Made by a program: the position numbers and the translations under genes. The notes beneath the pieces were generated by a model. That model saw nothing but the letters and a program-made list of their open reading frames with translations, was not told where the DNA came from and searched no databases. This document shows, one piece after another, positions 1-64,000 of a stretch of 64,000 bases of DNA (position 1 is its first letter; the number at the start of each line of letters is the position of its first letter). The stretch is taken from contig JAHJZX010000001.1 in the NCBI GenBank assembly GCA_018826295.1, positions 1-64,000 on the forward strand, written 5' to 3'. This stretch comes from Gammaproteobacteria bacterium. Its GTDB lineage: Bacteria; Pseudomonadota; Gammaproteobacteria; Enterobacterales; Alteromonadaceae.

Positions 1-79
1 TACCCTGCGACTAGAGTTTTTAGTCAATTTGGCGTTACTATAGCAAATTAATTTAGCCAACCATAAGCCTGTTTAGCAG

Positions 80-727
80 ATGGAAAAAAAGCTCAGAACA
101 AAAGATAAAATTCTGCAAGCCAGCATAGAACTGTTTAATCAGGTCGGCGAGCGCCAGGTTACCACCAATCATATCGCAGCACATTTGGGCATTAGCCCTG
201 GTAACCTGTATTACCATTTTCGCAATAAAGAAGACATAGTACGGCAGATTTTTAAAGAATATGCCAAGCTGCTGGACACCCGCATTAAACCACCGACAGA
301 TCAGGCAGAAGCGCTGGATGCTCTGGCCAGTTATCTGGACGCGGTATTTGAACTGATGTGGCGTTTTCACTTTTTTTACGCCAACCTGCCGGATATTTTA
401 TCGCGCGATGCGGCATTACAGCAGGATTACCTGTTAGTGCAACAAGGCGTGCTGGCGCGGGTAACGGCGGTATTGCAAGCGCTGAAAGCCTCTGCCGTGA
501 TCCGTATCGAAGATAACGACATTACCGATCTGGCGCACACGATAAAGCTGGTGGTAACGTTTTGGATCAGCTATCTGAAAACCCAATCGCCGCAGCAACA
601 AATTGATAAAGCCAGTGTTTATCAGGGCGTACTGCAGGTATTATTGCTGTTTAAGCCTTATGCCACCGAGCAGGCCAAACCCCGCATAACCCGGTTACAA
701 CAGCATTATGAAGCGCTGGCGTACTAG
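80..727 (+). CDS. TetR/AcrR family transcriptional regulator
   Basis: A 215-residue protein with an N-terminal helix-turn-helix of TetR type: residues about 8–55 carry the typical pattern of a first helix (ILQASIELFNQ), then TTNHIAAHLGISPGNLYYHF and NKEDIV. The C-terminal part is a helical ligand or dimerisation domain without a motif I can assign. It would be a cytoplasmic DNA-binding repressor or activator. It lies 158 bp upstream of kbl-tdh on the same strand, so control of threonine degradation is possible, but that is inference from position only. The first 79 bases of the window hold no gene. The ATG at 80 is the first in-frame start; its ribosome site (AGCAG) is weak. Confidence 0.85.
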   Translation: MEKKLRTKDKILQASIELFNQVGERQVTTNHIAAHLGISPGNLYYHFRNKEDIVRQIFKEYAKLLDTRIKPPTDQAEALDALASYLDAVFELMWRFHFFYANLPDILSRDAALQQDYLLVQQGVLARVTAVLQALKASAVIRIEDNDITDLAHTIKLVVTFWISYLKTQSPQQQIDKASVYQGVLQVLLLFKPYATEQAKPRITRLQQHYEALAY

Positions 728-885
728 CGCCGGCGAACGCTCACAAGCTGCACTGTTGTAGGCTAAACTTGACAGCAGCAGGTCCAAACAGTGCACTAAT
801 CTGTGCAAAAGCGCTGCACGGCGTTGGCATAAGCTTTACAATGGCGCCGTTTTTCTGAACCCTCACCCCCTAAACAGGAGGCTTT

Positions 886-2082
886 ATGCGCAATGGCGCT
901 TTTCTGCAACACATACAACAACAAATAGAAGATGTTAAGGCAGAAGGTTTATACAAAGCAGAACGTATTATCACCTCACAACAAAGTGCAGACGTCAGTG
1001 TTGCCGGCCAGCAGGTACTGAATTTCTGTGCCAATAACTATTTGGGCCTGGCCAACAACCCGCAACTGATTACTGCGGCACAGCAAGGCTTACAAAGCCA
1101 TGGCTTTGGTGTGGCCTCGGTGCGTTTTATCTGCGGTACTCAGGATATTCATAAACAATTAGAGCAAAGCATCAGCGCATTTTTAGGCACTGAAGACACT
1201 ATTTTATATTCATCTTGTTTTGATGCTAACGGTGGCTTGTTTGAAACCATCCTCGGTGCTGAAGATGCGGTGATTTCTGACGCCTTAAACCATGCCTCTA
1301 TTATTGACGGTGTGCGGCTATGCAAAGCTAAACGTTATCGTTATGCCAACAACAATATGGCCGATTTAGAAGCTCAGTTAAAACAGGCCGACGCTGACGG
1401 TGCCCGCTTTAAGCTAATTGCTACCGACGGTGTGTTTTCAATGGACGGCGTAATTGCTGATCTGAAAACAGTGTGTGATCTGGCGGACAAATATAATGCG
1501 CTGGTCATGGTAGATGACAGCCATGCGGTGGGTTTTGTTGGCAAAAATGGCCGTGGTACCCACGAATATTGCGGCGTTATGGACAGAGTAGACATTATTA
1601 CCGGCACTTTAGGTAAGGCGCTGGGCGGCGCGTCCGGTGGCTACACCTCGGGTAAAAAAGCAGTGATTGAATGGTTGCGGCAGCGCTCGCGGCCTTATTT
1701 GTTCTCTAATTCACTGGCCCCTTCTATTGTTACCGCGTCAATCACGGTGCTGGATATGTTAGCCCAGGGCGACGCTCTGCGGGAAAAATTATGGCAAAAC
1801 GCCGCTTACTTTCGTGAAAAAATGTCGGCGGCAGGTTTTACGCTGGCCGGCAAAGATCACGCTATTATTCCGGTCATGCTGGGCGATGCCAAAATTGCAG
1901 CTGAGATGGCTAAGCGCATGCTGGAGCAAGGTATTTACGTGGTCGGTTTCTCTTTCCCGGTGGTGCCAAAAGGCCAGGCCCGTATCCGGACACAAATTTC
2001 AGCAGCACATACAACAGAGCAACTGGATAAGGCGATAGACGCTTTTATCCGCATTGGTAAAGACATGGGCGTGATCGCATAA
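886..2082 (+). CDS. kbl: Glycine C-acetyltransferase (2-amino-3-ketobutyrate CoA ligase)
   Basis: PLP-dependent enzyme of the alpha-oxoamine synthase family. With CoA it cleaves 2-amino-3-ketobutyrate to glycine and acetyl-CoA, the second step of threonine breakdown after Tdh. The 398-residue length equals that of E. coli Kbl. The PLP lysine is K244 in [14 protein letters not shown], and the cofactor-binding DDSHAVGF motif is present near residue 208. The start at 886 follows an AGGAGG-type ribosome site (AACAGGAGGC). tdh begins 15 bases after the stop, so the two are one operon. The start, the lysine position and the neighbour all agree, so the assignment is secure. Confidence 0.97.
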
Positions 2083-2097
2083 GGGCGGGGCGTGAAA

Positions 2098-3123
2098 ATG
2101 AAAGCACTGGCAAAGTTAAAAGCAGAACCGGGTATTTGGCAAACCGAGGTAGAAAAACCGCAGGTAGGGCCGAATGATGTGTTAATTCGCATAAAGAAAA
2201 CCGCGATTTGTGGTACCGATGTGCACATTTATAAGTGGGATGAGTGGGCGCAAAACACTATTCCGCATGGCATGGTAGTAGGCCATGAATATGTTGGTGT
2301 TATTGAAGATATGGGTTCGGAAGTGCGCGGTTTTAGTATTGGCGACCGCGTCTCCGGCGAAGGCCACATTACCTGCGGCCACTGTCGCAACTGTCGCGCC
2401 GGCCGGGTGCATTTGTGCCGTAATACCATAGGTGTCGGTGTTAACCGGCCTGGTTCTTTTGCTGAGTATCTGGTCATTCCGGCCTATAACGCCTTTAAGC
2501 TGGCAGATAATATTCCGGACAATATCGCGGCTATTTTTGACCCGTTCGGTAATGCAGTACATACGGCACTGTCGTTTGATTTAGTAGGCGAAGATGTGCT
2601 TATTACCGGGGCTGGCCCCATTGGTATTATGGCCGCGGCGGTGGCGCGTCATGTTGGCGCCCGGCATGTGGTTATTACTGATGTCAACCAGTACCGGCTG
2701 GAGCTGGCGCTGAAAATGGGCGCCACCCGGGCGGTGGATGTCAGCAAGCAAAACTTAAAAGACGTGATGAGAGAGCTGGGCATGACGGAAGGTTTTGACG
2801 TTGGCCTGGAAATGTCCGGGGTGCCGTCGGCGTTTCGTGGCATGCTCGATACCATGAATCATGGTGGCAAGATTGCCATGCTGGGTATTCCACCGTCAGA
2901 TATGGCCGTAGATTGGAATAAAGTGATCTTCAAAGGCCTGGTGATTAAAGGCATTTACGGCCGCGAAATGTTTGAAACCTGGTACAAAATGGCCAGTTTA
3001 ATTCAATCCGGCCTCGATCTTACCCCTATGGTCACGCATGAATTGCCGGTAGAACAGTTCCAGCAAGGCTTTGACATTATGTGTTCCGGCCAGTCGGGTA
3101 AAGTCGTACTTAACTGGTCTTAG
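2098..3123 (+). CDS. tdh: L-threonine 3-dehydrogenase
   Basis: Zinc-dependent medium-chain dehydrogenase that oxidises L-threonine to 2-amino-3-ketobutyrate with NAD+, feeding Kbl upstream. With the ATG at 2098 the protein is 341 residues and the catalytic zinc cysteine in AICGTDVH is C38, the same number as in E. coli. The structural zinc cysteines are in [13 protein letters not shown], and the Rossmann glycines in [19 protein letters not shown] six bases upstream (2092) is in frame, but it leaves no space to the purine-rich ribosome site at 2083–2090, which sits 7 bp before the ATG. A strong terminator follows the gene. Confidence 0.97.
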
Positions 3124-3140
3124 TCTGTCCGTTAGCAGTA

Positions 3141-3168
3141 AAAAGGCGAACTCAGGTTCGCCTTTTTT
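3141..3168 (+). terminator. Rho-independent terminator of kbl-tdh
   Basis: A perfect 11-bp stem, AAAAGGCGAAC pairing with GTTCGCCTTTT around a TCAG loop, ends in a T run and lies 17 bases after the tdh stop. Confidence 0.93.
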
Positions 3169-3330
3169 CGTTGTCTAAATTTTATACATCAAATCTGGCG
3201 TAAGCTAGTTCAATCAAAGCTAATAGACTGAATATATTCAGCATTAACAATTGGATTGTTTTATGCATTGGTTAAATTGCAAGCAATTGCACCACACCTA
3301 ATCTAAAACAAAATAAATAAGAGGTAATCC

Positions 3331-3870
3331 ATGTTGAAGTCTATTTTTCTTGCACTGTCTGTCGTGCTGCTCAGTGCTGTCACCCTGTCGAAACCGGCCC
3401 ATGCAGGCCTGATCCTGACGCAGGAGCTGCTGGTAGAAGATCCGGGGGGTAGTATTATTTCTATCGGCGCTATTAGTTTTGATACTGACGATCTTGATGA
3501 ATTGTTTCCTGGCACAGGCGAATTGCTGGCGTGGCAAAGTTTTACCCTGTTCGGCTATGAAATTGACACTAGTTGGTTCTCTGTCTTCTTAGGGTTTGAC
3601 CCGGCCAACGCTTTCGCTGGCCTGGAATACTTGAACTTTGATGTTAGCGATATCAGCGGAGAATTCGCCTTTTCGGGCTTTTTCGATCTGAATGATCCCG
3701 GCTTACCGCCTTATTTCACCTCCTATAACTTTACCACCGGTGAATTTACCGCATTGGTGAATTTAGCACCGGGCCAAACTACCGCAGTACCGGCACCGGC
3801 CACTTTCTGGTTGTTGTTTGGCGCTTTGGCAGCCTTGATGGTACGTCAGCGTCGACACGGGCTGGTTTAG
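3331..3870 (+). CDS. PEP-CTERM-type secreted protein
   Basis: A 179-residue exported protein. Residues 1–25 form a signal peptide ending PAHA. The middle is acidic, beta-rich and lacks cysteine. The C-terminus has the three-part PEP-CTERM sorting signal: the variant motif VPAPATFW starting at residue 153, a short hydrophobic helix (LLFGALAALMV) and an arginine-rich tail (RQRRHG). In this family the signal is processed by an exosortase and is linked to surface polysaccharide; neither exosortase nor polysaccharide genes are in the window. The ribosome site AGAGG precedes the ATG at 3331. The function of the mature part is unknown. Confidence 0.8.
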   Translation: MLKSIFLALSVVLLSAVTLSKPAHAGLILTQELLVEDPGGSIISIGAISFDTDDLDELFPGTGELLAWQSFTLFGYEIDTSWFSVFLGFDPANAFAGLEYLNFDVSDISGEFAFSGFFDLNDPGLPPYFTSYNFTTGEFTALVNLAPGQTTAVPAPATFWLLFGALAALMVRQRRHGLV

Positions 3871-4157
3871 CCTGGCAGCGTCTGCTTTTTTGCACAGCAC
3901 CTGGTCGGCTCCTGCGTACACTTATCTGCAACAAGCAGATACAGCTTTGCAGGCTCTGTACCGTGTCGGCTGAGTGAAATGACTGGCTGTCAAAAAATTA
4001 TACAGTAGTTGTCAGTAAGTTTATCGCAGCAATAACGCTATTGCGGCGTTAAACAACGCTGCAGCGAGAGTCAGATGGCTGGAAGCCGAACGGCAGTGAC
4101 TTCCCTCCGAATTAACTCCTGTTGTACAGCGAGAAAAACAATAAACGGAGATATCAG
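3871..4157. other. Intergenic region without a clear gene
   Basis: 287 bp between the PEP-CTERM gene and the subtilase. I see no coding signal and no T-tailed hairpin. CTGTCAA (3987) and TTGTCAG (4009) lie 22 bp apart, two PhoB-box periods, but the unit between them is poor, so I do not call a Pho box. The subtilase promoter must lie here. Confidence 0.5.
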
Positions 4158-7100
4158 ATGCAATTTAACCAATTTATGTCCAGAACGGCCTGTGCTGTTG
4201 CTTTGGCGGTAGGCGCCATGCCAGCTGTAGTAGTGGCGACGAATTATCAGATTGAAGTAGACCGCACCCTGCTACAGCAAGCAGAAGAAAGCACGACGCC
4301 GGTGCCTTATATTGTGCAGGTAAAAGGTAAAAGCGGGGTAGAAAAAGCGGAAGAACTGGGTGAGCTGCTGCCGGCGGCAGAATCGGTCACCGTCGGTCTT
4401 AACCGCTACAATGCCGGATCAGCCCGAATGCTAAGCTACACCAACGGCTTAAAACATTTTCATCAACAGTTAGCCACGCAAAGTGGCAGCGGCAAGTTGT
4501 TATATTCGTACACCCATACTTTTAATGGCTTTTCGGCGAAAATGACCGCGGCTCAGGCCGAAACATTGCGTAACCATCCGAATGTGCTGGGGGTATGGCG
4601 TGATGAAGCGCAGCAACTTACCACCTCTAATACGCCGGCTTTTCTTGGCCTGACCGGTGAACCTGACGGTTTACATGTGCAAGGTGTAAAAGGTGAAGGC
4701 ATAGTCATAGGTGTGGTTGACAGCGGGATCTGGCCAGAGCATCCCAGCTTTGCCGATGATGGCAGCTACACTCCGTTGGCGGGGTGGGCCGGAGCCTGTG
4801 ATAGCGGTGAAGATGCGGCTTTCAGCTGTAATAACAAACTGATTGGCGCCCGTTATTATAAAGAGTCGTTTGAAAGTGTGTATCAACTGCAACCAGGCGA
4901 ATTTGTTTCACCGCGGGACGCAGATGACCATGGAACCCACGTAGCCTCAACGGCAGGCGGTAATGCGGGGGTAACCGCGGTGTTAAATGGTACTGACGTC
5001 GCCACGGTATCCGGCATCGCGCCGCGCGCCCGTATTGCTGCCTATAAAGCCTGTTGGAACAGCAGTTATACCAATCCGCAAGGCCAGCCAGAGCGTGGCT
5101 GTTTTGGCGGTGATACTATGGCTGCAATTGATCAGGCGGTGGCCGACGGTGTTGATGTTATTAACTATTCCATTAGCGGTAGTTTAACCAATATCACTAC
5201 GCCGCAGGCCGCAGCAAAGCTGCGCGCTGCCCAGGCCGGGGTCTTTGTCGCGGTGTCTGCCGGTAATAACGGCCCGGCAGCAAGTACCATAGGCACGCCA
5301 GCACCTTGGGTTACAACTGTCGCTGCTTCGACGTACAGTGGTACCAGTGTATCTAACGGCATCGAAGTGACCGCCGGACCGTTACAGGGTGTGTATCAGT
5401 CAATAGAAGGTGTTACTACAGTACCGCTTAGTGTAACCGGCGACATTGTTGCTGATGTGGTTGTGGCGTCTCCGCTGGAAGCCTGTGCACCGCTGAATAA
5501 TGCCGCCGAACTGGCGGGCAAATTTGCGCTGATGCAGCGTGGTACGTGCGGCTTTGATATTAAACTGGCCAACGCGCAGGCGGCCGGTGTTGCAGGGGTT
5601 ATTATGTATAATAACTCGGCGGCAGCGCCGATTGCTATGGGCGGCACCGGCAGTTTTGCTTTCCCTGCTGTAATGACCACTTTGGCAGCCGGCAGTGCGA
5701 TTAACGCAGAAATAAGTGGCGGTGGTACTGTTAATGTAAAAATGAGCCCGTCGGTATTTGTAGACGATGTGGTTGAAGTGGGCAATTTGATGGCAGGGTT
5801 CTCGTCCCGGGGGCCGAACCTGAATACGCTGGATATCATTAAACCCGATATCACTGCCCCTGGCGTGAAAATTCTCGCCGGTGCATCGGCGCAATCAATG
5901 TTTGGCGCGCCAGGTACCAGTTTCACCTACCTGCAAGGCACGTCAATGTCCAGCCCGCATATTGCCGGTATTGCCGCTCTGGTAAAAGAAGTTAATCCAG
6001 GGTGGTCGGCAGCGATGATAAAATCGGCCATTATGACGACTGCCAGGCAAAACCTGAGCAAAGAAAACGGCGTAACCGCGGCGGATCCCTTTGACTTTGG
6101 CGCCGGCCATGTAGTGCCTAATACTGCTGTTAATCCGGGCTTGACCTATCCTATTTCTAATTTGGAATATTTTGCCTTCCTCTGTGGAGTGGGCCAGGGC
6201 GCCTTTGTGCAAACGGCCAGTGGCTTTTCCTGCGCTGCTTTTGTCAATGCCGGTTACAACACCGACGCCAGCCAGTTAAACCTGCCCTCTATGGCCATTG
6301 CTGAGCTGTCAGAGCAAGAAACCTTGCAGCGCCGTGTAACCAATGTCAGTGCTTCAGCCGCGGTATATACCGCCAGTATTGAAGCTCCGGCCGGTGTCAG
6401 CGTGACAGTTGTTACTAATGACGGTGCCAATATGCTGTCGGTACCGGCGGGTGCGACAGTGCCGTTTAGTCTGATTTTTACGCCAACGCAAGACGCAGTG
6501 TTTGAGCAATGGGTGTTTGGTGCCATTACCTGGTCGGACGGAATACACAGTGTACGCAGCCCGATAGCGGTAAAAGTGGTGCCGCCGAAGAAGATTGTTG
6601 CGCCGGCAGAAATTAATGCCTCTGCTTTGGCCAAAGGTGGCCGTGTCAGCTTTCCGGTAATGATGAACTACAGCGGCATGACCAGCACGGCGCTGTGGGG
6701 ACTGACTGCACCCTTTGGTTCGTCCGGTGTAGTCGCGCAGGATGCTAACAGCAGCTTTACCTTCAATGAGCCGGGTTTAGGCTTCCATACTTTCCTGGTG
6801 CCGCAAGGTACCCGGTTGGTGCGTTTTAGCCTGTATGAAGAGCTGGCTGATGTACCTGGCGCGGATCTGGATATGTTTGTCTATCGTTGTATTGCGCTGT
6901 CATGCTCTGCGGTAGGTTCTTCCGCCAATGAGGGCGGTTATGAAGAGGTAACGCTGCGTGATCCTGCACCTGCAGCCAATGGGGCCGCAGGCGACTTTTA
7001 TCTGGTGTTTGTACACGGCTATTCGCTGTTTGGTGCAGAGCAGGCCAGCTACACCATGCCGGTTTGGCTTGCCAACGCCAATGAAAATAACAGCCGCGTT

Positions 7101-7259
7101 GCCGCCAGCATGCGCGCTATAGCCGGCAGGCCTAACAATGTTACCTTGATTACAACCGGTCTGACAGCCAGCCCATTTCCTTATCTTGGTGTGATGTCAT
7201 TTAAAGATGAGGACGGCATTGAACAGGCCAGCAGTTTACTGGAGATCCTGGCTAACTAA
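4158..7259 (+). CDS. Secreted subtilisin-like serine protease (S8) with PA domain
   Basis: A 1033-residue exported protease with a signal peptide at about residues 1–28 (ending AVVVA) and an inhibitor I9-type propeptide at about 45–150. The S8 catalytic domain carries D188 (VVDSGIWPEHPS), H258 (DDHGTHVAS) and S596 (GTSMSSPHIAG). A protease-associated (PA) insert sits between His and Ser at about 390–530 (LMQRGTCGFDIKLANAQAAG). Fibronectin III-like and further beta domains follow to the end, as in Vpr-like and plant-type subtilases. It should degrade extracellular protein. The ATG at 4158 is chosen over an in-frame TTG at 4122 because ACGGAG lies 7 bp before it. It stands alone and ends in a terminator. 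Confidence 0.92.
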   Translation: MQFNQFMSRTACAVALAVGAMPAVVVATNYQIEVDRTLLQQAEESTTPVPYIVQVKGKSGVEKAEELGELLPAAESVTVGLNRYNAGSARMLSYTNGLKHFHQQLATQSGSGKLLYSYTHTFNGFSAKMTAAQAETLRNHPNVLGVWRDEAQQLTTSNTPAFLGLTGEPDGLHVQGVKGEGIVIGVVDSGIWPEHPSFADDGSYTPLAGWAGACDSGEDAAFSCNNKLIGARYYKESFESVYQLQPGEFVSPRDADDHGTHVASTAGGNAGVTAVLNGTDVATVSGIAPRARIAAYKACWNSSYTNPQGQPERGCFGGDTMAAIDQAVADGVDVINYSISGSLTNITTPQAAAKLRAAQAGVFVAVSAGNNGPAASTIGTPAPWVTTVAASTYSGTSVSNGIEVTAGPLQGVYQSIEGVTTVPLSVTGDIVADVVVASPLEACAPLNNAAELAGKFALMQRGTCGFDIKLANAQAAGVAGVIMYNNSAAAPIAMGGTGSFAFPAVMTTLAAGSAINAEISGGGTVNVKMSPSVFVDDVVEVGNLMAGFSSRGPNLNTLDIIKPDITAPGVKILAGASAQSMFGAPGTSFTYLQGTSMSSPHIAGIAALVKEVNPGWSAAMIKSAIMTTARQNLSKENGVTAADPFDFGAGHVVPNTAVNPGLTYPISNLEYFAFLCGVGQGAFVQTASGFSCAAFVNAGYNTDASQLNLPSMAIAELSEQETLQRRVTNVSASAAVYTASIEAPAGVSVTVVTNDGANMLSVPAGATVPFSLIFTPTQDAVFEQWVFGAITWSDGIHSVRSPIAVKVVPPKKIVAPAEINASALAKGGRVSFPVMMNYSGMTSTALWGLTAPFGSSGVVAQDANSSFTFNEPGLGFHTFLVPQGTRLVRFSLYEELADVPGADLDMFVYRCIALSCSAVGSSANEGGYEEVTLRDPAPAANGAAGDFYLVFVHGYSLFGAEQASYTMPVWLANANENNSRVAASMRAIAGRPNNVTLITTGLTASPFPYLGVMSFKDEDGIEQASSLLEILAN

Positions 7260-7278
7260 CACGGAGTTATCTGATAGC

Positions 7279-7304
7279 AGCCCGGCATTTATGCCGGGCT
7301 TTTC
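7279..7304 (+). terminator. Terminator after the subtilase
   Basis: AGCCCGGCA pairs with TGCCGGGCT around TTTA, followed by TTT, 20 bases after the stop codon. Confidence 0.88.
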
Positions 7305-7389
7305 CGGTAAAAGCCGCTGCCTTTACCGTTAAAGAAGCTGGCCTATACTAAACAGGTTGCCAACAGTGCTAATAAGCAGGAACTTAGCT

Positions 7390-8199
7390 GTGTTCACAGT
7401 CAGATTTTCCCAGATCAGCTTAAGTCAGCGACGGCGTTGGCAGTGCTGTAGCATGCTTCTGGCAGCTGTTTCAGGCCGCGCTGATGCAACCCAACCCGAT
7501 TACCATTTTGCCAATGCCAGCTTAGTTGTTGTGGTTTTGCTGGCGTGCTGCGTGGCGTTATTAGTGTTACTGGCAGTGGTGATTGTTAAATTTCGCCACA
7601 CCGCAACAGCCCTGCGCGCCGAAATTGCCCGCCATGCCCAAACCGAGCTGCAGCTACTCGACAGCAATAAAGAATTACTGCAAATGGCTACCACCGATCA
7701 GTTAACCGGCTTATCTAACCGCCGGGCCATTTTGCAGCGGGCGCAGGCTGAAATCCGCCGCGCCAGCCGTTACCACAAAAATCTGGCGGTACTGATGTTG
7801 GATATCGACCATTTTAAACAGGTAAATGACCAGTATGGCCATGCGACCGGCGACAAAGTGCTGATGGCATTTGCGACACTGTGTCTGCAAAGTATTCGTG
7901 ATACTGATCTGGCCGGCCGCTACGGTGGAGAGGAGTTTTTTATTCTGCTGCCGGAAATCGATTTAGCCACGGCCATCTTATCTGCTGATCGGCTACGTAT
8001 CACGGTGTCACAGCATCCGTTTACGCTCAGTGATGGCAGTACCCTCAGTGTTAGTTGCAGCATTGGTATTGCCATGTATCAGCCCGAGCAGGACGATCTG
8101 GACAAACTGCTATTGCGCGCCGATCAGGCGCTGTATCAGGCAAAGCGGCAGGGACGCAACCGCTGCTGTGTACAGCATCATGGTTATACCGACAATTAA
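7390..8199 (+). CDS. Membrane-anchored diguanylate cyclase (GGDEF)
   Basis: Makes cyclic di-GMP from two GTP. A short N-terminal export-like segment is followed by one strong membrane helix at about residues 45–68, a short coiled linker and a complete GGDEF domain. The signature reads GGEEF at residues 179–183 (in RYGGEEFFILLPE), and the family motifs DQLTGLSNRRA and MLDIDHFKQVND are present, so it should be active. No RxxD inhibitory site is visible just upstream of GGEEF. The GTG at 7390 has AGGA 8 bp before it. An in-frame TTG at 7357 would add 11 residues but has no spaced ribosome site. There is no recognisable sensor domain apart from the short periplasmic stretch. Confidence 0.88.
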   Translation: MFTVRFSQISLSQRRRWQCCSMLLAAVSGRADATQPDYHFANASLVVVVLLACCVALLVLLAVVIVKFRHTATALRAEIARHAQTELQLLDSNKELLQMATTDQLTGLSNRRAILQRAQAEIRRASRYHKNLAVLMLDIDHFKQVNDQYGHATGDKVLMAFATLCLQSIRDTDLAGRYGGEEFFILLPEIDLATAILSADRLRITVSQHPFTLSDGSTLSVSCSIGIAMYQPEQDDLDKLLLRADQALYQAKRQGRNRCCVQHHGYTDN

Positions 8200-8210
8200 A
8201 AAATTGCCGC

Positions 8211-8244
8211 CTGTCATATTACTGCAATAAAAATGCAGCAAACT
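8211..8244 (+). promoter_or_regulatory. PhoB box and promoter of pstS
   Basis: CTGTCAT-ATTA-CTGCAAT-AAAA-ATGCAGC (8211–8239) shows three 7-bp half-sites at 11-bp spacing. The first pair closely fits the E. coli Pho box (CTGTCATAWAW + CTGTCAY). A weak -10-like CAAACT (8239–8244) lies 10 bp after the second half-site. This predicts activation of pstS on phosphate starvation. Confidence 0.8.
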
Positions 8245-8280
8245 GCAGCCAACCCAAGATCGGATAACCGAGGAATGATG

Positions 8281-9306
8281 ATGAAATTAAATACTCTTAC
8301 CGCTGTGCTGTTGGCTGTTGGTGTGCTGAGCACGTCAGCTCAGGCTCAAAGTAGCCGTGATACTATTCAAATTGCCGGTTCATCAACAGTACTGCCATTC
8401 TCGTCTGTTGTGGCTGAAGAGTTTGGTAATAATTTTGCCCAGTTCCGTACACCAGTGGTAGGGTCTGGCGGTTCATCAGGCGGTTTACGTCAGTTTTGCC
8501 AGGGTGTTGGCGCCAATACTATCGATATTGCTAACTCATCACGTAAAATCCGGCCAAATGAAGTTGAAGCCTGTAAAGCTAACGGCGTAAAAGACATTAT
8601 TGAAGTCAAAATTGGTTATGACGGCATAGTGTTTGCCTCACGTACCGATGCAGCTGTGTTTAAATTAGAGCCGCTGCATGTGTTTTTAGCGCAGGCCGCT
8701 CAGGTACCACAAAACGGTCATATGGTGACTAACCCATACACGCGCTGGAACCAAATCGACAAAAGCCTGCCGGATCAGGAAATTTTGCTGGCGATTCCAG
8801 GCTCAAACCACGGTACCCGCGAAGTTTATGAAGAAAAAGCGGTGATCCCGGGTTGTAAATCACTGGCTGAAGTAAAAGCCATGGATAAAGACGCCGCCCA
8901 TAAATTCTGTACCGCTATGCGTACCGACGGCAAAGTGGTAGAAATTGCCGGTGACTACACCGAGACACTGGCACGGTTACAGGCACAGAAAGACGCTATC
9001 GGCGTATTTGGTTTAAGCTTCTATGAAGCCAACCGTGACCGTATTAAGGTTGCCACTATGTCTGGCGTAGAACCGAACCAGGATACCATTATCTCCGGTG
9101 AATACCCGGTATCGCGGCCACTGTTCATTTACGTTAAAGGTGCTCACATTGGCGTGATCCCAGGCTTGCAGGAATATGCTCAATTTCATGTCAGTGACAC
9201 TATGTCAGGTTTTGGCAGTGTGCTGGAAAGCGCCGGTTTAATACCCTTGGCAGATGACGAGCGTGCTGAAATTCAGCAAGCTATCGCATCAAAAAAATCG
9301 CTGTAA
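8281..9306 (+). CDS. pstS: Phosphate ABC transporter, periplasmic binding protein
   Basis: High-affinity periplasmic phosphate-binding protein that delivers phosphate to PstCA. It has about 341 residues with a signal peptide (MKLNTLTAVLLAVGVLSTSAQA). The mature protein begins near the family pattern IQIAGSSTVLPFSSVVAEEF, then has VGSGGSSGGLRQFCQG and IANSSRKI, loops that bind phosphate in the PstS family. Three ATGs stand in a row (8275, 8278, 8281); AGGA at 8271–8274 best fits 8281. A further ATG at 8233 lies inside the Pho box and is rejected. A strong hairpin separates pstS from pstC, so excess PstS over permease is expected. Confidence 0.95.
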   Translation: MKLNTLTAVLLAVGVLSTSAQAQSSRDTIQIAGSSTVLPFSSVVAEEFGNNFAQFRTPVVGSGGSSGGLRQFCQGVGANTIDIANSSRKIRPNEVEACKANGVKDIIEVKIGYDGIVFASRTDAAVFKLEPLHVFLAQAAQVPQNGHMVTNPYTRWNQIDKSLPDQEILLAIPGSNHGTREVYEEKAVIPGCKSLAEVKAMDKDAAHKFCTAMRTDGKVVEIAGDYTETLARLQAQKDAIGVFGLSFYEANRDRIKVATMSGVEPNQDTIISGEYPVSRPLFIYVKGAHIGVIPGLQEYAQFHVSDTMSGFGSVLESAGLIPLADDERAEIQQAIASKKSL

Positions 9307-9320
9307 ATACAACGCTATAA

Positions 9321-9350
9321 ACTAAAAGAACCCGGCAGGGTTCTTTTAGT
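9321..9350 (+). terminator. Terminator or attenuator between pstS and pstC
   Basis: A perfect 13-bp stem, ACTAAAAGAACCC pairing with GGGTTCTTTTAGT around GGCA, starts 14 bases after the pstS stop and is followed by an AT-rich stretch. It probably ends most pstS transcripts. Confidence 0.85.
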
Positions 9351-9359
9351 TATATTGGG

Positions 9360-9393
9360 CTGTCATAAAAATGAAATATAAGCCGCTTACACT
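9360..9393 (+). promoter_or_regulatory. PhoB box and promoter of pstCAB-phoU
   Basis: CTGTCAT-AAAA-ATGAAAT (9360–9377) is a 7-4-7 Pho box with a consensus first half. TACACT at 9388–9393 is a -10 candidate exactly 10 bp downstream, as at E. coli PhoB promoters. It lies just past the pstS terminator. Confidence 0.78.
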
Positions 9394-9432
9394 GCCAGCC
9401 TTAACTGGCGTAATGCTGCTTACGGAGTGACC

Positions 9433-10812
9433 ATGAGTAACCTGTCGTTAATTGTAGTGCTGTTGATGTTGCTGGCTATGGGCTATCAGTTTGGTACCCG
9501 CCGCAGCCGCAACGTTGCTACAGTTAACCCTAATTTGCGTATGCATTCCAGGCCACACCACTACGGTATGATGGTAGGGCTGTGGGCGGTTCTGCCAGCC
9601 TTTATGCTGCTGCTATTGTGGCTGTGGCTGTCGCCGGCAGTGATTAATGCGATGCTGGTTAGTGCTTTACCGGCCGATATTGCCAGCCAGAGTGCCGAGC
9701 AACTCCGGGTGGTTTTACAGCGCATTAATAACCTGGCGAGTAATTTTGGTGTGGTAGCCGATGCTGAACAGTGGGAGCTTAACGCTGCTGAACAGCTCAA
9801 CCAGCTTAAAGCCAACAGCGCCATAGTGCTGACGGCGCTAATCGCTGTTATCGCAGCCGTTGGCATGTTACTTAGCCTGCAAAAAATCACCCCGTTGCTC
9901 AAAGCGCGGCATCAGGTCGAAAAAGTGGTGAAGGCGCTGCTGGTGTTGTGCTCGGCGGTGGCTATTCTGACCACTATTGGCATAGTGTTGTCGATGGTTG
10001 GCGAAACCATGAAGTTTTTCAGCTATATATCACCGACAGACTTCTTCTTTGGAACCACCTGGAACCCGCGTTTTTCTACGGTTGGCGTCGGCGAGCAGGG
10101 CAGTTTTGGCTTAGTGCCGCTATTGTCGGGTACTATGTTGATTTCAGCGATTGCGATGCTGGTGGCTATTCCGCTGGGGTTAATGGTGGCGGTTTATCTG
10201 GCCGAGTACGCTCCTTACCGGCTGCGTAACATTGCCAAGCCGGTGATTGAAGTGCTGGCCGGTATTCCTACCATAGTGTATGGCTTTTTTGCGCTGGTAA
10301 CGGTGGGGCCGTTTTTACGTGACTTGGGTAATGCTGTCGGCCTGAGTATTAACGCGACCTCGGCACTTACTGCCGGTGTGGTGATGGGCATCATGATAAT
10401 TCCGTTTATCTCGTCGCTATCCGACGACATTATAACCCAGGTACCAAAATCGATGCGTGACGGCTCTTTGGGTCTTGGCGCGACTAAATCTGAAACGGTA
10501 TTAAAAGTCGTGTTGCCGGCAGCCTTGCCTGGTATTGTCGGTGCGGTATTGCTGGCAGCCAGCCGCGCAATAGGTGAAACCATGATAGTGGTACTGGCAG
10601 CAGGTAACAGCCCGGCACTGACGGCTAACCCATTTGAAGCGGTATCAACCGTGACGGTAACTATCGTAAACCAGCTTACCGGTGACAACGATTTTTCCAG
10701 CCCGCAATCTCTGGTGGCCTTTGCCCTGGGATTAACGCTGTTTGTTATTACGCTGCTGTTAAACGTGATGGCGCTGGTAATAGTGCGCAAGTACCGCGAG
10801 CAATACGAGTAA
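9433..10812 (+). CDS. pstC: Phosphate ABC transporter permease PstC (enlarged form)
   Basis: Inner-membrane permease half of the Pst phosphate importer, about 459 residues against about 320 in E. coli. The extra length is N-terminal: two helices flank a soluble segment of about 80 residues (roughly 75–140), followed by a third helix. The conserved permease core begins near ISPTDFFFGTTWNP, with the binding-protein-dependent loop GIPTIVYGFFAL and the ATPase-contact EAA-like region KSMRDGSLGLGATKSETVLKVVLPAALPGI. The ATG at 9433 has GGAG 5 bp upstream; a GTG at 9427 overlaps that site. pstA follows after 3 bases. Confidence 0.93.
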   Translation: MSNLSLIVVLLMLLAMGYQFGTRRSRNVATVNPNLRMHSRPHHYGMMVGLWAVLPAFMLLLLWLWLSPAVINAMLVSALPADIASQSAEQLRVVLQRINNLASNFGVVADAEQWELNAAEQLNQLKANSAIVLTALIAVIAAVGMLLSLQKITPLLKARHQVEKVVKALLVLCSAVAILTTIGIVLSMVGETMKFFSYISPTDFFFGTTWNPRFSTVGVGEQGSFGLVPLLSGTMLISAIAMLVAIPLGLMVAVYLAEYAPYRLRNIAKPVIEVLAGIPTIVYGFFALVTVGPFLRDLGNAVGLSINATSALTAGVVMGIMIIPFISSLSDDIITQVPKSMRDGSLGLGATKSETVLKVVLPAALPGIVGAVLLAASRAIGETMIVVLAAGNSPALTANPFEAVSTVTVTIVNQLTGDNDFSSPQSLVAFALGLTLFVITLLLNVMALVIVRKYREQYE

Positions 10813-10815
10813 AAT

Positions 10816-12186
10816 ATGACCATTATTGCAGAAAATCCGATTAAAGCTGTGGCACCACCGTCGCAGGTACAGCAAAAAGTTATAGCCTCGCTGCAAAAGC
10901 GCCATCGTAAAGAACGCTTGTTCCGCAGTCTGGGCTTAAGCGCGGTGCTGATCAGCCTGGCGCTGGTGGCAGTGCTGTTTGTTAATATTTTCGCTAAGGG
11001 TATGCCGGCATTCTGGCAGTCGGCCATTACGCTGGATATTTATTTTGACCCTAAGATCATTAAGGTTGAAGAAAAACCGGTACAGCAGGCAGGCGAGTCT
11101 GACAATGACTTTCGCCAGCGAGATCTGGCCTGGCAAACCCAGCTGGGCTTTATTAACTTTAACCGTCTAATCACCGACAGCCTGCAGCAAATCTTGCCCG
11201 ATGCCAGCAAACACCGGCGCGATCTGGCGCGGGTAGTCACCTCAGGTGAACGCTTTGCACTGCGCGATATGGTGGTGGCCGATCCGTCTATTATTGGTCA
11301 AACCCGTACCTTGCACCTGCTAACTGATGCCAATATCGATGTTTGGCTAAAAGGCAATATTGACCGCAGCCTGCCGGATGAACAACAGCAGCTAAGCCCA
11401 AAAATGCGCGAATGGGTTGATAAGCTGGCCGCAGACGGTGTGATAACAAGCCGCTTTAGTCTGGCATTGTTTATGAACCCGGACTCGCGCAGCTCGCTGG
11501 CATCTGCCGGTTTGGCCGGTGCCTTTATGGGCTCGTTCTATATGATGCTGGTGGTAATCTTACTGGCGGTGCCGATGGGCGTTGCGGCAGCGATTTATCT
11601 GGAAGAATTCGCCCCGCGTAACCGTATTACAGATCTGGTTGAGGTTAATATCAATAACCTGGCAGCAGTACCGTCGATAGTGTTTGGTTTGCTGGGTGCC
11701 TCGGTACTAATTGGCTGGTTTAATCTGCCAATGTCGGCACCGATAGTGGGTGGTTTGGTGTTATCGCTTATGACATTGCCAACGGTGATTATTGCCACCC
11801 GCTCGACCCTTAAAGCCATACCGCCGTCAATCCGCCAGGCCGCACTGGGGCTGGGGGCGTCGAAAATGCAGGCCATATTTCACCATGTATTACCGCTGGC
11901 GATACCGGGTATTTTAACCGGGGCTATTTTAGGCGTAGCTCAGGCACTGGGTGAGACCGCGCCGCTGCTATTGATTGGCATGAAGTCCTTTGTTGCGTCT
12001 GTGCCGGCGTCACCGTTTGAGCAAGCGACGGCATTGCCGGTGCAAATTTACCTGTGGCAGGGCAATGAGCTGCGTAATTTCTTTGAAGCCCGCACCTCTG
12101 CAGCCATTATCGTGCTGCTGATGATGATGCTAAGCCTGAACGGCCTGGCTATCTGGTTGCGGAAAAAATACGAAAAACGCTGGTAG
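10816..12186 (+). CDS. pstA: Phosphate ABC transporter permease PstA (enlarged form)
   Basis: Second permease of the Pst importer, 456 residues against about 296 in E. coli. One membrane helix near residues 38–58 is followed by an unusually long periplasmic region (about 60–235, charged, with VDKLAADGVITSRFSLALFM), then the usual permease core (AGAFMGSFYMMLVVILLAVPMG onward). The core has the EAA-like loop SIRQAALGLGASKMQAIFHHVLPLAIPGILTG. Family members of this size pair with large PstC forms, as here. It is translationally close to pstC (3-base gap) and lies 66 bp before pstB. Confidence 0.93.
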   Translation: MTIIAENPIKAVAPPSQVQQKVIASLQKRHRKERLFRSLGLSAVLISLALVAVLFVNIFAKGMPAFWQSAITLDIYFDPKIIKVEEKPVQQAGESDNDFRQRDLAWQTQLGFINFNRLITDSLQQILPDASKHRRDLARVVTSGERFALRDMVVADPSIIGQTRTLHLLTDANIDVWLKGNIDRSLPDEQQQLSPKMREWVDKLAADGVITSRFSLALFMNPDSRSSLASAGLAGAFMGSFYMMLVVILLAVPMGVAAAIYLEEFAPRNRITDLVEVNINNLAAVPSIVFGLLGASVLIGWFNLPMSAPIVGGLVLSLMTLPTVIIATRSTLKAIPPSIRQAALGLGASKMQAIFHHVLPLAIPGILTGAILGVAQALGETAPLLLIGMKSFVASVPASPFEQATALPVQIYLWQGNELRNFFEARTSAAIIVLLMMMLSLNGLAIWLRKKYEKRW

Positions 12187-12252
12187 GCGCAGCCGGTAAC
12201 AGCCGCTGCAAGGTGTAGTAACAGTTTTAGTTTTTAGCTAACGGATAAACGC

Positions 12253-13023
12253 ATGACAAACACAGTTCCGGTAAAAATCAGTGCCAAAGACGTCAAAGTA
12301 TTCTACGGCGAAAATGAAGCGCTGCATGGCATCAGCATGGACGTGTATCAGAATGAAGTGATTTCTTTTATCGGCCCGTCTGGCTGCGGTAAATCAACAT
12401 TTTTACGTTGTATGAACCGGATGAACGATACCATAGAGCATTGCCGCGTAACCGGCAGCATTACACTGGACGGTCGCGACATTCATGAGCCGGCGCTGGA
12501 CGTCGTGCAGTTGCGGGCCCAGGTTGGCATGGTGTTTCAAAAGCCCAACCCGTTCCCGAAGTCGATTTATGAAAATATCGCCTATGGCCCGCGCTTACAT
12601 GGCCTGGCCGAGCGTAAAGCCGATTTAGACGATATCGTCGAGTCCAGCCTGCGCCGCGCTGGCTTGTGGAATGAAGTAAAAGACCGGCTGGATCAACCTG
12701 GTACCGGCTTATCCGGCGGCCAGCAACAGCGGCTGTGTATTGCCCGCAGTATTGCGGTGAGCCCGGAAGTGATCCTGATGGATGAACCCTGCTCGGCACT
12801 GGACCCCATCGCCACTTCGATTATTGAAGAGCTGATTGACGAGCTAAAGCAAAATTTCACTATCGTTATCGTCACCCACAATATGCAGCAGGCAGCGCGG
12901 GTATCTGATCGCACAGCGTTTTTCCATTTAGGCAATCTGATTGAAATTGGTAACACCAATGATGTGTTTACCAATCCGCAGCAAAAACGCACCGAAGACT
13001 ATATTACCGGTCGTTATGGTTAA
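12253..13023 (+). CDS. pstB: Phosphate ABC transporter ATP-binding protein
   Basis: Cytoplasmic ATPase of the Pst importer, 256 residues. Walker [10 protein letters not shown] is at residues 41–49, the ABC signature LSGGQ at 153–157, and Walker B ends in [12 protein letters not shown] followed by the switch histidine in IVTHNM. The PstB family pattern [15 protein letters not shown] and [19 protein letters not shown] is clear. It belongs to the pstC-pstA-pstB-phoU operon. PstB and PhoU together are known to hold PhoR inactive when phosphate is plentiful. Confidence 0.97.
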
Positions 13024-13058
13024 GTTTGCCCAACCTAAATTCGCAGGAGCACGGCGTT

Positions 13059-13781
13059 ATGCCAAACAGTAAGATTGGTGGCCATTATTCGCAGGCCTAT
13101 GATGCAGAGTTACAACAGGCAGTAGACCGCCTGATGCAAATGGCAGCGCTGACACAGCAACAGCTAAGCGATGCCCTGGCTGCTTTTGCCAGTGGCGATG
13201 TGGTGCTGGCGCAACAAGTCAAAGATTTTGATCGCAAAGTTAATAGCTTTGAAGTGGATATTGATGAGCATTGCCTGGACATTCTGGCGCGGCGCCAGCC
13301 TGCCGCCAGCGACTTACGCCTGGTATTGTCAGTGTTAAAAAGCGTAAACGACATTGAGCGGGTAGGCGATTTAGCCAAGCGCATTGCCAAAGCCCTGTTA
13401 AAAGGCGCCGAATACGGCCGTCCCAGCCAGGCTCAACTCGATGCCTTGTCTGTGATGGCGCAGAAAGTACAGCAAATGTTGCAGCGTGCGCTGGAGGCTT
13501 TTAAACAGATAGATGCGCAGGCAGCCTTGCATGTCCTGCGTGAAGATAAAGCCATAGACGACGATTATGCGCAGATTATTGCCCATAGCCTAAGCAGCAT
13601 GAAGCATGATGCGCAGCAAATAGGTGTGAGTTTGCAGGTGTCTAACGTGGCCAAAGCGTTGGAACGGGTTGGCGATCATAGCCGCAATATTTGCCAGCAT
13701 GCTATTTTTCTGGCCCACGGCCGTAATGTGGCACATTTAAGCGATGCTGAAGTTACCGAAGTGGTAGAGAAAAAGCCCTGA
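13059..13781 (+). CDS. phoU: Phosphate signalling protein PhoU
   Basis: About 240 residues, two PhoU three-helix repeats. Each repeat carries the family's metal-binding pattern: the first has RQPAASDLRLVLSVLKSVNDIERVGDLAKRIAK and the second NVAKALERVGDHSRNICQ. It links the Pst transporter to the kinase PhoR and suppresses the Pho response in high phosphate. The ATG at 13059 has GCAGGAG 9 bp upstream; an in-frame TTG at 13026 has no such site. It is the last gene of the pst operon and ends in a terminator. A second, distinct PhoU-type gene is at 47515. Confidence 0.94.
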   Translation: MPNSKIGGHYSQAYDAELQQAVDRLMQMAALTQQQLSDALAAFASGDVVLAQQVKDFDRKVNSFEVDIDEHCLDILARRQPAASDLRLVLSVLKSVNDIERVGDLAKRIAKALLKGAEYGRPSQAQLDALSVMAQKVQQMLQRALEAFKQIDAQAALHVLREDKAIDDDYAQIIAHSLSSMKHDAQQIGVSLQVSNVAKALERVGDHSRNICQHAIFLAHGRNVAHLSDAEVTEVVEKKP

Positions 13782-13810
13782 TAGTTGCTACTGATGGTTT
13801 TTTCTGTTTT

Positions 13811-13835
13811 AAAGGGCCATAGAGGCCCTTTTTTT
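13811..13835 (+). terminator. Terminator of the pst operon
   Basis: AAAGGGCC pairs with GGCCCTTT around ATAGA and is followed by a T run, about 30 bases after phoU. Confidence 0.92.
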
Positions 13836-13909
13836 GTTGTTGCAGAGCCAGTTAGCTGGCATTTGCCAAAATTTGATAAATACTTTGTTTCAGACAATAC
13901 AAGGATCCT

Positions 13910-13984
13910 TAGTCATAAAATCATCATGTTATAGTCGTAAAAATGTCATTTTGTCATTTTAGTGTCATAAATTATTCATAAGAT
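13910..13984 (+). promoter_or_regulatory. Array of seven PhoB half-sites before the porin
   Basis: Two runs of 7-bp units at exact 11-bp spacing. Run one is TAGTCAT (13910), TCATCAT (13921), TAGTCGT (13932) and ATGTCAT (13943). Run two, shifted to an 8-bp offset, is TTGTCAT (13951), GTGTCAT (13962) and TATTCAT (13973). TAAGAT at 13979–13984 is a -10 candidate 10 bp after the GTGTCAT unit. This is the longest such array in the window. Confidence 0.78.
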
Positions 13985-14052
13985 AACCGCCATCAACATT
14001 AGCGATGTCGAATCTGACCGCAACGACGCTCACTACAACACAGGTGCAAGGT

Positions 14053-14955
14053 ATGAAAACAACAGTAGCAATTTTATCTACCACTCTGGCCGCCTTTGCC
14101 GTGCAGGCAGATCCGGTAACAGTGTATGGCCAGTTAAATGTCTCAGCACAATCCAGTGATGAAGGTGAAGGCCGCTTCTCTGAGCTGAAAAGCAACAGTT
14201 CGCGCTTTGGCTTAAAAGGCGACTATGAACTGGAAGGTGGCCTGAAGCTGGTGTATCAGCTGGAGTGGGGCGTAGATTTGGCCGACGTCGGCGACGGTGA
14301 CAACATTACCTCGCGTAACCAGTATATTGGTTTGGCCGGTAGCTTTGGCGAAGTTCGTTTGGGCCGGCACGACACAGCATTAAAAGATGCACAGGGTAAA
14401 ATAGATCTGTTTAGTGATTACGAGGCCGACGTTAAAGCGCTGTGGAAAGGTGAAGTACGTGCCAGCGACTCAATTACTTATTACAGCCCCAGCTTTAACG
14501 GTTTTGGTGTGCAGCTGACTTATGTAATGGAAGATGCCGCCGATGCCGAAGATGCGTTTTCAGCGGCCGTGTATTACGGTGACGAGAATCTGAAAAACAG
14601 CAATTTTTATGCGGCGGTAGCAATGGATGCCGATGTAGCCGGTTACGACGCGATGCGGGTGCAGGCGCAGGGTAAAGTTGCTGGTTTTAAACTGGGCGCT
14701 ATGTTTCATAGCCAGGAAAATATTGTCAGCGGCCTGGAGCAGGACGGCTGGTTGTTAAGTGCGGCTTACCCTATGGGTAAAACTGAACTGAAAGCCCAGT
14801 ACCAGACATTGGAAGATGATGATGCCATCAGCTTAGGTGTAGATTACAAAGCCGGCAAAAATACCACCTTGTACGGCTGGTACAGCAGTTTTAACTTCGA
14901 TACCACAGCGCCGGATCGTGACTATCTGGCGGTGGGTATTAAACATAAGTTTTAA
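14053..14955 (+). CDS. Outer-membrane porin, probably phosphate-starvation induced
   Basis: About 300 residues. The signal peptide is MKTTVAILSTTLAAFAVQA, then a Gram-negative porin (OmpC/Porin_4 type) begins with VTVYGQLNVS and ends in the aromatic strand AVGIKHKF, with terminal phenylalanine as needed for Bam-dependent insertion. NSSRFGLKGDYELEGGLKLVYQLEWG and NQYIGLAGSFGEVRLGRHDTAL are family blocks around the eyelet region. The ATG at 14053 sits at the signal peptide; an in-frame ATG at 14005 would add 16 residues ahead of it. It follows the pst operon and is preceded by a large PhoB half-site array, so a PhoE- or OprP-like role in anion or phosphate entry is inferred, not shown. Confidence 0.88.
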   Translation: MKTTVAILSTTLAAFAVQADPVTVYGQLNVSAQSSDEGEGRFSELKSNSSRFGLKGDYELEGGLKLVYQLEWGVDLADVGDGDNITSRNQYIGLAGSFGEVRLGRHDTALKDAQGKIDLFSDYEADVKALWKGEVRASDSITYYSPSFNGFGVQLTYVMEDAADAEDAFSAAVYYGDENLKNSNFYAAVAMDADVAGYDAMRVQAQGKVAGFKLGAMFHSQENIVSGLEQDGWLLSAAYPMGKTELKAQYQTLEDDDAISLGVDYKAGKNTTLYGWYSSFNFDTTAPDRDYLAVGIKHKF

Positions 14956-14976
14956 TACTGCCCGCTTGTTAATAAG

Positions 14977-15001
14977 CGCCGGTCTGTGACCGGCGTTTTT
15001 T
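14977..15001 (+). terminator. Terminator of the porin gene
   Basis: CGCCGGTC pairs with GACCGGCG around TGT and runs into six T residues, 22 bases after the stop. Confidence 0.9.
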
Positions 15002-15120
15002 ATTGCCGATAATTAAGTATTTGAATTTGCGTGGTAAATTTTTCAGGTTTGCCAGTGCGGTTAAAATAACAGCAAAAAAACTTTAGTGCCACATTGACGT
15101 TTCCGCCGTTGTGTCTTAAT

Positions 15121-15140
15121 TTATGAAAGCGCTTACATAA
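15121..15140. promoter_or_regulatory. LacI-family operator-like palindrome
   Basis: TTATGAAAGC-GCTTACATAA is a 20-bp inverted repeat with one mismatched pair, centred on CG. It matches the general form of LacI/GalR-type operators (TGNAANCGNTTNCA). It lies 64 bp before the glucanase ATG. No LacI-type gene is in the window. Confidence 0.6.
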
Positions 15141-15162
15141 TAGCCGGCAGCACTAAAATGGG

Positions 15163-15178
15163 TGTCAGCCGGCTGACA
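15163..15178. promoter_or_regulatory. Perfect 16-bp palindrome in the glucanase leader
   Basis: TGTCAGCC-GGCTGACA is a perfect palindrome 25 bp before the ATG. It could be a second operator or, in RNA, part of a leader structure. Only the symmetry is visible. Confidence 0.45.
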
Positions 15179-15203
15179 ATGCTGATAACACGGGGCAAAC
15201 AAC

Positions 15204-17852
15204 ATGGATAAATCTGCAAACCTGGCGCGCATAGCCTGCGCCAGTGTGCTTTCGCTGGCCTTGGCCGGCTGTGGCGGCGGCGCTGAGACTAAATCTGATT
15301 TTAATCAGGTTGACGTAACCCAGCCAGTCAGCGACTGGCAGTTGGTGTGGCAGGATGAGTTTGACAGCAACAGTTTAGATGCGACTAAGTGGACGCATGA
15401 AGTTAACTGCAGTGGTGGTGGTAATAACGAAAAACAATGTTACACCGACAGCAGCGATAACGCTTATATCGCCGATGGTATGTTGAATATCGTTGCCCTG
15501 CCGGCACCGGAAGGTGCAGAAAAACCCTATACCTCAGCACGCTTGGTTACCCGCAATAAGGCCGATTTTAAATATGGCCGCATTGAAATGCGCGCCCAGC
15601 TACCTTTTGGCCAGGGCAGCTGGCCGGCGTTCTGGATGATGCCAACCGACAGCGTTTATGGTGGCTGGCCAAGATCCGGCGAAATTGACATTATGGAAGC
15701 GGTAAACCTTAAAGTGGTAGGCGCTGACGGCGTAGCTGAAGCCAATGTACACGGCACTTTGCACTATGGTCGCGAGTGGCCGAATAATGCCAGCTCTGGC
15801 AAAGGTTACCTGTTGCCTGAGGGGGTAAACCCGGCCGATGATTTTCATACCTATGCGGTTGAATGGCAGCAAGGCGAAATACGCTGGTATGTCGATAACT
15901 ATTTGTATGCAACTCAGCGCCAATCTAGCGTGCGATATAACAGCCGGGGCGAACCTGTTGGTCTGGCACATCGCGGCTGGTTTGCCGAGTATTTTGATCA
16001 GGGCAGTGGTGAGCTGAAAACGCATTGGGACGCAGCGCCCTTTGATCAGGAGTTTTTTCTGATCCTGAACCTGGCGGTAGGCGGTAACTGGCCGGAAAAT
16101 GTTAATAACCTCGGCATTGATGCCGCGGCTTTTGCCGACGGTCAGCGTTTTCAAATTGATTATGTGCGGGTTTATCAGTGTGCGGCCGATCCGGATACTG
16201 GCAAAGGCTGCGAAACGGTGCGCACCGGTTACGACAAGCCTGAAGATGCACTGGTAATCGGTGAAGCCCCTATCCCGTCACCGCCATCAAGCGGTGTTGC
16301 GCAAAATTTAACTATCTTCGACGGTACACCTAATCCCGATTGGGCCGCCTGGGATTGCTGCGGTGGCTCGACGCCCGCATTGGTGGCTGATGCCGATCGC
16401 GGCGATGTGTACGAATTCAGTGTAGGTGCTACGCCAACGGTAAATGGTTTTGTTAGCCGCGCCGAATTTATTACCGATCCGGCCGGCCAGGCGAAGCCTT
16501 TTGATGCTTCACCAATAGTTGCTACCGGCAGTATCAGTTTTGATATGCAGGTGGTGTCTGCACCGGCCAATGCTGAGGCCGTCTGGTTGTTTAAAACTGA
16601 AAGCACCGGCGCCTCTACCGCAGTAGAAATGCCGCTGAGTGGCAGCAGTGAAGGCGCAGCGCCGGTAACCGGCCAATGGCAGAGTTATACCTTTTCGCTA
16701 CAAATGCTGGCCGATGCCGGCCTTGACGTTTCCGCCATAGATGTGGTGATGATTTTTCCGGCCTGGGGCGCCGGAGAGGGCGCGGTGTACCGGGTTGATA
16801 ACGTGAAAATCAGTGCCGAGATCAGCTACCCGGAGCTGGTGTTATTTGCTGATCAGCAAAACCCGGACTGGCCAATGTGGGATTGCTGCGCCGGCTCCAG
16901 CCCGACCGAACAAACCGACGATGCTGCTCATGGCACAGTAGCTGAATTTACTATCGGCGCTACACCAACAGTGATGGGCTTTATTACCCGCTCAGCCAAT
17001 GGTGGCAGCGATAAACCCTTTGATGCCACGCCTATTCTGGAGCAGGGCGTAATTCAGTTTGAAATGAAGGTGGTAAGCATGCCTTCAACGCCTGATGCTG
17101 CCTGGCTGTTTAAAGTAGAAGCCGACAACGCGGCCTCAGCGGTTGAGTTAAACCTGACCGCCAGCCTGGAAGGGGTGGCACCGGTTGCGGGGCAATGGCA
17201 AAGCTACACCTTTCCGCTGGCCAGCCTGGCCGCGGCCGGTCTGGATGTGTCAGCGATAGATGTGGTGATGATTTTCCCGGCCTGGGGCGCCGGTGAAGGT
17301 GCCATATACCGGGTTGATAATGCCAAAATTTATTTACCGGGTGCCAATCAGGGCTCGGGTTTAACCCTGTTTGCCAATGAAGCCGCCGAGCAGTGGTCGA
17401 TTTGGGACTGCTGTGGCGGCAGCACGCCAACAGTTGAGCAGGACGATGACAGCCACGGTGCCACTGCTCAGTTTGTCATCGGGGCCACGCCGACAGTAAT
17501 GGGCTTTCTGGCTGCGGATGGCGTGTATTACGACGCTTCAGCGTTGCTGGAAAATGGCGTAGTGCAGTTTGAAATGAAAATTGTCAGCCCGCCAAATGAT
17601 GCCGCGGCAGCCTGGCTATTTAAAATTGAAGCGAATGATGCCAGCAGCGCAGTGGAGTTAGCGCTAAGTAGCAGCCAGCAAGGGCAAGTGCCGGTTGTTG
17701 GGCAATGGCAAACATACACCTTTAGTTTGCAGGACCTGTTTAATGCTGGCCTGGATATCAGTGCCATTGATGTGCTGATGGTATTTCCGGCCTGGGGTGC
17801 GGGCAATGGCGCGGTATACCGCATAGACAATGTGGTGATTACGCAGCCATAA
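15204..17852 (+). CDS. GH16 beta-glucanase lipoprotein with three C-terminal repeats
   Basis: An 882-residue lipoprotein with lipobox LALAGC (lipidated C23). A glycoside hydrolase family 16 domain spans about residues 44–330. The active-site motif EIDIME has nucleophile E160, D162 and acid/base E165 in the laminarinase-type (beta-bulge) form, and GQGSWPAFWMMP precedes it. It should cleave beta-1,3-glucan (laminarin). Three homologous modules follow (about 368–536, 545–712 and 719–882), each starting with a tryptophan-rich WDCC(G/A)GS pattern and ending in IDVVMIFPAWGAGEGA. They look like beta-sandwich carbohydrate-binding modules, but I cannot assign a family. A TonB receptor follows in the same direction, suggesting a glucan-uptake pair. 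Confidence 0.9.
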   Translation: MDKSANLARIACASVLSLALAGCGGGAETKSDFNQVDVTQPVSDWQLVWQDEFDSNSLDATKWTHEVNCSGGGNNEKQCYTDSSDNAYIADGMLNIVALPAPEGAEKPYTSARLVTRNKADFKYGRIEMRAQLPFGQGSWPAFWMMPTDSVYGGWPRSGEIDIMEAVNLKVVGADGVAEANVHGTLHYGREWPNNASSGKGYLLPEGVNPADDFHTYAVEWQQGEIRWYVDNYLYATQRQSSVRYNSRGEPVGLAHRGWFAEYFDQGSGELKTHWDAAPFDQEFFLILNLAVGGNWPENVNNLGIDAAAFADGQRFQIDYVRVYQCAADPDTGKGCETVRTGYDKPEDALVIGEAPIPSPPSSGVAQNLTIFDGTPNPDWAAWDCCGGSTPALVADADRGDVYEFSVGATPTVNGFVSRAEFITDPAGQAKPFDASPIVATGSISFDMQVVSAPANAEAVWLFKTESTGASTAVEMPLSGSSEGAAPVTGQWQSYTFSLQMLADAGLDVSAIDVVMIFPAWGAGEGAVYRVDNVKISAEISYPELVLFADQQNPDWPMWDCCAGSSPTEQTDDAAHGTVAEFTIGATPTVMGFITRSANGGSDKPFDATPILEQGVIQFEMKVVSMPSTPDAAWLFKVEADNAASAVELNLTASLEGVAPVAGQWQSYTFPLASLAAAGLDVSAIDVVMIFPAWGAGEGAIYRVDNAKIYLPGANQGSGLTLFANEAAEQWSIWDCCGGSTPTVEQDDDSHGATAQFVIGATPTVMGFLAADGVYYDASALLENGVVQFEMKIVSPPNDAAAAWLFKIEANDASSAVELALSSSQQGQVPVVGQWQTYTFSLQDLFNAGLDISAIDVLMVFPAWGAGNGAVYRIDNVVITQP

Positions 17853-17881
17853 GCCAGATAACCGTATTTCGCATAGCAGAC

Positions 17882-17901
17882 GCCGGGCGCAGCTGCCCGG
17901 C
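17882..17901 (+). other. Intergenic hairpin between glucanase and receptor
   Basis: GCCGGGC pairs with GCCCGGC around GCAGCT. It has no T run, so it is more likely an mRNA-stabilising or partial-attenuation hairpin inside the operon than a terminator. Confidence 0.55.
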
Positions 17902-17933
17902 AGGACATAACGAACAGAGCTTAGCAGGTCATT

Positions 17934-20894
17934 ATGAAAAACCTAACCTTTACTAAAAACCGCCTGGCCAGCGCCATTGCCATGTTATTGGCAACCAGTC
18001 TGGTACAGGCGCAGGACAATAACGCGGCACAAAGCGATGCTGCCGGCGAAGAAATAGAAGTGATCCAAGTTAGTGGTATTCGTGGCAGTTTAATCCGCTC
18101 GATGAACGTCAAACGCCAGGCCAGCGGCGTGGTAGATGCCATTTCCGCAGAGGAAATGGGTAAGTTTCCCGATACCAACCTGGCAGAATCGCTGCAGCGG
18201 ATAACCGGGGTCACTGTCAGCCGCGCCAATGGCGAAGGCAGCCAGATCACAGTGCGCGGCTTTGGCCCGGAGTTTAATCTTATTACCTTAAACGGCCGGC
18301 AGATGCCGGGTACCGGCAATAGCCGCTCATACAATCTGGAAAACCTGGCATCAGACGGTGTCAGTGCACTGGAAGTATATAAAACGGCGCGGGCCGAAAA
18401 CCCCAGTGGTGGTTTAGGTGCTACGGTAAACATTATTACCGCCAAGCCGCTGCAAACACCGGGCCTGCGCTATTCGGTTTCGGCCAAAGGTATTTACGAC
18501 TCATCAAACAAGCAAAATGATGATGTTACGCCGGAAGTGTCAGCGTTGTTCAGTGATACCTTTGCCGATGATAAGTTTGGCGTGGCGTTGTCGTTGTCGC
18601 ACCAGCAGCGTGATTTTCAGCGCCAGGAAGCCAATATTCAGGGCTGGCAGTTCCAAACCAGTAGTAACCTGCCTGATCTTGACGCCGCTATGGTTACCGA
18701 CAACCGGCCGACCGATGCCGAGGGTAATAAGCAGGGGGTAGCGTTTTTCCCGAAAGATATGAACTACGGTATTGATGATGTTGAGCGCGAACGCACTAAC
18801 GGCCAGCTTACTTTGCAGTTTGCTCCGGTCGATAATTTTATTGCCTCGCTCGATTACACCGTTTCGCAGGCTATTACCGGCGTAAATACCGTAGGCTGGG
18901 GGATCTGGAACGAATTTGGCGGCAATATCAACGCCTACGAACTGGACGCCAATGGCACCGCACTGTATGCCGATATCAGCGGTAATGACGGCTCTTTTAC
19001 CGCCAGCCGCAATACTACCGAAGTCAAAGCACGCTCTGTCGGCTTAAATCTGGACTGGCAAATCAGTACCGACTGGCATGTCAGCCTGGATTACCACGAC
19101 TCAGACAATAAAATCGATAATGGCGCAGATAAAGGTCTGGGCAGCGCCGGCCAAATCATTTTGGGCTCTGACAAACTGATCAGCAAAATCTATGACTACC
19201 GTAGCGGTGAAATTCCGCAAGCCTCCATTTTGTGGCGTAACGGCAGTAATGAACTGCAACCCGGTGAAATTGATTCAAATTTCAGCCAGTTTACCCATTC
19301 ACCCGGTAAGTCGGCGATTAAACAGTTGCAGCTGGATACTGTTTGGTACAACTCGGTATTGGCTATACCACTAACCAGCATTAAAGCCGGTATTGCCATA
19401 ACCGACCAAACCATTAGCGGCTACAGTGCCTGGAGCGGCTTGCGCGGCGGCGCCGGTTTTAGCCCCAGTTTCACCGCTATCTTGCCCGATGGCATGTTTA
19501 CCCGCCACAGCACCGCCGGCTTTTTAGATCAGTTTGCCGGTGGCGGCCTGAATATGGCTTCACCTTACTACTACACCTACAACTTTGATGAAGCGGTGGC
19601 ACGACAGCAGGCTTATCTGACCGAAGCGCTGATGGGAGCCGATGCTTATGTGGCGGATGCCTATTTTGACGGTATCGACAGCGAAGGCTCTGTGCAGGAA
19701 GAAACCAGCAGTATTTACCTGCAGTCCGACTGGCAATTTGATATTGGACGCTTCCCGGCGCAAATTAATGCCAGTGTACGCTACGAAGAAACTGATGTTA
19801 CCAGTAATGTGCGGCAAAAAGTGCCAACCCAGGTGGTGTGGGCGTCGGCATCGGAATGGATCACCCAGTATGAAGCCGGCGACGACACCTTTTTAGAAGT
19901 CACAGGTAAGCATGATGTGCTGCTGCCGATGTTCGATTTTCGCCTCGAACTGACCGAAGATATAGTCGCACGCTTTTCCTGGGGTAAAAGTATTGCCCGG
20001 GCACCGCTGGGGGCTTTGGCCGGCGGCCGCGCTTTAAGTGGTAGCCCGAAAATTGGCGCGCGTACCGGCGCTGAAGGCAATACTAACCTGCAGCCGTTTG
20101 AATCAACCAACCTGGATCTCAGCCTGGAATATTACTACGGCGAAGGCAGCTACGCCTCAGTGGGTTACTTTAAAAAAGACGTGAAAAACTTCCTGTCCAA
20201 CGAAACCGTAACCGTGCAGTACGATGAGCTAAAAGACATTTATCAGGGGCCGCGCTTTCTGGCAGCCCAGCAGCAGCTGGTTGCTGCCGGCGATAGCAAC
20301 CCGGACATAGGCGACATTTACCTGCAAATGCTGGCTAACGGCCATGGTAATGCTAATGGCGTGATTGAGCCATCTGCAGATGATCCGTTAATCAGCTGGC
20401 TGGTCACCCGGCCGTACAACAGCGAAGATAAATCGGTAGACGGTGTTGAACTGGCGCTGCAGCACCTGTTTGGCGACAGTGGTTTTGGTGTTGGCGTAAA
20501 TGCCACCTTTGTCGATGGTGATGTGAAGTTTGACCCGCATAGCCTGCAGGTGCAGTCACCGCTAACCGGTTTAAGCGACTCGGCCAACCTGCAACTGTTT
20601 TACGAGGCCGATGGTTTGTCGGTTAAAGCCACTTATGCCTGGCGTGATAACTACCTGATTGGCATTGGCCAGGGCCAGGGCTCATCTGATGCGCCGCCGC
20701 AGTTTGGTCGTACTTTCGGCCAGTGGGACTTAAGCGTGAATTACGATATAAACGACAACCTGACAGTCTTCTTTGAAGGTATCAACCTGAACAATGAAAC
20801 TGAACGTGGCTATGGCCGCTTTAAAGAGCAGTTTTTGTTTGCCCGGCAATATGGTACCCGCTATGCACTGGGCGTGCGTTACACCTTTCAATAG
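17934..20894 (+). CDS. TonB-dependent outer-membrane receptor, probable glucan oligosaccharide uptake
   Basis: A 986-residue outer-membrane receptor with signal peptide MKNLTFTKNRLASAIAMLLATSLVQAQ and a TonB-box-like IEVIQVSG. The plug has FPDTNLAESLQRITGVTVSR, ITVRGFGPEFNLITLNGR and GGLGATVNIITAKPL. A long beta-barrel ends in YALGVRYTFQ. It fits the large Alteromonadales/Xanthomonas-type receptor class often found with carbohydrate-degrading enzymes. It starts 81 bp after the GH16 gene on the same strand, so import of laminari-oligosaccharides is the likely role (inference). It ends in a bidirectional terminator shared with the convergent receptor gene. Confidence 0.92.
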   Translation: MKNLTFTKNRLASAIAMLLATSLVQAQDNNAAQSDAAGEEIEVIQVSGIRGSLIRSMNVKRQASGVVDAISAEEMGKFPDTNLAESLQRITGVTVSRANGEGSQITVRGFGPEFNLITLNGRQMPGTGNSRSYNLENLASDGVSALEVYKTARAENPSGGLGATVNIITAKPLQTPGLRYSVSAKGIYDSSNKQNDDVTPEVSALFSDTFADDKFGVALSLSHQQRDFQRQEANIQGWQFQTSSNLPDLDAAMVTDNRPTDAEGNKQGVAFFPKDMNYGIDDVERERTNGQLTLQFAPVDNFIASLDYTVSQAITGVNTVGWGIWNEFGGNINAYELDANGTALYADISGNDGSFTASRNTTEVKARSVGLNLDWQISTDWHVSLDYHDSDNKIDNGADKGLGSAGQIILGSDKLISKIYDYRSGEIPQASILWRNGSNELQPGEIDSNFSQFTHSPGKSAIKQLQLDTVWYNSVLAIPLTSIKAGIAITDQTISGYSAWSGLRGGAGFSPSFTAILPDGMFTRHSTAGFLDQFAGGGLNMASPYYYTYNFDEAVARQQAYLTEALMGADAYVADAYFDGIDSEGSVQEETSSIYLQSDWQFDIGRFPAQINASVRYEETDVTSNVRQKVPTQVVWASASEWITQYEAGDDTFLEVTGKHDVLLPMFDFRLELTEDIVARFSWGKSIARAPLGALAGGRALSGSPKIGARTGAEGNTNLQPFESTNLDLSLEYYYGEGSYASVGYFKKDVKNFLSNETVTVQYDELKDIYQGPRFLAAQQQLVAAGDSNPDIGDIYLQMLANGHGNANGVIEPSADDPLISWLVTRPYNSEDKSVDGVELALQHLFGDSGFGVGVNATFVDGDVKFDPHSLQVQSPLTGLSDSANLQLFYEADGLSVKATYAWRDNYLIGIGQGQGSSDAPPQFGRTFGQWDLSVNYDINDNLTVFFEGINLNNETERGYGRFKEQFLFARQYGTRYALGVRYTFQ

Positions 20895-20916
20895 CAGGTG
20901 AAGGTGATGCAATAAA

Positions 20917-20942
20917 AAAGGCCTGCAAAATTGCAGGCCTTT
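20917..20942. terminator. Bidirectional terminator between convergent receptor genes
   Basis: AAAGGCCTGCA pairs with TGCAGGCCTTT around AAAT, with A residues on the left and T residues on the right. It can serve both converging receptor genes. Confidence 0.9.
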
Positions 20943-20957
20943 GTTTTAACTCTGCTT

Positions 20958-23618
20958 CTAGTACTTGTACGAGAAGCTTAAGCTGTAGTTTTGGCCTTCA
21001 ACCCGTTTTTGCAGGATCTCGCCTTGCTGCAGAATTTCCACATCTTCGTCCAGCAGGTTTTTCAGCCCCAGCTTTAACGTCATGTTGTCCATTGGCGTAT
21101 AGCTGTAGGTAAAGTCGAGCGAGTTAAACGGTTGTTCAAAGGCGTCGTCTTTGTCGTTCACGCCGGCAAAAGCAATGCGCTTACCAAACACGTTAAATGT
21201 TAAGGTCGCGTTGTGCTGGTTGTTGTCAGAGTCAAAGCCCAGTTGCAAGTTAGCCACATATTTAGAGTGACCGCTTAAGCTGCGCTCTAAATTGGTCAGG
21301 TTAGCACCCGGGAAACGTTGAATGCTGATTTCAGACTCACTAAGCGTCAGGTTACCAGCCAGGAAAAAGTTGTCGGCCAGCTTACCAAAGTCACCGCCAA
21401 ACATGTCCAGTTGCTGCAGAAACTCCGCTTCAGCACCATAAACTTTGCCACTTTGCGCATTGCGGAACGACATTAACAGGTTGCCGTCCGAGCCAGACAA
21501 TTCAATGGCTTCAATCGGGTTTTCTAAATCCTTATAGAAGACACCGATGCTGTAGTTGCTAGTGTCGTAGTACCATTCTAAGCGCACATCAGCACTGCTG
21601 ATGTCGGTGCTTTTCAGGCCGGCAAAACCGGTTACTTTAAAGTCGGTTAACGGGTCAACGTATAATACCGGGGTAACTTCACGTAAATCCGGCCGTACGA
21701 CGGTCTTGCTGTAACCAAAGCGCGCTTGTAAGTCGTCATTAACAAACCAGGTTAATGACAGTGCCGGGTAGAAACCGTCTTCCATTAACACTGAATCGGT
21801 GACTTCGCCGCTGACATTACCATCGGCACCCAGCGGTAGCGATACCTGTTTAAAGTCTTCATAACGCACACCGACATTTAAGCGGAATTTGTAGTCGTAG
21901 TTGACTTCCAGCGCGGCGTAACCGGCATCAATCATTTGTGCTGCCAGGTAATCATCTGCCTGAGTGGTGACGTTAGAGATTTTAAAGCCGTTGTCCGGGT
22001 TTAAAATATTGCTGTCGGAGAAAATCTCCGAAAAACTGCCGGCTAACTGTTGCAGGCTGTAGCCAACGGTATCAAAGTTAAAGCGGTCGGTCTGGGCATC
22101 ACGGCTACGTTCAAAATAGCTGTAACCGCCACTAAAGGTCATTTCTGCTTTGCCCAGCGTCAGAGGTAACTTAGCATTCCAGCTTAAGTTTTCTGTGTTG
22201 TCTTTCATATCGCTGAAACTGTAATTTACCGCGTTCTGGTTACGGCGCAGGAACGAGAACACAGAGCCATCGGCCTGGGTTTCGTTCAGGTAGCGGTATT
22301 CCACTTCACCTGGTGCATAGCGGCGTGCTTTGGCATCGGTATATTGCCAGTCTACGGCTAAATCCATCAGGTAGGGGAAGTTATGCTTACCACGCAACTG
22401 GTTGCTTAACATGCTGCGTTCTTCATAAGTAATGCTGGTGTCGGTATTAGAACGGTTAGTTTCGTTGATGGTTTCGATACTGTCGCCGTTTTTAATCTTA
22501 ACTTCGTCTTTGGTATCGCGCAGGTAAATAGTGGACGTTTCCAACCGGTGGTCGACACCCAGCTCTAAACCAAAGTTCAGCATGCCAGACAGCTTAACCT
22601 GATGCTCAGTACCCTTAATATCGTCATAACGGTTAAGTGGTGTTAACGATTCACCTGATACGGAGTAGTAGCGCTCTTGCTCGTCGATATTCTGTGTTGA
22701 GCGGTCATAGCTTAAACCGCTCATCACGCCAAATACTACGTTTTTGGCGATATCAAAGCGCGAGCCAAAAGATACGCTGCCATCAAAATCGGGCTTAACC
22801 GACGTGCGGCTAACATCAATATCGCGGTTAAAGGCCGTGCCTAACTCCCGCACTATGGTTTCTGCCTGCGCCAGGTTACCGGCATTAATGCCACCTAAGG
22901 CTTCAGCGATATTAATCGGTGTCAGCACGCCATATTGTGCCTGGGCAGCGGCCAGTTCGGCCGATATAGCCCGGCTGCCATCGTCTTTGCCACGCCAGTC
23001 ATCGCCGCCGCCGGCATATTCATAGCCGTCGTCACTGTTCAGGCTGCTGTAGCCGGTGCCAACCGACAGGTTAAAGGTGGTTTGCAGCGGAATAGCGGCG
23101 GTGCGGATATTTACATTACCGCCACCGAAGGCTGCAGGTAGCTCTGGCGAATAGGCTTTTTGTACCACTAAACTTTCAATAATACCGGCCGGAAACATAT
23201 CCAGCGGAATAACATTACGTGTTGGGTCCGGGCTGGGTACCATGGCACCGTTTAATAAGGTGCTGGAATAACGCTCACCCAAACCGCGTACATAAATAAA
23301 CTTATCTTTTACCAGGGTTAAACCTGTTACCCGGCGCAGTGCGGTAGCGGCATTGCTGTCACCGGCGCGGGAAATTTGTTCCATGCCAAGTAATTCGGCC
23401 ACATAAGGTTGCTCGCGGCGCTCTGCCGCGGCAGAGGCAGCGGAGCTCATCAGACGGCCGGATACAGAAATGCGTTCTACTTCTTCTTCATTTTGGGTCG
23501 GTTGCGGCTGCGTTTCCTGCGCTACTGCACCCAGCGACGCCAGCGCGGTTGCCGTGCTAAGTGCCAGCAACACACTGCGGCCTACACGACTGAAATTAAA
23601 CTTTTGCATGCTGCTCAT
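20958..23618 (-). CDS. TonB-dependent receptor paired with the beta-helix lipoprotein
   Basis: An 886-residue outer-membrane receptor with signal peptide ending LGAVAQ, then EEEVERISVSGRLM (TonB-box region). The plug has VAELLGMEQISRAGDSNAATALRRVTG, FIYVRGLGERYSSTLLNGAMVPSPDP and GGGNVNIRT; the barrel ends FSYKY. The plug type differs from that of the receptor at 17934. It lies 120 bp downstream of the duplicated beta-helix lipoprotein on the same strand. A hairpin with T run stands between them, so receptor levels may be lower or depend on readthrough. Because the lipoprotein promoter carries PhoB half-sites, uptake of a phosphorus-containing ligand is inferred. Confidence 0.9.
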   Translation of the reverse strand: MSSMQKFNFSRVGRSVLLALSTATALASLGAVAQETQPQPTQNEEEVERISVSGRLMSSAASAAAERREQPYVAELLGMEQISRAGDSNAATALRRVTGLTLVKDKFIYVRGLGERYSSTLLNGAMVPSPDPTRNVIPLDMFPAGIIESLVVQKAYSPELPAAFGGGNVNIRTAAIPLQTTFNLSVGTGYSSLNSDDGYEYAGGGDDWRGKDDGSRAISAELAAAQAQYGVLTPINIAEALGGINAGNLAQAETIVRELGTAFNRDIDVSRTSVKPDFDGSVSFGSRFDIAKNVVFGVMSGLSYDRSTQNIDEQERYYSVSGESLTPLNRYDDIKGTEHQVKLSGMLNFGLELGVDHRLETSTIYLRDTKDEVKIKNGDSIETINETNRSNTDTSITYEERSMLSNQLRGKHNFPYLMDLAVDWQYTDAKARRYAPGEVEYRYLNETQADGSVFSFLRRNQNAVNYSFSDMKDNTENLSWNAKLPLTLGKAEMTFSGGYSYFERSRDAQTDRFNFDTVGYSLQQLAGSFSEIFSDSNILNPDNGFKISNVTTQADDYLAAQMIDAGYAALEVNYDYKFRLNVGVRYEDFKQVSLPLGADGNVSGEVTDSVLMEDGFYPALSLTWFVNDDLQARFGYSKTVVRPDLREVTPVLYVDPLTDFKVTGFAGLKSTDISSADVRLEWYYDTSNYSIGVFYKDLENPIEAIELSGSDGNLLMSFRNAQSGKVYGAEAEFLQQLDMFGGDFGKLADNFFLAGNLTLSESEISIQRFPGANLTNLERSLSGHSKYVANLQLGFDSDNNQHNATLTFNVFGKRIAFAGVNDKDDAFEQPFNSLDFTYSYTPMDNMTLKLGLKNLLDEDVEILQQGEILQKRVEGQNYSLSFSYKY

Positions 23619-23695
23619 CTGAACTTTGTCCTATCAGCTTTTACTGTTATATCTGCGTTGCATTGACTGATTTGCTTGCTGTGCAATGCTGTGAA

Positions 23696-23730
23696 ATAAA
23701 AAACACTGCCAGGCAAAACCCGGCAGTGTT
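23696..23730 (-). terminator. Terminator or attenuator after the beta-helix lipoprotein
   Basis: AACACTGCC (23702–23710) pairs with GGCAGTGTT (23722–23730), and the stem can extend inward with one mismatch. Read on the minus strand it is followed by six T residues. It lies between the lipoprotein and receptor genes and probably sets their ratio. Confidence 0.82.
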
Positions 23731-23738
23731 AGTTGCTG

Positions 23739-26420
23739 TTAGTCGTCTAAACCAACGGTCCAGCCTGCAGTCCAGTCATTGCCAGGTTTTACTGCACCGA
23801 CAAAGTCAACGGCGTCGAAGAAGCTATCTGCCGTCATATCTTTTGGCGTAGTGGCATCGATAGTGAAGATGCCGTCCAGCACTGCTGCCTGATTGGCGGC
23901 TACGCTATTGCCGGCCTGGCCAAGGAACCATTGCTCTGTAGTAGTGCCGTTGCCCAGGTCGCCTTTAAATGGCTCTGCACAGGCGATTACCGAGTTTGTC
24001 ATGGTTAATGAGCCAGCCGCTGCCAGCGCTTTGGTTTCTGCCGAGTCAAATTCCAGACATTCACCCATACCTTCAGGGCCGGTGATAACAAAGTTAGCCA
24101 GTTGGGCATTGGTACCGGCACGCAGCAAGACGCCTTCAGAATCGTCGTCGCCGTCAAAGGTGTTGCCGATAATGGTCATATTGGCGATTGTCGGGTTAGA
24201 GATTGGCAGGGCACCGAAGTTACCTGACTGGTTATCCGCTTCAATACCACGGTTGGCTTTAGCGCCATCGGCAGCGTGTTTTACCAGTACAAATTGCAGT
24301 TTACCGTTCCAGCCGTCTGCCCAGTCTACTGAGTCATCGCCGTTGGCGGTCAGTACTACGTTTTTACAGCTGACGCTACCGCCAAACATTTCGATACCGT
24401 CATCCACGTTCTGGTGTACCTGAATGTTTGAACACTTAGTACCTGAACCGACACCAGCAAAAGTAATACCGTTTAATTCGTTATCCGGGATAACTTCAAA
24501 ACCGGCGTGTTTAACCACCACATAATTTAGCGTACCGCTGCTGTCAGCCGGGTTATTGCCGCCGTAGTTACCGGCATCGCCTTCAGCCGATACCTGACAG
24601 TTTGCCAAATCAGCCTGATCACACTTGTTGCTTGGCGCTTTGCCCAGCAATACTAAACCACCCCATTGACCGGCAGCGGTTGGTGAACCGATAACATCCT
24701 GTACTGACGTCATCACGATTGGGTTAGCGGCAGTACCGTTGGCTTCAATTTTTGAACCACGGGTAACGACCAGGAAGTCGGCACCGGATTTGCCGAAAAT
24801 GCGCACGCCAGGTTGTACTGTTAAGGTTGCTGCTGTGGTGTTGTCGATACCAACACGTACCCGGCCACTTAATACATAATCTGCGCCGGCAACCAGGGTA
24901 ATGTTATCGGTGATATCACCGGTTAACTGACAGTTTAGTTTACCGCTTAAGCTGTTTACTTCAGTAGTGCCAGACGGGCAGGCGGCTAAATCGTCTTCCG
25001 GGTGAATACCCACTGTCCAGCCAACTGTCCAGTCGGTAGTGCCATCAAAAGCACCAATGTAATCTACAGTGTCAAACCATGGATCAACGTTATTAGCCAC
25101 GTTATAACCGTTACCCAGTGCAGGTGAGTTAGGAGCTGGCACATAACCGCCTATCAGCGCATCGGTAATCATATTGCCAGGCTGTTGCATAAACCAGGCT
25201 TTAGCGTCCAGCGTCACGTTGCCATTGCCATCTACTGAGTTTTTAGTTGGCTCGGCACAATCGATAATAGAGTTACGGAACACGATTTCACCGTTGCCGG
25301 CATTGGCAACAGATTCGTCAGAGTTAATTTCAAAACACTCGCCCATGCCTGATGGGCCAGTGATAACAAAGTTGTACAGCTCAGCAGCAGTACCAGCACG
25401 CAATAACACGCCTTCTGAGTCGTCTTCGCCGTCAAAGTTATTACCGACAATCGTCATGTTGGCAATTTGCGGTTTAGATACCGGCTCAGCGGTAAAGTTA
25501 CCTGACTGGTTATCAGCCTCGATGCCGCGGTTGGCTTTGGTATCGTTCGGGTTGTGGCGCACTAAAACGTGCTGCATACGGCCAGTCCAGCCATCTGCCC
25601 AGTCCAGCGAGTCATCACGGTTGCCGGTTAATACGACGTATTTGGCATCAACAGTACCGCCGAAAAATTCAACGCCGTCATCCAGGTTGTTGTGCACCTG
25701 GATATATTCCACCGTAGTACCGCGACCAACACCGGCAAAAGTAATACCGTTTAATTCGTTATCCGGAATAACCTCAAAACCGGCGTAACGTACCTGTACA
25801 TATTTCAGCGCGCCGCTGCTATCTTCGGCATCTGCACCGCCGTATGGGCCAGCTTCGCCTTCAGCTTCTACCTGACAGTTAGCTAAATCCGCCTGATCAC
25901 ATTTGTTAGTAGGTGCATTACCCAGTAATACCAGGCCACCCCATTCGGCCGCTGATTCGTCATCGGATAAGCCCAGCATGTCGTTAACTGACGTCATGAT
26001 GATAGGATCGGCTGCAGTACCGATAGCCTGAATTTTTGAACCGCGGGCAACCACCAGATAGTCGGCACCGCTCTTACCAAAAACGGTGGTACCCGGCTCT
26101 ATGGTCAGGGTTGCGTTGTTGGCATTGTCGTTACCTACAGTGACCTTGCCGCTTAATGACCAGGCGATGTTTGCGGTTAAACGGACATCGCTGGTGATAG
26201 TGCCGGTAATCTCACATACTGTTTTGCTGACGCCAGCCAGGCTGTTGCCCTGCGTTGCAAAAGCCGGGCAGGCACTGGCTGGTGGTGGCGTCGGGTTACC
26301 GCCGCCATTATTGCCGCCATTGTCGTTGCCACCAGCGTTAACGACTAAGTCGCCACCACAGCCCGCCAGCATAAGGGCTGTTGCCACTGCGCTCAGTTTT
26401 ATCAGTTTACCTAAAGCCAT
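23739..26420 (-). CDS. Tandem-duplicated beta-helix lipoprotein, predicted PhoB-regulated
   Basis: About 893 residues. The lipoprotein signal MALGKLIKLSAVATALMLAGC has lipidated C21, followed by a glycine/asparagine linker. The rest is two homologous halves of about 427 residues (about 50–476 and 477–893). Both halves contain LTIEPG or LTVQPG, FGKSGAD(Y/F)LVV, (N/S)KCDQADLANCQV, IPDNELNGITFAGVG, GIEADNQSGNF, DDSEGVLLRAGT and GMGEC in the same order. The repeated short beta strands and aligned Asn/Asp/Gly turns suggest a right-handed parallel beta-helix. No catalytic motif is recognised. The ATG at 26420 has GGAGA 7–8 bp upstream; a more upstream ATG at 26426 almost abuts it. It is transcribed divergently from phoBR and followed by a TonB receptor, suggesting a surface ligand-capture lipoprotein (inference). 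Confidence 0.82.
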   Translation of the reverse strand: MALGKLIKLSAVATALMLAGCGGDLVVNAGGNDNGGNNGGGNPTPPPASACPAFATQGNSLAGVSKTVCEITGTITSDVRLTANIAWSLSGKVTVGNDNANNATLTIEPGTTVFGKSGADYLVVARGSKIQAIGTAADPIIMTSVNDMLGLSDDESAAEWGGLVLLGNAPTNKCDQADLANCQVEAEGEAGPYGGADAEDSSGALKYVQVRYAGFEVIPDNELNGITFAGVGRGTTVEYIQVHNNLDDGVEFFGGTVDAKYVVLTGNRDDSLDWADGWTGRMQHVLVRHNPNDTKANRGIEADNQSGNFTAEPVSKPQIANMTIVGNNFDGEDDSEGVLLRAGTAAELYNFVITGPSGMGECFEINSDESVANAGNGEIVFRNSIIDCAEPTKNSVDGNGNVTLDAKAWFMQQPGNMITDALIGGYVPAPNSPALGNGYNVANNVDPWFDTVDYIGAFDGTTDWTVGWTVGIHPEDDLAACPSGTTEVNSLSGKLNCQLTGDITDNITLVAGADYVLSGRVRVGIDNTTAATLTVQPGVRIFGKSGADFLVVTRGSKIEANGTAANPIVMTSVQDVIGSPTAAGQWGGLVLLGKAPSNKCDQADLANCQVSAEGDAGNYGGNNPADSSGTLNYVVVKHAGFEVIPDNELNGITFAGVGSGTKCSNIQVHQNVDDGIEMFGGSVSCKNVVLTANGDDSVDWADGWNGKLQFVLVKHAADGAKANRGIEADNQSGNFGALPISNPTIANMTIIGNTFDGDDDSEGVLLRAGTNAQLANFVITGPEGMGECLEFDSAETKALAAAGSLTMTNSVIACAEPFKGDLGNGTTTEQWFLGQAGNSVAANQAAVLDGIFTIDATTPKDMTADSFFDAVDFVGAVKPGNDWTAGWTVGLDD

Positions 26421-26469
26421 TACCATCTCTCCGTTGTGTTATTGTCGGTGGTGCTAAAAAGTTGCTTGC

Positions 26470-26525
26470 ACCCTACAACGGGGACGTGACGCTTTTATTA
26501 CAGCAATATGGCTGCAACATTACAG
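26470..26525 (-). promoter_or_regulatory. PhoB half-site array and promoter of the lipoprotein-receptor operon
   Basis: On the minus strand four 7-bp units occur at exact 11-bp spacing: CTGTAAT, GTTG linker, CAGCCAT, ATTG, CTGTAAT, AAAA, GCGTCAC (26525 down to 26486). A -10-like TAGGGT (26475–26470) follows after exactly 10 bp, about 50 bp before the ATG. Confidence 0.72.
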
Positions 26526-26689
26526 TTGCGCCGCCTTGTGCCAGCACGGACCTTAACGCTGTTGTTGTCAAAAAAAATTCATCTGAGTGTCATGCTTCAC
26601 CTTGCTGGCGTATGTTTAATTTTTGTTTTCAATGTTTAATAGTTGTATTTGTCATTTTGCAGTAAGCGTGATTGCAAGCTGATTTGTTG

Positions 26690-26722
26690 CTTTCATAAAA
26701 GTGTCATAATGTGCGGTAATAC
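26690..26722 (+). promoter_or_regulatory. PhoB box and promoter of phoBR
   Basis: CTTTCAT-AAAA-GTGTCAT (26690–26707) is a 7-4-7 Pho box. TAATAC at 26717–26722 is a good -10 hexamer 9 bp downstream. It predicts autoregulation of phoBR, as in E. coli. Confidence 0.82.
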
Positions 26723-26784
26723 TAGGCAGAGTAATCAGTTAACCGATACGGCCTTAGTGCCGCTATTTTTATGTGGTGAGAACA

Positions 26785-27471
26785 ATGGCAAGAAAGATCC
26801 TGGTAGTGGAAGATGAAGCGCCAATCCGTGACATGTTGTGTTTTGTGCTGGAACAAAATGGTTATCAGGCAGTAACCGCTGAAGATTTTGAATCGGCGGT
26901 CAATGCCCTGGTTGAGCCCTATCCGGATTTAGTGCTACTGGACTGGATGTTACCAGGCGGCAGCGGTATCCAAATCGCGAAAAAAATGAAGCAGCACGAT
27001 TTGACCCGCAATATCCCGATTATTATGATCACCGCCCGCGGTGAAGAAGAAGACAAAGTACGCGGCCTGGAAGTGGGCGCCGATGATTATGTGACCAAGC
27101 CGTTTTCACCGAAAGAGCTGATGGCACGCATTAAAGCCGTGATCCGCCGGGTGGCACCCACCAGCCTGGACGAAGTGATAGAAGTACAGGGCTTAAAGCT
27201 GGACCCGGTATCGCATCGGGTAATGGCATCGGATCAGGCGTTGGACATGGGGCCGACCGAGTTTCGTCTGTTGCATTTCTTTATGACGCACCCCGAGCGG
27301 GTATACAGCCGTGAACAACTGCTGGATCATGTCTGGGGCACTAACGTCTATGTTGAAGATCGTACGGTAGATGTGCACATTCGCCGTTTACGTAAAGCGA
27401 TTTCTCTGGCCGGTCATGATAGATTAGTACAAACCGTACGGGGCTCCGGTTACCGTTTCTCTGCCAAGTAA
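26785..27471 (+). CDS. phoB: Phosphate regulon response regulator PhoB
   Basis: A 228-residue OmpR-type response regulator. The receiver domain has phospho-acceptor D53 in [10 protein letters not shown], the acidic pair in VVEDE and the lysine in VTKPFSP. The C-terminal winged helix has [31 protein letters not shown] and [12 protein letters not shown]. The ATG at 26785 gives [18 protein letters not shown], nearly identical to E. coli PhoB, so the in-frame GTG at 26773 is rejected. It binds Pho boxes and activates phosphate-starvation genes. phoR follows after 18 bases. Confidence 0.97.
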
Positions 27472-27489
27472 AGGGTTAACACTTAGTCT

Positions 27490-28812
27490 ATGCGCCAACT
27501 GTTATCAAAAAGGAAGGTCTACACCAAGCTGTTCCTTTTTTTCTGTTTTATTGCTTTGGTTGGCCTGATTTCCGACAGCCTGTTGCTGGCATTGCTGATC
27601 TTTACCGTAGCGCTGTTACTGTGGCATTACCATCATTTGTTTTTAATGGACAAATGGTTGTGGCGTGACCGCAAACTGTCGCCGCCAATCAGCGAAGGCA
27701 TCTGGGGCCACCTGTTTGAAGGTATTTACTACCTGCAGCGGCGCGACCGGCGTAAGCGCCGCGAGCTGCGCAATGTGGTACGCCGCTTTCGTGATGGTGC
27801 CGAAGCCCTGCCTGAAGCCGTAGTGGTGCTGCGCGATGACTGGAGCATTATCTGGAGTAACAAACTGGCGCAAATTTTGGTGGGGTTGCGCTGGCCGGCC
27901 GACGAAGGCCAGCGGCTGGATAATCTAATTCGCCATCCGGAATTTTTGCAGTACATCAAAGCGACTAAATTTGAGCAGCCGTTGGTGTTGGCCTCGCCGG
28001 TAAATGACCAACTGACGCTCGAGTTTAATATTATGCCCTATGGCATTGAGCAGTACTTACTGATTGTGCGTGACATTACCCAGCTTAAACAACTGGAGCA
28101 AATCCGCAAAGACTTTGTCGCCAACGTATCACATGAGCTGCGTACGCCGCTTACCGTGTTGCAGGGCTATCTGGAAGTGATGGACGACGAACACCTGCCG
28201 GATAAAGCCATGTGGAAAAAAGCCCACAATGTCATGCTGGATCAAACCAAACGCATGGATGCTTTAGTGCAGCAGTTGCTAACCTTATCGCGTATTGAAG
28301 CCTCGGCCCGGGTGCAGTTTGACGACGAGGTAGATGTACCGCTGATGCTGGCGCAGCTGGAGCAGGAAGCGCAAACCGTAAACCGCGACAAGCAACATAA
28401 ACTGGTGTTTGATATAGATCCGTCATTAAAAGTGACCGGTGTGACTGAAGAGCTGCGCAGTGCTTTTTCTAATCTGGTGGTTAACGCCATTAAGTACACG
28501 CAAAATGGCGGCGATATTCACATCAGCTGGCAACGCCAGCATTTAAAAGCCGTGTTTTCTGTTAACGATAACGGCCCCGGCATAGCGCCGCAGCATGTTA
28601 AACGCTTAACCGAGCGCTTCTACCGGGTAGACGAAGCCCGTGCCCGCAACACCGGTGGCACTGGCCTGGGGTTGGCGATAGTGAAACATGTACTATCACG
28701 CCATAACAGCCGTTTAATGATCTTTAGCGAGCCGGGCAAAGGTAGCAGTTTCTCGTTCACCCTGCCGGCTGAGCTGGTACTGGGCAGTACGCCGAAGCGG
28801 TCACGCAGCTAA
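27490..28812 (+). CDS. phoR: Phosphate regulon sensor histidine kinase PhoR
   Basis: A 440-residue membrane kinase. Two N-terminal membrane helices (about residues 10–50) have almost no periplasmic loop. A charged linker and a PAS domain (LPEAVVVLRDDWSIIWSNKLAQ) follow, then the HisKA domain with phospho-accepting H215 in NVSHELRTPLTVLQGYLE. The ATPase domain has NLVVNAIKYT, DNGPGI and GTGLGLAIVKHVL. The layout matches E. coli PhoR, which senses phosphate through Pst and PhoU rather than a periplasmic sensor. It is in an operon with phoB. Its stop lies 3 bases from that of the convergent HDOD gene, with no terminator between. Confidence 0.97.
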   Translation: MRQLLSKRKVYTKLFLFFCFIALVGLISDSLLLALLIFTVALLLWHYHHLFLMDKWLWRDRKLSPPISEGIWGHLFEGIYYLQRRDRRKRRELRNVVRRFRDGAEALPEAVVVLRDDWSIIWSNKLAQILVGLRWPADEGQRLDNLIRHPEFLQYIKATKFEQPLVLASPVNDQLTLEFNIMPYGIEQYLLIVRDITQLKQLEQIRKDFVANVSHELRTPLTVLQGYLEVMDDEHLPDKAMWKKAHNVMLDQTKRMDALVQQLLTLSRIEASARVQFDDEVDVPLMLAQLEQEAQTVNRDKQHKLVFDIDPSLKVTGVTEELRSAFSNLVVNAIKYTQNGGDIHISWQRQHLKAVFSVNDNGPGIAPQHVKRLTERFYRVDEARARNTGGTGLGLAIVKHVLSRHNSRLMIFSEPGKGSSFSFTLPAELVLGSTPKRSRS

Positions 28813-28815
28813 GCT

Positions 28816-30267
28816 TTAGCGCGCTGCGTTCAGGCTCAGGCACATATTTAGCTGGTCGCACAGAAAGCAAAACTGGCGGTAGTCATCGTCATCAATGCTG
28901 TTACGCTGTTGCAAGCGCTGCGCACTGATAACGCCTATAACCTTGTCATGAATTTTCACTGCAGTCAGCGCCATAGCGCCGCGTTGCAGCAAGCTTTCAG
29001 TTTGTTCATCAATGTATTTGCGCCATTGTGGTTGCGTGGCATCGTTTACCAGCACAGCTTGCGCCTGGGTTACCACCAGGCTAAACAGGTTTTGCGCCGG
29101 CACTATGCTAACAGAGCGGCGGGCGGTGTTGGGTGCGCCGGCACTGTCATAGGCCGAACGCGATTCCAGCCGGCTTTTGTCAGCAGACAAGATCCAGAAG
29201 GCGCAGTTATCAAATGCAAAGATCGCCGCAGATTGTTGCAACATAGCACTGAGTAACTCACTGATATTGCCGCGGCGCATGGCTAATTGCTGCAGCTGTT
29301 GCATAAGTTGTAACACGGCGCTGTCACGGTTCAGAGGCTGCACCGGCGTGGCCAGATTTACAAAGTCGGCGTCGGTCGGCAGGGCGCGGATATGGCTTTG
29401 CAGTACATCGGCGCCATAGGAGTGCAGCATATTCAGCGCCAGATCGCGGCATTGTTTAATCCGCTCTTTAAGTTGCCGTGGCTCTATCTTCATCAGCCGG
29501 GCAATATCCTGCAGCAGCTTGTTAAAGGCGGCTTTATTTGGCGGTGGGGTATGGATGGCCGCGCTTAGCTGGTTTGCCAGACTAATAGTTTGCATTTCCA
29601 GCGTGCGGCTTTGTGGTTGATCCAATGCTTTTACCAGCAATTCACCCAGATTCCAGGTTCTGGCTAAGCTGGCGCTGAGTTCAGCAAAATTAATGCCGGT
29701 TTCTTCACGGCAATACTGGCTAAATTCCGTCTGTGGCAAGGCGCTGGCTTGACGGATCAGCTCGGCGCACAGCGGTGAGCCGCTGCTCCAGAACGCGGTT
29801 TCCCCGATATGGTATAGCATCGCTGCCAGGTACACTTCTTCTTTGGTATCTTCTTGGTGATCCGGCAGCATCATCCGCGCCAACAAGCCGGCATAAAACG
29901 CATTGGCCATCAACATCAGTAAGCGCTCGTACACCGGAGGCAGTAAATTTTTTGATTGCAGCAACGCATCAAGAATTTTCGAGGTAAGACAAATGTTTTT
30001 CACTGCCTGTATGCCCAGCACTATAGCCGCACGGGACACCGTGTTAACGCGGTTAACCGAGGCGTGATTAATAGTATTGGCGACCCGGAGCAGGCAGGAT
30101 GACAGCGCCTGATCATGCAAAATGGTCTGACTGAGCTGCGGAATGGATGACACATCGTCATTGGCAAACTTGTCCAAAGTACGCGCCATAGAGGTGATAG
30201 CGGGCAACTCGTGTTTCACCAGTAACTCGGTCCAGTGTGCTGCGGTCTGGCGCCGTATTTCTGCCAT
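28816..30267 (-). CDS. HDOD and GAF domain signalling protein
   Basis: A 483-residue cytoplasmic protein. The N-terminal half is an HDOD domain (about residues 10–210: LPAITSMARTLDKFANDD, LLRVANTINHA, RAAIVLGIQAVKNICL, LAAMLYHIGETAFW), a degenerate relative of HD hydrolases used in signalling. The C-terminal part (about 320–480) is a GAF-like sensor (ILSADKSRLESRSAYDSAG, VNDATQPQWRKYIDEQTESLLQRGAMALTAVKIHDKVIGVISAQR). HDOD-GAF proteins of this kind often act in c-di-GMP, motility or stress pathways; the partner here is unknown. It converges on phoR with 3 bp between the stops. Confidence 0.82.
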   Translation of the reverse strand: MAEIRRQTAAHWTELLVKHELPAITSMARTLDKFANDDVSSIPQLSQTILHDQALSSCLLRVANTINHASVNRVNTVSRAAIVLGIQAVKNICLTSKILDALLQSKNLLPPVYERLLMLMANAFYAGLLARMMLPDHQEDTKEEVYLAAMLYHIGETAFWSSGSPLCAELIRQASALPQTEFSQYCREETGINFAELSASLARTWNLGELLVKALDQPQSRTLEMQTISLANQLSAAIHTPPPNKAAFNKLLQDIARLMKIEPRQLKERIKQCRDLALNMLHSYGADVLQSHIRALPTDADFVNLATPVQPLNRDSAVLQLMQQLQQLAMRRGNISELLSAMLQQSAAIFAFDNCAFWILSADKSRLESRSAYDSAGAPNTARRSVSIVPAQNLFSLVVTQAQAVLVNDATQPQWRKYIDEQTESLLQRGAMALTAVKIHDKVIGVISAQRLQQRNSIDDDDYRQFCFLCDQLNMCLSLNAAR

Positions 30268-30663
30268 TGCTGTACTGCCATAATTCAGGTTTTCACTGCT
30301 AGATCATAGTGCAATACCGCTTAAATGCGAATGTAGCAACATTGTAACTTGTTGTATTAACAGCAAAACCTAATTCAGCAACGGGTTGCACTCAGCCATA
30401 GCGGGCTGCGTCAAGGTTGCCGGCCAGAGCGCTGTCAGCGCCAGTGCGGCAAAGACATAATTTAAGCTGGTGGTGGCTAAATGCTGCTGAAATGTGTCTT
30501 TATGTCTGCCGGTGTAAATGGATGTATTTTAAAGGCTGCCTTTGCGTGAAACTATTTCTATCGCGTTGCTTTTGCTGGCATTTGCAGCTTTTTTGACCAT
30601 ACTTGGTCAGGCTTTTCCAGCGCGCTATTGGCGTAATAACAGAGCAAAGCAACTCAGGTCATT
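30268..30663. other. Divergent intergenic region
   Basis: 396 bp between the HDOD gene and the CadC-like gene, which point away from each other. I see no RNA gene, Pho box or strong palindrome. A TTG-started frame at 30542 begins with a hydrophobic stretch but runs through the CadC-like gene in another frame and is not credible. Confidence 0.5.
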
Positions 30664-33075
30664 GTGGATAATCAGGGACTTTTTACCGCACCACCGGCTG
30701 CAGATAACACAGTGCTGTCACTTGCCGCACTGCATGCTGGTTTTTGTCTTGGTGAGGTTACGGTACTACCGGCTCAGGGCTTTGTGGTGGTGCACGGTGA
30801 GCACCGCCATGTGTCTGCCAAAGCGCTGGAGTTACTGCTGCAACTGGCAGTGCAGGCGCAAAATATTGTCAGTCAGCAGCATTTGCTTACCGCTGTTTGG
30901 GGGGATGCCAATGCAGCCAAGGTTAATCTTACCCATGCTATTAGTGAACTGCGCCATGTGCTGGGCGATGCTAAAAGCTGTCCGGTATTTATTCAGACTT
31001 TGCCCCGGCGCGGTTACCGTCTTTTAATGCAACCAGGCCCACTTCACAAAGCGGCCGGCCTGGCGCCATTGGTCGAGCGGCGTGGCCGTGGTGGTGCGGC
31101 GACGGCAAAACATCGCTTCTGGTTAATTTCGCTATTTCGTGGCAGTCGTTTGTTCAGTGTCAGCGTGGCGTTTTTGGTCAGTGTCTGGTTATTTATTCAG
31201 GTAATGGCCATTACTTTTCCACTGCTTAATATTTCAGCCACCGGCATGAAACTCACATTATTGATCCTGCTGATTGTGTTCCCGTTGGTGTTACTGATCA
31301 CCTGGATAGTAGATTTGCGTGAGCGAAAAAAACGCCTGGCACAATCTGATCATCCGGACAAGCAACGTTACTGGCGCCGGCAATTGCTGCTTGAGCTTGG
31401 CTTTTTGTTGTTGTCTTTTAGTGCTGTTGCTTTGCTGGCGCACTCGGTTAAATCGGCCATGGAGGCAGATGTAGCGGGGCAGGGCCAGGCTGCAGTAGCG
31501 CCGGCAGAAAGCGCCGTTATTGCTAATGCGGTGGCTGTTATGCGATTTCAGTTAACTGCCGGCAGCGAGATTGAAGATTATCTGTTGGAGGGTATCCGGC
31601 AGGAATTGTTGTATTCACTGACCCAACTTAATCAGTTTCCGGTATTGGCCGATCGGGCCATGCAGAGCATTGCTGACAACAATAATTATCAGCAACTTGC
31701 CGCTCAGCTGCGGGTAGAGTTTTTGGTTGAAGGCCGGCTTAGTACTACTGCAGACCAACTACAACTGGAAATTTCAGTGATTGAGGCCGCTACCGGTGTG
31801 CGGCGCTGGTCAAACCGGCTTAGTCATAACCGGCAAGCGTTACCGGCGCTGCAGCAAGAACTACACCGTCAGGTACAAAACGCGTTTGCCCTGTTATTAC
31901 CGCACAACGGGCCGGCTTATGCCGGCGCAGAATATCGTATTACCGACAATTTCGCCGCTTTTGATGCTTATATGCAGGCGCAGCAACGTTTAAAAAAATT
32001 TGATGACATTGCCAGTTTAGACCAAGCTGAACAGCTGTTGTTACTAGCGCTGCAAGCCGATCCTGATTTTGCGCTGGCGTCTGCTGCATTATGTAAAGTC
32101 CATCTTGATAAATATATGGTCAGTCGCAGCGTGACCGAGTTCGAGCTGGCCCGACAGGCGTGCCAGCATGCTGGCGGTCTGCAGGTTAATCAGGCGCAGG
32201 TTGCGGCGATCCTCGGCGACCTTTACCGTGTTAGCGGGCAATATCCCGAAGCCATGGCCCGCTATGAGCAGGCGCTGGCGTTAAATCCGCGTTGGGTTGA
32301 TGCGCTGAGCGGCAAAGCCTTAGTACTTAAAGCCAGTGGCAATAGCAGTGAGGCAGAACAGCAATTTAAACGGGCCATAGAGCTGGAGCCCGGCTACTGG
32401 CAAAATTACATGTTGTACGGCGGCTTTTTATATGAAGCCGGTCAATTCAGCGCCGCAGCACGCCACTTTGAGCGTGCCGCGCAACTGAAACCCGCTAGTA
32501 CTGAGGTGTTAAACAGCCTGGCTGCGGCCTGGTTTTTTAGCGGCCAGTTCGAACAGGCTATTCTGGCCTGGCAGCAGGTAGTGGAATTATCGCCGGTCGC
32601 GCAATCATTCTCTAATCTGGGTACTGCGCATTACTTCAATGCTGATTATCAGCGTGCAGAGCAGCGCTATCGGCAGGCTTTAAGCAACAGCGGCGATGAT
32701 TACACTATCTGGACTAATCTTGCCGATGTTTTGGCTGTGCAAGCTGGCCGCCGGCACGACGCCTTGCCGCTGTATCAGCAGGCGTTACAACTGGCGCAGA
32801 GTAATCTGGTGGTGGACGCCCAGGCGCCGGCGTTGTTGTCACAAATCAGCCGCTTGCAATCTGAGTTACAGCAATGTGAAGCAGCACTGCAAACCGAGCT
32901 GCAGGTACAGGCCGCCAATCAGGCCGATTTTTATGTGTTTTACGATCTGGCGATTGCCAACTTCAATTGTGCGCGCAGCGAACAAGGTAGTGCTTATGTG
33001 CGACAAGCTATCAGTCTGGGGTATCCGTCTGAGCTGGTGGCAGTTGATCCCAAAATTCCTCCGGCTGGCTATTAG
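30664..33075 (+). CDS. CadC/ToxR-like membrane regulator with TPR repeats
   Basis: An 803-residue protein. An OmpR-type winged-helix DNA-binding domain is at about residues 24–115 (VSAKALELLLQLAVQAQNIVSQQHLLTAVWG, ISELRHVLGD, IQTLPRRGYRLL). Three membrane helices lie at about 157–265, the last two flanking a basic loop (DLRERKKRLAQSDH). The region at about 285–400 resembles the TolB-like N-terminal domain of adenylate-cyclase-associated regulators (VAVMRF and ADRAMQSIADN). At least six tetratricopeptide repeats follow to the end (about 440–740). It probably binds DNA from the membrane and senses through the TPR part. The GTG at 30664 has CAGG 5–6 bp upstream. A Cys-rich secreted protein follows in the same direction and may be its target. 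Confidence 0.85.
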   Translation: MDNQGLFTAPPAADNTVLSLAALHAGFCLGEVTVLPAQGFVVVHGEHRHVSAKALELLLQLAVQAQNIVSQQHLLTAVWGDANAAKVNLTHAISELRHVLGDAKSCPVFIQTLPRRGYRLLMQPGPLHKAAGLAPLVERRGRGGAATAKHRFWLISLFRGSRLFSVSVAFLVSVWLFIQVMAITFPLLNISATGMKLTLLILLIVFPLVLLITWIVDLRERKKRLAQSDHPDKQRYWRRQLLLELGFLLLSFSAVALLAHSVKSAMEADVAGQGQAAVAPAESAVIANAVAVMRFQLTAGSEIEDYLLEGIRQELLYSLTQLNQFPVLADRAMQSIADNNNYQQLAAQLRVEFLVEGRLSTTADQLQLEISVIEAATGVRRWSNRLSHNRQALPALQQELHRQVQNAFALLLPHNGPAYAGAEYRITDNFAAFDAYMQAQQRLKKFDDIASLDQAEQLLLLALQADPDFALASAALCKVHLDKYMVSRSVTEFELARQACQHAGGLQVNQAQVAAILGDLYRVSGQYPEAMARYEQALALNPRWVDALSGKALVLKASGNSSEAEQQFKRAIELEPGYWQNYMLYGGFLYEAGQFSAAARHFERAAQLKPASTEVLNSLAAAWFFSGQFEQAILAWQQVVELSPVAQSFSNLGTAHYFNADYQRAEQRYRQALSNSGDDYTIWTNLADVLAVQAGRRHDALPLYQQALQLAQSNLVVDAQAPALLSQISRLQSELQQCEAALQTELQVQAANQADFYVFYDLAIANFNCARSEQGSAYVRQAISLGYPSELVAVDPKIPPAGY

Positions 33076-33083
33076 CCAGCCGG
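33061..33083 (+). other. Hairpin across the CadC-like stop codon
   Basis: CCGGCTGGC (33061–33069) pairs with GCCAGCCGG (33075–33083) around TATTA, and the stop TAG (33073–33075) lies in the loop and arm. There is no T run, so it may limit readthrough or protect the transcript end. Confidence 0.6.
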
Positions 33084-33125
33084 AATAAGAAAGTTGTATA
33101 CCTATCATTAAAAAGGAGTTTTACA

Positions 33126-33551
33126 ATGAAATTATACCTACTGATGCTGAGTTTATGTTGGTCCGGCCTGATTTGGGCAGCAGATAAAGACCAGACGCTG
33201 ACCATAGTGTCAGAGCTGGTAGATGGCAAGCACTGCATTAAAGAGATTGCCGTGCCGGCGGACGACAATTGTAAGCAAACGGACGGCAGTCGTGATAAAT
33301 GTGACGGTATAAAAAACTGCGTCTGTGGCAAAGCCGATAAGCATATTGAATGGCAAAGTGCCGATATAACTAACTATACGGTGTATTTTTATGCTGCGTC
33401 GCCGTTTAAGGACAATTGTAAATTAACCTCAAACAACAGAGGTAAACTAAAATGCCGCATAAAAGCCGACGCCGAAGGTAGTTACGACTATGGTGTGAAG
33501 GTGCCAGGCTGCGCCGATTTTGATCCGCGTATTATTGTGAAACAAAATTAA
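33126..33551 (+). CDS. Small cysteine-rich secreted protein of unknown function
   Basis: 141 residues. A signal peptide (MKLYLLMLSLCWSGLIWA, cut before ADKDQ) is followed by about 123 mature residues with eight cysteines (in KHC, DNC, DKC, KNCVCG, DNC, LKC and PGC contexts), enough for four disulfides. It is rich in lysine and aspartate. No family is recognised. The ribosome site AAAAGGAG lies 7 bp before the ATG. It starts 50 bp after the CadC-like regulator, beyond a hairpin, so it may be cotranscribed. A periplasmic, surface or secreted role is all that can be said. Confidence 0.7.
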   Translation: MKLYLLMLSLCWSGLIWAADKDQTLTIVSELVDGKHCIKEIAVPADDNCKQTDGSRDKCDGIKNCVCGKADKHIEWQSADITNYTVYFYAASPFKDNCKLTSNNRGKLKCRIKADAEGSYDYGVKVPGCADFDPRIIVKQN

Positions 33552-33579
33552 TTATCGCCAGCATGACAGCGGGCAGAAG

Positions 33580-34353
33580 CTAGGGCGTTGACCCGCTGTC
33601 GGCGTATGGAAAGCGTGCTTCCAGCACTTGGCGGGCGTGGCCAATGTTCAACCAGAATTGCTCTACCAACTGCTGATTTTGCTGATAATACTGCTGATTA
33701 AAAACTAAAAACCATTTTTCAATCAACAGGTTATCGCTGCTGGCGGCAATTTTATCTTCAAGCCCAAGCTGGCGCAGGTGATGGCTGCCAATAAAGCGCT
33801 CGACGCTATAGCCATCCAGCTTGCCATCGGCAACCATTCGCAGGCCTTCGTCCAGCTTGAATTTGTAGGGACTAAGCCAGCCTTTATGTAGTAGCCAGCG
33901 TTCGACGATATAACCCAGCGGCGCACTGATACCAAACTGCGGTTGATATTTTGCTTTTACAAAAGATTTAGTGATTGGATGAAAAACCGGATATTGTGCC
34001 TGCCACAAATAGCGTTCTGATTGTTCAGTACCACTTTGCGGATCGGGAAAACGGAACTCCAGAGCCCGCTGCGGCGACCAAATCATCGCCAGTGTGGCAT
34101 TGAGCTTATTCTCTTGTACCATTTTTTGGCATCTTAGCCACGGCGCTTGCTGAAATTGCAGGGTAATGTCCAAAGGTGCTGCCGCAGCTTCTAACATATC
34201 AACCAGTAAACCGGCTGGCTGGTCGCCGTCACTGCCGGCACTGATAAACGGCGACATGCCATAGCCCTCATAGCATACCGAAACCAGGGTTTTTGCCTGG
34301 CTAATCCAAGGTGTTGCCACTAACAGCAATGCAAATACTGCACAGAATCTCAT
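33580..34353 (-). CDS. Periplasmic substrate-binding protein, family 3 type
   Basis: 257 residues with signal peptide MRFCAVFALLLVATPWISQA. The mature protein has the pattern of family 3 extracellular solute-binding proteins (PBPb/HisJ fold): VCYEGYGMSPFIS, GLLVDMLEAAAAPLDITLQFQQAPWLRCQKMV and LEFRFPDPQ. No ABC permease or ATPase lies nearby, so it may be an orphan binding or sensory protein, as is common for such genes in Alteromonadales. It points away from the LytTR gene, with a 249-bp region holding two palindromes between them. Confidence 0.78.
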   Translation of the reverse strand: MRFCAVFALLLVATPWISQAKTLVSVCYEGYGMSPFISAGSDGDQPAGLLVDMLEAAAAPLDITLQFQQAPWLRCQKMVQENKLNATLAMIWSPQRALEFRFPDPQSGTEQSERYLWQAQYPVFHPITKSFVKAKYQPQFGISAPLGYIVERWLLHKGWLSPYKFKLDEGLRMVADGKLDGYSVERFIGSHHLRQLGLEDKIAASSDNLLIEKWFLVFNQQYYQQNQQLVEQFWLNIGHARQVLEARFPYADSGSTP

Positions 34354-34427
34354 AACAACCAGCCGGTTAAGTCAGGCCATCAACAGTGGCAGCCCGGTTT
34401 TAAAATCAGTTTAACTGGGCTAAGTAT

Positions 34428-34445
34428 TGTTGCCAGTTGGCAACA
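34428..34445. promoter_or_regulatory. 18-bp palindrome in divergent region
   Basis: TGTTGCCA-GT-TGGCAACA is a perfect palindrome between the binding-protein gene and the LytTR gene, a candidate operator or RNA hairpin. The protein that would bind it is unknown. Confidence 0.5.
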
Positions 34446-34473
34446 GCGCAACAAAAAGCGACCATTGCCGTAG

Positions 34474-34489
34474 CAGTGTAATAGCACTG
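34474..34489. promoter_or_regulatory. Second inverted repeat in divergent region
   Basis: CAGTG-TAATAG-CACTG lies 28 bp after the first palindrome. The 16-bp spread suits a dimeric regulator site, but only the symmetry is visible. Confidence 0.4.
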
Positions 34490-34602
34490 TTGCAGCTTAA
34501 ACTTTGTTTTAACAATGCTGCGCAATTAAGTAATATAGCCCGCTGCAAACAGGCCCTTGATAGATTTGGGCTTGAGACAGCTAATTGGGATCTAGAGGCG
34601 CA

Positions 34603-35379
34603 ATGGACAAACAACGTCGTCAGGAGTGGTTGGTAGCCTTACTCGGCTGGAGTGGGGTGATCTTATTTTTAACCGTGATAGATAAGCTGTATGATCTGTG
34701 GGTACCTGAGCGCGACAAGCTCAATAATCATCCACTCTGGGCATTGCAAGAGTGGGGACTATGGTATTTGCTGACGCCGTTGTTGTTTCGGATGCTAAGC
34801 CAGTCTGTCGCAACAAGGGCTCTGGTAAAGCAGCGTTATGCACTGATTTGCTCTGTCACAGCCGTAAATGCTTTGATATATCAGTCAATATTTGACCTGT
34901 TTGTTTTTAACGACAGTATCGCCTATAGCCTGTTGTATTTTGCGCCCTTGTATCCGGTGGTGATTTTTATCAATGTGTTTATTTGGCAACGATATCTGGC
35001 TGTGCCAACAGTGCAACCGGTACCGGCACTGGCAGATAGCAGGGCGGAGCGAATGCTGACTATCGAACAGTCTGACGGTGCTATGCAGCTTTGCTTCGAC
35101 GATATTATTCAAATCAACTCTGCCAGTAATTATGTCGAAGTGTGCACGGCCGAGCGTAGCTGGCTAAAGCGTACCACGCTAAAAGATATCGAAAGCCAGT
35201 TACCACAGCAGATGTTTATTCGCACCCATCGTGCCCATCTGGTCAATGTGCAGCATATCGCCCGTGTCAGGCTAAAATCTTCCGGCAGTGGCTATGTTGA
35301 GCTTAAAAGCGGCCGGGTAGTTGCGCTTAGTAAAGCGCATAAACAGGCGGTCAGGGCCCGTTTGCAAAGCGCCGCTTAA
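34603..35379 (+). CDS. Membrane LytTR-family transcriptional regulator
   Basis: 258 residues. About four membrane helices (WLVALLGWSGVILFLTVI, then two around residues 50–95, and LLYFAPLYPVVIFINVFIW) precede a LytTR DNA-binding domain at about 155–255 (CFDDIIQINSASNYVEVCTAE, MFIRTHRAHLVNVQHIARV). It has no receiver domain, so it would act directly from the membrane rather than through a kinase. The ATG at 34603 has AGAGG about 5 bp upstream; an in-frame TTG at 34585 lacks one. A small TonB-dependent receptor follows after about 165 bp and is a natural candidate target. Confidence 0.85.
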   Translation: MDKQRRQEWLVALLGWSGVILFLTVIDKLYDLWVPERDKLNNHPLWALQEWGLWYLLTPLLFRMLSQSVATRALVKQRYALICSVTAVNALIYQSIFDLFVFNDSIAYSLLYFAPLYPVVIFINVFIWQRYLAVPTVQPVPALADSRAERMLTIEQSDGAMQLCFDDIIQINSASNYVEVCTAERSWLKRTTLKDIESQLPQQMFIRTHRAHLVNVQHIARVRLKSSGSGYVELKSGRVVALSKAHKQAVRARLQSAA

Positions 35380-35543
35380 ACTGCGGCCATTTTAGCTTTA
35401 ATCCGTTCATCCCAAAGCCGGTTGCTGATTGTACCGTCGTTGGTCCATTCGTCCCTAAGCCTTACCAGTCAACACTCTGGCCTTGAGTGAGCTATAACGA
35501 TTTACTCTAATAGCGCCATTTGCAGCAAAACAACAGAGAGCTT

Positions 35544-37523
35544 ATGCGACGTGCTATTTTAGTAAACCTGATTAGTTTTTTTAGTCTGGCGGCGCTGATA
35601 CAGCAGGTTAGTGCCGATACGTTTAGCCACTATAATCAGGCTGAGCTGGCTCAGATGCCTGGTCAGTCAGCGCTGGATATTGTTGAACAGATCGCCGGCT
35701 TTAGGTTTATTGACTCAAACAGCCAGCGCGGCCTGAGCAATGCCAGCGGCAATGTGCTGATTAACGGTTTGCCTGTGCTGAATAAATCGCAATCACTGGC
35801 GGATATGTTGGCTGCTCTGCCGGTTAGTCAGCTTGGTGCTATGGAAGTGTATCTGGCGGGACATCCTTTTACCGCGGCCAGTCAATATACTCAGGTAGTT
35901 AACCTGCTACGGCATACAGCGCAGCGTCAGGTCAGCTGGCGCATAGCCGCAGGTTCTGCCTTGGGGATGCAGCAACCACACGTTTTGTCGCTGCAAACCA
36001 GTAGCGGCTGGCACGGCTGGGAGCATCAATTTCAAGCCAGACGCGAAAAAGATCTGTTGCAAAGCCGCAGCCAGTTTTTTCAGACCGGCCCGGATATAGG
36101 CCCGGATCTAAGCGGTAGCGAGGATTACCGTGACACCAGCAAGGATGGCAATCTTGCGATAACCTCTGGCAGGGCTTTGCCAGATAGTTATTTGCAGCTT
36201 AATAGCCAATGGCAGGAGCAACAGTATCAGCAGCGCTACCGGCGCAGATGGCAGCAAGAAGCAGTGGTTACGGCGACAGAAGCCATTGATAGCCAGCTTA
36301 ACCAGCAGCAGTTTGAGTTAGGTCTGGACTGGCAGCAACAGGCAAATGACAACCATGACGCTTGGTTATGGCAAATTAGCGGGCTATATCGCCGGCAGCG
36401 TTCAGACTATCACTCGCAGACCGATACCGCAGAGCAAGATAACCACAGCACTGAGCTGTTTAGCCAGCGCCAAACGCTGACAGAACAGGTAATAAAGCTC
36501 AGCAGCCAGCAAAGCGCATTGTGGTGGCAGCCGGAGTTGGGGCTTGAACTTAGCCAAAACCGGCTTAATGCTGACACCCAGGCACAAGGCATGCTAACAA
36601 CCACAGTGCAGGAAAACCGGGCCGAGCCTTATATGGCCAGCAAAATACAACTGAACGGGCAGTGGCAATGGTATGCAAAATTAACCGGCGAATATGCCAC
36701 ACTACACAGTGAGACTGAGCAGTATTATCAAACGCAAAACCGCTATTTTAAGCCGCTGCTTAAGTTAAGCCACCACAGCACAAGCGGCTTGCAATCAACT
36801 TTAACGCTGCAGCGTAAGATTGAACAGCTGGACTTTGCCGATTTTATTCCGGGGCTGGATAGCGATTTTGGCCGCCAGCAAGCCGGTAATGCTGAGCTAA
36901 AGCCGCAGCAAAGGCTGGAGCTAAGTTATGAGCTAAATTATGCTGCTGCCGCTGATTGGGCGCTAAATACGCAAATCTTCTGGCATAAAATTGATGATAT
37001 TCATGAGTTTGTACAATTTGATACCGACAGCTGGGGGCTGGCCAATGCCGGTCGGGCAAGCTACAACGGGATAGATGTAAAGCTAAACCTGAGCAGCCAC
37101 TGGTTAGTGCAGGGCAGTGAAATAACACTGAATTACAGCTTTCGCGCTGCCCGCTACGCTGATCCGTTAACCGGTAACCGGGCAATTTCATGGCTGACAC
37201 CGCACAGTGGCGACATTGAACTGAAAAAAGATGCCGACTGGTATGCCTGGGGACTGTCGCTTTATTTTGCCAATGTTGAGACTGCATTTTATCCGGATGA
37301 GGTTTATCGCCAGACAAATAAAGCAACTACCGATATCTTTGCTGAGTTCAGCTTAGGCTATGGCGTAACACTGGAGATAGCCATAAACGACCTGCTCGGC
37401 GCAGACTATCAGTATCAGCGCGACGTCTTTATAGCGGATCGCAGCAATGCCATGGCATATCGCTATTACAGCCTGGAGCGCAGTGATCCGAGCCTGGTGA
37501 TTGCAATAAGTGGTAATTTTTAG
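35544..37523 (+). CDS. Small TonB-dependent receptor-like protein
   Basis: About 659 residues with signal peptide MRRAILVNLISFFSLAALIQQVSA. A plug-like domain at about 30–125 (AELAQMPGQSALDIVEQIAGF, NVLINGLPVLNKSQSLADMLAALPVSQLGAMEVY) is followed by a beta-barrel rich in Gln, Trp and Tyr ending in VIAISGNF. The barrel is shorter than in the two other receptors here, and no clear TonB box is visible, so energy coupling is uncertain. The ATG at 35544 is preferred over an in-frame TTG at 35520 because GAGAG lies about 4 bp before it. It follows the LytTR regulator and converges on tag with 13 bp between stops. Confidence 0.82.
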   Translation: MRRAILVNLISFFSLAALIQQVSADTFSHYNQAELAQMPGQSALDIVEQIAGFRFIDSNSQRGLSNASGNVLINGLPVLNKSQSLADMLAALPVSQLGAMEVYLAGHPFTAASQYTQVVNLLRHTAQRQVSWRIAAGSALGMQQPHVLSLQTSSGWHGWEHQFQARREKDLLQSRSQFFQTGPDIGPDLSGSEDYRDTSKDGNLAITSGRALPDSYLQLNSQWQEQQYQQRYRRRWQQEAVVTATEAIDSQLNQQQFELGLDWQQQANDNHDAWLWQISGLYRRQRSDYHSQTDTAEQDNHSTELFSQRQTLTEQVIKLSSQQSALWWQPELGLELSQNRLNADTQAQGMLTTTVQENRAEPYMASKIQLNGQWQWYAKLTGEYATLHSETEQYYQTQNRYFKPLLKLSHHSTSGLQSTLTLQRKIEQLDFADFIPGLDSDFGRQQAGNAELKPQQRLELSYELNYAAAADWALNTQIFWHKIDDIHEFVQFDTDSWGLANAGRASYNGIDVKLNLSSHWLVQGSEITLNYSFRAARYADPLTGNRAISWLTPHSGDIELKKDADWYAWGLSLYFANVETAFYPDEVYRQTNKATTDIFAEFSLGYGVTLEIAINDLLGADYQYQRDVFIADRSNAMAYRYYSLERSDPSLVIAISGNF

Positions 37524-37536
37524 CCGTTAGTACAGC

Positions 37537-38106
37537 CTAGCCACTGTGTTTACGAAAACAATCATTGTGGTGGTCATTTACCATACCGCAGGCCTGCATA
37601 TGAGCGTAGATAATGGTTGAGCCGACAAACTTAAAGCCACGTTTTTTTAAGTCTTTACTCAAGGCATCTGACTCGGGGCTGGTGGCGCGGTAGTCTGCCG
37701 GGCTGGCAATGCTGTTTAACTGCGGGCTGCCGCCGACAAATTGCCATTGGTAGTGACTAAAGCTGCCAAACTCGCGTTGTACTTCCAAAAAACGCGCAGC
37801 GTTATTAATAGCGGCAGCCACTTTTAACCGGTTACGGATAATGCCGGGGTTTTGCAGCAATTCTGCCACTTTGGCGTCGTCAAAAGCCGCAACCTTTACC
37901 GGGTCAAAATTGGCAAAGGCCTGACGGTAGCTGTCGCGCTTTTTCAGTACCGTATACCAGCTTAAGCCAGCCTGCGCTGCTTCTAAGGTTAAAAACTCAA
38001 ACAGCTTGTTGTCGTCATACACCGGCACGCCCCACTCGGTATCGTGGTAGGCAATATAATCCGGTTTGCTTAAATCGACCCAGTGGCAGCGACAGGGTGT
38101 ATTCAT
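37537..38106 (-). CDS. tag: DNA-3-methyladenine glycosylase I
   Basis: 189 residues. Removes 3-methyladenine from DNA as the first step of base-excision repair. It aligns closely with E. coli Tag: CRCHWV, YIAYHDTEWGVPVYDDNKLFE, LEAAQAGLSWYTVLKKR, FDPVKVAAFDDAKV, DALSKDLKKRGFKFVGSTIIYAHMQACGMVNDH. The zinc ligands of the family (N-terminal Cys and His, C-terminal His and Cys) have counterparts in CRCHW, YHDTEW and NDHHNDC. The M20 amidohydrolase gene lies just upstream on the same strand. Confidence 0.95.
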   Translation of the reverse strand: MNTPCRCHWVDLSKPDYIAYHDTEWGVPVYDDNKLFEFLTLEAAQAGLSWYTVLKKRDSYRQAFANFDPVKVAAFDDAKVAELLQNPGIIRNRLKVAAAINNAARFLEVQREFGSFSHYQWQFVGGSPQLNSIASPADYRATSPESDALSKDLKKRGFKFVGSTIIYAHMQACGMVNDHHNDCFRKHSG

Positions 38107-38122
38107 CTTTTGTCCTTAATTT

Positions 38123-38155
38123 TTGCTTAGCTCTTGTTTAGCTCTTGCTTAGTTT
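38123..38155. repeat. 11-bp tandem repeat over the amidohydrolase stop
   Basis: TTGCTTAGCTC, TTGTTTAGCTC and TTGCTTAGTTT stand head to tail. On the minus strand they read as repeated AGCAAGAGCTA and include the last codons and the stop of the M20 gene. Slippage here would alter its C-terminal residues. Confidence 0.75.
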
Positions 38156-39478
38156 GGGCGGATTAGCTAAGTAATCCAATGCCAAACCGGTAAGCGCCCG
38201 TACGCCGTTTACCAGCGCAGCTTCGTTTACATCAAACATCGGCGAATGGTTGGGTGGCACTTCGCTAAGCGGCTTACCCTCGGGCGAAATGCCGAGAAAG
38301 AAAAACACCCCGGGAATTTGCTGCTGATAAAACGAGAAGTCTTCTGCGCCGGTTATAGGCTTAATGGCGGCAACGCCTTTGTCGCCAGCGGCCCACTGCA
38401 GGCTTGGCATAGCCCATTCGGTTAACGCCGGATCGTTCCAGGTAACGGCAGCAAAGTTGTGTACATGAAAGTCGGCTTCAGCGCCGCTGGCTTTGGCAAT
38501 ATGTTCACTGGTGTGCGCCATGCGGGCGATTAAGTCTTCGCGCATCTCGCTGTCGAAAGTGCGGATAGTGCCTTCAAGCTTTACGTCATCAGGAATTATG
38601 TTCCAGCGAATACCGCCGTGTACCTGGCCAAAAGACACCACCGCCGGTGCCTTGGTCACGTCGATTTGCCGTGCCGGGATCAGGTTTATCGCGTTAATCA
38701 ACTGGCCGGTGACATTGATAGGGTCGATACCGCGCCAGGGGCTGGAGCCATGTACCTGTTTACCTTTGACGGTAATTTGAAAGCTGTCAGCCGCCGCCAT
38801 AATGCCTTCGGTTTTTACCTGCAACTGGCCGCTCTCGCCGGGCCAGACGTGTAAGCCAAAAATGGCAGACGGGCTGGGGTTCGCAAATAATCCCTCGGCC
38901 AGCATCATCTTAGCACCACCGTCCTCGCCGGCCGGTGGGCCTTCTTCAGCAGGCTGAAAGACAAACATAATGGTACCGGCAAGATCGGCTTGCTGTTTGG
39001 CCAGCACTTCGGCTGCGCCCATCAGCATAGCAACATGGGCATCGTGGCCGCAGGCGTGCATCACACCGGTTTGCTGGCCGTTAAATTCGCTAACAACCTT
39101 AGACGCAAACGGCAAGCCGGTTTGTTCGGTTACCGGCAGAGCATCCATATCAGCGCGCAGTGCTACCACGGGGCCGGGTTTGCCACCCTTTAAAATACCC
39201 ACCACGCCGGTATGGGCAATGCCGGTACGCACTTCTAAACCGAGCTTTTCCAGGTGTGCTGCTACCTTGGCGGCAGTGCGAACCTCACGGTTGGACAATT
39301 CCGGGTGCTGGTGAATATCGCGGCGCCAGCTAATCACCTTCGGCATCACCTGTTCAATCTGTTTAGTGAGCTCAGTCCGTGCTTCGGCAAAGGCAATAGG
39401 GGTATGTAGCAAGGGTAAGATTACCAAACCTATTCTTGCCAAACTTACTCTTGTCAAACGTAGAGGTGGCCAGCGCAT
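38138..39478 (-). CDS. Exported M20D family amidohydrolase
   Basis: 446 residues of the M20D peptidase family (hippurate hydrolase, IAA-amino-acid hydrolase, N-acyl-amino-acid deacylase types). The N-terminal signal peptide MRWPPLRLTRVSLARIGLVI...IAFA suggests periplasmic action. Metal and catalytic residues of the family are visible: ADMDALPVTEQTGLPF, MHACGHDAHVAMLMGAAEVL, FQPAEEGP and, near the end, ITGAEDFSFYQQQIPGVFFFLG. It should hydrolyse an N-acyl amino acid or similar amide; the substrate cannot be read from sequence. The ATG at 39478 has GGAG 5 bp upstream; an ATG at 39499 is in frame but has no good site. Confidence 0.9.
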   Translation of the reverse strand: MRWPPLRLTRVSLARIGLVILPLLHTPIAFAEARTELTKQIEQVMPKVISWRRDIHQHPELSNREVRTAAKVAAHLEKLGLEVRTGIAHTGVVGILKGGKPGPVVALRADMDALPVTEQTGLPFASKVVSEFNGQQTGVMHACGHDAHVAMLMGAAEVLAKQQADLAGTIMFVFQPAEEGPPAGEDGGAKMMLAEGLFANPSPSAIFGLHVWPGESGQLQVKTEGIMAAADSFQITVKGKQVHGSSPWRGIDPINVTGQLINAINLIPARQIDVTKAPAVVSFGQVHGGIRWNIIPDDVKLEGTIRTFDSEMREDLIARMAHTSEHIAKASGAEADFHVHNFAAVTWNDPALTEWAMPSLQWAAGDKGVAAIKPITGAEDFSFYQQQIPGVFFFLGISPEGKPLSEVPPNHSPMFDVNEAALVNGVRALTGLALDYLANPPKLSKS

Positions 39479-39609
39479 AGTGACTCCGGAAGATTGCATT
39501 GCGTACTACCATAAGCGCCAGTGACGAAAATGGCAATTGCTGCTGGATAATTGCCGTCAGCTTAGGTAATGTCGGACCAGTTACTAACGTTAAGGCTTAA
39601 TGCAAATTA

Positions 39610-40371
39610 ATGCAGTTACATATTCTCCCGGGCTATATTCAAAACGTTTATCTGGCGCAGCAAGGTGACAGCTTACTGCTGCTTGATGGCTGTAGCCGGG
39701 CTGATATTGCAACGGTATGTGATTTTATTCAGCAGCAATTAGCTTTGCCGTTAACTGCGCTTAAGCTGATTATGGTGACACATATGCATCCGGACCATGC
39801 TGGCGGTGCGCATAAACTCAGACGGTTAACCGGCGCCCGCATTGGCTGTCATCCGAAAGCCAGGCGCTGGTATGGCGGTGTGCTGGGCCGCACTGCGCAT
39901 CTTATCGATGTTGGCTTAACCTGGTGGGTAGCCAGCCGGCTGGGTAAGCCGAAGCGGCATATCTGGTATAACCCGATTTTAAAGCCAGACTTGTTGCTGC
40001 TGGATGAGCAACCACTGCCGGGCTTCCCGGACTGGCAGGTGCTGTACACGCCAGGTCATACCGACCATGATATTTCGCTGCTGCATACGCCGACTAAACA
40101 GCTGTATATTGCCGATTTAATCGTGTCGGTAAAAAAGCGCCTGGTACCGCCGTATCCGGTGTGCCACCCGAATCAATACAAGCAATCACTGAAGCGGGTC
40201 AGCGAGCTTGCACCCAACCAGCTGTATTTTGCCCATCTGCCGCCACGTGCCGCCGACACTATTAACTTTGAAGCCATTTTGGCCCAGGCTCCGACGTTGC
40301 CGAAAAATCACTGGCACTCAATGCGCAACCGCATTGCACATGCGCTGGGCCGGCAAACCCGCTCGCATTGA
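39610..40371 (+). CDS. Metallo-beta-lactamase fold hydrolase
   Basis: 253 residues, cytoplasmic (no signal peptide). The MBL zinc motif HMHPDHAGG begins at residue 58, with later ligands in TPGHTDHDISLLHTP and a metal-bridging aspartate in YIADLIVS. The general reaction is metal-dependent hydrolysis of a thioester, lactone, phosphodiester or similar; this subgroup is not assigned. It stands alone between oppositely oriented genes and converges on the methyltransferase gene. Confidence 0.85.
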   Translation: MQLHILPGYIQNVYLAQQGDSLLLLDGCSRADIATVCDFIQQQLALPLTALKLIMVTHMHPDHAGGAHKLRRLTGARIGCHPKARRWYGGVLGRTAHLIDVGLTWWVASRLGKPKRHIWYNPILKPDLLLLDEQPLPGFPDWQVLYTPGHTDHDISLLHTPTKQLYIADLIVSVKKRLVPPYPVCHPNQYKQSLKRVSELAPNQLYFAHLPPRAADTINFEAILAQAPTLPKNHWHSMRNRIAHALGRQTRSH

Positions 40372-40404
40372 AGTACGATTAGGTTTACCGTCGGTTAGCT
40401 GTGG

Positions 40405-41220
40405 TTAATTGGCTGGTTTTCTGAACTTCAATACCATCTGGTTTACTTCGCCGATGGCCAGATATTTGGCTTTATCTTTTTCACCGCCGGCCAGGGTGGG
40501 AGGTAAAGACCAGATCCCCGCCGGGTGGTCGGCGGTATCTTTCGGGTTAAGCAGCATATCGCTGCGCGCTTCAAAGCTAAAACCGGCTTGTTTGGCCAGA
40601 TCTAACCATAGCTGCTCTGGCACATAGCCCGATTTCTTCCAGTCGCTATTCAGCAGATGATCCGGCAGTTGTGGTGCCACTACGCCCAGTACGCCGCCCG
40701 GTTTCAGCGCCTGATAAAAGTTGGCTAACGCGTGCTTAATCGAGGTTTCGCCGTCAAAGATGTAAAACTGGTTACGGATAGACAACACTACATCGGCGCT
40801 GCCAGCCGGGGCGATAGCAATATCGGCCAGCGGCGCAAACTCAGTAACGCTGACATTTTTGTACACCGGATGTGATGCAAGTTTGTTTTTAAAGTCGGTG
40901 CGGCCTTTTTGCATATAGTCGGCTGGTAACAGGCTGAATTTGTCAGAGAAATGTGCGGCATACAATTTTCCCTGCTCAGCCAGTAGCGGTGCCAGCACCT
41001 CGGTATACCAGCCAGCGCCCGGCCACACTTCAACTACAGTGCTTTGCGGTGTTACCTCAAAGAATGCCAGCGTTTGCTCAGGTTTGCGCGCGCCATCGCG
41101 TAGTTTATTCGCTTCGGTACGGGCTTCATGTTGCAACGCCTGGCTAATATCAGCGCTGGCAGTAAAGCTGGTCTGGCTTGCCAGCAGTAACAAACTTACT
41201 CCTAACAGTTTAGTGAGCAT
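40405..41220 (-). CDS. Exported methyltransferase-like protein (COG4798 type)
   Basis: 271 residues. A signal peptide (MLTKLLGVSLLLLASQTSFTASA) is followed by a class I SAM methyltransferase-like fold. Motif I is VVEVWPGAGWYTEVLAPLL, then DVVLSIRNQFYIF and GGVLGVVAPQ appear at the positions of motifs II–III. Similar predicted methyltransferases with signal peptides are widespread, yet periplasmic SAM is not known, so the real activity is doubtful. It is separated from the SulP gene upstream by a 170-bp region that includes a strong hairpin. Confidence 0.8.
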   Translation of the reverse strand: MLTKLLGVSLLLLASQTSFTASADISQALQHEARTEANKLRDGARKPEQTLAFFEVTPQSTVVEVWPGAGWYTEVLAPLLAEQGKLYAAHFSDKFSLLPADYMQKGRTDFKNKLASHPVYKNVSVTEFAPLADIAIAPAGSADVVLSIRNQFYIFDGETSIKHALANFYQALKPGGVLGVVAPQLPDHLLNSDWKKSGYVPEQLWLDLAKQAGFSFEARSDMLLNPKDTADHPAGIWSLPPTLAGGEKDKAKYLAIGEVNQMVLKFRKPAN

Positions 41221-41345
41221 CTGCAGTTCCTTTTGTGTGTCTGATCTATGTGAAAGGTAAGTAAAATGTAACGTTATAAATCTGTTTTTAAAAGTGATTT
41301 ATGCACTTAAACACTGTGCGGCAGGTATTAATTAAGCCTATTGCG

Positions 41346-41373
41346 ACTAAGCCCGGCGGGTGCCGGGCTTAGT
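41346..41373. other. Strong hairpin between SulP and methyltransferase genes
   Basis: ACTAAGCCCGGC pairs perfectly with GCCGGGCTTAGT around GGGT, 18 bases after the SulP stop on the minus strand. There is no T run, so termination is possible but not certain. Confidence 0.65.
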
Positions 41374-41390
41374 ATACTTTGCCAAGTGGA

Positions 41391-42875
41391 TTAATGGCCC
41401 ATTAACTTTTCAACATCCGGGCGGTTGTGGATAGCAAACTTATCCACCAGAGTAGCGCTGGCTTCGTTTAAGCCAAGTAGCTCGACTTCGGTGCCTTCGC
41501 GGCGAAATTTCAGCACTACCTTATCCAGTGAACTGATGGCAGTAATATCCCAAAAATGTGCTTTGCTGACATCAATAGTCACTTTTTCTACCGCTTCTTT
41601 AAAATCAAAAGCGCCGACAAATTGCTCGCTGGAGCTAAAAAACACCTGGCCAACCACGTCGTATGTACGTTGTTTACCGTCGTTAGATAAGCTGGAGCCG
41701 ATATACAAAATCTGGCCAATTTTGTTGGCAAAAAACAGCGCACTTAACAGCACACCAACTAACACGCCGTACGCCAGGTTGTGGGTAAATACCACGACGA
41801 TAACCGTGGCTATCATCACAATGGATGAGCTTTTGGGGTTCTTGCGCAGATCTTTTACTGATGACCAGCTAAAGGTACCAATAGACACCATGATCATCAC
41901 GGCTACCAGCGCGGCCATTGGGATCATGCCGACGTAGTCATCTAAAAACACCACCATCACCAGCAGCAAGCTACCGGCCAGCAAAGCAGATAAACGGGTG
42001 CGGCCACCGGATTTTACGTTTATAACCGACTGGCCTATCATGGCACAACCGGCCATACCGCCAATTAAGCCTGAACCGATATTGGCAATGCCCTGGCCGA
42101 CACATTCGCGGTTTTTGTCGCTGCTGGTATCAGTAAAATCATCCACTATGGTGGCGGTCATTAATGACTCTAAAATTCCCACTATCGCCAGCGCTAAGGC
42201 ATAGGGGAAGATAATTTGCAGGGTTTCCAGGTTGAGCGGAACATCCGGCCAGAGGAAAATTGGCAGGCTGTCAGGTAGCTCGCCCATATCGGCTACCGTG
42301 CGGATATCCAGGCCAAAATATACTGCGATAGCGGTTAGCACCAGAATACATACCAGTGGCGAGGGGATTTTTTTCGTCACATAGGGAAACAAATAAATAA
42401 TCGCCAGCCCCAGCGCCGTCATGCCGTACACAGTAACGGTGCCATAGGTGCCGCTTAATTCTGGTAATTGCGCCATAAAAATCAGGATGGCTAAGGCATT
42501 AACAAAGCCGGTTACCACAGAGCGCGAGACAAACCGCATTAAATTGCCAAGCTTAAACAGACCAAAAATAATCTGAATGACACCGGTGAGCAGGGTGGCC
42601 GCCAGCAAGTACTCCAGGCCGTGCTGTTTTACCAGCGTAATCATTAACAGCGCCATAGCACCGGTAGCGGCAGAAATCATACCCGGGCGGGCACCGGCAA
42701 AGGCGATAATGACACAGATAGCAAAAGAGGCGTATAAGCCAACTTTAGGGTCAACACCGGCAATGATAGAAAACGCAATAGCTTCGGGGATTAACGCCAG
42801 GGCAACGACGATGGCAGACAGGATGTCACCGCGCAGGTTAGACAACCAGTGTTGTTTCAGATGGCTTAGCAGCAT
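41391..42875 (-). CDS. SulP family anion transporter with STAS domain
   Basis: 494 residues. The membrane part has about 12–14 helices and begins with the SulP signature region [30 protein letters not shown] and [17 protein letters not shown] cytoplasmic STAS domain (about 385–490) ends the protein ([30 protein letters not shown]). SulP proteins carry sulfate, bicarbonate or other anions, usually with Na+ or H+. The [19 protein letters not shown] motif resembles bicarbonate- or sulfate-type bacterial members, but the substrate is not settled. Confidence 0.9.
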
Positions 42876-42949
42876 AGCTTAAAATATCGGCAAATAAAAA
42901 GGCTGCGCAGTATACCGATTCAGCCCGGCCTTTGCCAGTAAAGGCCCGG

Positions 42950-44485
42950 TTAAGCCGGTATTGCGTCGGCAAGGCCCGGGCAATCCAGCACAAAGGCAAT
43001 TTTTTTCAGAGCTTTTTGCTCCAGTTGTAAATCCGCCGCCAACAGACTTTGTTGTGCCAGCCAGTCGGCCGGCAGTTGCAATTGCAGATATTGATGGCCG
43101 GCCGTGGCCAATAAATCCGGCAGTAAATTATCACGCCGCTTCTGGTTTAACAGCACGGCCAAACGCAGTAACACTAGCAGGTGTATTACCTGAGGTAACT
43201 GATACAAACTAAAGGCCGGTATTTCATCGGCACGTATTTTACGCCGGTGAAATCGCACCAGCGTTGCAATAAGCTGTTGCTGCTCCTGGTTAAAACCGGG
43301 CAAATTAGCATTGTGCAGTATGTAGGACGAATGCTTTTGTACGCCGGACGAATTAATGTGCAGGCCGACTTCGAATAAGGTGGCGGCCCAGCCCAGCAGC
43401 ATGGCATCTTCGTCGGTGAGCTGCCAGCTGTGGCGTACCTGGCTGAATAATGTCAGCGCGGTATGGCTAACTCGCTCGGCCTGCGCCATATCGACATCAT
43501 AACGCCGCTGCAGGCTGGCGACACTGTGTTCGCGAATATCCAGATGCTGCAAGCGGTCGCTCATTTCGTACAGCACACCTTCGCGCAAAGCCGCGTCGAT
43601 ATAAATCATCTGCTCTATCTGCAGTAAATTGAAGGCGGCAATTAAAATAGCCAGACCAGAGCACAACAGCAATTTACGATCGTCGGTTAAGCCGGGCAAA
43701 TCTAACTGATAGCTGTTTTCCTGCGCCACCAGATGATCTTTTAACGCCAGCAACTGCGATAATTCCAGCGCGTTAGTGCTAAGGCCTAAGCCAACAATAA
43801 TATCGCGAATGGTTTTAACGGTACCTGAGGTACCCACTGCTTGTTGCCAACCGGCGGCTTTAAAGCTGCTGACAATAGGCTCAAGCTCTTGTTCGGCTTG
43901 CAAAATGGCGCGGTTAAAGCGTTTTTCACTGATGCGGCCCTGCGGAAAATGCTGCAGCGCATAGCTGACACAACCCATATTGCGGCTGCTTAGCCTAAGC
44001 GGGTGCAAGCCTTCGCCAATGGCAAATTCTGTGCTGCCACCACCGATATCCATTACCAGCCGACGGCCGCTAAAGTGCTCAAAATGCGCGACCCCCTGAT
44101 AGATAAAGCGCGCCTCTTCCTGACCGGATATGACTTCTATCGGAAACGGAAATACGGTTTTGGCGCGGCGTAAAAAGGTGGCGGCGTTGCGTGCCCGGCG
44201 CAGCGTGTAGGTGGCGATAACCCGCACCGATTGCGGTGCAAACGGCGTTAAGGTATCGGCAAACTGCGCCAGTACACTTAAGCCGCGCTCTATGGCTTCT
44301 TCGCTTAGCACCAGCTGCTCGTTTAAGCCTTCGGCTAACTGGACTTTTTGTTTTTCACGATGCAGTAGCTGTATATCACCGTCTACCACCCTGGCTATAA
44401 CCATATGAAAGGAATTGGAGCCAAGATCAACTGCGGCCATATAGGCCTGCGCTGGGGCGATTAATTGCTCTGCTGCATCATTCAT
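42950..44485 (-). CDS. ppx: Exopolyphosphatase
   Basis: 511 residues of the Ppx/GppA family, which hydrolyses terminal phosphate from polyphosphate (or pppGpp). The actin-like ATPase-type core has AAVDLGSNSFHMVIARV, the phosphate loop VMDIGGGSTEFAIGEG and VGTSGTVKTIRDII; the catalytic glutamate region is SGQEEARFIYQG. A helical HD-like C-terminal domain follows, as in E. coli Ppx. The start overlaps the ppk stop by 4 bp (ATGA), so the two are cotranslated and should share the Pho-controlled promoter. GppA is the alternative, but pairing with ppk favours Ppx. Confidence 0.93.
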   Translation of the reverse strand: MNDAAEQLIAPAQAYMAAVDLGSNSFHMVIARVVDGDIQLLHREKQKVQLAEGLNEQLVLSEEAIERGLSVLAQFADTLTPFAPQSVRVIATYTLRRARNAATFLRRAKTVFPFPIEVISGQEEARFIYQGVAHFEHFSGRRLVMDIGGGSTEFAIGEGLHPLRLSSRNMGCVSYALQHFPQGRISEKRFNRAILQAEQELEPIVSSFKAAGWQQAVGTSGTVKTIRDIIVGLGLSTNALELSQLLALKDHLVAQENSYQLDLPGLTDDRKLLLCSGLAILIAAFNLLQIEQMIYIDAALREGVLYEMSDRLQHLDIREHSVASLQRRYDVDMAQAERVSHTALTLFSQVRHSWQLTDEDAMLLGWAATLFEVGLHINSSGVQKHSSYILHNANLPGFNQEQQQLIATLVRFHRRKIRADEIPAFSLYQLPQVIHLLVLLRLAVLLNQKRRDNLLPDLLATAGHQYLQLQLPADWLAQQSLLAADLQLEQKALKKIAFVLDCPGLADAIPA

Positions 44486-46611
44486 TCTTCGGTGCTGTCT
44501 ATTTGCTGGGTGCCAGGTGTAATACGGGCAAAGTAGTCATATATTTGCTGCTGCGAGCGAATGCTGCGCTTATTGCCGCGTTTAACATAAGCATTGCTTT
44601 GTTTGGCATCAATGATACGAGCCTTTACGTTATCGCGCCACTGAATATCCAGGGTGTCTAAAATTTGCTGCTTTAACCGCACAGCATAAATAGGTACACC
44701 TACCTCAACCCGTTGATCGATATTGCGCGTCATCCAGTCGGCAGATGATAAATACACATCTGTTTCACCGCCATTGTGGAATACGTAAATCCGGGCGTGC
44801 TCTAAAAAGCGATCCAGTACCGAGATGATCTTAATATTCTGGCTTTTACCACTTAGCCCGGGTATCAGTGAACACATACCCCGCACAATAATGCGAATTT
44901 TTACCCCGGCCTGGCTGGCGCGATACAGCAGGTCAACAATTTGCTGGTCAACCAGGTTGTTTACTTTTAGAAAGATCTCGGCTTTGCGTCCGCTTACGGC
45001 AAAATCTATTTCGCGCTGAATAAGCGCCAACAGGCGTGGCCGGCTCCAGGTCGGCGATACAATTAAATGATTAAACTGATAAGGCCGGTAGCTGTACTCA
45101 ATAAATTCAAATACCTGGTCAATCTCGGTGGTAATTTCCGGATGGCAGGTAAATAAGCTCATATCGGTATAGATACGGGCGGTTTTTTCGTTAAAGTTGC
45201 CGGTGCCAATATGGCCATAATGCATCACTTTACCGCGCTCGAGCCGGCTTATCAGGCACAATTTCGAGTGAATTTTCAGTGTCGTTAAGCCAAACACCAC
45301 CTGGATGCCGGCTTCAGTCATTTTACGCGCCCAGTTGATGTTGTTTTCTTCATCAAAACGGGCTTTCAGCTCTACCACTACTGTTACTTTTTTACCGTTA
45401 CGTACCGCATCTAACAGCGAGTGGATCACCCGTGAATGCTTAGCCACCCGGTACATGGTCATTTTTATGTGTGTCACTTTCGGGTCGAACGAGGCCTGGC
45501 GCACCCACTCGGTAAAATAACCGAAATTATGATAAGGGTAATACAGCAGGATATCGCCGGCACGAATGGCATCAAAGCTGGTAGTGTATTGCTCAAACTC
45601 CGGGCTTTTCAGTGGCGGCATGGCCGGAAATTCCAGGCTTTGATGGCCAATATTGGGAAAGCCGATAAAGTCTTTAAAATTACGGTAACGGCTGCCAGGG
45701 ATCAGCGAGTCTACTGAGCTGGTGCCGAGTTGCTTGCTTAGGACTTTCAGCATTTGTTCGGGCATAGCGGCATCATATACCAGCCGTACCGGTTCTGATT
45801 TTAAGCGCTGGCGAATGCCCTTGGACATTTTGTCTATCAGGCTTTGGTCCAGCGTATCACTGATATTGTATTCGGCATCACGGGTCAGTTTTAACGAGTA
45901 AGCCTGGATCTGATCAAACTCAAAAAAGCCGGCAAATAAGTCGGCAATACAATGCACTATGACATCGTCAAGCAGCAGGATCTGACGGCGGTAATGGCCG
46001 TTTTTCTTGCGGGTATTTAAATGCAGCGGCAGTTCGATAAAGCGCGATAGCTCATTAGTGGGCACCTGCACTATGGCGTATTGCGGCTTGCCGCTACCGG
46101 TCATTTCTACCATCAGGTAGGTGGTGTTATCTTCCAGCGCTTTGGGCAGGCTGACTTCTTCACCGGATAAAATCATCGGTGAGATATGTTTAATAACTTC
46201 ATCGCGAAAATAACTTTTTACCCAGCCGGATTGCAGCTCACCCAGCTTAAAGTTATCGATTAATTCGATATTGTGTTTACGCAGCTCTAACTGAATATCC
46301 AGATAGATGGCATTAAAACGCTGGCCCAGTTGCAGCACCTGCTGCTGAATTTCCTGCAGCAGATCTTCAGCGTCTTCCTGCTCGCTCGGCTGGTATTTTT
46401 TTAGCAGGATGCGCCGTTTTACGTCGGCCACCCGCACACGGAAAAATTCATCCATGTTATTGGAGTAAATACCCAGAAAACGCAAGCGCTCTATAGGTGG
46501 GTTGCGCTCATCGGCCGCCTCCTGCAGCACCCTGCCGTTAAATGCCAGCCAGCTAAGTTCGCGTGGGTAAGACGGGTATTCATTGACGGTGGTGACTTCG
46601 CGTAATTCCAT
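44482..46611 (-). CDS. ppk: Polyphosphate kinase 1
   Basis: 709 residues. Makes polyphosphate from ATP, and can run in reverse. It starts with the E. coli-like block YPRELSWLAFNGRVLQEAAD and LRFLGIYSNNMDEFFRVRVADVKRR. The catalytic half contains two phospholipase D-like sites. The autophosphorylated histidine is H467 in GHIGTGNFNEKTARIYTD; the second site has RIIVRGMCSLIPG and HARIYVFHNGGE. The ATG at 46611 has GGAG 8 bp upstream. Three PhoB half-sites precede it, so induction on phosphate starvation is expected. It forms an operon with ppx. Confidence 0.97.
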   Translation of the reverse strand: MELREVTTVNEYPSYPRELSWLAFNGRVLQEAADERNPPIERLRFLGIYSNNMDEFFRVRVADVKRRILLKKYQPSEQEDAEDLLQEIQQQVLQLGQRFNAIYLDIQLELRKHNIELIDNFKLGELQSGWVKSYFRDEVIKHISPMILSGEEVSLPKALEDNTTYLMVEMTGSGKPQYAIVQVPTNELSRFIELPLHLNTRKKNGHYRRQILLLDDVIVHCIADLFAGFFEFDQIQAYSLKLTRDAEYNISDTLDQSLIDKMSKGIRQRLKSEPVRLVYDAAMPEQMLKVLSKQLGTSSVDSLIPGSRYRNFKDFIGFPNIGHQSLEFPAMPPLKSPEFEQYTTSFDAIRAGDILLYYPYHNFGYFTEWVRQASFDPKVTHIKMTMYRVAKHSRVIHSLLDAVRNGKKVTVVVELKARFDEENNINWARKMTEAGIQVVFGLTTLKIHSKLCLISRLERGKVMHYGHIGTGNFNEKTARIYTDMSLFTCHPEITTEIDQVFEFIEYSYRPYQFNHLIVSPTWSRPRLLALIQREIDFAVSGRKAEIFLKVNNLVDQQIVDLLYRASQAGVKIRIIVRGMCSLIPGLSGKSQNIKIISVLDRFLEHARIYVFHNGGETDVYLSSADWMTRNIDQRVEVGVPIYAVRLKQQILDTLDIQWRDNVKARIIDAKQSNAYVKRGNKRSIRSQQQIYDYFARITPGTQQIDSTEE

Positions 46612-46641
46612 AATCCAGCTCCCTGACTACTACTGGGTATC

Positions 46642-46675
46642 ACTCTATGGCATTTTTATGACAGCAAGATGAATG
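46642..46675 (-). promoter_or_regulatory. PhoB box and promoter of ppk-ppx
   Basis: On the minus strand CATTCAT-CTTG-CTGTCAT-AAAA-ATGCCAT (46675–46647) gives three half-sites at 11-bp spacing, with a consensus CTGTCAT in the middle. TAGAGT (46647–46642) is a -10 candidate 10 bp after the CTGTCAT unit. It lies about 35 bp before the ppk ATG. Confidence 0.78.
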
Positions 46676-46702
46676 CTGCCAGCTGCTGGCAGCAATTTAC
46701 GC

Positions 46703-47209
46703 TTAGTTACTGTTTTCCACGTCAACGACGATATCGGTGGCAATAGCTTCCAGTGCTTTTACCACTTCGTCGCGGCTAAGACCCGGCGGCAGCTCAACAG
46801 TCGCCACCGCATTAAACAGCGGCACGCCCCAGTTAGGTGCGCTTTGTTTGCTACTTTCGAAGTGAATAATATTGGTGCCTTTGTGTTTAATTACCGATGA
46901 TAACTCGCGCACTATACCTGGCCTGTCGTTGCCGGTAATAACAAACTTAAGTTGTTGCAAAGGATGTTGCTCAGCGGGCAGGCCGTGCTGAATGCGGATG
47001 TCCAGCTCATTGATAGACTCCAGCGCTGCCGTTAAGCCGGGTAAATCCTGTTCGGCAACTTCTACCTGCAAAATACCGGCAAAGTAGCCCGCCAGATGGC
47101 TTAAATTACTCGCCATCCAGTTGCCGTTGTGGCTGCTAATTACTGTGGCCAGTTGTTCAACCAGGCCAGCCTGGTCACGGCCAATTAACGTAAGTACTAA
47201 CTGCTTCAT
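46703..47209 (-). CDS. gcvR: GcvR-like ACT-domain regulator
   Basis: 168 residues with two ACT domains (about 3–80: LVLTLIGRDQAGLVEQLATVI; about 88–165: FVITGNDRPGIVRELSSVIKHKGTNIIHFE). This is the layout of GcvR, which in E. coli binds glycine and GcvA to repress the glycine cleavage genes. No DNA-binding domain is present, as expected. gcv genes are not in the window. The link to glycine fits the kbl-tdh pathway only loosely. Related glycine-cleavage repressor-like proteins of unknown target are the alternative. Confidence 0.82.
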   Translation of the reverse strand: MKQLVLTLIGRDQAGLVEQLATVISSHNGNWMASNLSHLAGYFAGILQVEVAEQDLPGLTAALESINELDIRIQHGLPAEQHPLQQLKFVITGNDRPGIVRELSSVIKHKGTNIIHFESSKQSAPNWGVPLFNAVATVELPPGLSRDEVVKALEAIATDIVVDVENSN

Positions 47210-47514
47210 GTATTATCTTCCTGTAGTGCAACACTTAAGGAGTGCCTTTAGCGCGTTATGTAATGGTAGTTAAAACTAACAACAGCAGAGTGTAGACCTG
47301 ACTGTAACATTTTTAAATCAGTAACCGGCATTATTTGTAAATTTAATGAGTTAAGCGGGACTTTTTCGCTGCTACCAGACTGCTGGCCGGGCGCTGGAAA
47401 AAAATCATCGCGCTGAGCTTAACTGTAAGTAGTACAGCATGATAGTTTTTGCCTATACTGCAGTTACTAACACTACTGCAGTTGAGTGTAGTGCGTAACC
47501 CCCCGGAGAGCCCA
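47210..47514. other. Divergent intergenic region with a 9-bp direct repeat
   Basis: 305 bp between gcvR and the second phoU. It holds a -10-like TATACT (47454–47459) overlapping the first of two ACTGCAGTT copies (47457 and 47475, 18 bp apart), each containing CTGCAG. No Pho box is visible, unlike the other phosphate promoters here. Confidence 0.5.
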
Positions 47515-48225
47515 GTGGATAAACTAAATTTAACAAAACATATTTCCAGCTCCTTTAATGAAGAAATTGAAGAAGTGCGCAACCATGTCATGGCGATGGG
47601 TGGCTTGATTGAGCAGCAGTTAAATAATGCCCTGGCTGCTATTGCCAGTGCTGATGCTGAGCTGGCCCAGTTGGTGATAGACACTGATTTAAAAGTTAAT
47701 GACTGGGAGCTGCAAATCGATAAAGAATGCACCAGCATTATTATTAAACGCCAGCCGGCAGCCAGTGATTTACGCCTGATTATGGCTATTATGAAAACCA
47801 TTGCCGACTTAGAGCGCATTGGTGACGAAACCCGCCGCATCGCCCGGGTGGCCCTGGAGTCATTTAACAGCGAGCAGCAGGACTTGCTGGTTAATTTGGA
47901 TAATCTTGGCCGCCACGTTGGCCAGATGTTGCACGATGTACTGGATGCTTTCGCCCGCATGGATGTCGAAACGGCAGTGGCCGTGCACCAGGAAGATAAA
48001 AAAGTTGACCGTGAATACGAGGCGATTACGCGGCAACTTATGACCTATATGATTGAAGATCCGCGTTCAATACCGAAAATTATGAATGTGCTCTGGTCGG
48101 CCCGTTCACTGGAACGAATAGGCGATCGTTGCAAAAATCTGTCTGAATACATTATCTTTTTTGTCAAAGGTAAGGTTGTGCGTCACAGCAGTGCAGAAAA
48201 ACTGGAACGCGAAGCACGCAGCTAA
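47515..48225 (+). CDS. Second PhoU-family protein
   Basis: About 236 residues with two PhoU helical repeats: RNHVMAMGGLIEQQLNNALAAI, KRQPAASDLRLIMAIMKTIADLERIGDETRRIAR, and in the second half MNVLWSARSLERIGDRCKNLSEYIIFFVKG. It is a true PhoU homologue but lies outside the pst operon, next to the DUF47-pit pair, and has no Pho box. It may serve the Pit system or a basal signalling role. The GTG at 47515 has GGAG 6 bp upstream and yields the expected N-terminus; a TTG at 47449 in frame is rejected. A terminator follows. Confidence 0.92.
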   Translation: MDKLNLTKHISSSFNEEIEEVRNHVMAMGGLIEQQLNNALAAIASADAELAQLVIDTDLKVNDWELQIDKECTSIIIKRQPAASDLRLIMAIMKTIADLERIGDETRRIARVALESFNSEQQDLLVNLDNLGRHVGQMLHDVLDAFARMDVETAVAVHQEDKKVDREYEAITRQLMTYMIEDPRSIPKIMNVLWSARSLERIGDRCKNLSEYIIFFVKGKVVRHSSAEKLEREARS

Positions 48226-48253
48226 TTTAACGCCAGCTGTACTGTACATCTTT

Positions 48254-48287
48254 AACGCCCTGACTAGACTTCTGTGCAGGGCGTTTT
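48254..48287 (+). terminator. Terminator after the second phoU
   Basis: AACGCCCTG pairs with CAGGGCGTT across a 14-base loop and ends in a short T run. Confidence 0.78.
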
Positions 48288-48377
48288 CATTGTCGGTTCA
48301 TTTTTCGTTTTTCTTGCGCTTTGAATGCCGTTACAATGCGCGCCGACTATCGTCAAACCAACTTACGGGGCCAGGCT

Positions 48378-49055
48378 ATGCCAGCTAGTACTTTTTTGTC
48401 CGTGTTTGCCAAATCACCTATTAAGCCGATAGAAGAGCATATCCGCAAGGTGCATCAGGCAAGCGAACTGTTATTGCCATTTTTTGACGCTGTATATCAG
48501 CAGAATTGGGCAGCAGCTGCGGATGTACGTAAACATATCGTGGCGTTGGAAAAGGAAGCCGACAAATTAAAACGCGAAATTCGTATCAACCTGCCGCGCG
48601 GACTGTTTTTGCCGGTAGATCGTACCGACATTTTAGAGTTAGTGTCGCAGCAAGATAAAATTGCTAATAAAACCAAAGATATTACTGGCCGGGTATTAGG
48701 TCGTGAATTGCTGATCCCGGCGAGTTTGCAAGATGGCTTTAAAGCCTATGTACAGCGTTGTATTGATGCTACAGCACTGGCCAGTGAAGTAATTAACGAG
48801 CTGGACGAGCTACTGGAAACCGGTTTTCGTGGCCGCGAGGTAGATCTGGTTATTAAAATGGTTGAACAACTGGATACCATTGAAGGCGACACCGATGACA
48901 TGCAAATTAAACTGCGCAAAGCATTACGCCTGGCTGAGCAGGAACTGAACCCGATAGACGTGATGTTTTTATATCGCACCTTGGAATGGGTGGGTGACCT
49001 GGCCGACGTGGCGCTTAAGGTTGGTTCACGTCTCGAAATCATGCTTGCCCGATAA
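48378..49055 (+). CDS. TIGR00153/DUF47 family phosphate-transport accessory protein
   Basis: About 225 residues, an all-helical PhoU-like protein typical of genes directly upstream of pit (often named PitR or Pit accessory protein). Family markers are MPASTFLSVFAKSPIKPIEEHI, EKEADKLKREIRINLPRGLFLPVDRTDILELVSQQDKIANKTKDI and DVMFLYRTLEWVGDLADVALKVGSRLEIMLAR. The ATG at 48378 matches the family N-terminus and has GGGG 7 bp before it; an in-frame TTG at 48321 is rejected. pit begins 18 bases after the stop, so they are one operon. It probably modulates Pit activity. Confidence 0.92.
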   Translation: MPASTFLSVFAKSPIKPIEEHIRKVHQASELLLPFFDAVYQQNWAAAADVRKHIVALEKEADKLKREIRINLPRGLFLPVDRTDILELVSQQDKIANKTKDITGRVLGRELLIPASLQDGFKAYVQRCIDATALASEVINELDELLETGFRGREVDLVIKMVEQLDTIEGDTDDMQIKLRKALRLAEQELNPIDVMFLYRTLEWVGDLADVALKVGSRLEIMLAR

Positions 49056-49073
49056 TTATAAAAGGTTTTCCAG

Positions 49074-50342
49074 ATGGATATTTTACAATCATACGGTTTA
49101 ATCCTGGTTATTATTGCAGCCGTATTCGGTTTTATGATGGCCTATGGTGTAGGTGCTAATGATGTTGCCAACGCCATGGGTACCTCAGTGGGCTCTAAAG
49201 CCCTGACGATTAAACAAGCGATATTTATTGCCGCCATTTTTGAGTTTGCCGGGGCTTATTTAGCCGGTGGCTCGGTTACCTCGACTATCCGTGGTGGTAT
49301 TACCGATGCCAGTTTCTTTGTTGATACGCCGGAACTGATGGCGTACGGCATGATAGCCGCGTTACTGGCAGCCGCTACCTGGCTGATTGTCGCCTCATAC
49401 TTTGGCTGGCCGGTGTCTACTACCCATTCTATTGTCGGTGCCATTATCGGTTTTGCTGCCGTCGGTGTCGGCATGGAAGCGGTGCACTGGGATAAAGTAG
49501 GCGGCATCGTTGGTAGCTGGATAGTTACGCCGATGTTGGCTGGTGTGCTGGCTTATATGTTTTTTATGAGCGCGCAGCGGCTGATCTTTGATACCGACAA
49601 TCCACTGGCCAATGCGAAAAAGTACGTGCCGTTTTACATGGCGTTTGCTGCCTTTGTAATGACCTTGGTAACGGTACAAAAAGGCTTGAAGCACGTAGGT
49701 TTACATATCAGCACGGCTGAAGGCTATTACATTTCGCTGGCGATAGCGCTGGTAATTGGCGTGCTCGGCAAAGTGGTGATCAGCAAATTAAAGTTTGACC
49801 CGGCAGCCGATAAAAAAATGCAGTTTAATAATGTTGAACGCATTTTCGGTGTGTTAATGATCACTACTGCTTGTTGTATGGCTTTTGCGCATGGTTCTAA
49901 CGACGTGGCTAATGCTATCGGTCCTTTGGCTGCAGTAGTCAGTGTGGTAAGCAGTGGCGGTGAAATTGCCAGCAAAACACAGTTAGCCTGGTGGATCTTA
50001 CCTTTGGGTGCTGTCGGTATTGTTATAGGCCTGGCGACGCTGGGCGCGCGGGTAATTAAAACCGTAGGCACGGCTATTACCCATTTAACGCCAAGCCGCG
50101 GTTTTGCTGCTGAGTTATCTGCAGCCTCAACTGTGGTTATTGCTTCAGGCGCTGGTTTGCCTATCTCGACTACTCAAACTCTGGTAGGTGCGGTATTGGG
50201 AGTGGGTTTAGCCCGTGGTATCGCCGCGCTTAACCTGGGGGTAGTGCGTAATATCTTTATCTCCTGGATCATTACACTGCCGGTAGGTGCCGGTTTGGCA
50301 ATAATATTCTTCTATATTCTTAAAGCCATTTTCAGCGTCTGA
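49074..50342 (+). CDS. pit: Low-affinity inorganic phosphate transporter (Pit family)
   Basis: 422 residues with about 10–11 membrane helices in two inverted halves. The Pit signature GANDVANAMGTSVGSKALT (near residue 27) and its second copy HGSNDVANAIGPLAAV are both present; SAASTVVIASGAGLPISTTQ is also conserved. It imports phosphate (as metal-phosphate) with protons. It is cotranscribed with the DUF47 gene. As no Pho box is seen, it is likely the constitutive or high-phosphate uptake route beside the PhoB-driven Pst system. A shared bidirectional terminator follows. Confidence 0.94.
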   Translation: MDILQSYGLILVIIAAVFGFMMAYGVGANDVANAMGTSVGSKALTIKQAIFIAAIFEFAGAYLAGGSVTSTIRGGITDASFFVDTPELMAYGMIAALLAAATWLIVASYFGWPVSTTHSIVGAIIGFAAVGVGMEAVHWDKVGGIVGSWIVTPMLAGVLAYMFFMSAQRLIFDTDNPLANAKKYVPFYMAFAAFVMTLVTVQKGLKHVGLHISTAEGYYISLAIALVIGVLGKVVISKLKFDPAADKKMQFNNVERIFGVLMITTACCMAFAHGSNDVANAIGPLAAVVSVVSSGGEIASKTQLAWWILPLGAVGIVIGLATLGARVIKTVGTAITHLTPSRGFAAELSAASTVVIASGAGLPISTTQTLVGAVLGVGLARGIAALNLGVVRNIFISWIITLPVGAGLAIIFFYILKAIFSV

Positions 50343-50363
50343 CGCTGTATGGATTGAGTATAT

Positions 50364-50391
50364 AAAAAGCCCTCATACAGAGGGCTTTTTT
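50364..50391. terminator. Bidirectional terminator between pit and the second subtilase
   Basis: AAAAAGCCCTC pairs with GAGGGCTTTTT around ATACA, with A and T tracts at the ends, between convergent genes. Confidence 0.92.
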
Positions 50392-50406
50392 GTGCCTGTC
50401 GGTTGC

Positions 50407-52650
50407 TTAAGGCAGGTATTCACTTACCAAAGTAAGGCCGCTAACCGCGCGGAAGCCATATACTGACATATGCCAGACACCGGCTTGCGGGTTGTTAATG
50501 ACACAGGTTTCATCGTTGCCGTTTTTATTTGGCCGGCAATCGTAGCTGCTGCTACTTGGCTGGCTGCCATGCTTGACGTATAAGTCGGCATCACCTTTGC
50601 CACCGCTTATGGTTACGGTTAACTGTGCCATACCGGCCGGTACGTCCAGCGTATAATGCTGCCAGTTGCGGCGCGCTATGCTGATATTGCTGATGGTTTC
50701 GCCACCGGCATCAGGCACATCGGGCGCGGTAAAGCTGCCGGTCAGATTAACGTCGGCAAAGTCGGTATAACCAATCAGTTTGACAAAGTAACTGCCTGCC
50801 TGCACCGGATCGATAACACAGCTTTCGTCGTTACCTGCCTCATAAGGCCGGCAATCCCAGTCTGACGCTGTTGGCTCGCTGCCAAATTTAACGTACATAT
50901 CTGCATCGCCGCTACCGCCATTCATCACGAAAGATAAATTGGTTGCCCCTGCCGGCACGGCCAGCGTGTACAGCAGTTCTTCGCCGCCAGCACCGGCAAT
51001 ACCGCTTTGGGTTTCACCGTTTACCAGTTCAGTAGCACCCGGTGGTGGTGGTGGATCAACAATATCGCCGTCACAGCCAAATTGCGTCAGGTAATCTACT
51101 GCGGCTTTGCTTTGTACCAGGCCATGGCCATAGGAAGTATCGCGGCCCGGCGTGCCTAAATCTTCAGAACTGGCTGCCAGTGCACTGCGTATTTGCGCAT
51201 TAGTACATTGTGGGAAATGGCTCCATACCAGAGCAGCGACAGCGGCTACATGCGGCGAAGCCATCGAAGTACCGCTCATCAGACCATAGTTAGCCGCGCC
51301 GGAAAACAGACTGGCATTGTTGCCCAACTCGGTCATCAACACTGCGCCATCTTCCTGCGATATGCTCACTGCCGCAATGCTGGTAGTAGGAGCATCGCCT
51401 AAAGTGCCGCTGAAATTACCGGGTTCATTGTTATAAATAATGGCACCAATGCCGCCACCGGCTTCACAGGATTCGACTTTTTGGCTAAAGGCCACTTCGC
51501 CGCGCTGGATCAGGCAAATCTTGTCGGTGACGTCGCTGCAGCTGGTTAAGCCTAAACCGCAATCTGCCAACTCTGCCGTTAAGTCGGCAGTACCTGAGTT
51601 TTCCAGCGGGTTGGCGCTGTAGGCCATACCGTTAACTGTCAGGCTGGCATCTAAGGCAGTTCCGGTTGGATAGGTACTGCGTACATCTACCCCCGGGCCG
51701 GCCAGTTCAACCTGAGCATTGCGCTGGGAAAAGTCAGCATGGGCTTTAGTATTGTCAACTGCCGCTACGGAGACCACTGAATCGTAAGAGGCCGGATACG
51801 ACAGCGACGTATTACCGTCGTTACCTGCTGCGGCAATCAGCAATACGCCGGCGTCAAAAGCAGCTTGCATCGCATTGCGCTCGGTGGCGTTAGAACCGGC
51901 ACCACCTAAGCTCATATTGATTACCGTTGAGCCATTTTGCACGCAGGTGTCTACCGCCTGTGCCAGGGTAGAGGAGTAGCCCCAGCCATCATCATTAAAC
52001 ACTTTAACAATATGCAATTTGACGTTGCCATTGGGTAACACACCAAGTACGCCGACATCGTTATTTAATGCCGCTATAGTGCCGGCAACATGGGTACCGT
52101 GTGGGCCGCCGGCGTCAAACCAGTTGCCGGTGCCAATATCGTTACTGCCGCTGATGTTGGCGTCGTTAAAATCTTCATGCGGTAAGCCCAGACCAGAGTC
52201 AATTACGCAGACCGTCTGGTTGGAAGCGAATTGATCACTAACCTGATCGGCCTGCACCATGGTGTAGCCGTACGGCACTTGCTGCGCCATCGGAAAGCGT
52301 GGTAAATCGGCTTCAATAAAGTCTACTGCTGGATCGGCCTGCAGTTTTTTTAATGCTGCAGCAGGCAGGTCGGCGGCGATAGCATTGCGCTGGGTTAAAA
52401 CATGGTGCACTTTGGCACCCTGCTGGCTTAACTGCAGGCTGATATTTTTCAGTGTGGTTGCTCTGGCCTGCTTAGCGGCGCCGGCCAGCTGGGCTTTGCT
52501 GTGCTGTTGATCTTTATAAGTCACGATATAGCGTTGTTGGCTGGCTTGGTCTGCCGCCTGTTTAACCGTGTCGTTCGCCAATGCCTGATTGACAGACAGT
52601 GCCAGCAAACTTAAGCCTGCCAGCAGTAAAGTGTTATGTGTTCCGGACAT
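50407..52650 (-). CDS. Secreted subtilisin-like protease (S8) with two PPC domains
   Basis: About 747 residues. The signal peptide is MSGTHNTLLLAGLSLLALSVNQALA; the inhibitor I9 propeptide (RYIVTYKDQQHSKAQLA through FIEADLPRF) spans about 40–115. The S8 triad is D151 (CVIDSGLGLPHEDF), H184 (GGPHGTHVAGT) and S462 (GTSMASPHVAAVAALV). A PA-like insert at about 320–440 lies before the Ser. Two bacterial pre-peptidase C-terminal (PPC) domains (about 545–640 and 650–747) share GDAD(M/L)YVK and CRP...GNDE(S/T)CVI patterns and are often removed on maturation. The ATG at 52650 has GGAGG 6 bp upstream. It differs from the 4158 protease in its C-terminal domains. Confidence 0.93.
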   Translation of the reverse strand: MSGTHNTLLLAGLSLLALSVNQALANDTVKQAADQASQQRYIVTYKDQQHSKAQLAGAAKQARATTLKNISLQLSQQGAKVHHVLTQRNAIAADLPAAALKKLQADPAVDFIEADLPRFPMAQQVPYGYTMVQADQVSDQFASNQTVCVIDSGLGLPHEDFNDANISGSNDIGTGNWFDAGGPHGTHVAGTIAALNNDVGVLGVLPNGNVKLHIVKVFNDDGWGYSSTLAQAVDTCVQNGSTVINMSLGGAGSNATERNAMQAAFDAGVLLIAAAGNDGNTSLSYPASYDSVVSVAAVDNTKAHADFSQRNAQVELAGPGVDVRSTYPTGTALDASLTVNGMAYSANPLENSGTADLTAELADCGLGLTSCSDVTDKICLIQRGEVAFSQKVESCEAGGGIGAIIYNNEPGNFSGTLGDAPTTSIAAVSISQEDGAVLMTELGNNASLFSGAANYGLMSGTSMASPHVAAVAALVWSHFPQCTNAQIRSALAASSEDLGTPGRDTSYGHGLVQSKAAVDYLTQFGCDGDIVDPPPPPGATELVNGETQSGIAGAGGEELLYTLAVPAGATNLSFVMNGGSGDADMYVKFGSEPTASDWDCRPYEAGNDESCVIDPVQAGSYFVKLIGYTDFADVNLTGSFTAPDVPDAGGETISNISIARRNWQHYTLDVPAGMAQLTVTISGGKGDADLYVKHGSQPSSSSYDCRPNKNGNDETCVINNPQAGVWHMSVYGFRAVSGLTLVSEYLP

Positions 52651-53007
52651 GTTCACCCTCCAGGTGATTGTTATAGTTGTAGCCAGGGTTCCTGCTGCAT
52701 GCGTACGGCACGGCTCGCCTGCGTGGAGTGGTTAACTGAAAGGTATACTGCTGAACAGTACCCGCGGTGAGGTTACCGCGATGGGATATGTTGAATACAT
52801 TTCGGTTATTACGTTATAACAAAAAATTACAGTATTCAAACCTATATTAATTATGTATTTATAATGGGTTGTTTTGTTAATTATTAATGTTGCTAAAATG
52901 GCTTTCGTTGTCAGCCGCCTGTGGCGACTGCTTGCAATCTGCGCGCTCTGCAGGTAGTTTTAACCACTAATTTTAGTTTTAATTCGTGTTTTTAATCGGA
53001 ATAAATA
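52651..53007. other. Divergent AT-rich intergenic region
   Basis: 357 bp between the subtilase and oxyR. The part at 52790–52900 is strongly AT-rich and must hold the promoters. CGCGGT (52763) and ACCGCG (52775) form a small hairpin. No Pho box or long repeat is seen. Confidence 0.5.
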
Positions 53008-53916
53008 ATGAAGCGTCTGCCCAGTATTAAACAACTGCAGTATTTGTTGGCATTACATGAGTATCAGCATTTTGGCCGTGCAGCAGAGGCCTGCTACATA
53101 GGCCAGTCGACACTGAGTGCCGCTATTGCCAATCTGGAAGAAACCATGGCAGCGCAGTTACTGGAGCGTGACCATAAAACCTTTATTTTTACCCCGCTGG
53201 GGGAGGATGTAGTCCGCCAGGCCCGTTATATTATCGAGCAGTGTGAAGAGCTGACCGATTTTGCCAAATGTCAGGGCAAACCCATGGCTGGGCCATTCCG
53301 ACTGGGGTGTATTCCTACCATAGCGCCCTTTGTACTGAGTGAAGTGATGGCGCAATGCCGTCAGCAATATCCTGAGCTGCAGTTGTTGTTGCGTGAAGAC
53401 ACCTCAGACAATTCGTTGCATGCTTTGGCCGAAGGCCGGTTGGATATGGTGCTACTGGCACTGCCTTATGAAACCGGCGCTTTTCATACCGAGGTGCTGG
53501 CACAGGACGCTTTTAAACTGGTACTGCATAAAGACTGGCTTGACCGTGGTTTTAATCAGGATATCAGCCAGTGGCCGGATGAAAGTATCTTTTTACTCGA
53601 GCGCGAACATTGTTTAACCAACCATGCAGTAAAAGCCTGTGAGCTGGAAGACAGCCGCAAAGTTAACCCGTTTTTCGCCACCAGCCTGCATACCCTGACC
53701 CAGATGGTAAACAATAAATTAGGCGTAACCTTTATGCCGCAAATGGCAATTAACAGTGGCGTGCTTGATGGCACTGAATTACTGGCGCAGTCGCCGGGTA
53801 CCGCGGCCGCCTATCGTGATATAGGTGTGGCCTGGCGACCTACTTCTACTAAGGCCCGCAGTTACCGTTTGATGGCGGATCTTATCGCTGCAGTGCTGGC
53901 AAATAAGTGCCGCTGA
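53008..53916 (+). CDS. oxyR: Hydrogen peroxide-sensing regulator OxyR
   Basis: A 302-residue LysR-family activator. The N-terminal helix-turn-helix spans about 5–65 (LPSIKQLQYLLALHEYQHFGRAAEAC, STLSAAIANLEETM). The effector domain holds the peroxide-sensing pair C202 and C211 in EHCLTNHAVKACE, nine residues apart exactly as C199/C208 of E. coli OxyR, and the family block ATSLHTLTQMVNNKLGVTFMPQMA. Oxidation forms a disulfide that activates antioxidant genes. It lies just upstream of queA but in a separate unit by function. Confidence 0.95.
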   Translation: MKRLPSIKQLQYLLALHEYQHFGRAAEACYIGQSTLSAAIANLEETMAAQLLERDHKTFIFTPLGEDVVRQARYIIEQCEELTDFAKCQGKPMAGPFRLGCIPTIAPFVLSEVMAQCRQQYPELQLLLREDTSDNSLHALAEGRLDMVLLALPYETGAFHTEVLAQDAFKLVLHKDWLDRGFNQDISQWPDESIFLLEREHCLTNHAVKACELEDSRKVNPFFATSLHTLTQMVNNKLGVTFMPQMAINSGVLDGTELLAQSPGTAAAYRDIGVAWRPTSTKARSYRLMADLIAAVLANKCR

Positions 53917-53991
53917 TCTGTACTTTCTGCTAAAATGCCGGCTGTTTTTATACAGCCGTGCCCTCTGGTCGGTAAAGCCAAGGATCCCTCT

Positions 53992-55032
53992 ATGTCAGTA
54001 AAAAGTATGCAAGTTAAAGATTTCTCATTTGAGCTGCCTGAGCAGCTGATCGCCCGTTTCCCCAAAGCTGAGCGCTCGTCCAGCCGCTTGCTGGCGCTGG
54101 ATAAACACAGCGGTGCGTTACAACATCATATTTTTAAAGATCTGGCAGACTTTCTGCAGCCTGGTGATTTGCTGGTATTTAACAATACCAAGGTGATACC
54201 TGCGCGTTTGTTTGGCCAGAAAGCCTCTGGCGGCAAAGTTGAAGTGCTGGTAGAGCGCATGCTGGATAATAAACGCTTTTTGGCGCACGTGCGGGCCAGC
54301 AAGGCGCCTAAGCCCGGCACTGAGTTAGTGCTGGAAGGCGCCGCCAAAGTCATAATGAACCAGCGACATGACGAATTGTTTGAGTTAGAGGTTATCGGCG
54401 ATGAGCCGGTATTAGACATGCTGGAACGGTTAGGCCATATGCCGTTACCGCCTTATATCGACCGGCCGGACACCGAAGAAGACAAAGCGCGTTACCAGAC
54501 GGTGTATAACGAAAAGCCAGGTGCGGTAGCGGCACCTACCGCCGGTTTACACTTTGATCAACCGCTGCTGGATAAGCTAACAGCCAAAGGCGTTGAATTT
54601 GCCTATGTCACCTTGCACGTTGGTGCCGGTACCTTTCAGCCGGTACGGGTAGACAACGTACTGGAGCATAAGATGCACGCCGAATATATCGAGGTACCAC
54701 AACAGGTGGTCGATGCGGTAGCTGCCTGTAAAGCGCGTGGCAACAAAGTTGTGGCTGTGGGCACAACGTCGGTGCGCTCACTGGAGGCTGCCGCGCAGCA
54801 GGGTGGCGGTAAGTTGGTGGCTTATAACGGCGATACGCAGATCTTTATCTACCCCGGCTATACATTTAACGTGATAGATGCGCTTATTACTAACTTTCAC
54901 TTGCCGGAATCTACATTGATTATGCTGGTATCTGCATTTAGCAGCCGCGAACATGTAATGAACGCTTATAAAACTGCAATAGCTGAGCAGTACCGGTTTT
55001 ACTCTTATGGCGATGCGATGTTTATCCGATAG
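53992..55032 (+). CDS. queA: tRNA preQ1(34) S-adenosylmethionine ribosyltransferase-isomerase
   Basis: About 346 residues. Transfers and rearranges the ribose of SAM onto preQ1 in tRNA to give epoxyqueuosine, late in queuosine synthesis. The E. coli-like blocks are [58 protein letters not shown] and [12 protein letters not shown]. The ATG at 53992 has AAGGA 7 bp upstream; an internal ATG at 54007 matches the E. coli N-terminus but lacks a ribosome site, and the upstream ATG at 53935 is too far out. tgt, the enzyme acting earlier in the same pathway, follows after a 279-bp structured gap. Confidence 0.94.
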
Positions 55033-55093
55033 AGCGTTTTACAGTTGATAAAAGCTGCAGCAGGGAAATGCTAACACGACGTCGACCTCGACG

Positions 55094-55205
55094 AAGCCGG
55101 TGCCGGGTGTTCTTATGTAGCAGCGGCAGGGATGCCGCGCAGGCTGAGACAGCACAGGGATGTGCTGTTGAAGGCGGCGAAATAAGAATTTCCCGGCACC
55201 GGCTT
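55094..55205. repeat. Structured intergenic element A (two hairpins in a closing stem)
   Basis: A 14-bp closing stem is formed by AAGCCGGTGCCGGG (55094–55107) and CCCGGCACCGGCTT (55192–55205). Next, TTCTTAT (55110) pairs with ATAAGAA (55182). Inside are two hairpins, each with a GGGA loop closed by A–T: GCGGCA/TGCCGC (55123–55138) and ACAGCACA/TGTGCTGT (55149–55168). It lies between queA and tgt and is not coding. The design matches element B at 60132. Confidence 0.75.
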
Positions 55206-55263
55206 TTGCACCAGGTTAGACGCATTCATAGTCGTTTAGCTTATCGCGTTTAAGCTGCTATAA

Positions 55264-56451
<1,188 letters not shown>

Positions 56452-56474
56452 TAATCACAATTAAGGGGACACTT

Positions 56475-56816
56475 ATGAGTTTATTTATCAACAATGCCTA
56501 TGCTCAGGCAGCTCCGGGCGCACAACCACAAGGTGGTGGCTGGGATCTTATTATCATGCTGGTGGCCTTCGGTCTGATTTTCTACTTCCTGATCTACCGT
56601 CCGCAGGCAAAACGGGTAAAAGAGCACCGTAACCTGATGTCAGCGCTGGCAAAAGGCGATGAAGTGTTAACCCAGGGTGGTTTAGTGGGCCGTATCAGTA
56701 AAATTGCTGACGATAAAGACTTTGTTGTTATCGCCCTGAACGACACCACTGAAGTTACTGTACAAAAAGCCTCAGTCAGCGCCGTGCTGCCAAAAGGCAC
56801 GTTAAAATCTCTGTAA
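56475..56816 (+). CDS. yajC: Sec translocase accessory subunit YajC
   Basis: 113 residues. One N-terminal membrane helix (LIIMLVAFGLIFYFLIYRPQAKR, about 25–47) precedes a small soluble domain with KGDEVLTQGGLVGRISKI. It is part of the SecDF-YajC complex that aids protein export. AAGGGG lies 9 bp before the ATG. It sits 20 bp after tgt and 19 bp before secD, the conserved gene order. Confidence 0.96.
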   Translation: MSLFINNAYAQAAPGAQPQGGGWDLIIMLVAFGLIFYFLIYRPQAKRVKEHRNLMSALAKGDEVLTQGGLVGRISKIADDKDFVVIALNDTTEVTVQKASVSAVLPKGTLKSL

Positions 56817-56835
56817 GCAGCAAAAGGACCGCAAG

Positions 56836-58689
56836 GTGTTAAATCAAAACCCGTTGTGGCGTTACTTAGTGGTAATCAGCGTTTTGCTGGTTGCCCTGTT
56901 GTATGCGCTGCCCAATTTATATCCGGAAGATCCGGCGCTGAACATCAGTGCTACCCGTGGTGGCGTGGTAAGTGAGCAAGCCCGTACTGAGCTGGCGCAG
57001 AGCTTTGCGGCGGCCAATATCGGTGTCAAATCGGTTGAGCTTAATGATGGCCAAATCCTGGCGCGCTTTAGCAGCACTGAAGATCAACTGCAGGCCCGTG
57101 AAATTGCCGCACAAACGCTGGGTGCTAACTATGTTACTGCGTTGAATCTGGCTCCGGCGACACCAGACTGGTTAACTGCCATTGGCGCCTCGCCAATGAA
57201 TCTGGGCCTGGATTTACGCGGTGGTGTGCATTTCCTGATGGCGGTGGATATGAAAGCCGCGCTGGATAAAAACGTCAACGATATGGTGCAAACCTTTCGC
57301 GCCGATCTGCGTGAAGATAAAATCCGCTACCGTAGCGTGCAGCCAGATCTGGCCAATAGCCGGGTTATTTTAACCCTGCGTGAAGCTGCCGATGCCGTTG
57401 CTGCCGAAGCCGCGTTAAAACAGCGTGATCGCGAGCTGGTATTCAGCCAGGGTAGCGATGAGCTGACATTGTTGGTCGGTATCAGCGAAATTCGCTTAAA
57501 AGAAATCCGCGAATATGCGCTGGAACAAAACATCACTATTATCCGTAACCGGGTTAATGAAATTGGTGTGGCTGAGCCGCTGGTGCAGCGTCAGGGCGCC
57601 GATCGCATCGTGGTGCAACTGCCGGGCGTACAGGATACTGCTACTGCGAAAGAGATTCTCGGTGCTACCGCATCGCTGGAGTTTCGTTTAGTAGATGAAG
57701 AGGGCGATTTAGCCGCCGCGCTGGAAGGCCGTGTGCCGCCTAATGCCGAGCTGTATTACACCCGTGATGGCCGGCCGTTATTGCTGGAAAAACGCATTAT
57801 GTTAACCGGTGAGCATATCACTGGCGCTAACTCAGCGTTTGACGAATACAGCCGGCCGCAGGTAAGCATTAAACTGGATGCCAAAGGCGGCAATATGTTG
57901 TCGGCGGCGACGCGCGACAGCATTGGCCGGCGCATGGCGTCGGTGTTTATTGAATATAAACCCGGCACCGAAATTGGTGCAGATGGCAACCCGGTGCTGA
58001 TTAAGCAGCAGGAAGTGATTAACGACGCCACTATTCAGGCGCGCTTAGGCCGTGATTTCCGCATTACCGGTATCGACTCACCGGGTGAGGCGCAAAACCT
58101 GGCTACTTTACTACGCGCCGGTGCGCTGATTGCACCAATTCAGATCATAGAAGAACGCACCATAGGCCCGAGCCTGGGTAAAGAAAATATCGATCTTGGT
58201 GTAACTGCTATTCAGTGGGGCATGGTCGCCGTGCTGGTGTTTATGGTGATTTACTATAAAGCCTTCGGCATGGTTGCTAACGTGGCCCTGGTAGCAAACC
58301 TGGTACTGATTGTCGGTGTAATGTCGATGATCCCGGGCGCAACGCTAACCTTGCCGGGTATGGCGGGTATTGTCTTAACGGTAGGTATGGCAGTCGATGC
58401 TAACGTGCTGATATTCGAGCGTATTCGTGAAGAATTAGCCGAAGGCCGCTCAGTGCAGCAGGCCATACATCAGGGTTATGATCGCGCCTTTGCCACTATT
58501 GCCGACTCTAATATCACCACCTTGTTAGTGGCGTTAATTTTGTTTGGTATTGGTACCGGCCCGGTTAAAGGCTTCGCGGTAACATTGGCTATTGGTATTT
58601 TAACCTCGATTTTCACGGCAGTAGTGGGTACCCGCTTGCTGGTTAACCTGTTCTGGGGCGGTCGCCGCCTGCAGTCATTGCCGATATAA
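56836..58689 (+). CDS. secD: Protein translocase subunit SecD
   Basis: 617 residues. One N-terminal helix and a large periplasmic head (about 30–450; LDLRGGVHFLMAVDMKAAL, RNRVNEIGVAEPLVQRQG and DRIVVQLPGVQD are family motifs) are followed by five membrane helices with GMVAVLVFMVIYYKAFG and MAVDANVLIFERIREEL (the proton-path aspartate region). It pulls exported proteins through SecYEG using the proton gradient. The GTG at 56836 has AGGA 7 bp upstream. secF follows after 10 bases. Confidence 0.97.
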   Translation: MLNQNPLWRYLVVISVLLVALLYALPNLYPEDPALNISATRGGVVSEQARTELAQSFAAANIGVKSVELNDGQILARFSSTEDQLQAREIAAQTLGANYVTALNLAPATPDWLTAIGASPMNLGLDLRGGVHFLMAVDMKAALDKNVNDMVQTFRADLREDKIRYRSVQPDLANSRVILTLREAADAVAAEAALKQRDRELVFSQGSDELTLLVGISEIRLKEIREYALEQNITIIRNRVNEIGVAEPLVQRQGADRIVVQLPGVQDTATAKEILGATASLEFRLVDEEGDLAAALEGRVPPNAELYYTRDGRPLLLEKRIMLTGEHITGANSAFDEYSRPQVSIKLDAKGGNMLSAATRDSIGRRMASVFIEYKPGTEIGADGNPVLIKQQEVINDATIQARLGRDFRITGIDSPGEAQNLATLLRAGALIAPIQIIEERTIGPSLGKENIDLGVTAIQWGMVAVLVFMVIYYKAFGMVANVALVANLVLIVGVMSMIPGATLTLPGMAGIVLTVGMAVDANVLIFERIREELAEGRSVQQAIHQGYDRAFATIADSNITTLLVALILFGIGTGPVKGFAVTLAIGILTSIFTAVVGTRLLVNLFWGGRRLQSLPI

Positions 58690-58699
58690 GGATTTCAGC

Positions 58700-59647
58700 A
58701 TGCAAGTATTTTCGTTTACCCAGCCGCTGAACTTTATGCGGTTAAAATGGCCAGCCATAGCGCTGTCTGTGCTGCTGATTATTGGCTCTTTAGTGTCTTT
58801 TGCTACTAAAGGCATTAACTGGGGCCTGGATTTTACCGGTGGTACTGTTATTGAAGTGGGCTTTGCCCAACCGGCAGACTTACCGGCTGTGCGCCAGACA
58901 CTGACCGCCGCCGGCTATGGTGATGCGGTAGTACAGCTGTTTGGTACCAGCCGTGATGTGTTAATCCGTGTGCCATTGCGTACGGATATTGATCAGTCTA
59001 CGCTGGGCGATAGCGTCATTAAGGCGTTAAACGCCGCCCAGGCTGAACCGGTGACCATGCGTCGTATTGAGTTTGTTGGCCCCAGTGTTGGCCAGGAACT
59101 AAAAGAAGACGGTGGCCTGGCAATGCTGGTGGCACTGATCGGTATCTTGTTATACGTTACGATGCGCTTTGAATGGCGTTTATCGGTAGGCGCAGTCGCG
59201 GCGTTGTTTCACGACGTCACGCTGACCATGGGCTTGTTCTCGGTGTTGCAACTGGAATTTGACCTGACAGTGTTAGCGGCAATACTGGCGCTTATTGGTT
59301 ATTCAATAAACGATACCATCGTTGTGTTTGACCGCATCCGTGAGTGCTTTCGTAAACTGCGTGATACCAGTGTCGACGACACCATTAACGATGCCATTAC
59401 CGCAACGTTAAACCGTACCGTTATTACCTCATTAACCACAGTGTTGGTGTTGGTGGTGCTGTTTTATATGGGCGGGGCGTTAATTCATGGTTTTGCTACG
59501 GCCTTGTTGTTTGGTATTGCCATTGGTACTTATTCATCGGTGTATGTCGCCAGTGCGATAGCGGAAATTCTCGGCATTAGCCGTGAAGATATGCTGCCAC
59601 CGCCGCCGATTGAGAAAGAAGGCGAAAATACCGACGCCTTGCTGTAA
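58700..59647 (+). CDS. secF: Protein translocase subunit SecF
   Basis: 315 residues. A first helix and a periplasmic region (NWGLDFTGGTVIEVGF) are followed by five membrane helices, with VGPSVGQELKEDGG and GYSINDTIVVFDRIRE (SecF signature). It forms the SecDF-YajC complex with its upstream neighbours. A strong terminator follows, closing the tgt-yajC-secD-secF unit. Confidence 0.97.
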   Translation: MQVFSFTQPLNFMRLKWPAIALSVLLIIGSLVSFATKGINWGLDFTGGTVIEVGFAQPADLPAVRQTLTAAGYGDAVVQLFGTSRDVLIRVPLRTDIDQSTLGDSVIKALNAAQAEPVTMRRIEFVGPSVGQELKEDGGLAMLVALIGILLYVTMRFEWRLSVGAVAALFHDVTLTMGLFSVLQLEFDLTVLAAILALIGYSINDTIVVFDRIRECFRKLRDTSVDDTINDAITATLNRTVITSLTTVLVLVVLFYMGGALIHGFATALLFGIAIGTYSSVYVASAIAEILGISREDMLPPPPIEKEGENTDALL

Positions 59648-59666
59648 TTACGCGGCTAAAGATGCT

Positions 59667-59698
59667 AAAAATGCCAGTCACTGACTGGCATTTTTTTT
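59667..59698 (+). terminator. Terminator after secF
   Basis: A 13-bp stem, AAAAATGCCAGTC with GACTGGCATTTTT around ACT, runs into eight T residues. Confidence 0.95.
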
Positions 59699-59709
59699 GG
59701 ATAACGCAA

Positions 59710-60084
59710 ATGAGTAAACAGCATGCCCCCGGTTTTTTGGCCCTGGTAGAGCAAGCCAAAGCGCAGATTAACGAAATTAGCATTACCGAGCTGCAACAGC
59801 ATAATCAACCTTATGTGTTGCTGGATATCCGCGAAGATCACGAATGGGCCGCCGGCCATCTGCCAGAGGCAATGCATTTGGGTAAAGGCATTATTGAGCG
59901 CGATATTGAGCAAACCGTAGCAGATAAAAAGCAAAAAATCGTGTTGTACTGTGGTGGCGGTTACCGCTCGGCGTTGTCGGCGCAAACGCTGCAGCAGATG
60001 GGGTATCAGAATGTGTTTAGCTTAATTGGTGGTTACCGGGAGTGGTGCGAGCGTAAGTTACCGGTAGAAGTGCCGAAACCCTAA
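59710..60084 (+). CDS. Rhodanese-domain sulfurtransferase
   Basis: 124 residues, a single rhodanese domain. The persulfide-forming cysteine is C81 in YCGGGYRSALSAQTL, with DIREDHEWAAGHLPEAMHLGKG in the N-terminal half and GGYREWCERKLPVE at the end. It may donate sulfur or detoxify; the physiological partner is unknown. The ATG at 59710 lies just past the secF terminator; an in-frame ATG at 59662 falls before the terminator hairpin and is rejected. It is cytoplasmic, with no signal peptide. Confidence 0.9.
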   Translation: MSKQHAPGFLALVEQAKAQINEISITELQQHNQPYVLLDIREDHEWAAGHLPEAMHLGKGIIERDIEQTVADKKQKIVLYCGGGYRSALSAQTLQQMGYQNVFSLIGGYREWCERKLPVEVPKP

Positions 60085-60131
60085 CGCAGGTTATTTAACT
60101 GCTAGTGAGTCAGCAAAGTTGAACTTGGCTT

Positions 60132-60228
60132 CAGGTTACAACACCCGCTGTGCTCGCCACAGCAACTCGCAAGCCATCCATGGCTTGCTCAGACACTTTG
60201 TGGCTGCGCGCATCGGGGTTCTAACCTG
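60132..60228. repeat. Structured intergenic element B (two hairpins in a closing stem)
   Basis: CAGGTTA (60132–60138) pairs with TAACCTG (60222–60228); the stem can continue inward with one mismatch and a bulge. Inside are GCTGTG/CACAGC (60147–60163) and GCAAGCCA/TGGCTTGC with a TCCA loop (60169–60188). On the other strand the second hairpin reads ...CCATGGATGG..., so its loop is TGGA, similar to the GGGA loops of element A. A second CGCAGGTTA at 60085 could compete with the closing arm. Confidence 0.65.
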
Positions 60229-60255
60229 CGCTATCGTGTAGCCACAGTCTTCGGT

Positions 60256-61059
60256 TTAGCGCGCTAAGGCTTCAGTCAGGTGTGGCCGGATACCTTTTAA
60301 CATAGCGGCCAGTACTTTCGGGCTGGCTGCAACAATGTTGCCGCTGCGCATCTGGTTGCTGCCACCTACGAAGTCAGATACCAAACCACCGGCTTCACGC
60401 ACAATCAGCTCGCCGGCAGCAATGTCCCATGGCTTTAAGCCAATTTCAAAGAAACCGTCAAAACGGCCGGCAGCAACATAGGCTAAATCCAGCGCCGCAG
60501 AGCCGGTACGACGTACATCGGCCGCATCGGCTAATAAGCTGCTTAACATAGCAGCGTGCGCCGGTAAATGCGTTTTGTTTTTAAACGGAAAACCGGTAGC
60601 TAAAATAGTGCCTTGCATGTCAGCCAGGTTGGTTACCCGAATACGGGTACCGTTTAACTGGGCGCCACGGCCACGGGATGCGGTAAATAGCTCACCGCGC
60701 AGTGGATCAAAGATCACTGCCTGGTCTAGTTTACCCTGATGTTTTAACGCGATAGACACCGCAAAGTGCGGAATGCCTTTAACAAAGTTGGTGGTGCCGT
60801 CCAATGGGTCAATGATCCATTGAAACTCACTGTCGCTGTTGCCGTAATCACCATGCTCTTCGCCAACAATACCGTGGGTCGGGAACGATTTTTTCAACAC
60901 CTGAACAATGGCTTGTTCAGCTTCTTTGTCAACGTTGGTGACAAAGTCATTAGTGCCTTTCTGAATTTTCTGAACCATATCTAACTGGCCACAGGCACGA
61001 GCGATCACGTTACCCGCGCTACGGGCAGCGCGAACCGCGATGTTTAACATCGGATGCAT
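60256..61059 (-). CDS. suhB: Inositol-1-monophosphatase / SuhB
   Basis: 267 residues, the length of E. coli SuhB, with start MHPMLNIAVRAARSAGN as in E. coli. The metal sites of the family are present: GEEHGD, IDPLDGTTNFVKG and KPWDIAAGELIVREAGG. Besides phosphatase activity, SuhB is known to bind RNA polymerase and help rRNA antitermination. It is transcribed alone, facing away from the TraT-like genes; the 252-bp upstream region has no feature I can name. Confidence 0.96.
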   Translation of the reverse strand: MHPMLNIAVRAARSAGNVIARACGQLDMVQKIQKGTNDFVTNVDKEAEQAIVQVLKKSFPTHGIVGEEHGDYGNSDSEFQWIIDPLDGTTNFVKGIPHFAVSIALKHQGKLDQAVIFDPLRGELFTASRGRGAQLNGTRIRVTNLADMQGTILATGFPFKNKTHLPAHAAMLSSLLADAADVRRTGSAALDLAYVAAGRFDGFFEIGLKPWDIAAGELIVREAGGLVSDFVGGSNQMRSGNIVAASPKVLAAMLKGIRPHLTEALAR

Positions 61060-61311
61060 AGTAATTACCTTATTTGAAAAGAGCAGTGTAAAATTTGGTC
61101 AAAACAGCGGCGCACATTGTAGCGGCTGCGCAGCAAAAGTAAAGGTAAAAGCAGGCTGCACGGCAAAACAGTGGCATAAAGTTACGCTTGCTTACAAAAT
61201 TGCCGCAGCAAAGCCGGGCTATTGCTATAACATTGGTGACAATATTCACAGTCCGTTCAGTAAAAAACGCCTAATTTAACGCTATTCACCTGCTATTAAG
61301 GATGCCAAACC

Positions 61312-62043
61312 ATGAAAACCTTGCTGATGTCGGCTATTGTTGTTACCACGCTGAGTTTATCCGGCTGTGGCGCCATGCATACCGCAGTGGCCAAGCGTAA
61401 TTTAGATGTGCAAACCAAGATGAGCAGCTCAATCTTTCTCGATCCGGTCGAGCCTGAGCAGCGCACTATCTATGTTGATATTCGCAATACCTCAGATAAA
61501 CCCGAGTTTGATTTAAAACCGCAAGTCATTCAAAACCTGCAGGCACGCGGTTATCAGGTGATTGACAGCCCGAAACGGGCACATTACTGGCTACAGGCTA
61601 ATGTGTTACAAGTGGGTCGTAGCAACGCCCGTGATACCAATGGAGCACTGGCTGCCGGCCCCGGCATCGCCGGTGGGGCCGTTACCGGCTACGCTATTCA
61701 CCGGGCTACCGGCGGTAGTTCAGGCGGCGCTGCTATTGGTGCTGCTGTGGGTGGTGCCGTAGTGGGCACAGTGGTGGATGCGATGGTAGAAGACGTGTAT
61801 TACAGCGTGATAACCGATATCCAGATCATGGAACGTTTTGATGGTAAGGTTAGCGAAAGCTCACAGCATCAGTTATTGCAGGGTGACAGCGGCAGCACGA
61901 CGTCAAGTTATCAACGCAGCAGCGACATGCGCAAATATCAGACCCGGGTAGTCAGCTTTGCTAATCAGGCTAATTTAAAGTGGCCTGAAGCCGAGCCGCA
62001 ACTTACGCAGGGTATGGTAAGGGCACTGGCCGGGTTATTCTAA
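61312..62043 (+). CDS. TraT-like outer-membrane lipoprotein, first copy
   Basis: 243 residues. Lipobox LSLSGC (C19). TraT family pattern (plasmid surface-exclusion and serum-resistance lipoprotein): HTAVAKRNLDVQTKMSSSIFLDPVEPEQRTIYVDIRNTSD, then a glycine-rich hydrophobic region (about 108–165), VYYSVITDIQIMER and VVSFANQANLKWPEA. Unlike plasmid TraT it is chromosomal here, with no conjugation genes nearby. The second copy starts immediately after the stop (TAA-ATG), so they are cotranslated. Confidence 0.9.
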   Translation: MKTLLMSAIVVTTLSLSGCGAMHTAVAKRNLDVQTKMSSSIFLDPVEPEQRTIYVDIRNTSDKPEFDLKPQVIQNLQARGYQVIDSPKRAHYWLQANVLQVGRSNARDTNGALAAGPGIAGGAVTGYAIHRATGGSSGGAAIGAAVGGAVVGTVVDAMVEDVYYSVITDIQIMERFDGKVSESSQHQLLQGDSGSTTSSYQRSSDMRKYQTRVVSFANQANLKWPEAEPQLTQGMVRALAGLF

Positions 62044-62862
62044 ATGCGGCTATTGCTGTTACTTTGCCTGTGTAGCCTGCTGAGCGCTTGTACTGCTGTA
62101 CATACGTCGGTAGCCAAGCGCCATTTAGATGTGCAGACCCGCATGAGCCAGACGGTGTATCTGGACCCGGTCGAGCCTGAGCTGCGAACTATTTTTTTAG
62201 ATATCCGCAATACCACGGCCGAATACCAGTTGCCGCTGGCTGAAGATGTACGCCAGTTTATGCAAAGCCGCGGTTACACCCTGACTGACTCGCCGCTGGG
62301 CGCGCAATACTGGTTGCAGGTTAATGTGCGCACGGTGTTAAAAGAGCAGCCTGGCAAAGTACTAATGCAGGAATACGGCATGACCGAGCGCGAAGTACAT
62401 GAGCTGCTGCAACCTGGCATGGCACCGCCGCCTGAGCCGGAAACCGCAGAGCAGCGTACCGAGCGTTATAACCGCAATGCGGCAGTCTTTGTTGATACCA
62501 GTATTGCCACCGATCTGGATGGCAAAGACGTGGCCCGCGCGCTACTGGTGCTGGCGGCTTTTGCCGGCGCCGAGTATATCGGCAATCAGCTGGTGCAGGA
62601 TAAGTACTACACCATGCTGACCGACATTCAGATCGCCGAACGTATTGCGCCTGACAGCGAACAAAAAGTGCAGGAGTACAGTGAGCACCAACTGCGACAA
62701 GGTGACAGTGGTGCGATAGAGCAGTTATGGCAACGTGATACGGATATGCGTAAATATCAGCTTAAAGTAGTCAGCTTTGCCAATAAGGCCAATTTGCAAT
62801 GGCAGGATGCCGAGCAGCCACTGCATCAGGGGCTGCTGCGTTCACTGGCCGGTATTTTTTAA
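62044..62862 (+). CDS. TraT-like outer-membrane lipoprotein, second copy
   Basis: 272 residues. Lipobox LLSAC (C16). The ends match the first copy (HTSVAKRHLDVQTRMSQTVYLDPVEPELRTIFLDIRNTT; LRQGDSGAIEQLWQRDTDMRKYQLKVVSFANKANLQW). The middle differs: the glycine-rich stretch is replaced by a longer charged region (EYGMTEREVHELLQPG, PEPETAEQRTERY) and a short hydrophobic segment (LLVLAAFAGAEYIGNQ). The pair thus arose by duplication with divergence of the membrane part. It overlaps the convergent YbdG gene by 4 bp. Confidence 0.87.
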   Translation: MRLLLLLCLCSLLSACTAVHTSVAKRHLDVQTRMSQTVYLDPVEPELRTIFLDIRNTTAEYQLPLAEDVRQFMQSRGYTLTDSPLGAQYWLQVNVRTVLKEQPGKVLMQEYGMTEREVHELLQPGMAPPPEPETAEQRTERYNRNAAVFVDTSIATDLDGKDVARALLVLAAFAGAEYIGNQLVQDKYYTMLTDIQIAERIAPDSEQKVQEYSEHQLRQGDSGAIEQLWQRDTDMRKYQLKVVSFANKANLQWQDAEQPLHQGLLRSLAGIF

Positions 62863-64000
62863 CCGGCCGGTTTTAGTACCTCACTCAGTGCCCTGACATC
62901 CATGCCACTGGGATGTTGATACACCCTTAAACCAAACTCCGGCAGAATCGCCAGCAAATGGTCAAAGATATCAGACTGAATACCCTCGTATTTCAGCCAG
63001 GCGGTGGTATTGGTAAAACAGTACAGTTCCAGTGGTAGGCCATCGGCAGTTGGCGGTAATTGCCGCGCCATCAGCGTCATGTCCTGATGAATACCAGGGT
63101 GGCTTTGCAGATAACGTTCGACATAAGCGCGAAAAGTACCAATATTGGTAATACGGCGGGTATTCACCGGCTCTTTACCGGCGTCGGCCAGTTTGTCGTT
63201 CCAGTCGTCAATTTCGCTCTGGCGGCTTTGCAGGTAGTCTTTTAACAACTTAAACCGGCCCAGCCGTTGCTTCTGCTCGGCATCTAAAAAATGCACGCTC
63301 TGCTGATCCAGCAACAGGCTGCGTTTAATGCGCCTGCCACCTGATTCCTGCATACCTCGCCAGTTTTTAAACGGATCGGTCATAAAACGGCGGGTCGGAA
63401 TGGTGGTGATAGTTTTATCCCAGTTTTGAATTTTCACCGTGTGCAGCGCGATATCTATTACATCGCCGTCAGCATTCAGTTGTGGCATTTCAACCCAGTC
63501 GCCAACCCGTAGCACATCGTTAGACGATATTTGTACGCTGGCCACCAGCGACAATATCGTATCCTGAAATATCAACATCAGTACGGCGGCCATCGCACCC
63601 AGGCCTGAAAGTAAAATCAGCGGCGAGCGATCAAATAGCGCGGCAATTATCAAAATTAACGCAATGGCATAGATGGCGATTTTTATCACCTGGATATAGC
63701 CTTTAATTGGCTTTATCCGCGCATCAGGCCGCTCTTCATAAATGGAGTTAACTAAATCCAGCAGGCTGCTTAGCGCCAGTGCTATGGTCAGGATAACAAA
63801 GGCGTTGCACACATTAACGGTAACGGCGGTAAGGGCAGGTGGTACGCCGGCAATATGCACTATACCGGTAGAAATGATGAGTGCCGGCACCACATTAGAC
63901 AGCCGTGATACAAAGGTAAACTTTTGTACTACCAGTTGCTCGTCTATGGGGGTGGAGCGTAAAGCTCTGAAGATACTGGCAATTAAAATGCGTTTTACGA
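62859..64000 (-). CDS. ybdG: YbdG-type mechanosensitive channel, 5' end beyond the window
   Basis: The frame is open to the window edge, so the N-terminus is missing; about 380 residues are present. It matches E. coli YbdG (MscM-type small-conductance channel): VVQKFTFVSRLSNVVPALI, LLSGLGAMAAVLMLIFQDTILSLVASVQISSNDVLRVGDWVEMPQ (pore helix and start of the beta domain), VKIQNWDKTITTIPT, KNWRGMQESGGRRIKRS and NIGTFRAYVERYL. It should release solutes on osmotic downshock from the inner membrane. A GTG at 63893 is not the real start, because homologous sequence continues upstream of it. Confidence 0.92.
   Translation of the reverse strand, partial: VKRILIASIFRALRSTPIDEQLVVQKFTFVSRLSNVVPALIISTGIVHIAGVPPALTAVTVNVCNAFVILTIALALSSLLDLVNSIYEERPDARIKPIKGYIQVIKIAIYAIALILIIAALFDRSPLILLSGLGAMAAVLMLIFQDTILSLVASVQISSNDVLRVGDWVEMPQLNADGDVIDIALHTVKIQNWDKTITTIPTRRFMTDPFKNWRGMQESGGRRIKRSLLLDQQSVHFLDAEQKQRLGRFKLLKDYLQSRQSEIDDWNDKLADAGKEPVNTRRITNIGTFRAYVERYLQSHPGIHQDMTLMARQLPPTADGLPLELYCFTNTTAWLKYEGIQSDIFDHLLAILPEFGLRVYQHPSGMDVRALSEVLKPAG

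Follow-up and report, generated by a model that had tools for sequence, protein, structure and literature searches.

An ElpS-family lipoprotein with two predicted beta-helix domains and its TonB-dependent receptor: a candidate PhoB-controlled pair beside phoBR

We analysed a 64,000-nucleotide stretch of Alteromonadaceae DNA, here called the window, in which a lipoprotein gene (23739-26426, minus strand; ORF of 895 aa) is followed by the gene of a TonB-dependent receptor (20958-23618, minus strand; ORF of 886 aa). The positions and strands of the ORFs confirmed that this pair is divergent from phoBR, as an earlier note on this DNA had described: phoB (26773-27471) and phoR (27490-28812) lie on the plus strand and matched NCBIfam TIGR02154 and TIGR02966, respectively, over the cut-off. 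The other flank of the pair carries receptor, GH16, porin and pst genes. Profile matches identified a pstS-like gene, pstC, pstA, pstB and phoU (8233-13781, plus strand), with the pstS-like gene below the curated cut-off, and a PhoB-like box (13951-13979) accompanies the porin gene (14005-14955, plus strand). In the annotation, the receptor gene is flanked by the lipoprotein gene and by that of a second receptor, with no sigma or anti-sigma gene beside it. A hairpin with T-runs on both strands (20917-20942) marks the convergent end with a plus-strand receptor gene. No T2SS genes were found beside the window pair, and a gspD over its cut-off sits on another contig (C40).

The lipoprotein begins with a signal peptide and the lipobox LMLAGC (26358-26426, minus strand), whose lipid cysteine C23 was invariant in 45/45 aligned relatives. 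Its two halves are homologous, as the earlier note had claimed, with 58% identity over 431 columns (E 1e-172). Based on the half alignment, the domain borders in relatives and the model, we defined domain N (about residues 48-475; 25002-26285, minus strand) and domain C (about residues 478-895; 23742-24995, minus strand). The tandem form was present in 104 of 136 sampled proteins, a sample drawn with a two-domain query, and the domains of the relatives pointed to repeated duplication or homogenisation. The domain alignment revealed an invariant carboxylate cluster in domain N (D249, D250, E253, D271, D275, E303; 25518-25682, minus strand) and a matching one in domain C (D675, D676, E679, D697, D701, E729; 24240-24404, minus strand). 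These residues were 100% conserved in 101 domains filtered to <75% identity, and the full invariant cluster of each domain consists of Asp, Glu and Asn. Histidine apart, R128/R556 was the sole basic column conserved at >=90% in the same 101 domains. The mature protein is very acidic (72 Asp and 37 Glu vs 26 Lys and 16 Arg), which gives no obvious way for it to bind a free anion directly.

Structure prediction, which the earlier note had proposed, returned a beta-helix model for both domains (pTM 0.56), with the relative orientation of the domains unsure at this score. A Foldseek search placed the model closest to PL6 alginate lyases and a beta-1,3-glucanase (5gkq, E 1.1e-5; 5m5z, E 5.5e-5), and the seven matches at E <=0.001 had 9-12% identity and low TM scores. 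No Pfam or NCBIfam family matched the lipoprotein at E 0.001. On this result, together with the beta-helix model, we rejected a SusD-type lid. PL6 lyases use a catalytic Lys/Arg pair, and GHG and RIK are the motifs of GH28. Membership of these polysaccharide-active families was rejected, since there was no invariant Lys/Arg pair across the 101 domains and neither GHG nor RIK in the window protein.

The partner gene encodes a CC0171-type TonB-dependent receptor with Pfam Plug and barrel domains. The receptor assignment of the earlier note held, while its "distinct" plug proved to be an ordinary one, distinct only in being divergent (PF07715, 34 bits). A fold search placed the receptor nearest to haem and siderophore receptors. 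We did not adopt an iron or haem reading of this match, since haem and siderophore receptors make up many of the solved TonB receptor structures. No signalling extension was seen between the signal peptide and the plug. Between the two genes lies a terminator-like hairpin (23702-23730, minus strand). A hairpin past the lipoprotein stop was found in 28/68 loci (25 within the gap) vs 25/1540 random windows.

We then considered the pair in 77 relatives' loci. By ORF calling, 72 of the 77 have the receptor gene adjacent to and co-directional with the lipoprotein gene, and tblastn added L051 and L056. In a survey of the neighbouring genes, links to pho/pst, T2SS or TonB-ExbBD genes were seen in some loci, and none of these in 26/77. 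T2SS genes lie near the pair in 11/77 loci, and TonB/ExbBD-type genes adjoin it in 7/77, with ExbB, ExbD and TonB Pfam-checked in L074. In Pseudidiomarina (five loci), the TonB-ExbBD operon beside the pair begins with a DUF3450 gene that carries its own Pho box. As hints to the ligand, the flanking genes were mixed and uninformative (ammonium transporter, sulfate permease, DNA ligase, ABC transporter, AMP-binding enzyme).

To describe the promoter, we scored PhoB boxes with the textbook PhoB matrix. The predicted box of the lipoprotein gene (26486-26525, minus strand), supported by the matrix scan and by boxes in relatives, consists of the four 7-bp half-sites reported in the earlier note (CTGTAAT, CAGCCAT, CTGTAAT and GCGTCAC) at exact 11-bp spacing. 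The -10-like hexamer TAGGGT was likewise found 10 bp downstream (26470-26475, minus strand), and it was present in 14/14 near relatives, which had been selected for display. Under this matrix, the region has the layout of a PhoB promoter, with CTGTCAT-like half-sites of 7 bp set 11 bp apart ahead of a -10-like element. In a four-half-site scan of the 64-kb window, this box scored highest (26.5), and the next independent site reached 18.9. In a two-half-site scan of the window, it ranked eighth with a score of 13.8. Six of the seven higher matches precede the pstS-like gene, pstC, the porin gene, phoB (box at 26690-26707, plus strand, from the matrix scan) or ppk, two of them overlapping before ppk, and the remaining one (56127-56144) is inside a gene. 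A simple sigma-70 promoter search upstream of the lipoprotein gene found nothing, as would be expected of an activator-dependent promoter.

Among the 77 loci, 72 were scorable for the box; L040, L045, L062, L065 and L067 were excluded because of a cut or uncalled ORF. The region upstream of the lipoprotein gene beat 95% of its own dinucleotide shuffles in 60/72 relatives, and the two-half-site box was not significant in 12/72, nor was the three-half-site box in 12/72. A half-site spacing of 11 stood far above spacings of 8-10 and 12-15 in these upstream regions; the opposite strand likewise showed spacing 11, in part from the divergent phoB box. In Halioglobus (L070-L072), where the receptor gene comes first, the box precedes the receptor (scores 18-20) and is absent before the lipoprotein. 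Against an initial control of 663 neighbour genes (350 bases upstream), only 14/72 relatives scored on two half-sites and 16/72 scored on three fell under 5%; this control set contained true Pho genes. For a revised control of 645 genes (300 bases upstream), we removed phoB, phoR and PstS-like genes, together with homologues of the pst, porin, ppk and ppx-like genes found in the window. The lipoprotein boxes of the relatives clearly differed from this set, which still contained real Pho-box genes such as a 369-aa Porin_O_P gene in L003. The Pseudidiomarina DUF3450 genes and the Halioglobus receptors were among its 25 highest-scoring members.

The earlier note knew of no described function for this lipoprotein family. 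The family itself is in fact described, as ElpS (PMC2996285) and, according to PMC8115612, as FI/FII/FIII of Flavobacterium johnsoniae. The published Caulobacter gene order runs CC0170-CC0171-gspC onward (PMC2996285). Seven of eight loci with single-domain lipoproteins of the Henriciella order showed lipoprotein-receptor-gspD-E-F-G. The window lipoprotein matched 4/4 lipoproteins compared for this order with 35-40% identity (E 7e-63 to 1e-74), of which L139 and L141 are near-identical and L146 comes from a stretch without gsp genes; with the single-domain L145, identity was 40% (E 6e-70). When the receptor of the T2SS-linked Henriciella locus L061 was compared with this genome, the window receptor was best (289 vs 59 bits), and the same held for the receptor of L054, whose stretch has no gsp genes (310 vs 57 bits). 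By sequence and by gene order through syntenic relatives, the assignment of the window pair to the ElpS (CC0170)/CC0171 kind is well supported. According to the published accounts, the elpS promoter of Caulobacter is PhoB-dependent and starvation-induced (PMC5172544), ElpS is surface-exposed and is finally cleaved and released from cells in a T2SS-dependent manner, and cells that overproduce it show more secreted alkaline phosphatase activity (PMC2996285). The final release of ElpS fits poorly with a fixed receptor lid. The Caulobacter work also reports cc0171 as constitutive and intracellular phosphate as unchanged, the data not being shown there, which we counted against the model given below (PMC2996285).

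For the pair, we predict PhoB control and a role in phosphate starvation, with good support from the conservation of the box, the phoBR/pst/porin neighbourhood and the PhoB-dependent induction published for elpS (PMC5172544). Capture of a phosphorus compound by the pair is plausible, and we consider it probable that it is a PhoB-driven capture-and-import pair of the ElpS/CC0171 kind for a phosphorus-containing ligand. When phosphate is exhausted, phosphorylated PhoB would bind the four-half-site box and drive the lipoprotein gene. At the terminator-like hairpin, some transcripts would end and others continue into the receptor gene, and more lipoprotein than receptor would be expected as a result. 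The lipoprotein, with its two beta-helix domains, would have its anchor in the outer membrane and most likely face the cell exterior, and the carboxylate cluster of each domain may bind a phosphorus-containing ligand, probably with a divalent cation, or act on it. The ligand would then be handed to the receptor and enter the periplasm, where phosphatases and the Pst system could use it. We infer complex formation, ligand class, transport direction and hairpin function in this model. A more specific version, which we consider less likely than not, is a TonB-energised outer-membrane importer whose substrate is phosphate or a small phosphoester; a cation at the invariant Asp/Glu/Asn cluster would let each domain trap the anion.

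The lipoprotein could instead be a surface beta-helix hydrolase, or the activator of such an enzyme, with a polymer as its target (teichoic-like glycans, capsule or nucleic acid, for example) and phosphorylated units as the products, which the receptor would import. The Foldseek neighbours, the invariant Asp/Glu on successive rungs that resemble a catalytic or calcium cleft, and the rise in secreted alkaline phosphatase activity on ElpS overproduction (PMC2996285) agree with this. However, the likeness is one of fold only, the PL6-type pair and GH28 motifs are missing, no Pfam/NCBIfam family was matched, and purified ElpS is reported to lack phosphatase activity, so we regard an enzyme, and these polymers as its substrates, as unlikely.

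Supply of a metal (calcium, iron or zinc) rather than of phosphorus, to serve phosphatases of the starvation response (PhoX or PafA, for instance), would suit the carboxylate-rich site, the acidic lipoprotein and the haem/siderophore-like receptor fold. That fold match says little, given the prevalence of such receptors among solved structures, and the genes to which the pair is linked in some loci are pho, pst, T2SS and TonB-ExbBD genes; we consider metal supply quite improbable. We give still less credence to a secretion or adhesion role, in which starved cells would release the lipoprotein or display it as a surface matrix protein and the receptor would signal or dock without import: the T2SS-dependent release of ElpS (PMC2996285) and the T2SS genes in 11/77 loci fit it, but the window pair is not by T2SS genes, and the receptor has neither a sigma/anti-sigma neighbour nor a visible signalling extension.

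If the importer reading is true, the outer-membrane passage of scarce phosphorus would be active and receptor-gated, and not by porin diffusion only. Such an importer would be widespread in Proteobacteria, among them SAR86, whose members suggest relevance to open-sea phosphorus supply, and would occur in Bacteroidota if the published kinship holds; selection would repeatedly have favoured duplicating the trap in tandem. The locus links the ElpS family with phoBR and pst, its relatives add a link with TonB-ExbBD, and the invariant residues named here are what any mechanism must explain. ElpS relatives can rank among the strongest phosphate-starvation responses, as the Flavobacterium johnsoniae report describes (PMC8115612). 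Close relatives of the locus occur in named, cultured Rheinheimera strains. We found no description of a two-domain form or of a ligand of the ElpS family in the literature searched, and the literature consulted on ElpS does not describe the tandem form, its repeated duplication or homogenisation, the invariant clusters, the hairpin or the Pho-boxed TonB-ExbBD operon of Pseudidiomarina.

Compared with known systems, the lipoprotein model shares its right-handed beta-helix fold with PL6 alginate lyases and beta-1,3-glucanases, but no sequence relation to them was found and the PL6 Lys/Arg residues are not conserved. As a surface lipoprotein with a TonB receptor, the pair would work like SusCD and PusCD, the latter phosphate-regulated according to PMC8115612, whereas its lipoprotein is a predicted beta-helix without a SusD family match. 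FI, FII and FIII of F. johnsoniae are described in the same paper as ElpS relatives that are induced on phosphate depletion and strongly phosphate-regulated; FI (Fjoh_3856) clusters with the TBDT Fjoh_3857 and FII with phoBR (PMC8115612). This likeness is drawn from the published description, and these proteins, unlike those of the window, come from Bacteroidota. The closest system is ElpS/CC0171 of Caulobacter crescentus (CCNA_00169 = CC0170), since both window proteins are homologous to relatives with the published gene order, and the LAGC lipobox is common to both; PhoB and phosphate-starvation control is published for the ElpS lipoprotein and predicted for that of the window. ElpS is published as a protein of about 50 kDa. 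The window protein is a tandem duplication of 895 aa whose link to ElpS runs through syntenic relatives. The ElpS locus lies upstream of gspC-N, while the window pair is set between pst-phoU-porin and phoBR.

The lipoprotein gene (23739..26426, minus strand), the TonB-dependent receptor gene (20958..23618, minus strand) and the divergent phoB (26773..27471) and phoR (27490..28812) were all recovered in the window sequence where the earlier note had placed them. Alignment of the halves of the 895-aa lipoprotein bore out its claim that they are homologous (58% identity, E 1e-172). The protein carries the lipobox LMLAGC with cysteine C23 and had no Pfam or NCBIfam match at E 0.001; a sequence search of the PDB also gave no match at E 10 or better. 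It found only its own gene when searched against its own genome. Pfam identified plug and barrel domains in the receptor. Of the two PhoB equivalog cut-offs phoB exceeded one, and phoR exceeded both PhoR cut-offs. The pair sits between phoBR and the phosphate-gene block of the window, where a pstS-like gene (below cut-off), pstC, pstA, pstB and phoU (8233-13781) are followed by a Gram-negative porin (14005-14955); ppk and a ppx-like gene lie at 42950-46611 on the minus strand. Between porin and pair, 15204-20894 (plus strand) encodes a GH16 enzyme, whose C-terminal part shows three similar repeats by eye, and a large TonB receptor; in several relatives these two lie away from the pair, and the porin-pst side directly adjoins it. 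A CadC-like protein with a winged helix (Trans_reg_C) and a TPR region is encoded at 30664-33075.

We scored PhoB boxes with a textbook matrix. The four-half-site array at 26486-26525 (minus strand), which the earlier note had likened to PhoB boxes, had the top score in the window on both strands (26.5; next independent site 18.9), and ranked only eighth when scored as a half-site pair. Seven of the top eight two-site matches lie before the pstS-like gene, pstC, the porin, phoB, ppk or the pair, which serves as a positive control; one (56127-56144) lies inside a gene. A PhoB-like box also precedes the ppk and ppx-like genes (46647-46675). The best two-half-site box of the window, TTGTCAT TTTA GTGTCAT, belongs to the porin (13951-14955 with its box), which is thus probably a phosphate-starvation porin.

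Relatives were taken as 77 loci from the best 80 of 91 matches, and upstream regions could be scored in 72. Boxes beat 95% of their own shuffles in 60/72 loci for two half-sites, 60/72 for three and 53/72 for four. The median three-site score was 12.4 upstream of lipoproteins versus 1.2 for 645 other genes (rank test, P about 1e-32, kinship ignored). Among 32 representatives, a spacing of 11 gave a median three-site score of 11.3, against 2.8-4.3 for other spacings from 8 to 15, and ranked first in 23; it was likewise high on the opposite strand (9.4), where the box of the divergent phoB accounts for part of the signal. In 14 near relatives selected for printing, TGTAATAAA of the array and the downstream -10-like hexamer TAGGGT (26470..26475, minus strand) were kept in all 14, and TGTAGGGT in 13. 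Where the receptor gene comes first, as in three Halioglobus loci (L070-L072), the box stood before the receptor (18.0-19.9), with only 1.9-3.7 before the lipoprotein; in L073, another locus with the receptor first, the lipoprotein box was moderate (11.1, shuffle P 0.025) and the receptor start was cut off and unscorable. Five Pseudidiomarina loci (L074-L078) have a gene of 424-447 aa after the pair, MscS-like in L074, and beyond it DUF3450 and ExbB-type genes; ExbD- and TonB-type genes were also called in most of these loci (Pfam check in L074 only). The DUF3450 gene had its own strong box in 5/5 (18.7-24.4). We regard PhoB control of the pair as very likely. A phosphate-selective porin O/P gene lies near the pair in locus L003 (18344-19453), with like-sized genes in L004-L007 (Pfam in L003 only); these loci are from Arsukibacterium and R. 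nanhaiensis, and the five genes top the Pho-box scores of the control set.

By ORF calling, the lipoprotein has a same-family receptor as its same-strand neighbour in 72/77 loci. Two of the misses (L051, L056) have the receptor by tblastn, two (L040, L065) stop at a contig end, and L045 has no called lipoprotein ORF. The two proteins probably act together, and a physical complex between them is slightly favoured. A survey for the pair beside Pho genes, as the earlier note had proposed, found this setting in part of the family: phoB was present in 37/77 loci and phoR in 34/77 (BLAST labels at identities of at least 39% and 33%), while 26/77 (25 listed loci and L045) had no phosphate, T2SS or ExbBD/DUF3450 genes. 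PstS-like genes occurred in 15/77, pstCAB-phoU in 18/77, T2SS genes in 11/77 and ExbBD/DUF3450 in 7/77. Many phoB-bearing loci are closely related to the window. Among the more distant ones are Aliidiomarina L023 and Glaciecola L038, with phoB, phoR and PstS-like genes, and SAR86 L053, L060 and L068, with phoB- and phoR-like genes upstream and T2SS downstream. Matches were present in 29/369 genomes of a class-wide sample, including the window's genome, and in 94/120 genomes of Henriciella's order (Caulobacterales), including the query genome.

A terminator-like hairpin lies in the lipoprotein-receptor gap (23702-23730). The scanned region held 7 hairpins versus 7.6 in shuffles, so the window hairpin taken singly says little. 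Such a hairpin followed the lipoprotein stop in 28/68 relatives versus 25/1540 random windows, lying in the gap in 25 and within the receptor gene in three (L024, L032, L048); it started 5-9 nt after the stop in 22 loci, several with different paired bases. Among the 68, seven Rheinheimera-group loci (L015, L017-L020, L031, L033), Aliidiomarina L025-L027, the SAR86 loci and most Hyphomonadaceae showed no such hairpin. We infer that the lipoprotein exceeds the receptor where the hairpin is present, the window included. The Caulobacter receptor gene CC0171 is given as constitutive (PMC2996285).

The AlphaFold2 model of the lipoprotein (mean pLDDT 87.8) had beta-strand repeats in both halves, with a pTM of 0.56 that makes the inter-domain angle untrustworthy. 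Its nearest structures, at low TM scores, were PL6 alginate lyases and a beta-1,3-glucanase; seven fold matches at E 0.001 or better shared 9-12% identity, a likeness in fold only. From these matches and the strand pattern, both halves are predicted to be right-handed beta-helices. The receptor model (pLDDT 82.3, pTM 0.80) matched TonB receptors such as PhuR, Cir, PfeA and FecA. Across 101 domains (filtered to <75% identity from 243), D249, D250, E253, D271, D275, E303, N323 and their second-domain partners were invariant, D272, Q243 and Q285 were kept at 96-99% and four cysteines at 93-95%; aside from H245 (His, 92%), no basic column but R128 reached 90%. When mapped onto the predicted strands, the acidic turns come before successive parallel strands and are therefore expected to line up along a single edge of each helix. 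The mature lipoprotein is acidic (Asp+Glu 109 versus Lys+Arg 42), which favours a site that is cation-held or catalytic over a basic pocket for anions. We lean towards a ligand that contains phosphorus, and a purely binding, non-enzymatic lipoprotein is moderately favoured.

Of the 136 family members encoded in the loci, 104 had two domains of >250 aa, 27 one, three had three and two none, a count that includes at least three genomes twice (L054/L108, L061/L109, L055/L110) and favours the two-domain form because the search started from two-domain queries. In a 79-domain tree, first and second domains did not form two groups, and the branches with strong support require at least 13-14 position changes; in Henriciella L063, for example, the two domains share 73% identity, versus 55-57% with their counterparts in L054. 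By these comparisons, the tandem would have formed many times, or its halves would have been homogenised via gene conversion. Within the window's own clade, first- and second-half types are separate, well-supported groups. Rheinheimera sp. D18 (L039, 9001-10419) has a single-domain version of 472 aa in the same place beside phoBR; its domain falls among the first-half domains, so it looks like a secondary loss. Three gammaproteobacterial MAG loci (L044, L046, L048) have three-domain versions of 1284-1301 aa with the receptor downstream.

In Caulobacter, ElpS (CC0170) is a lipoprotein of ~50 kDa produced under phosphate starvation, with receptor CC0171 and then gspC-N downstream (PMC2996285); homologues in similar order are reported there from Hyphomonas, Sphingomonas and Xanthomonas (Le Blastier and others). 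Its gene, CCNA_00169, has a PhoB-dependent promoter switched on by phosphate starvation (PMC5172544). The Flavobacterium johnsoniae relatives FI, FII and FIII are induced at low phosphate, FI being clustered with a receptor and FII with phoBR (PMC8115612), and a PhoB regulon paper lists T2SS, TonB receptors and the Pst system (PMC11208175). For gene order, we compared eight loci of single-domain relatives from Henriciella's order: seven had lipoprotein-receptor-gspD-E-F-G and one lipoprotein-receptor alone. The window lipoprotein matched four of these proteins at 35-40% identity (E 7e-63 to 1e-74). The two-domain Henriciella locus L061 shares this order, with gspC-G; searched against the window's genome, its receptor matched the window receptor far better than anything else (289 bits for a full-length match, against 59 for the next). 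On this homology and synteny, we file the pair with high confidence as ElpS/CC0171-type, a link drawn through syntenic relatives. The ElpS-related literature examined yielded no description of the tandem form, its recurrent making, the invariant site, the hairpin or the Pho-box link to a TonB-ExbBD operon. The ElpS/CC0171 kind itself is known, and what is new is the window pair as a member of it.
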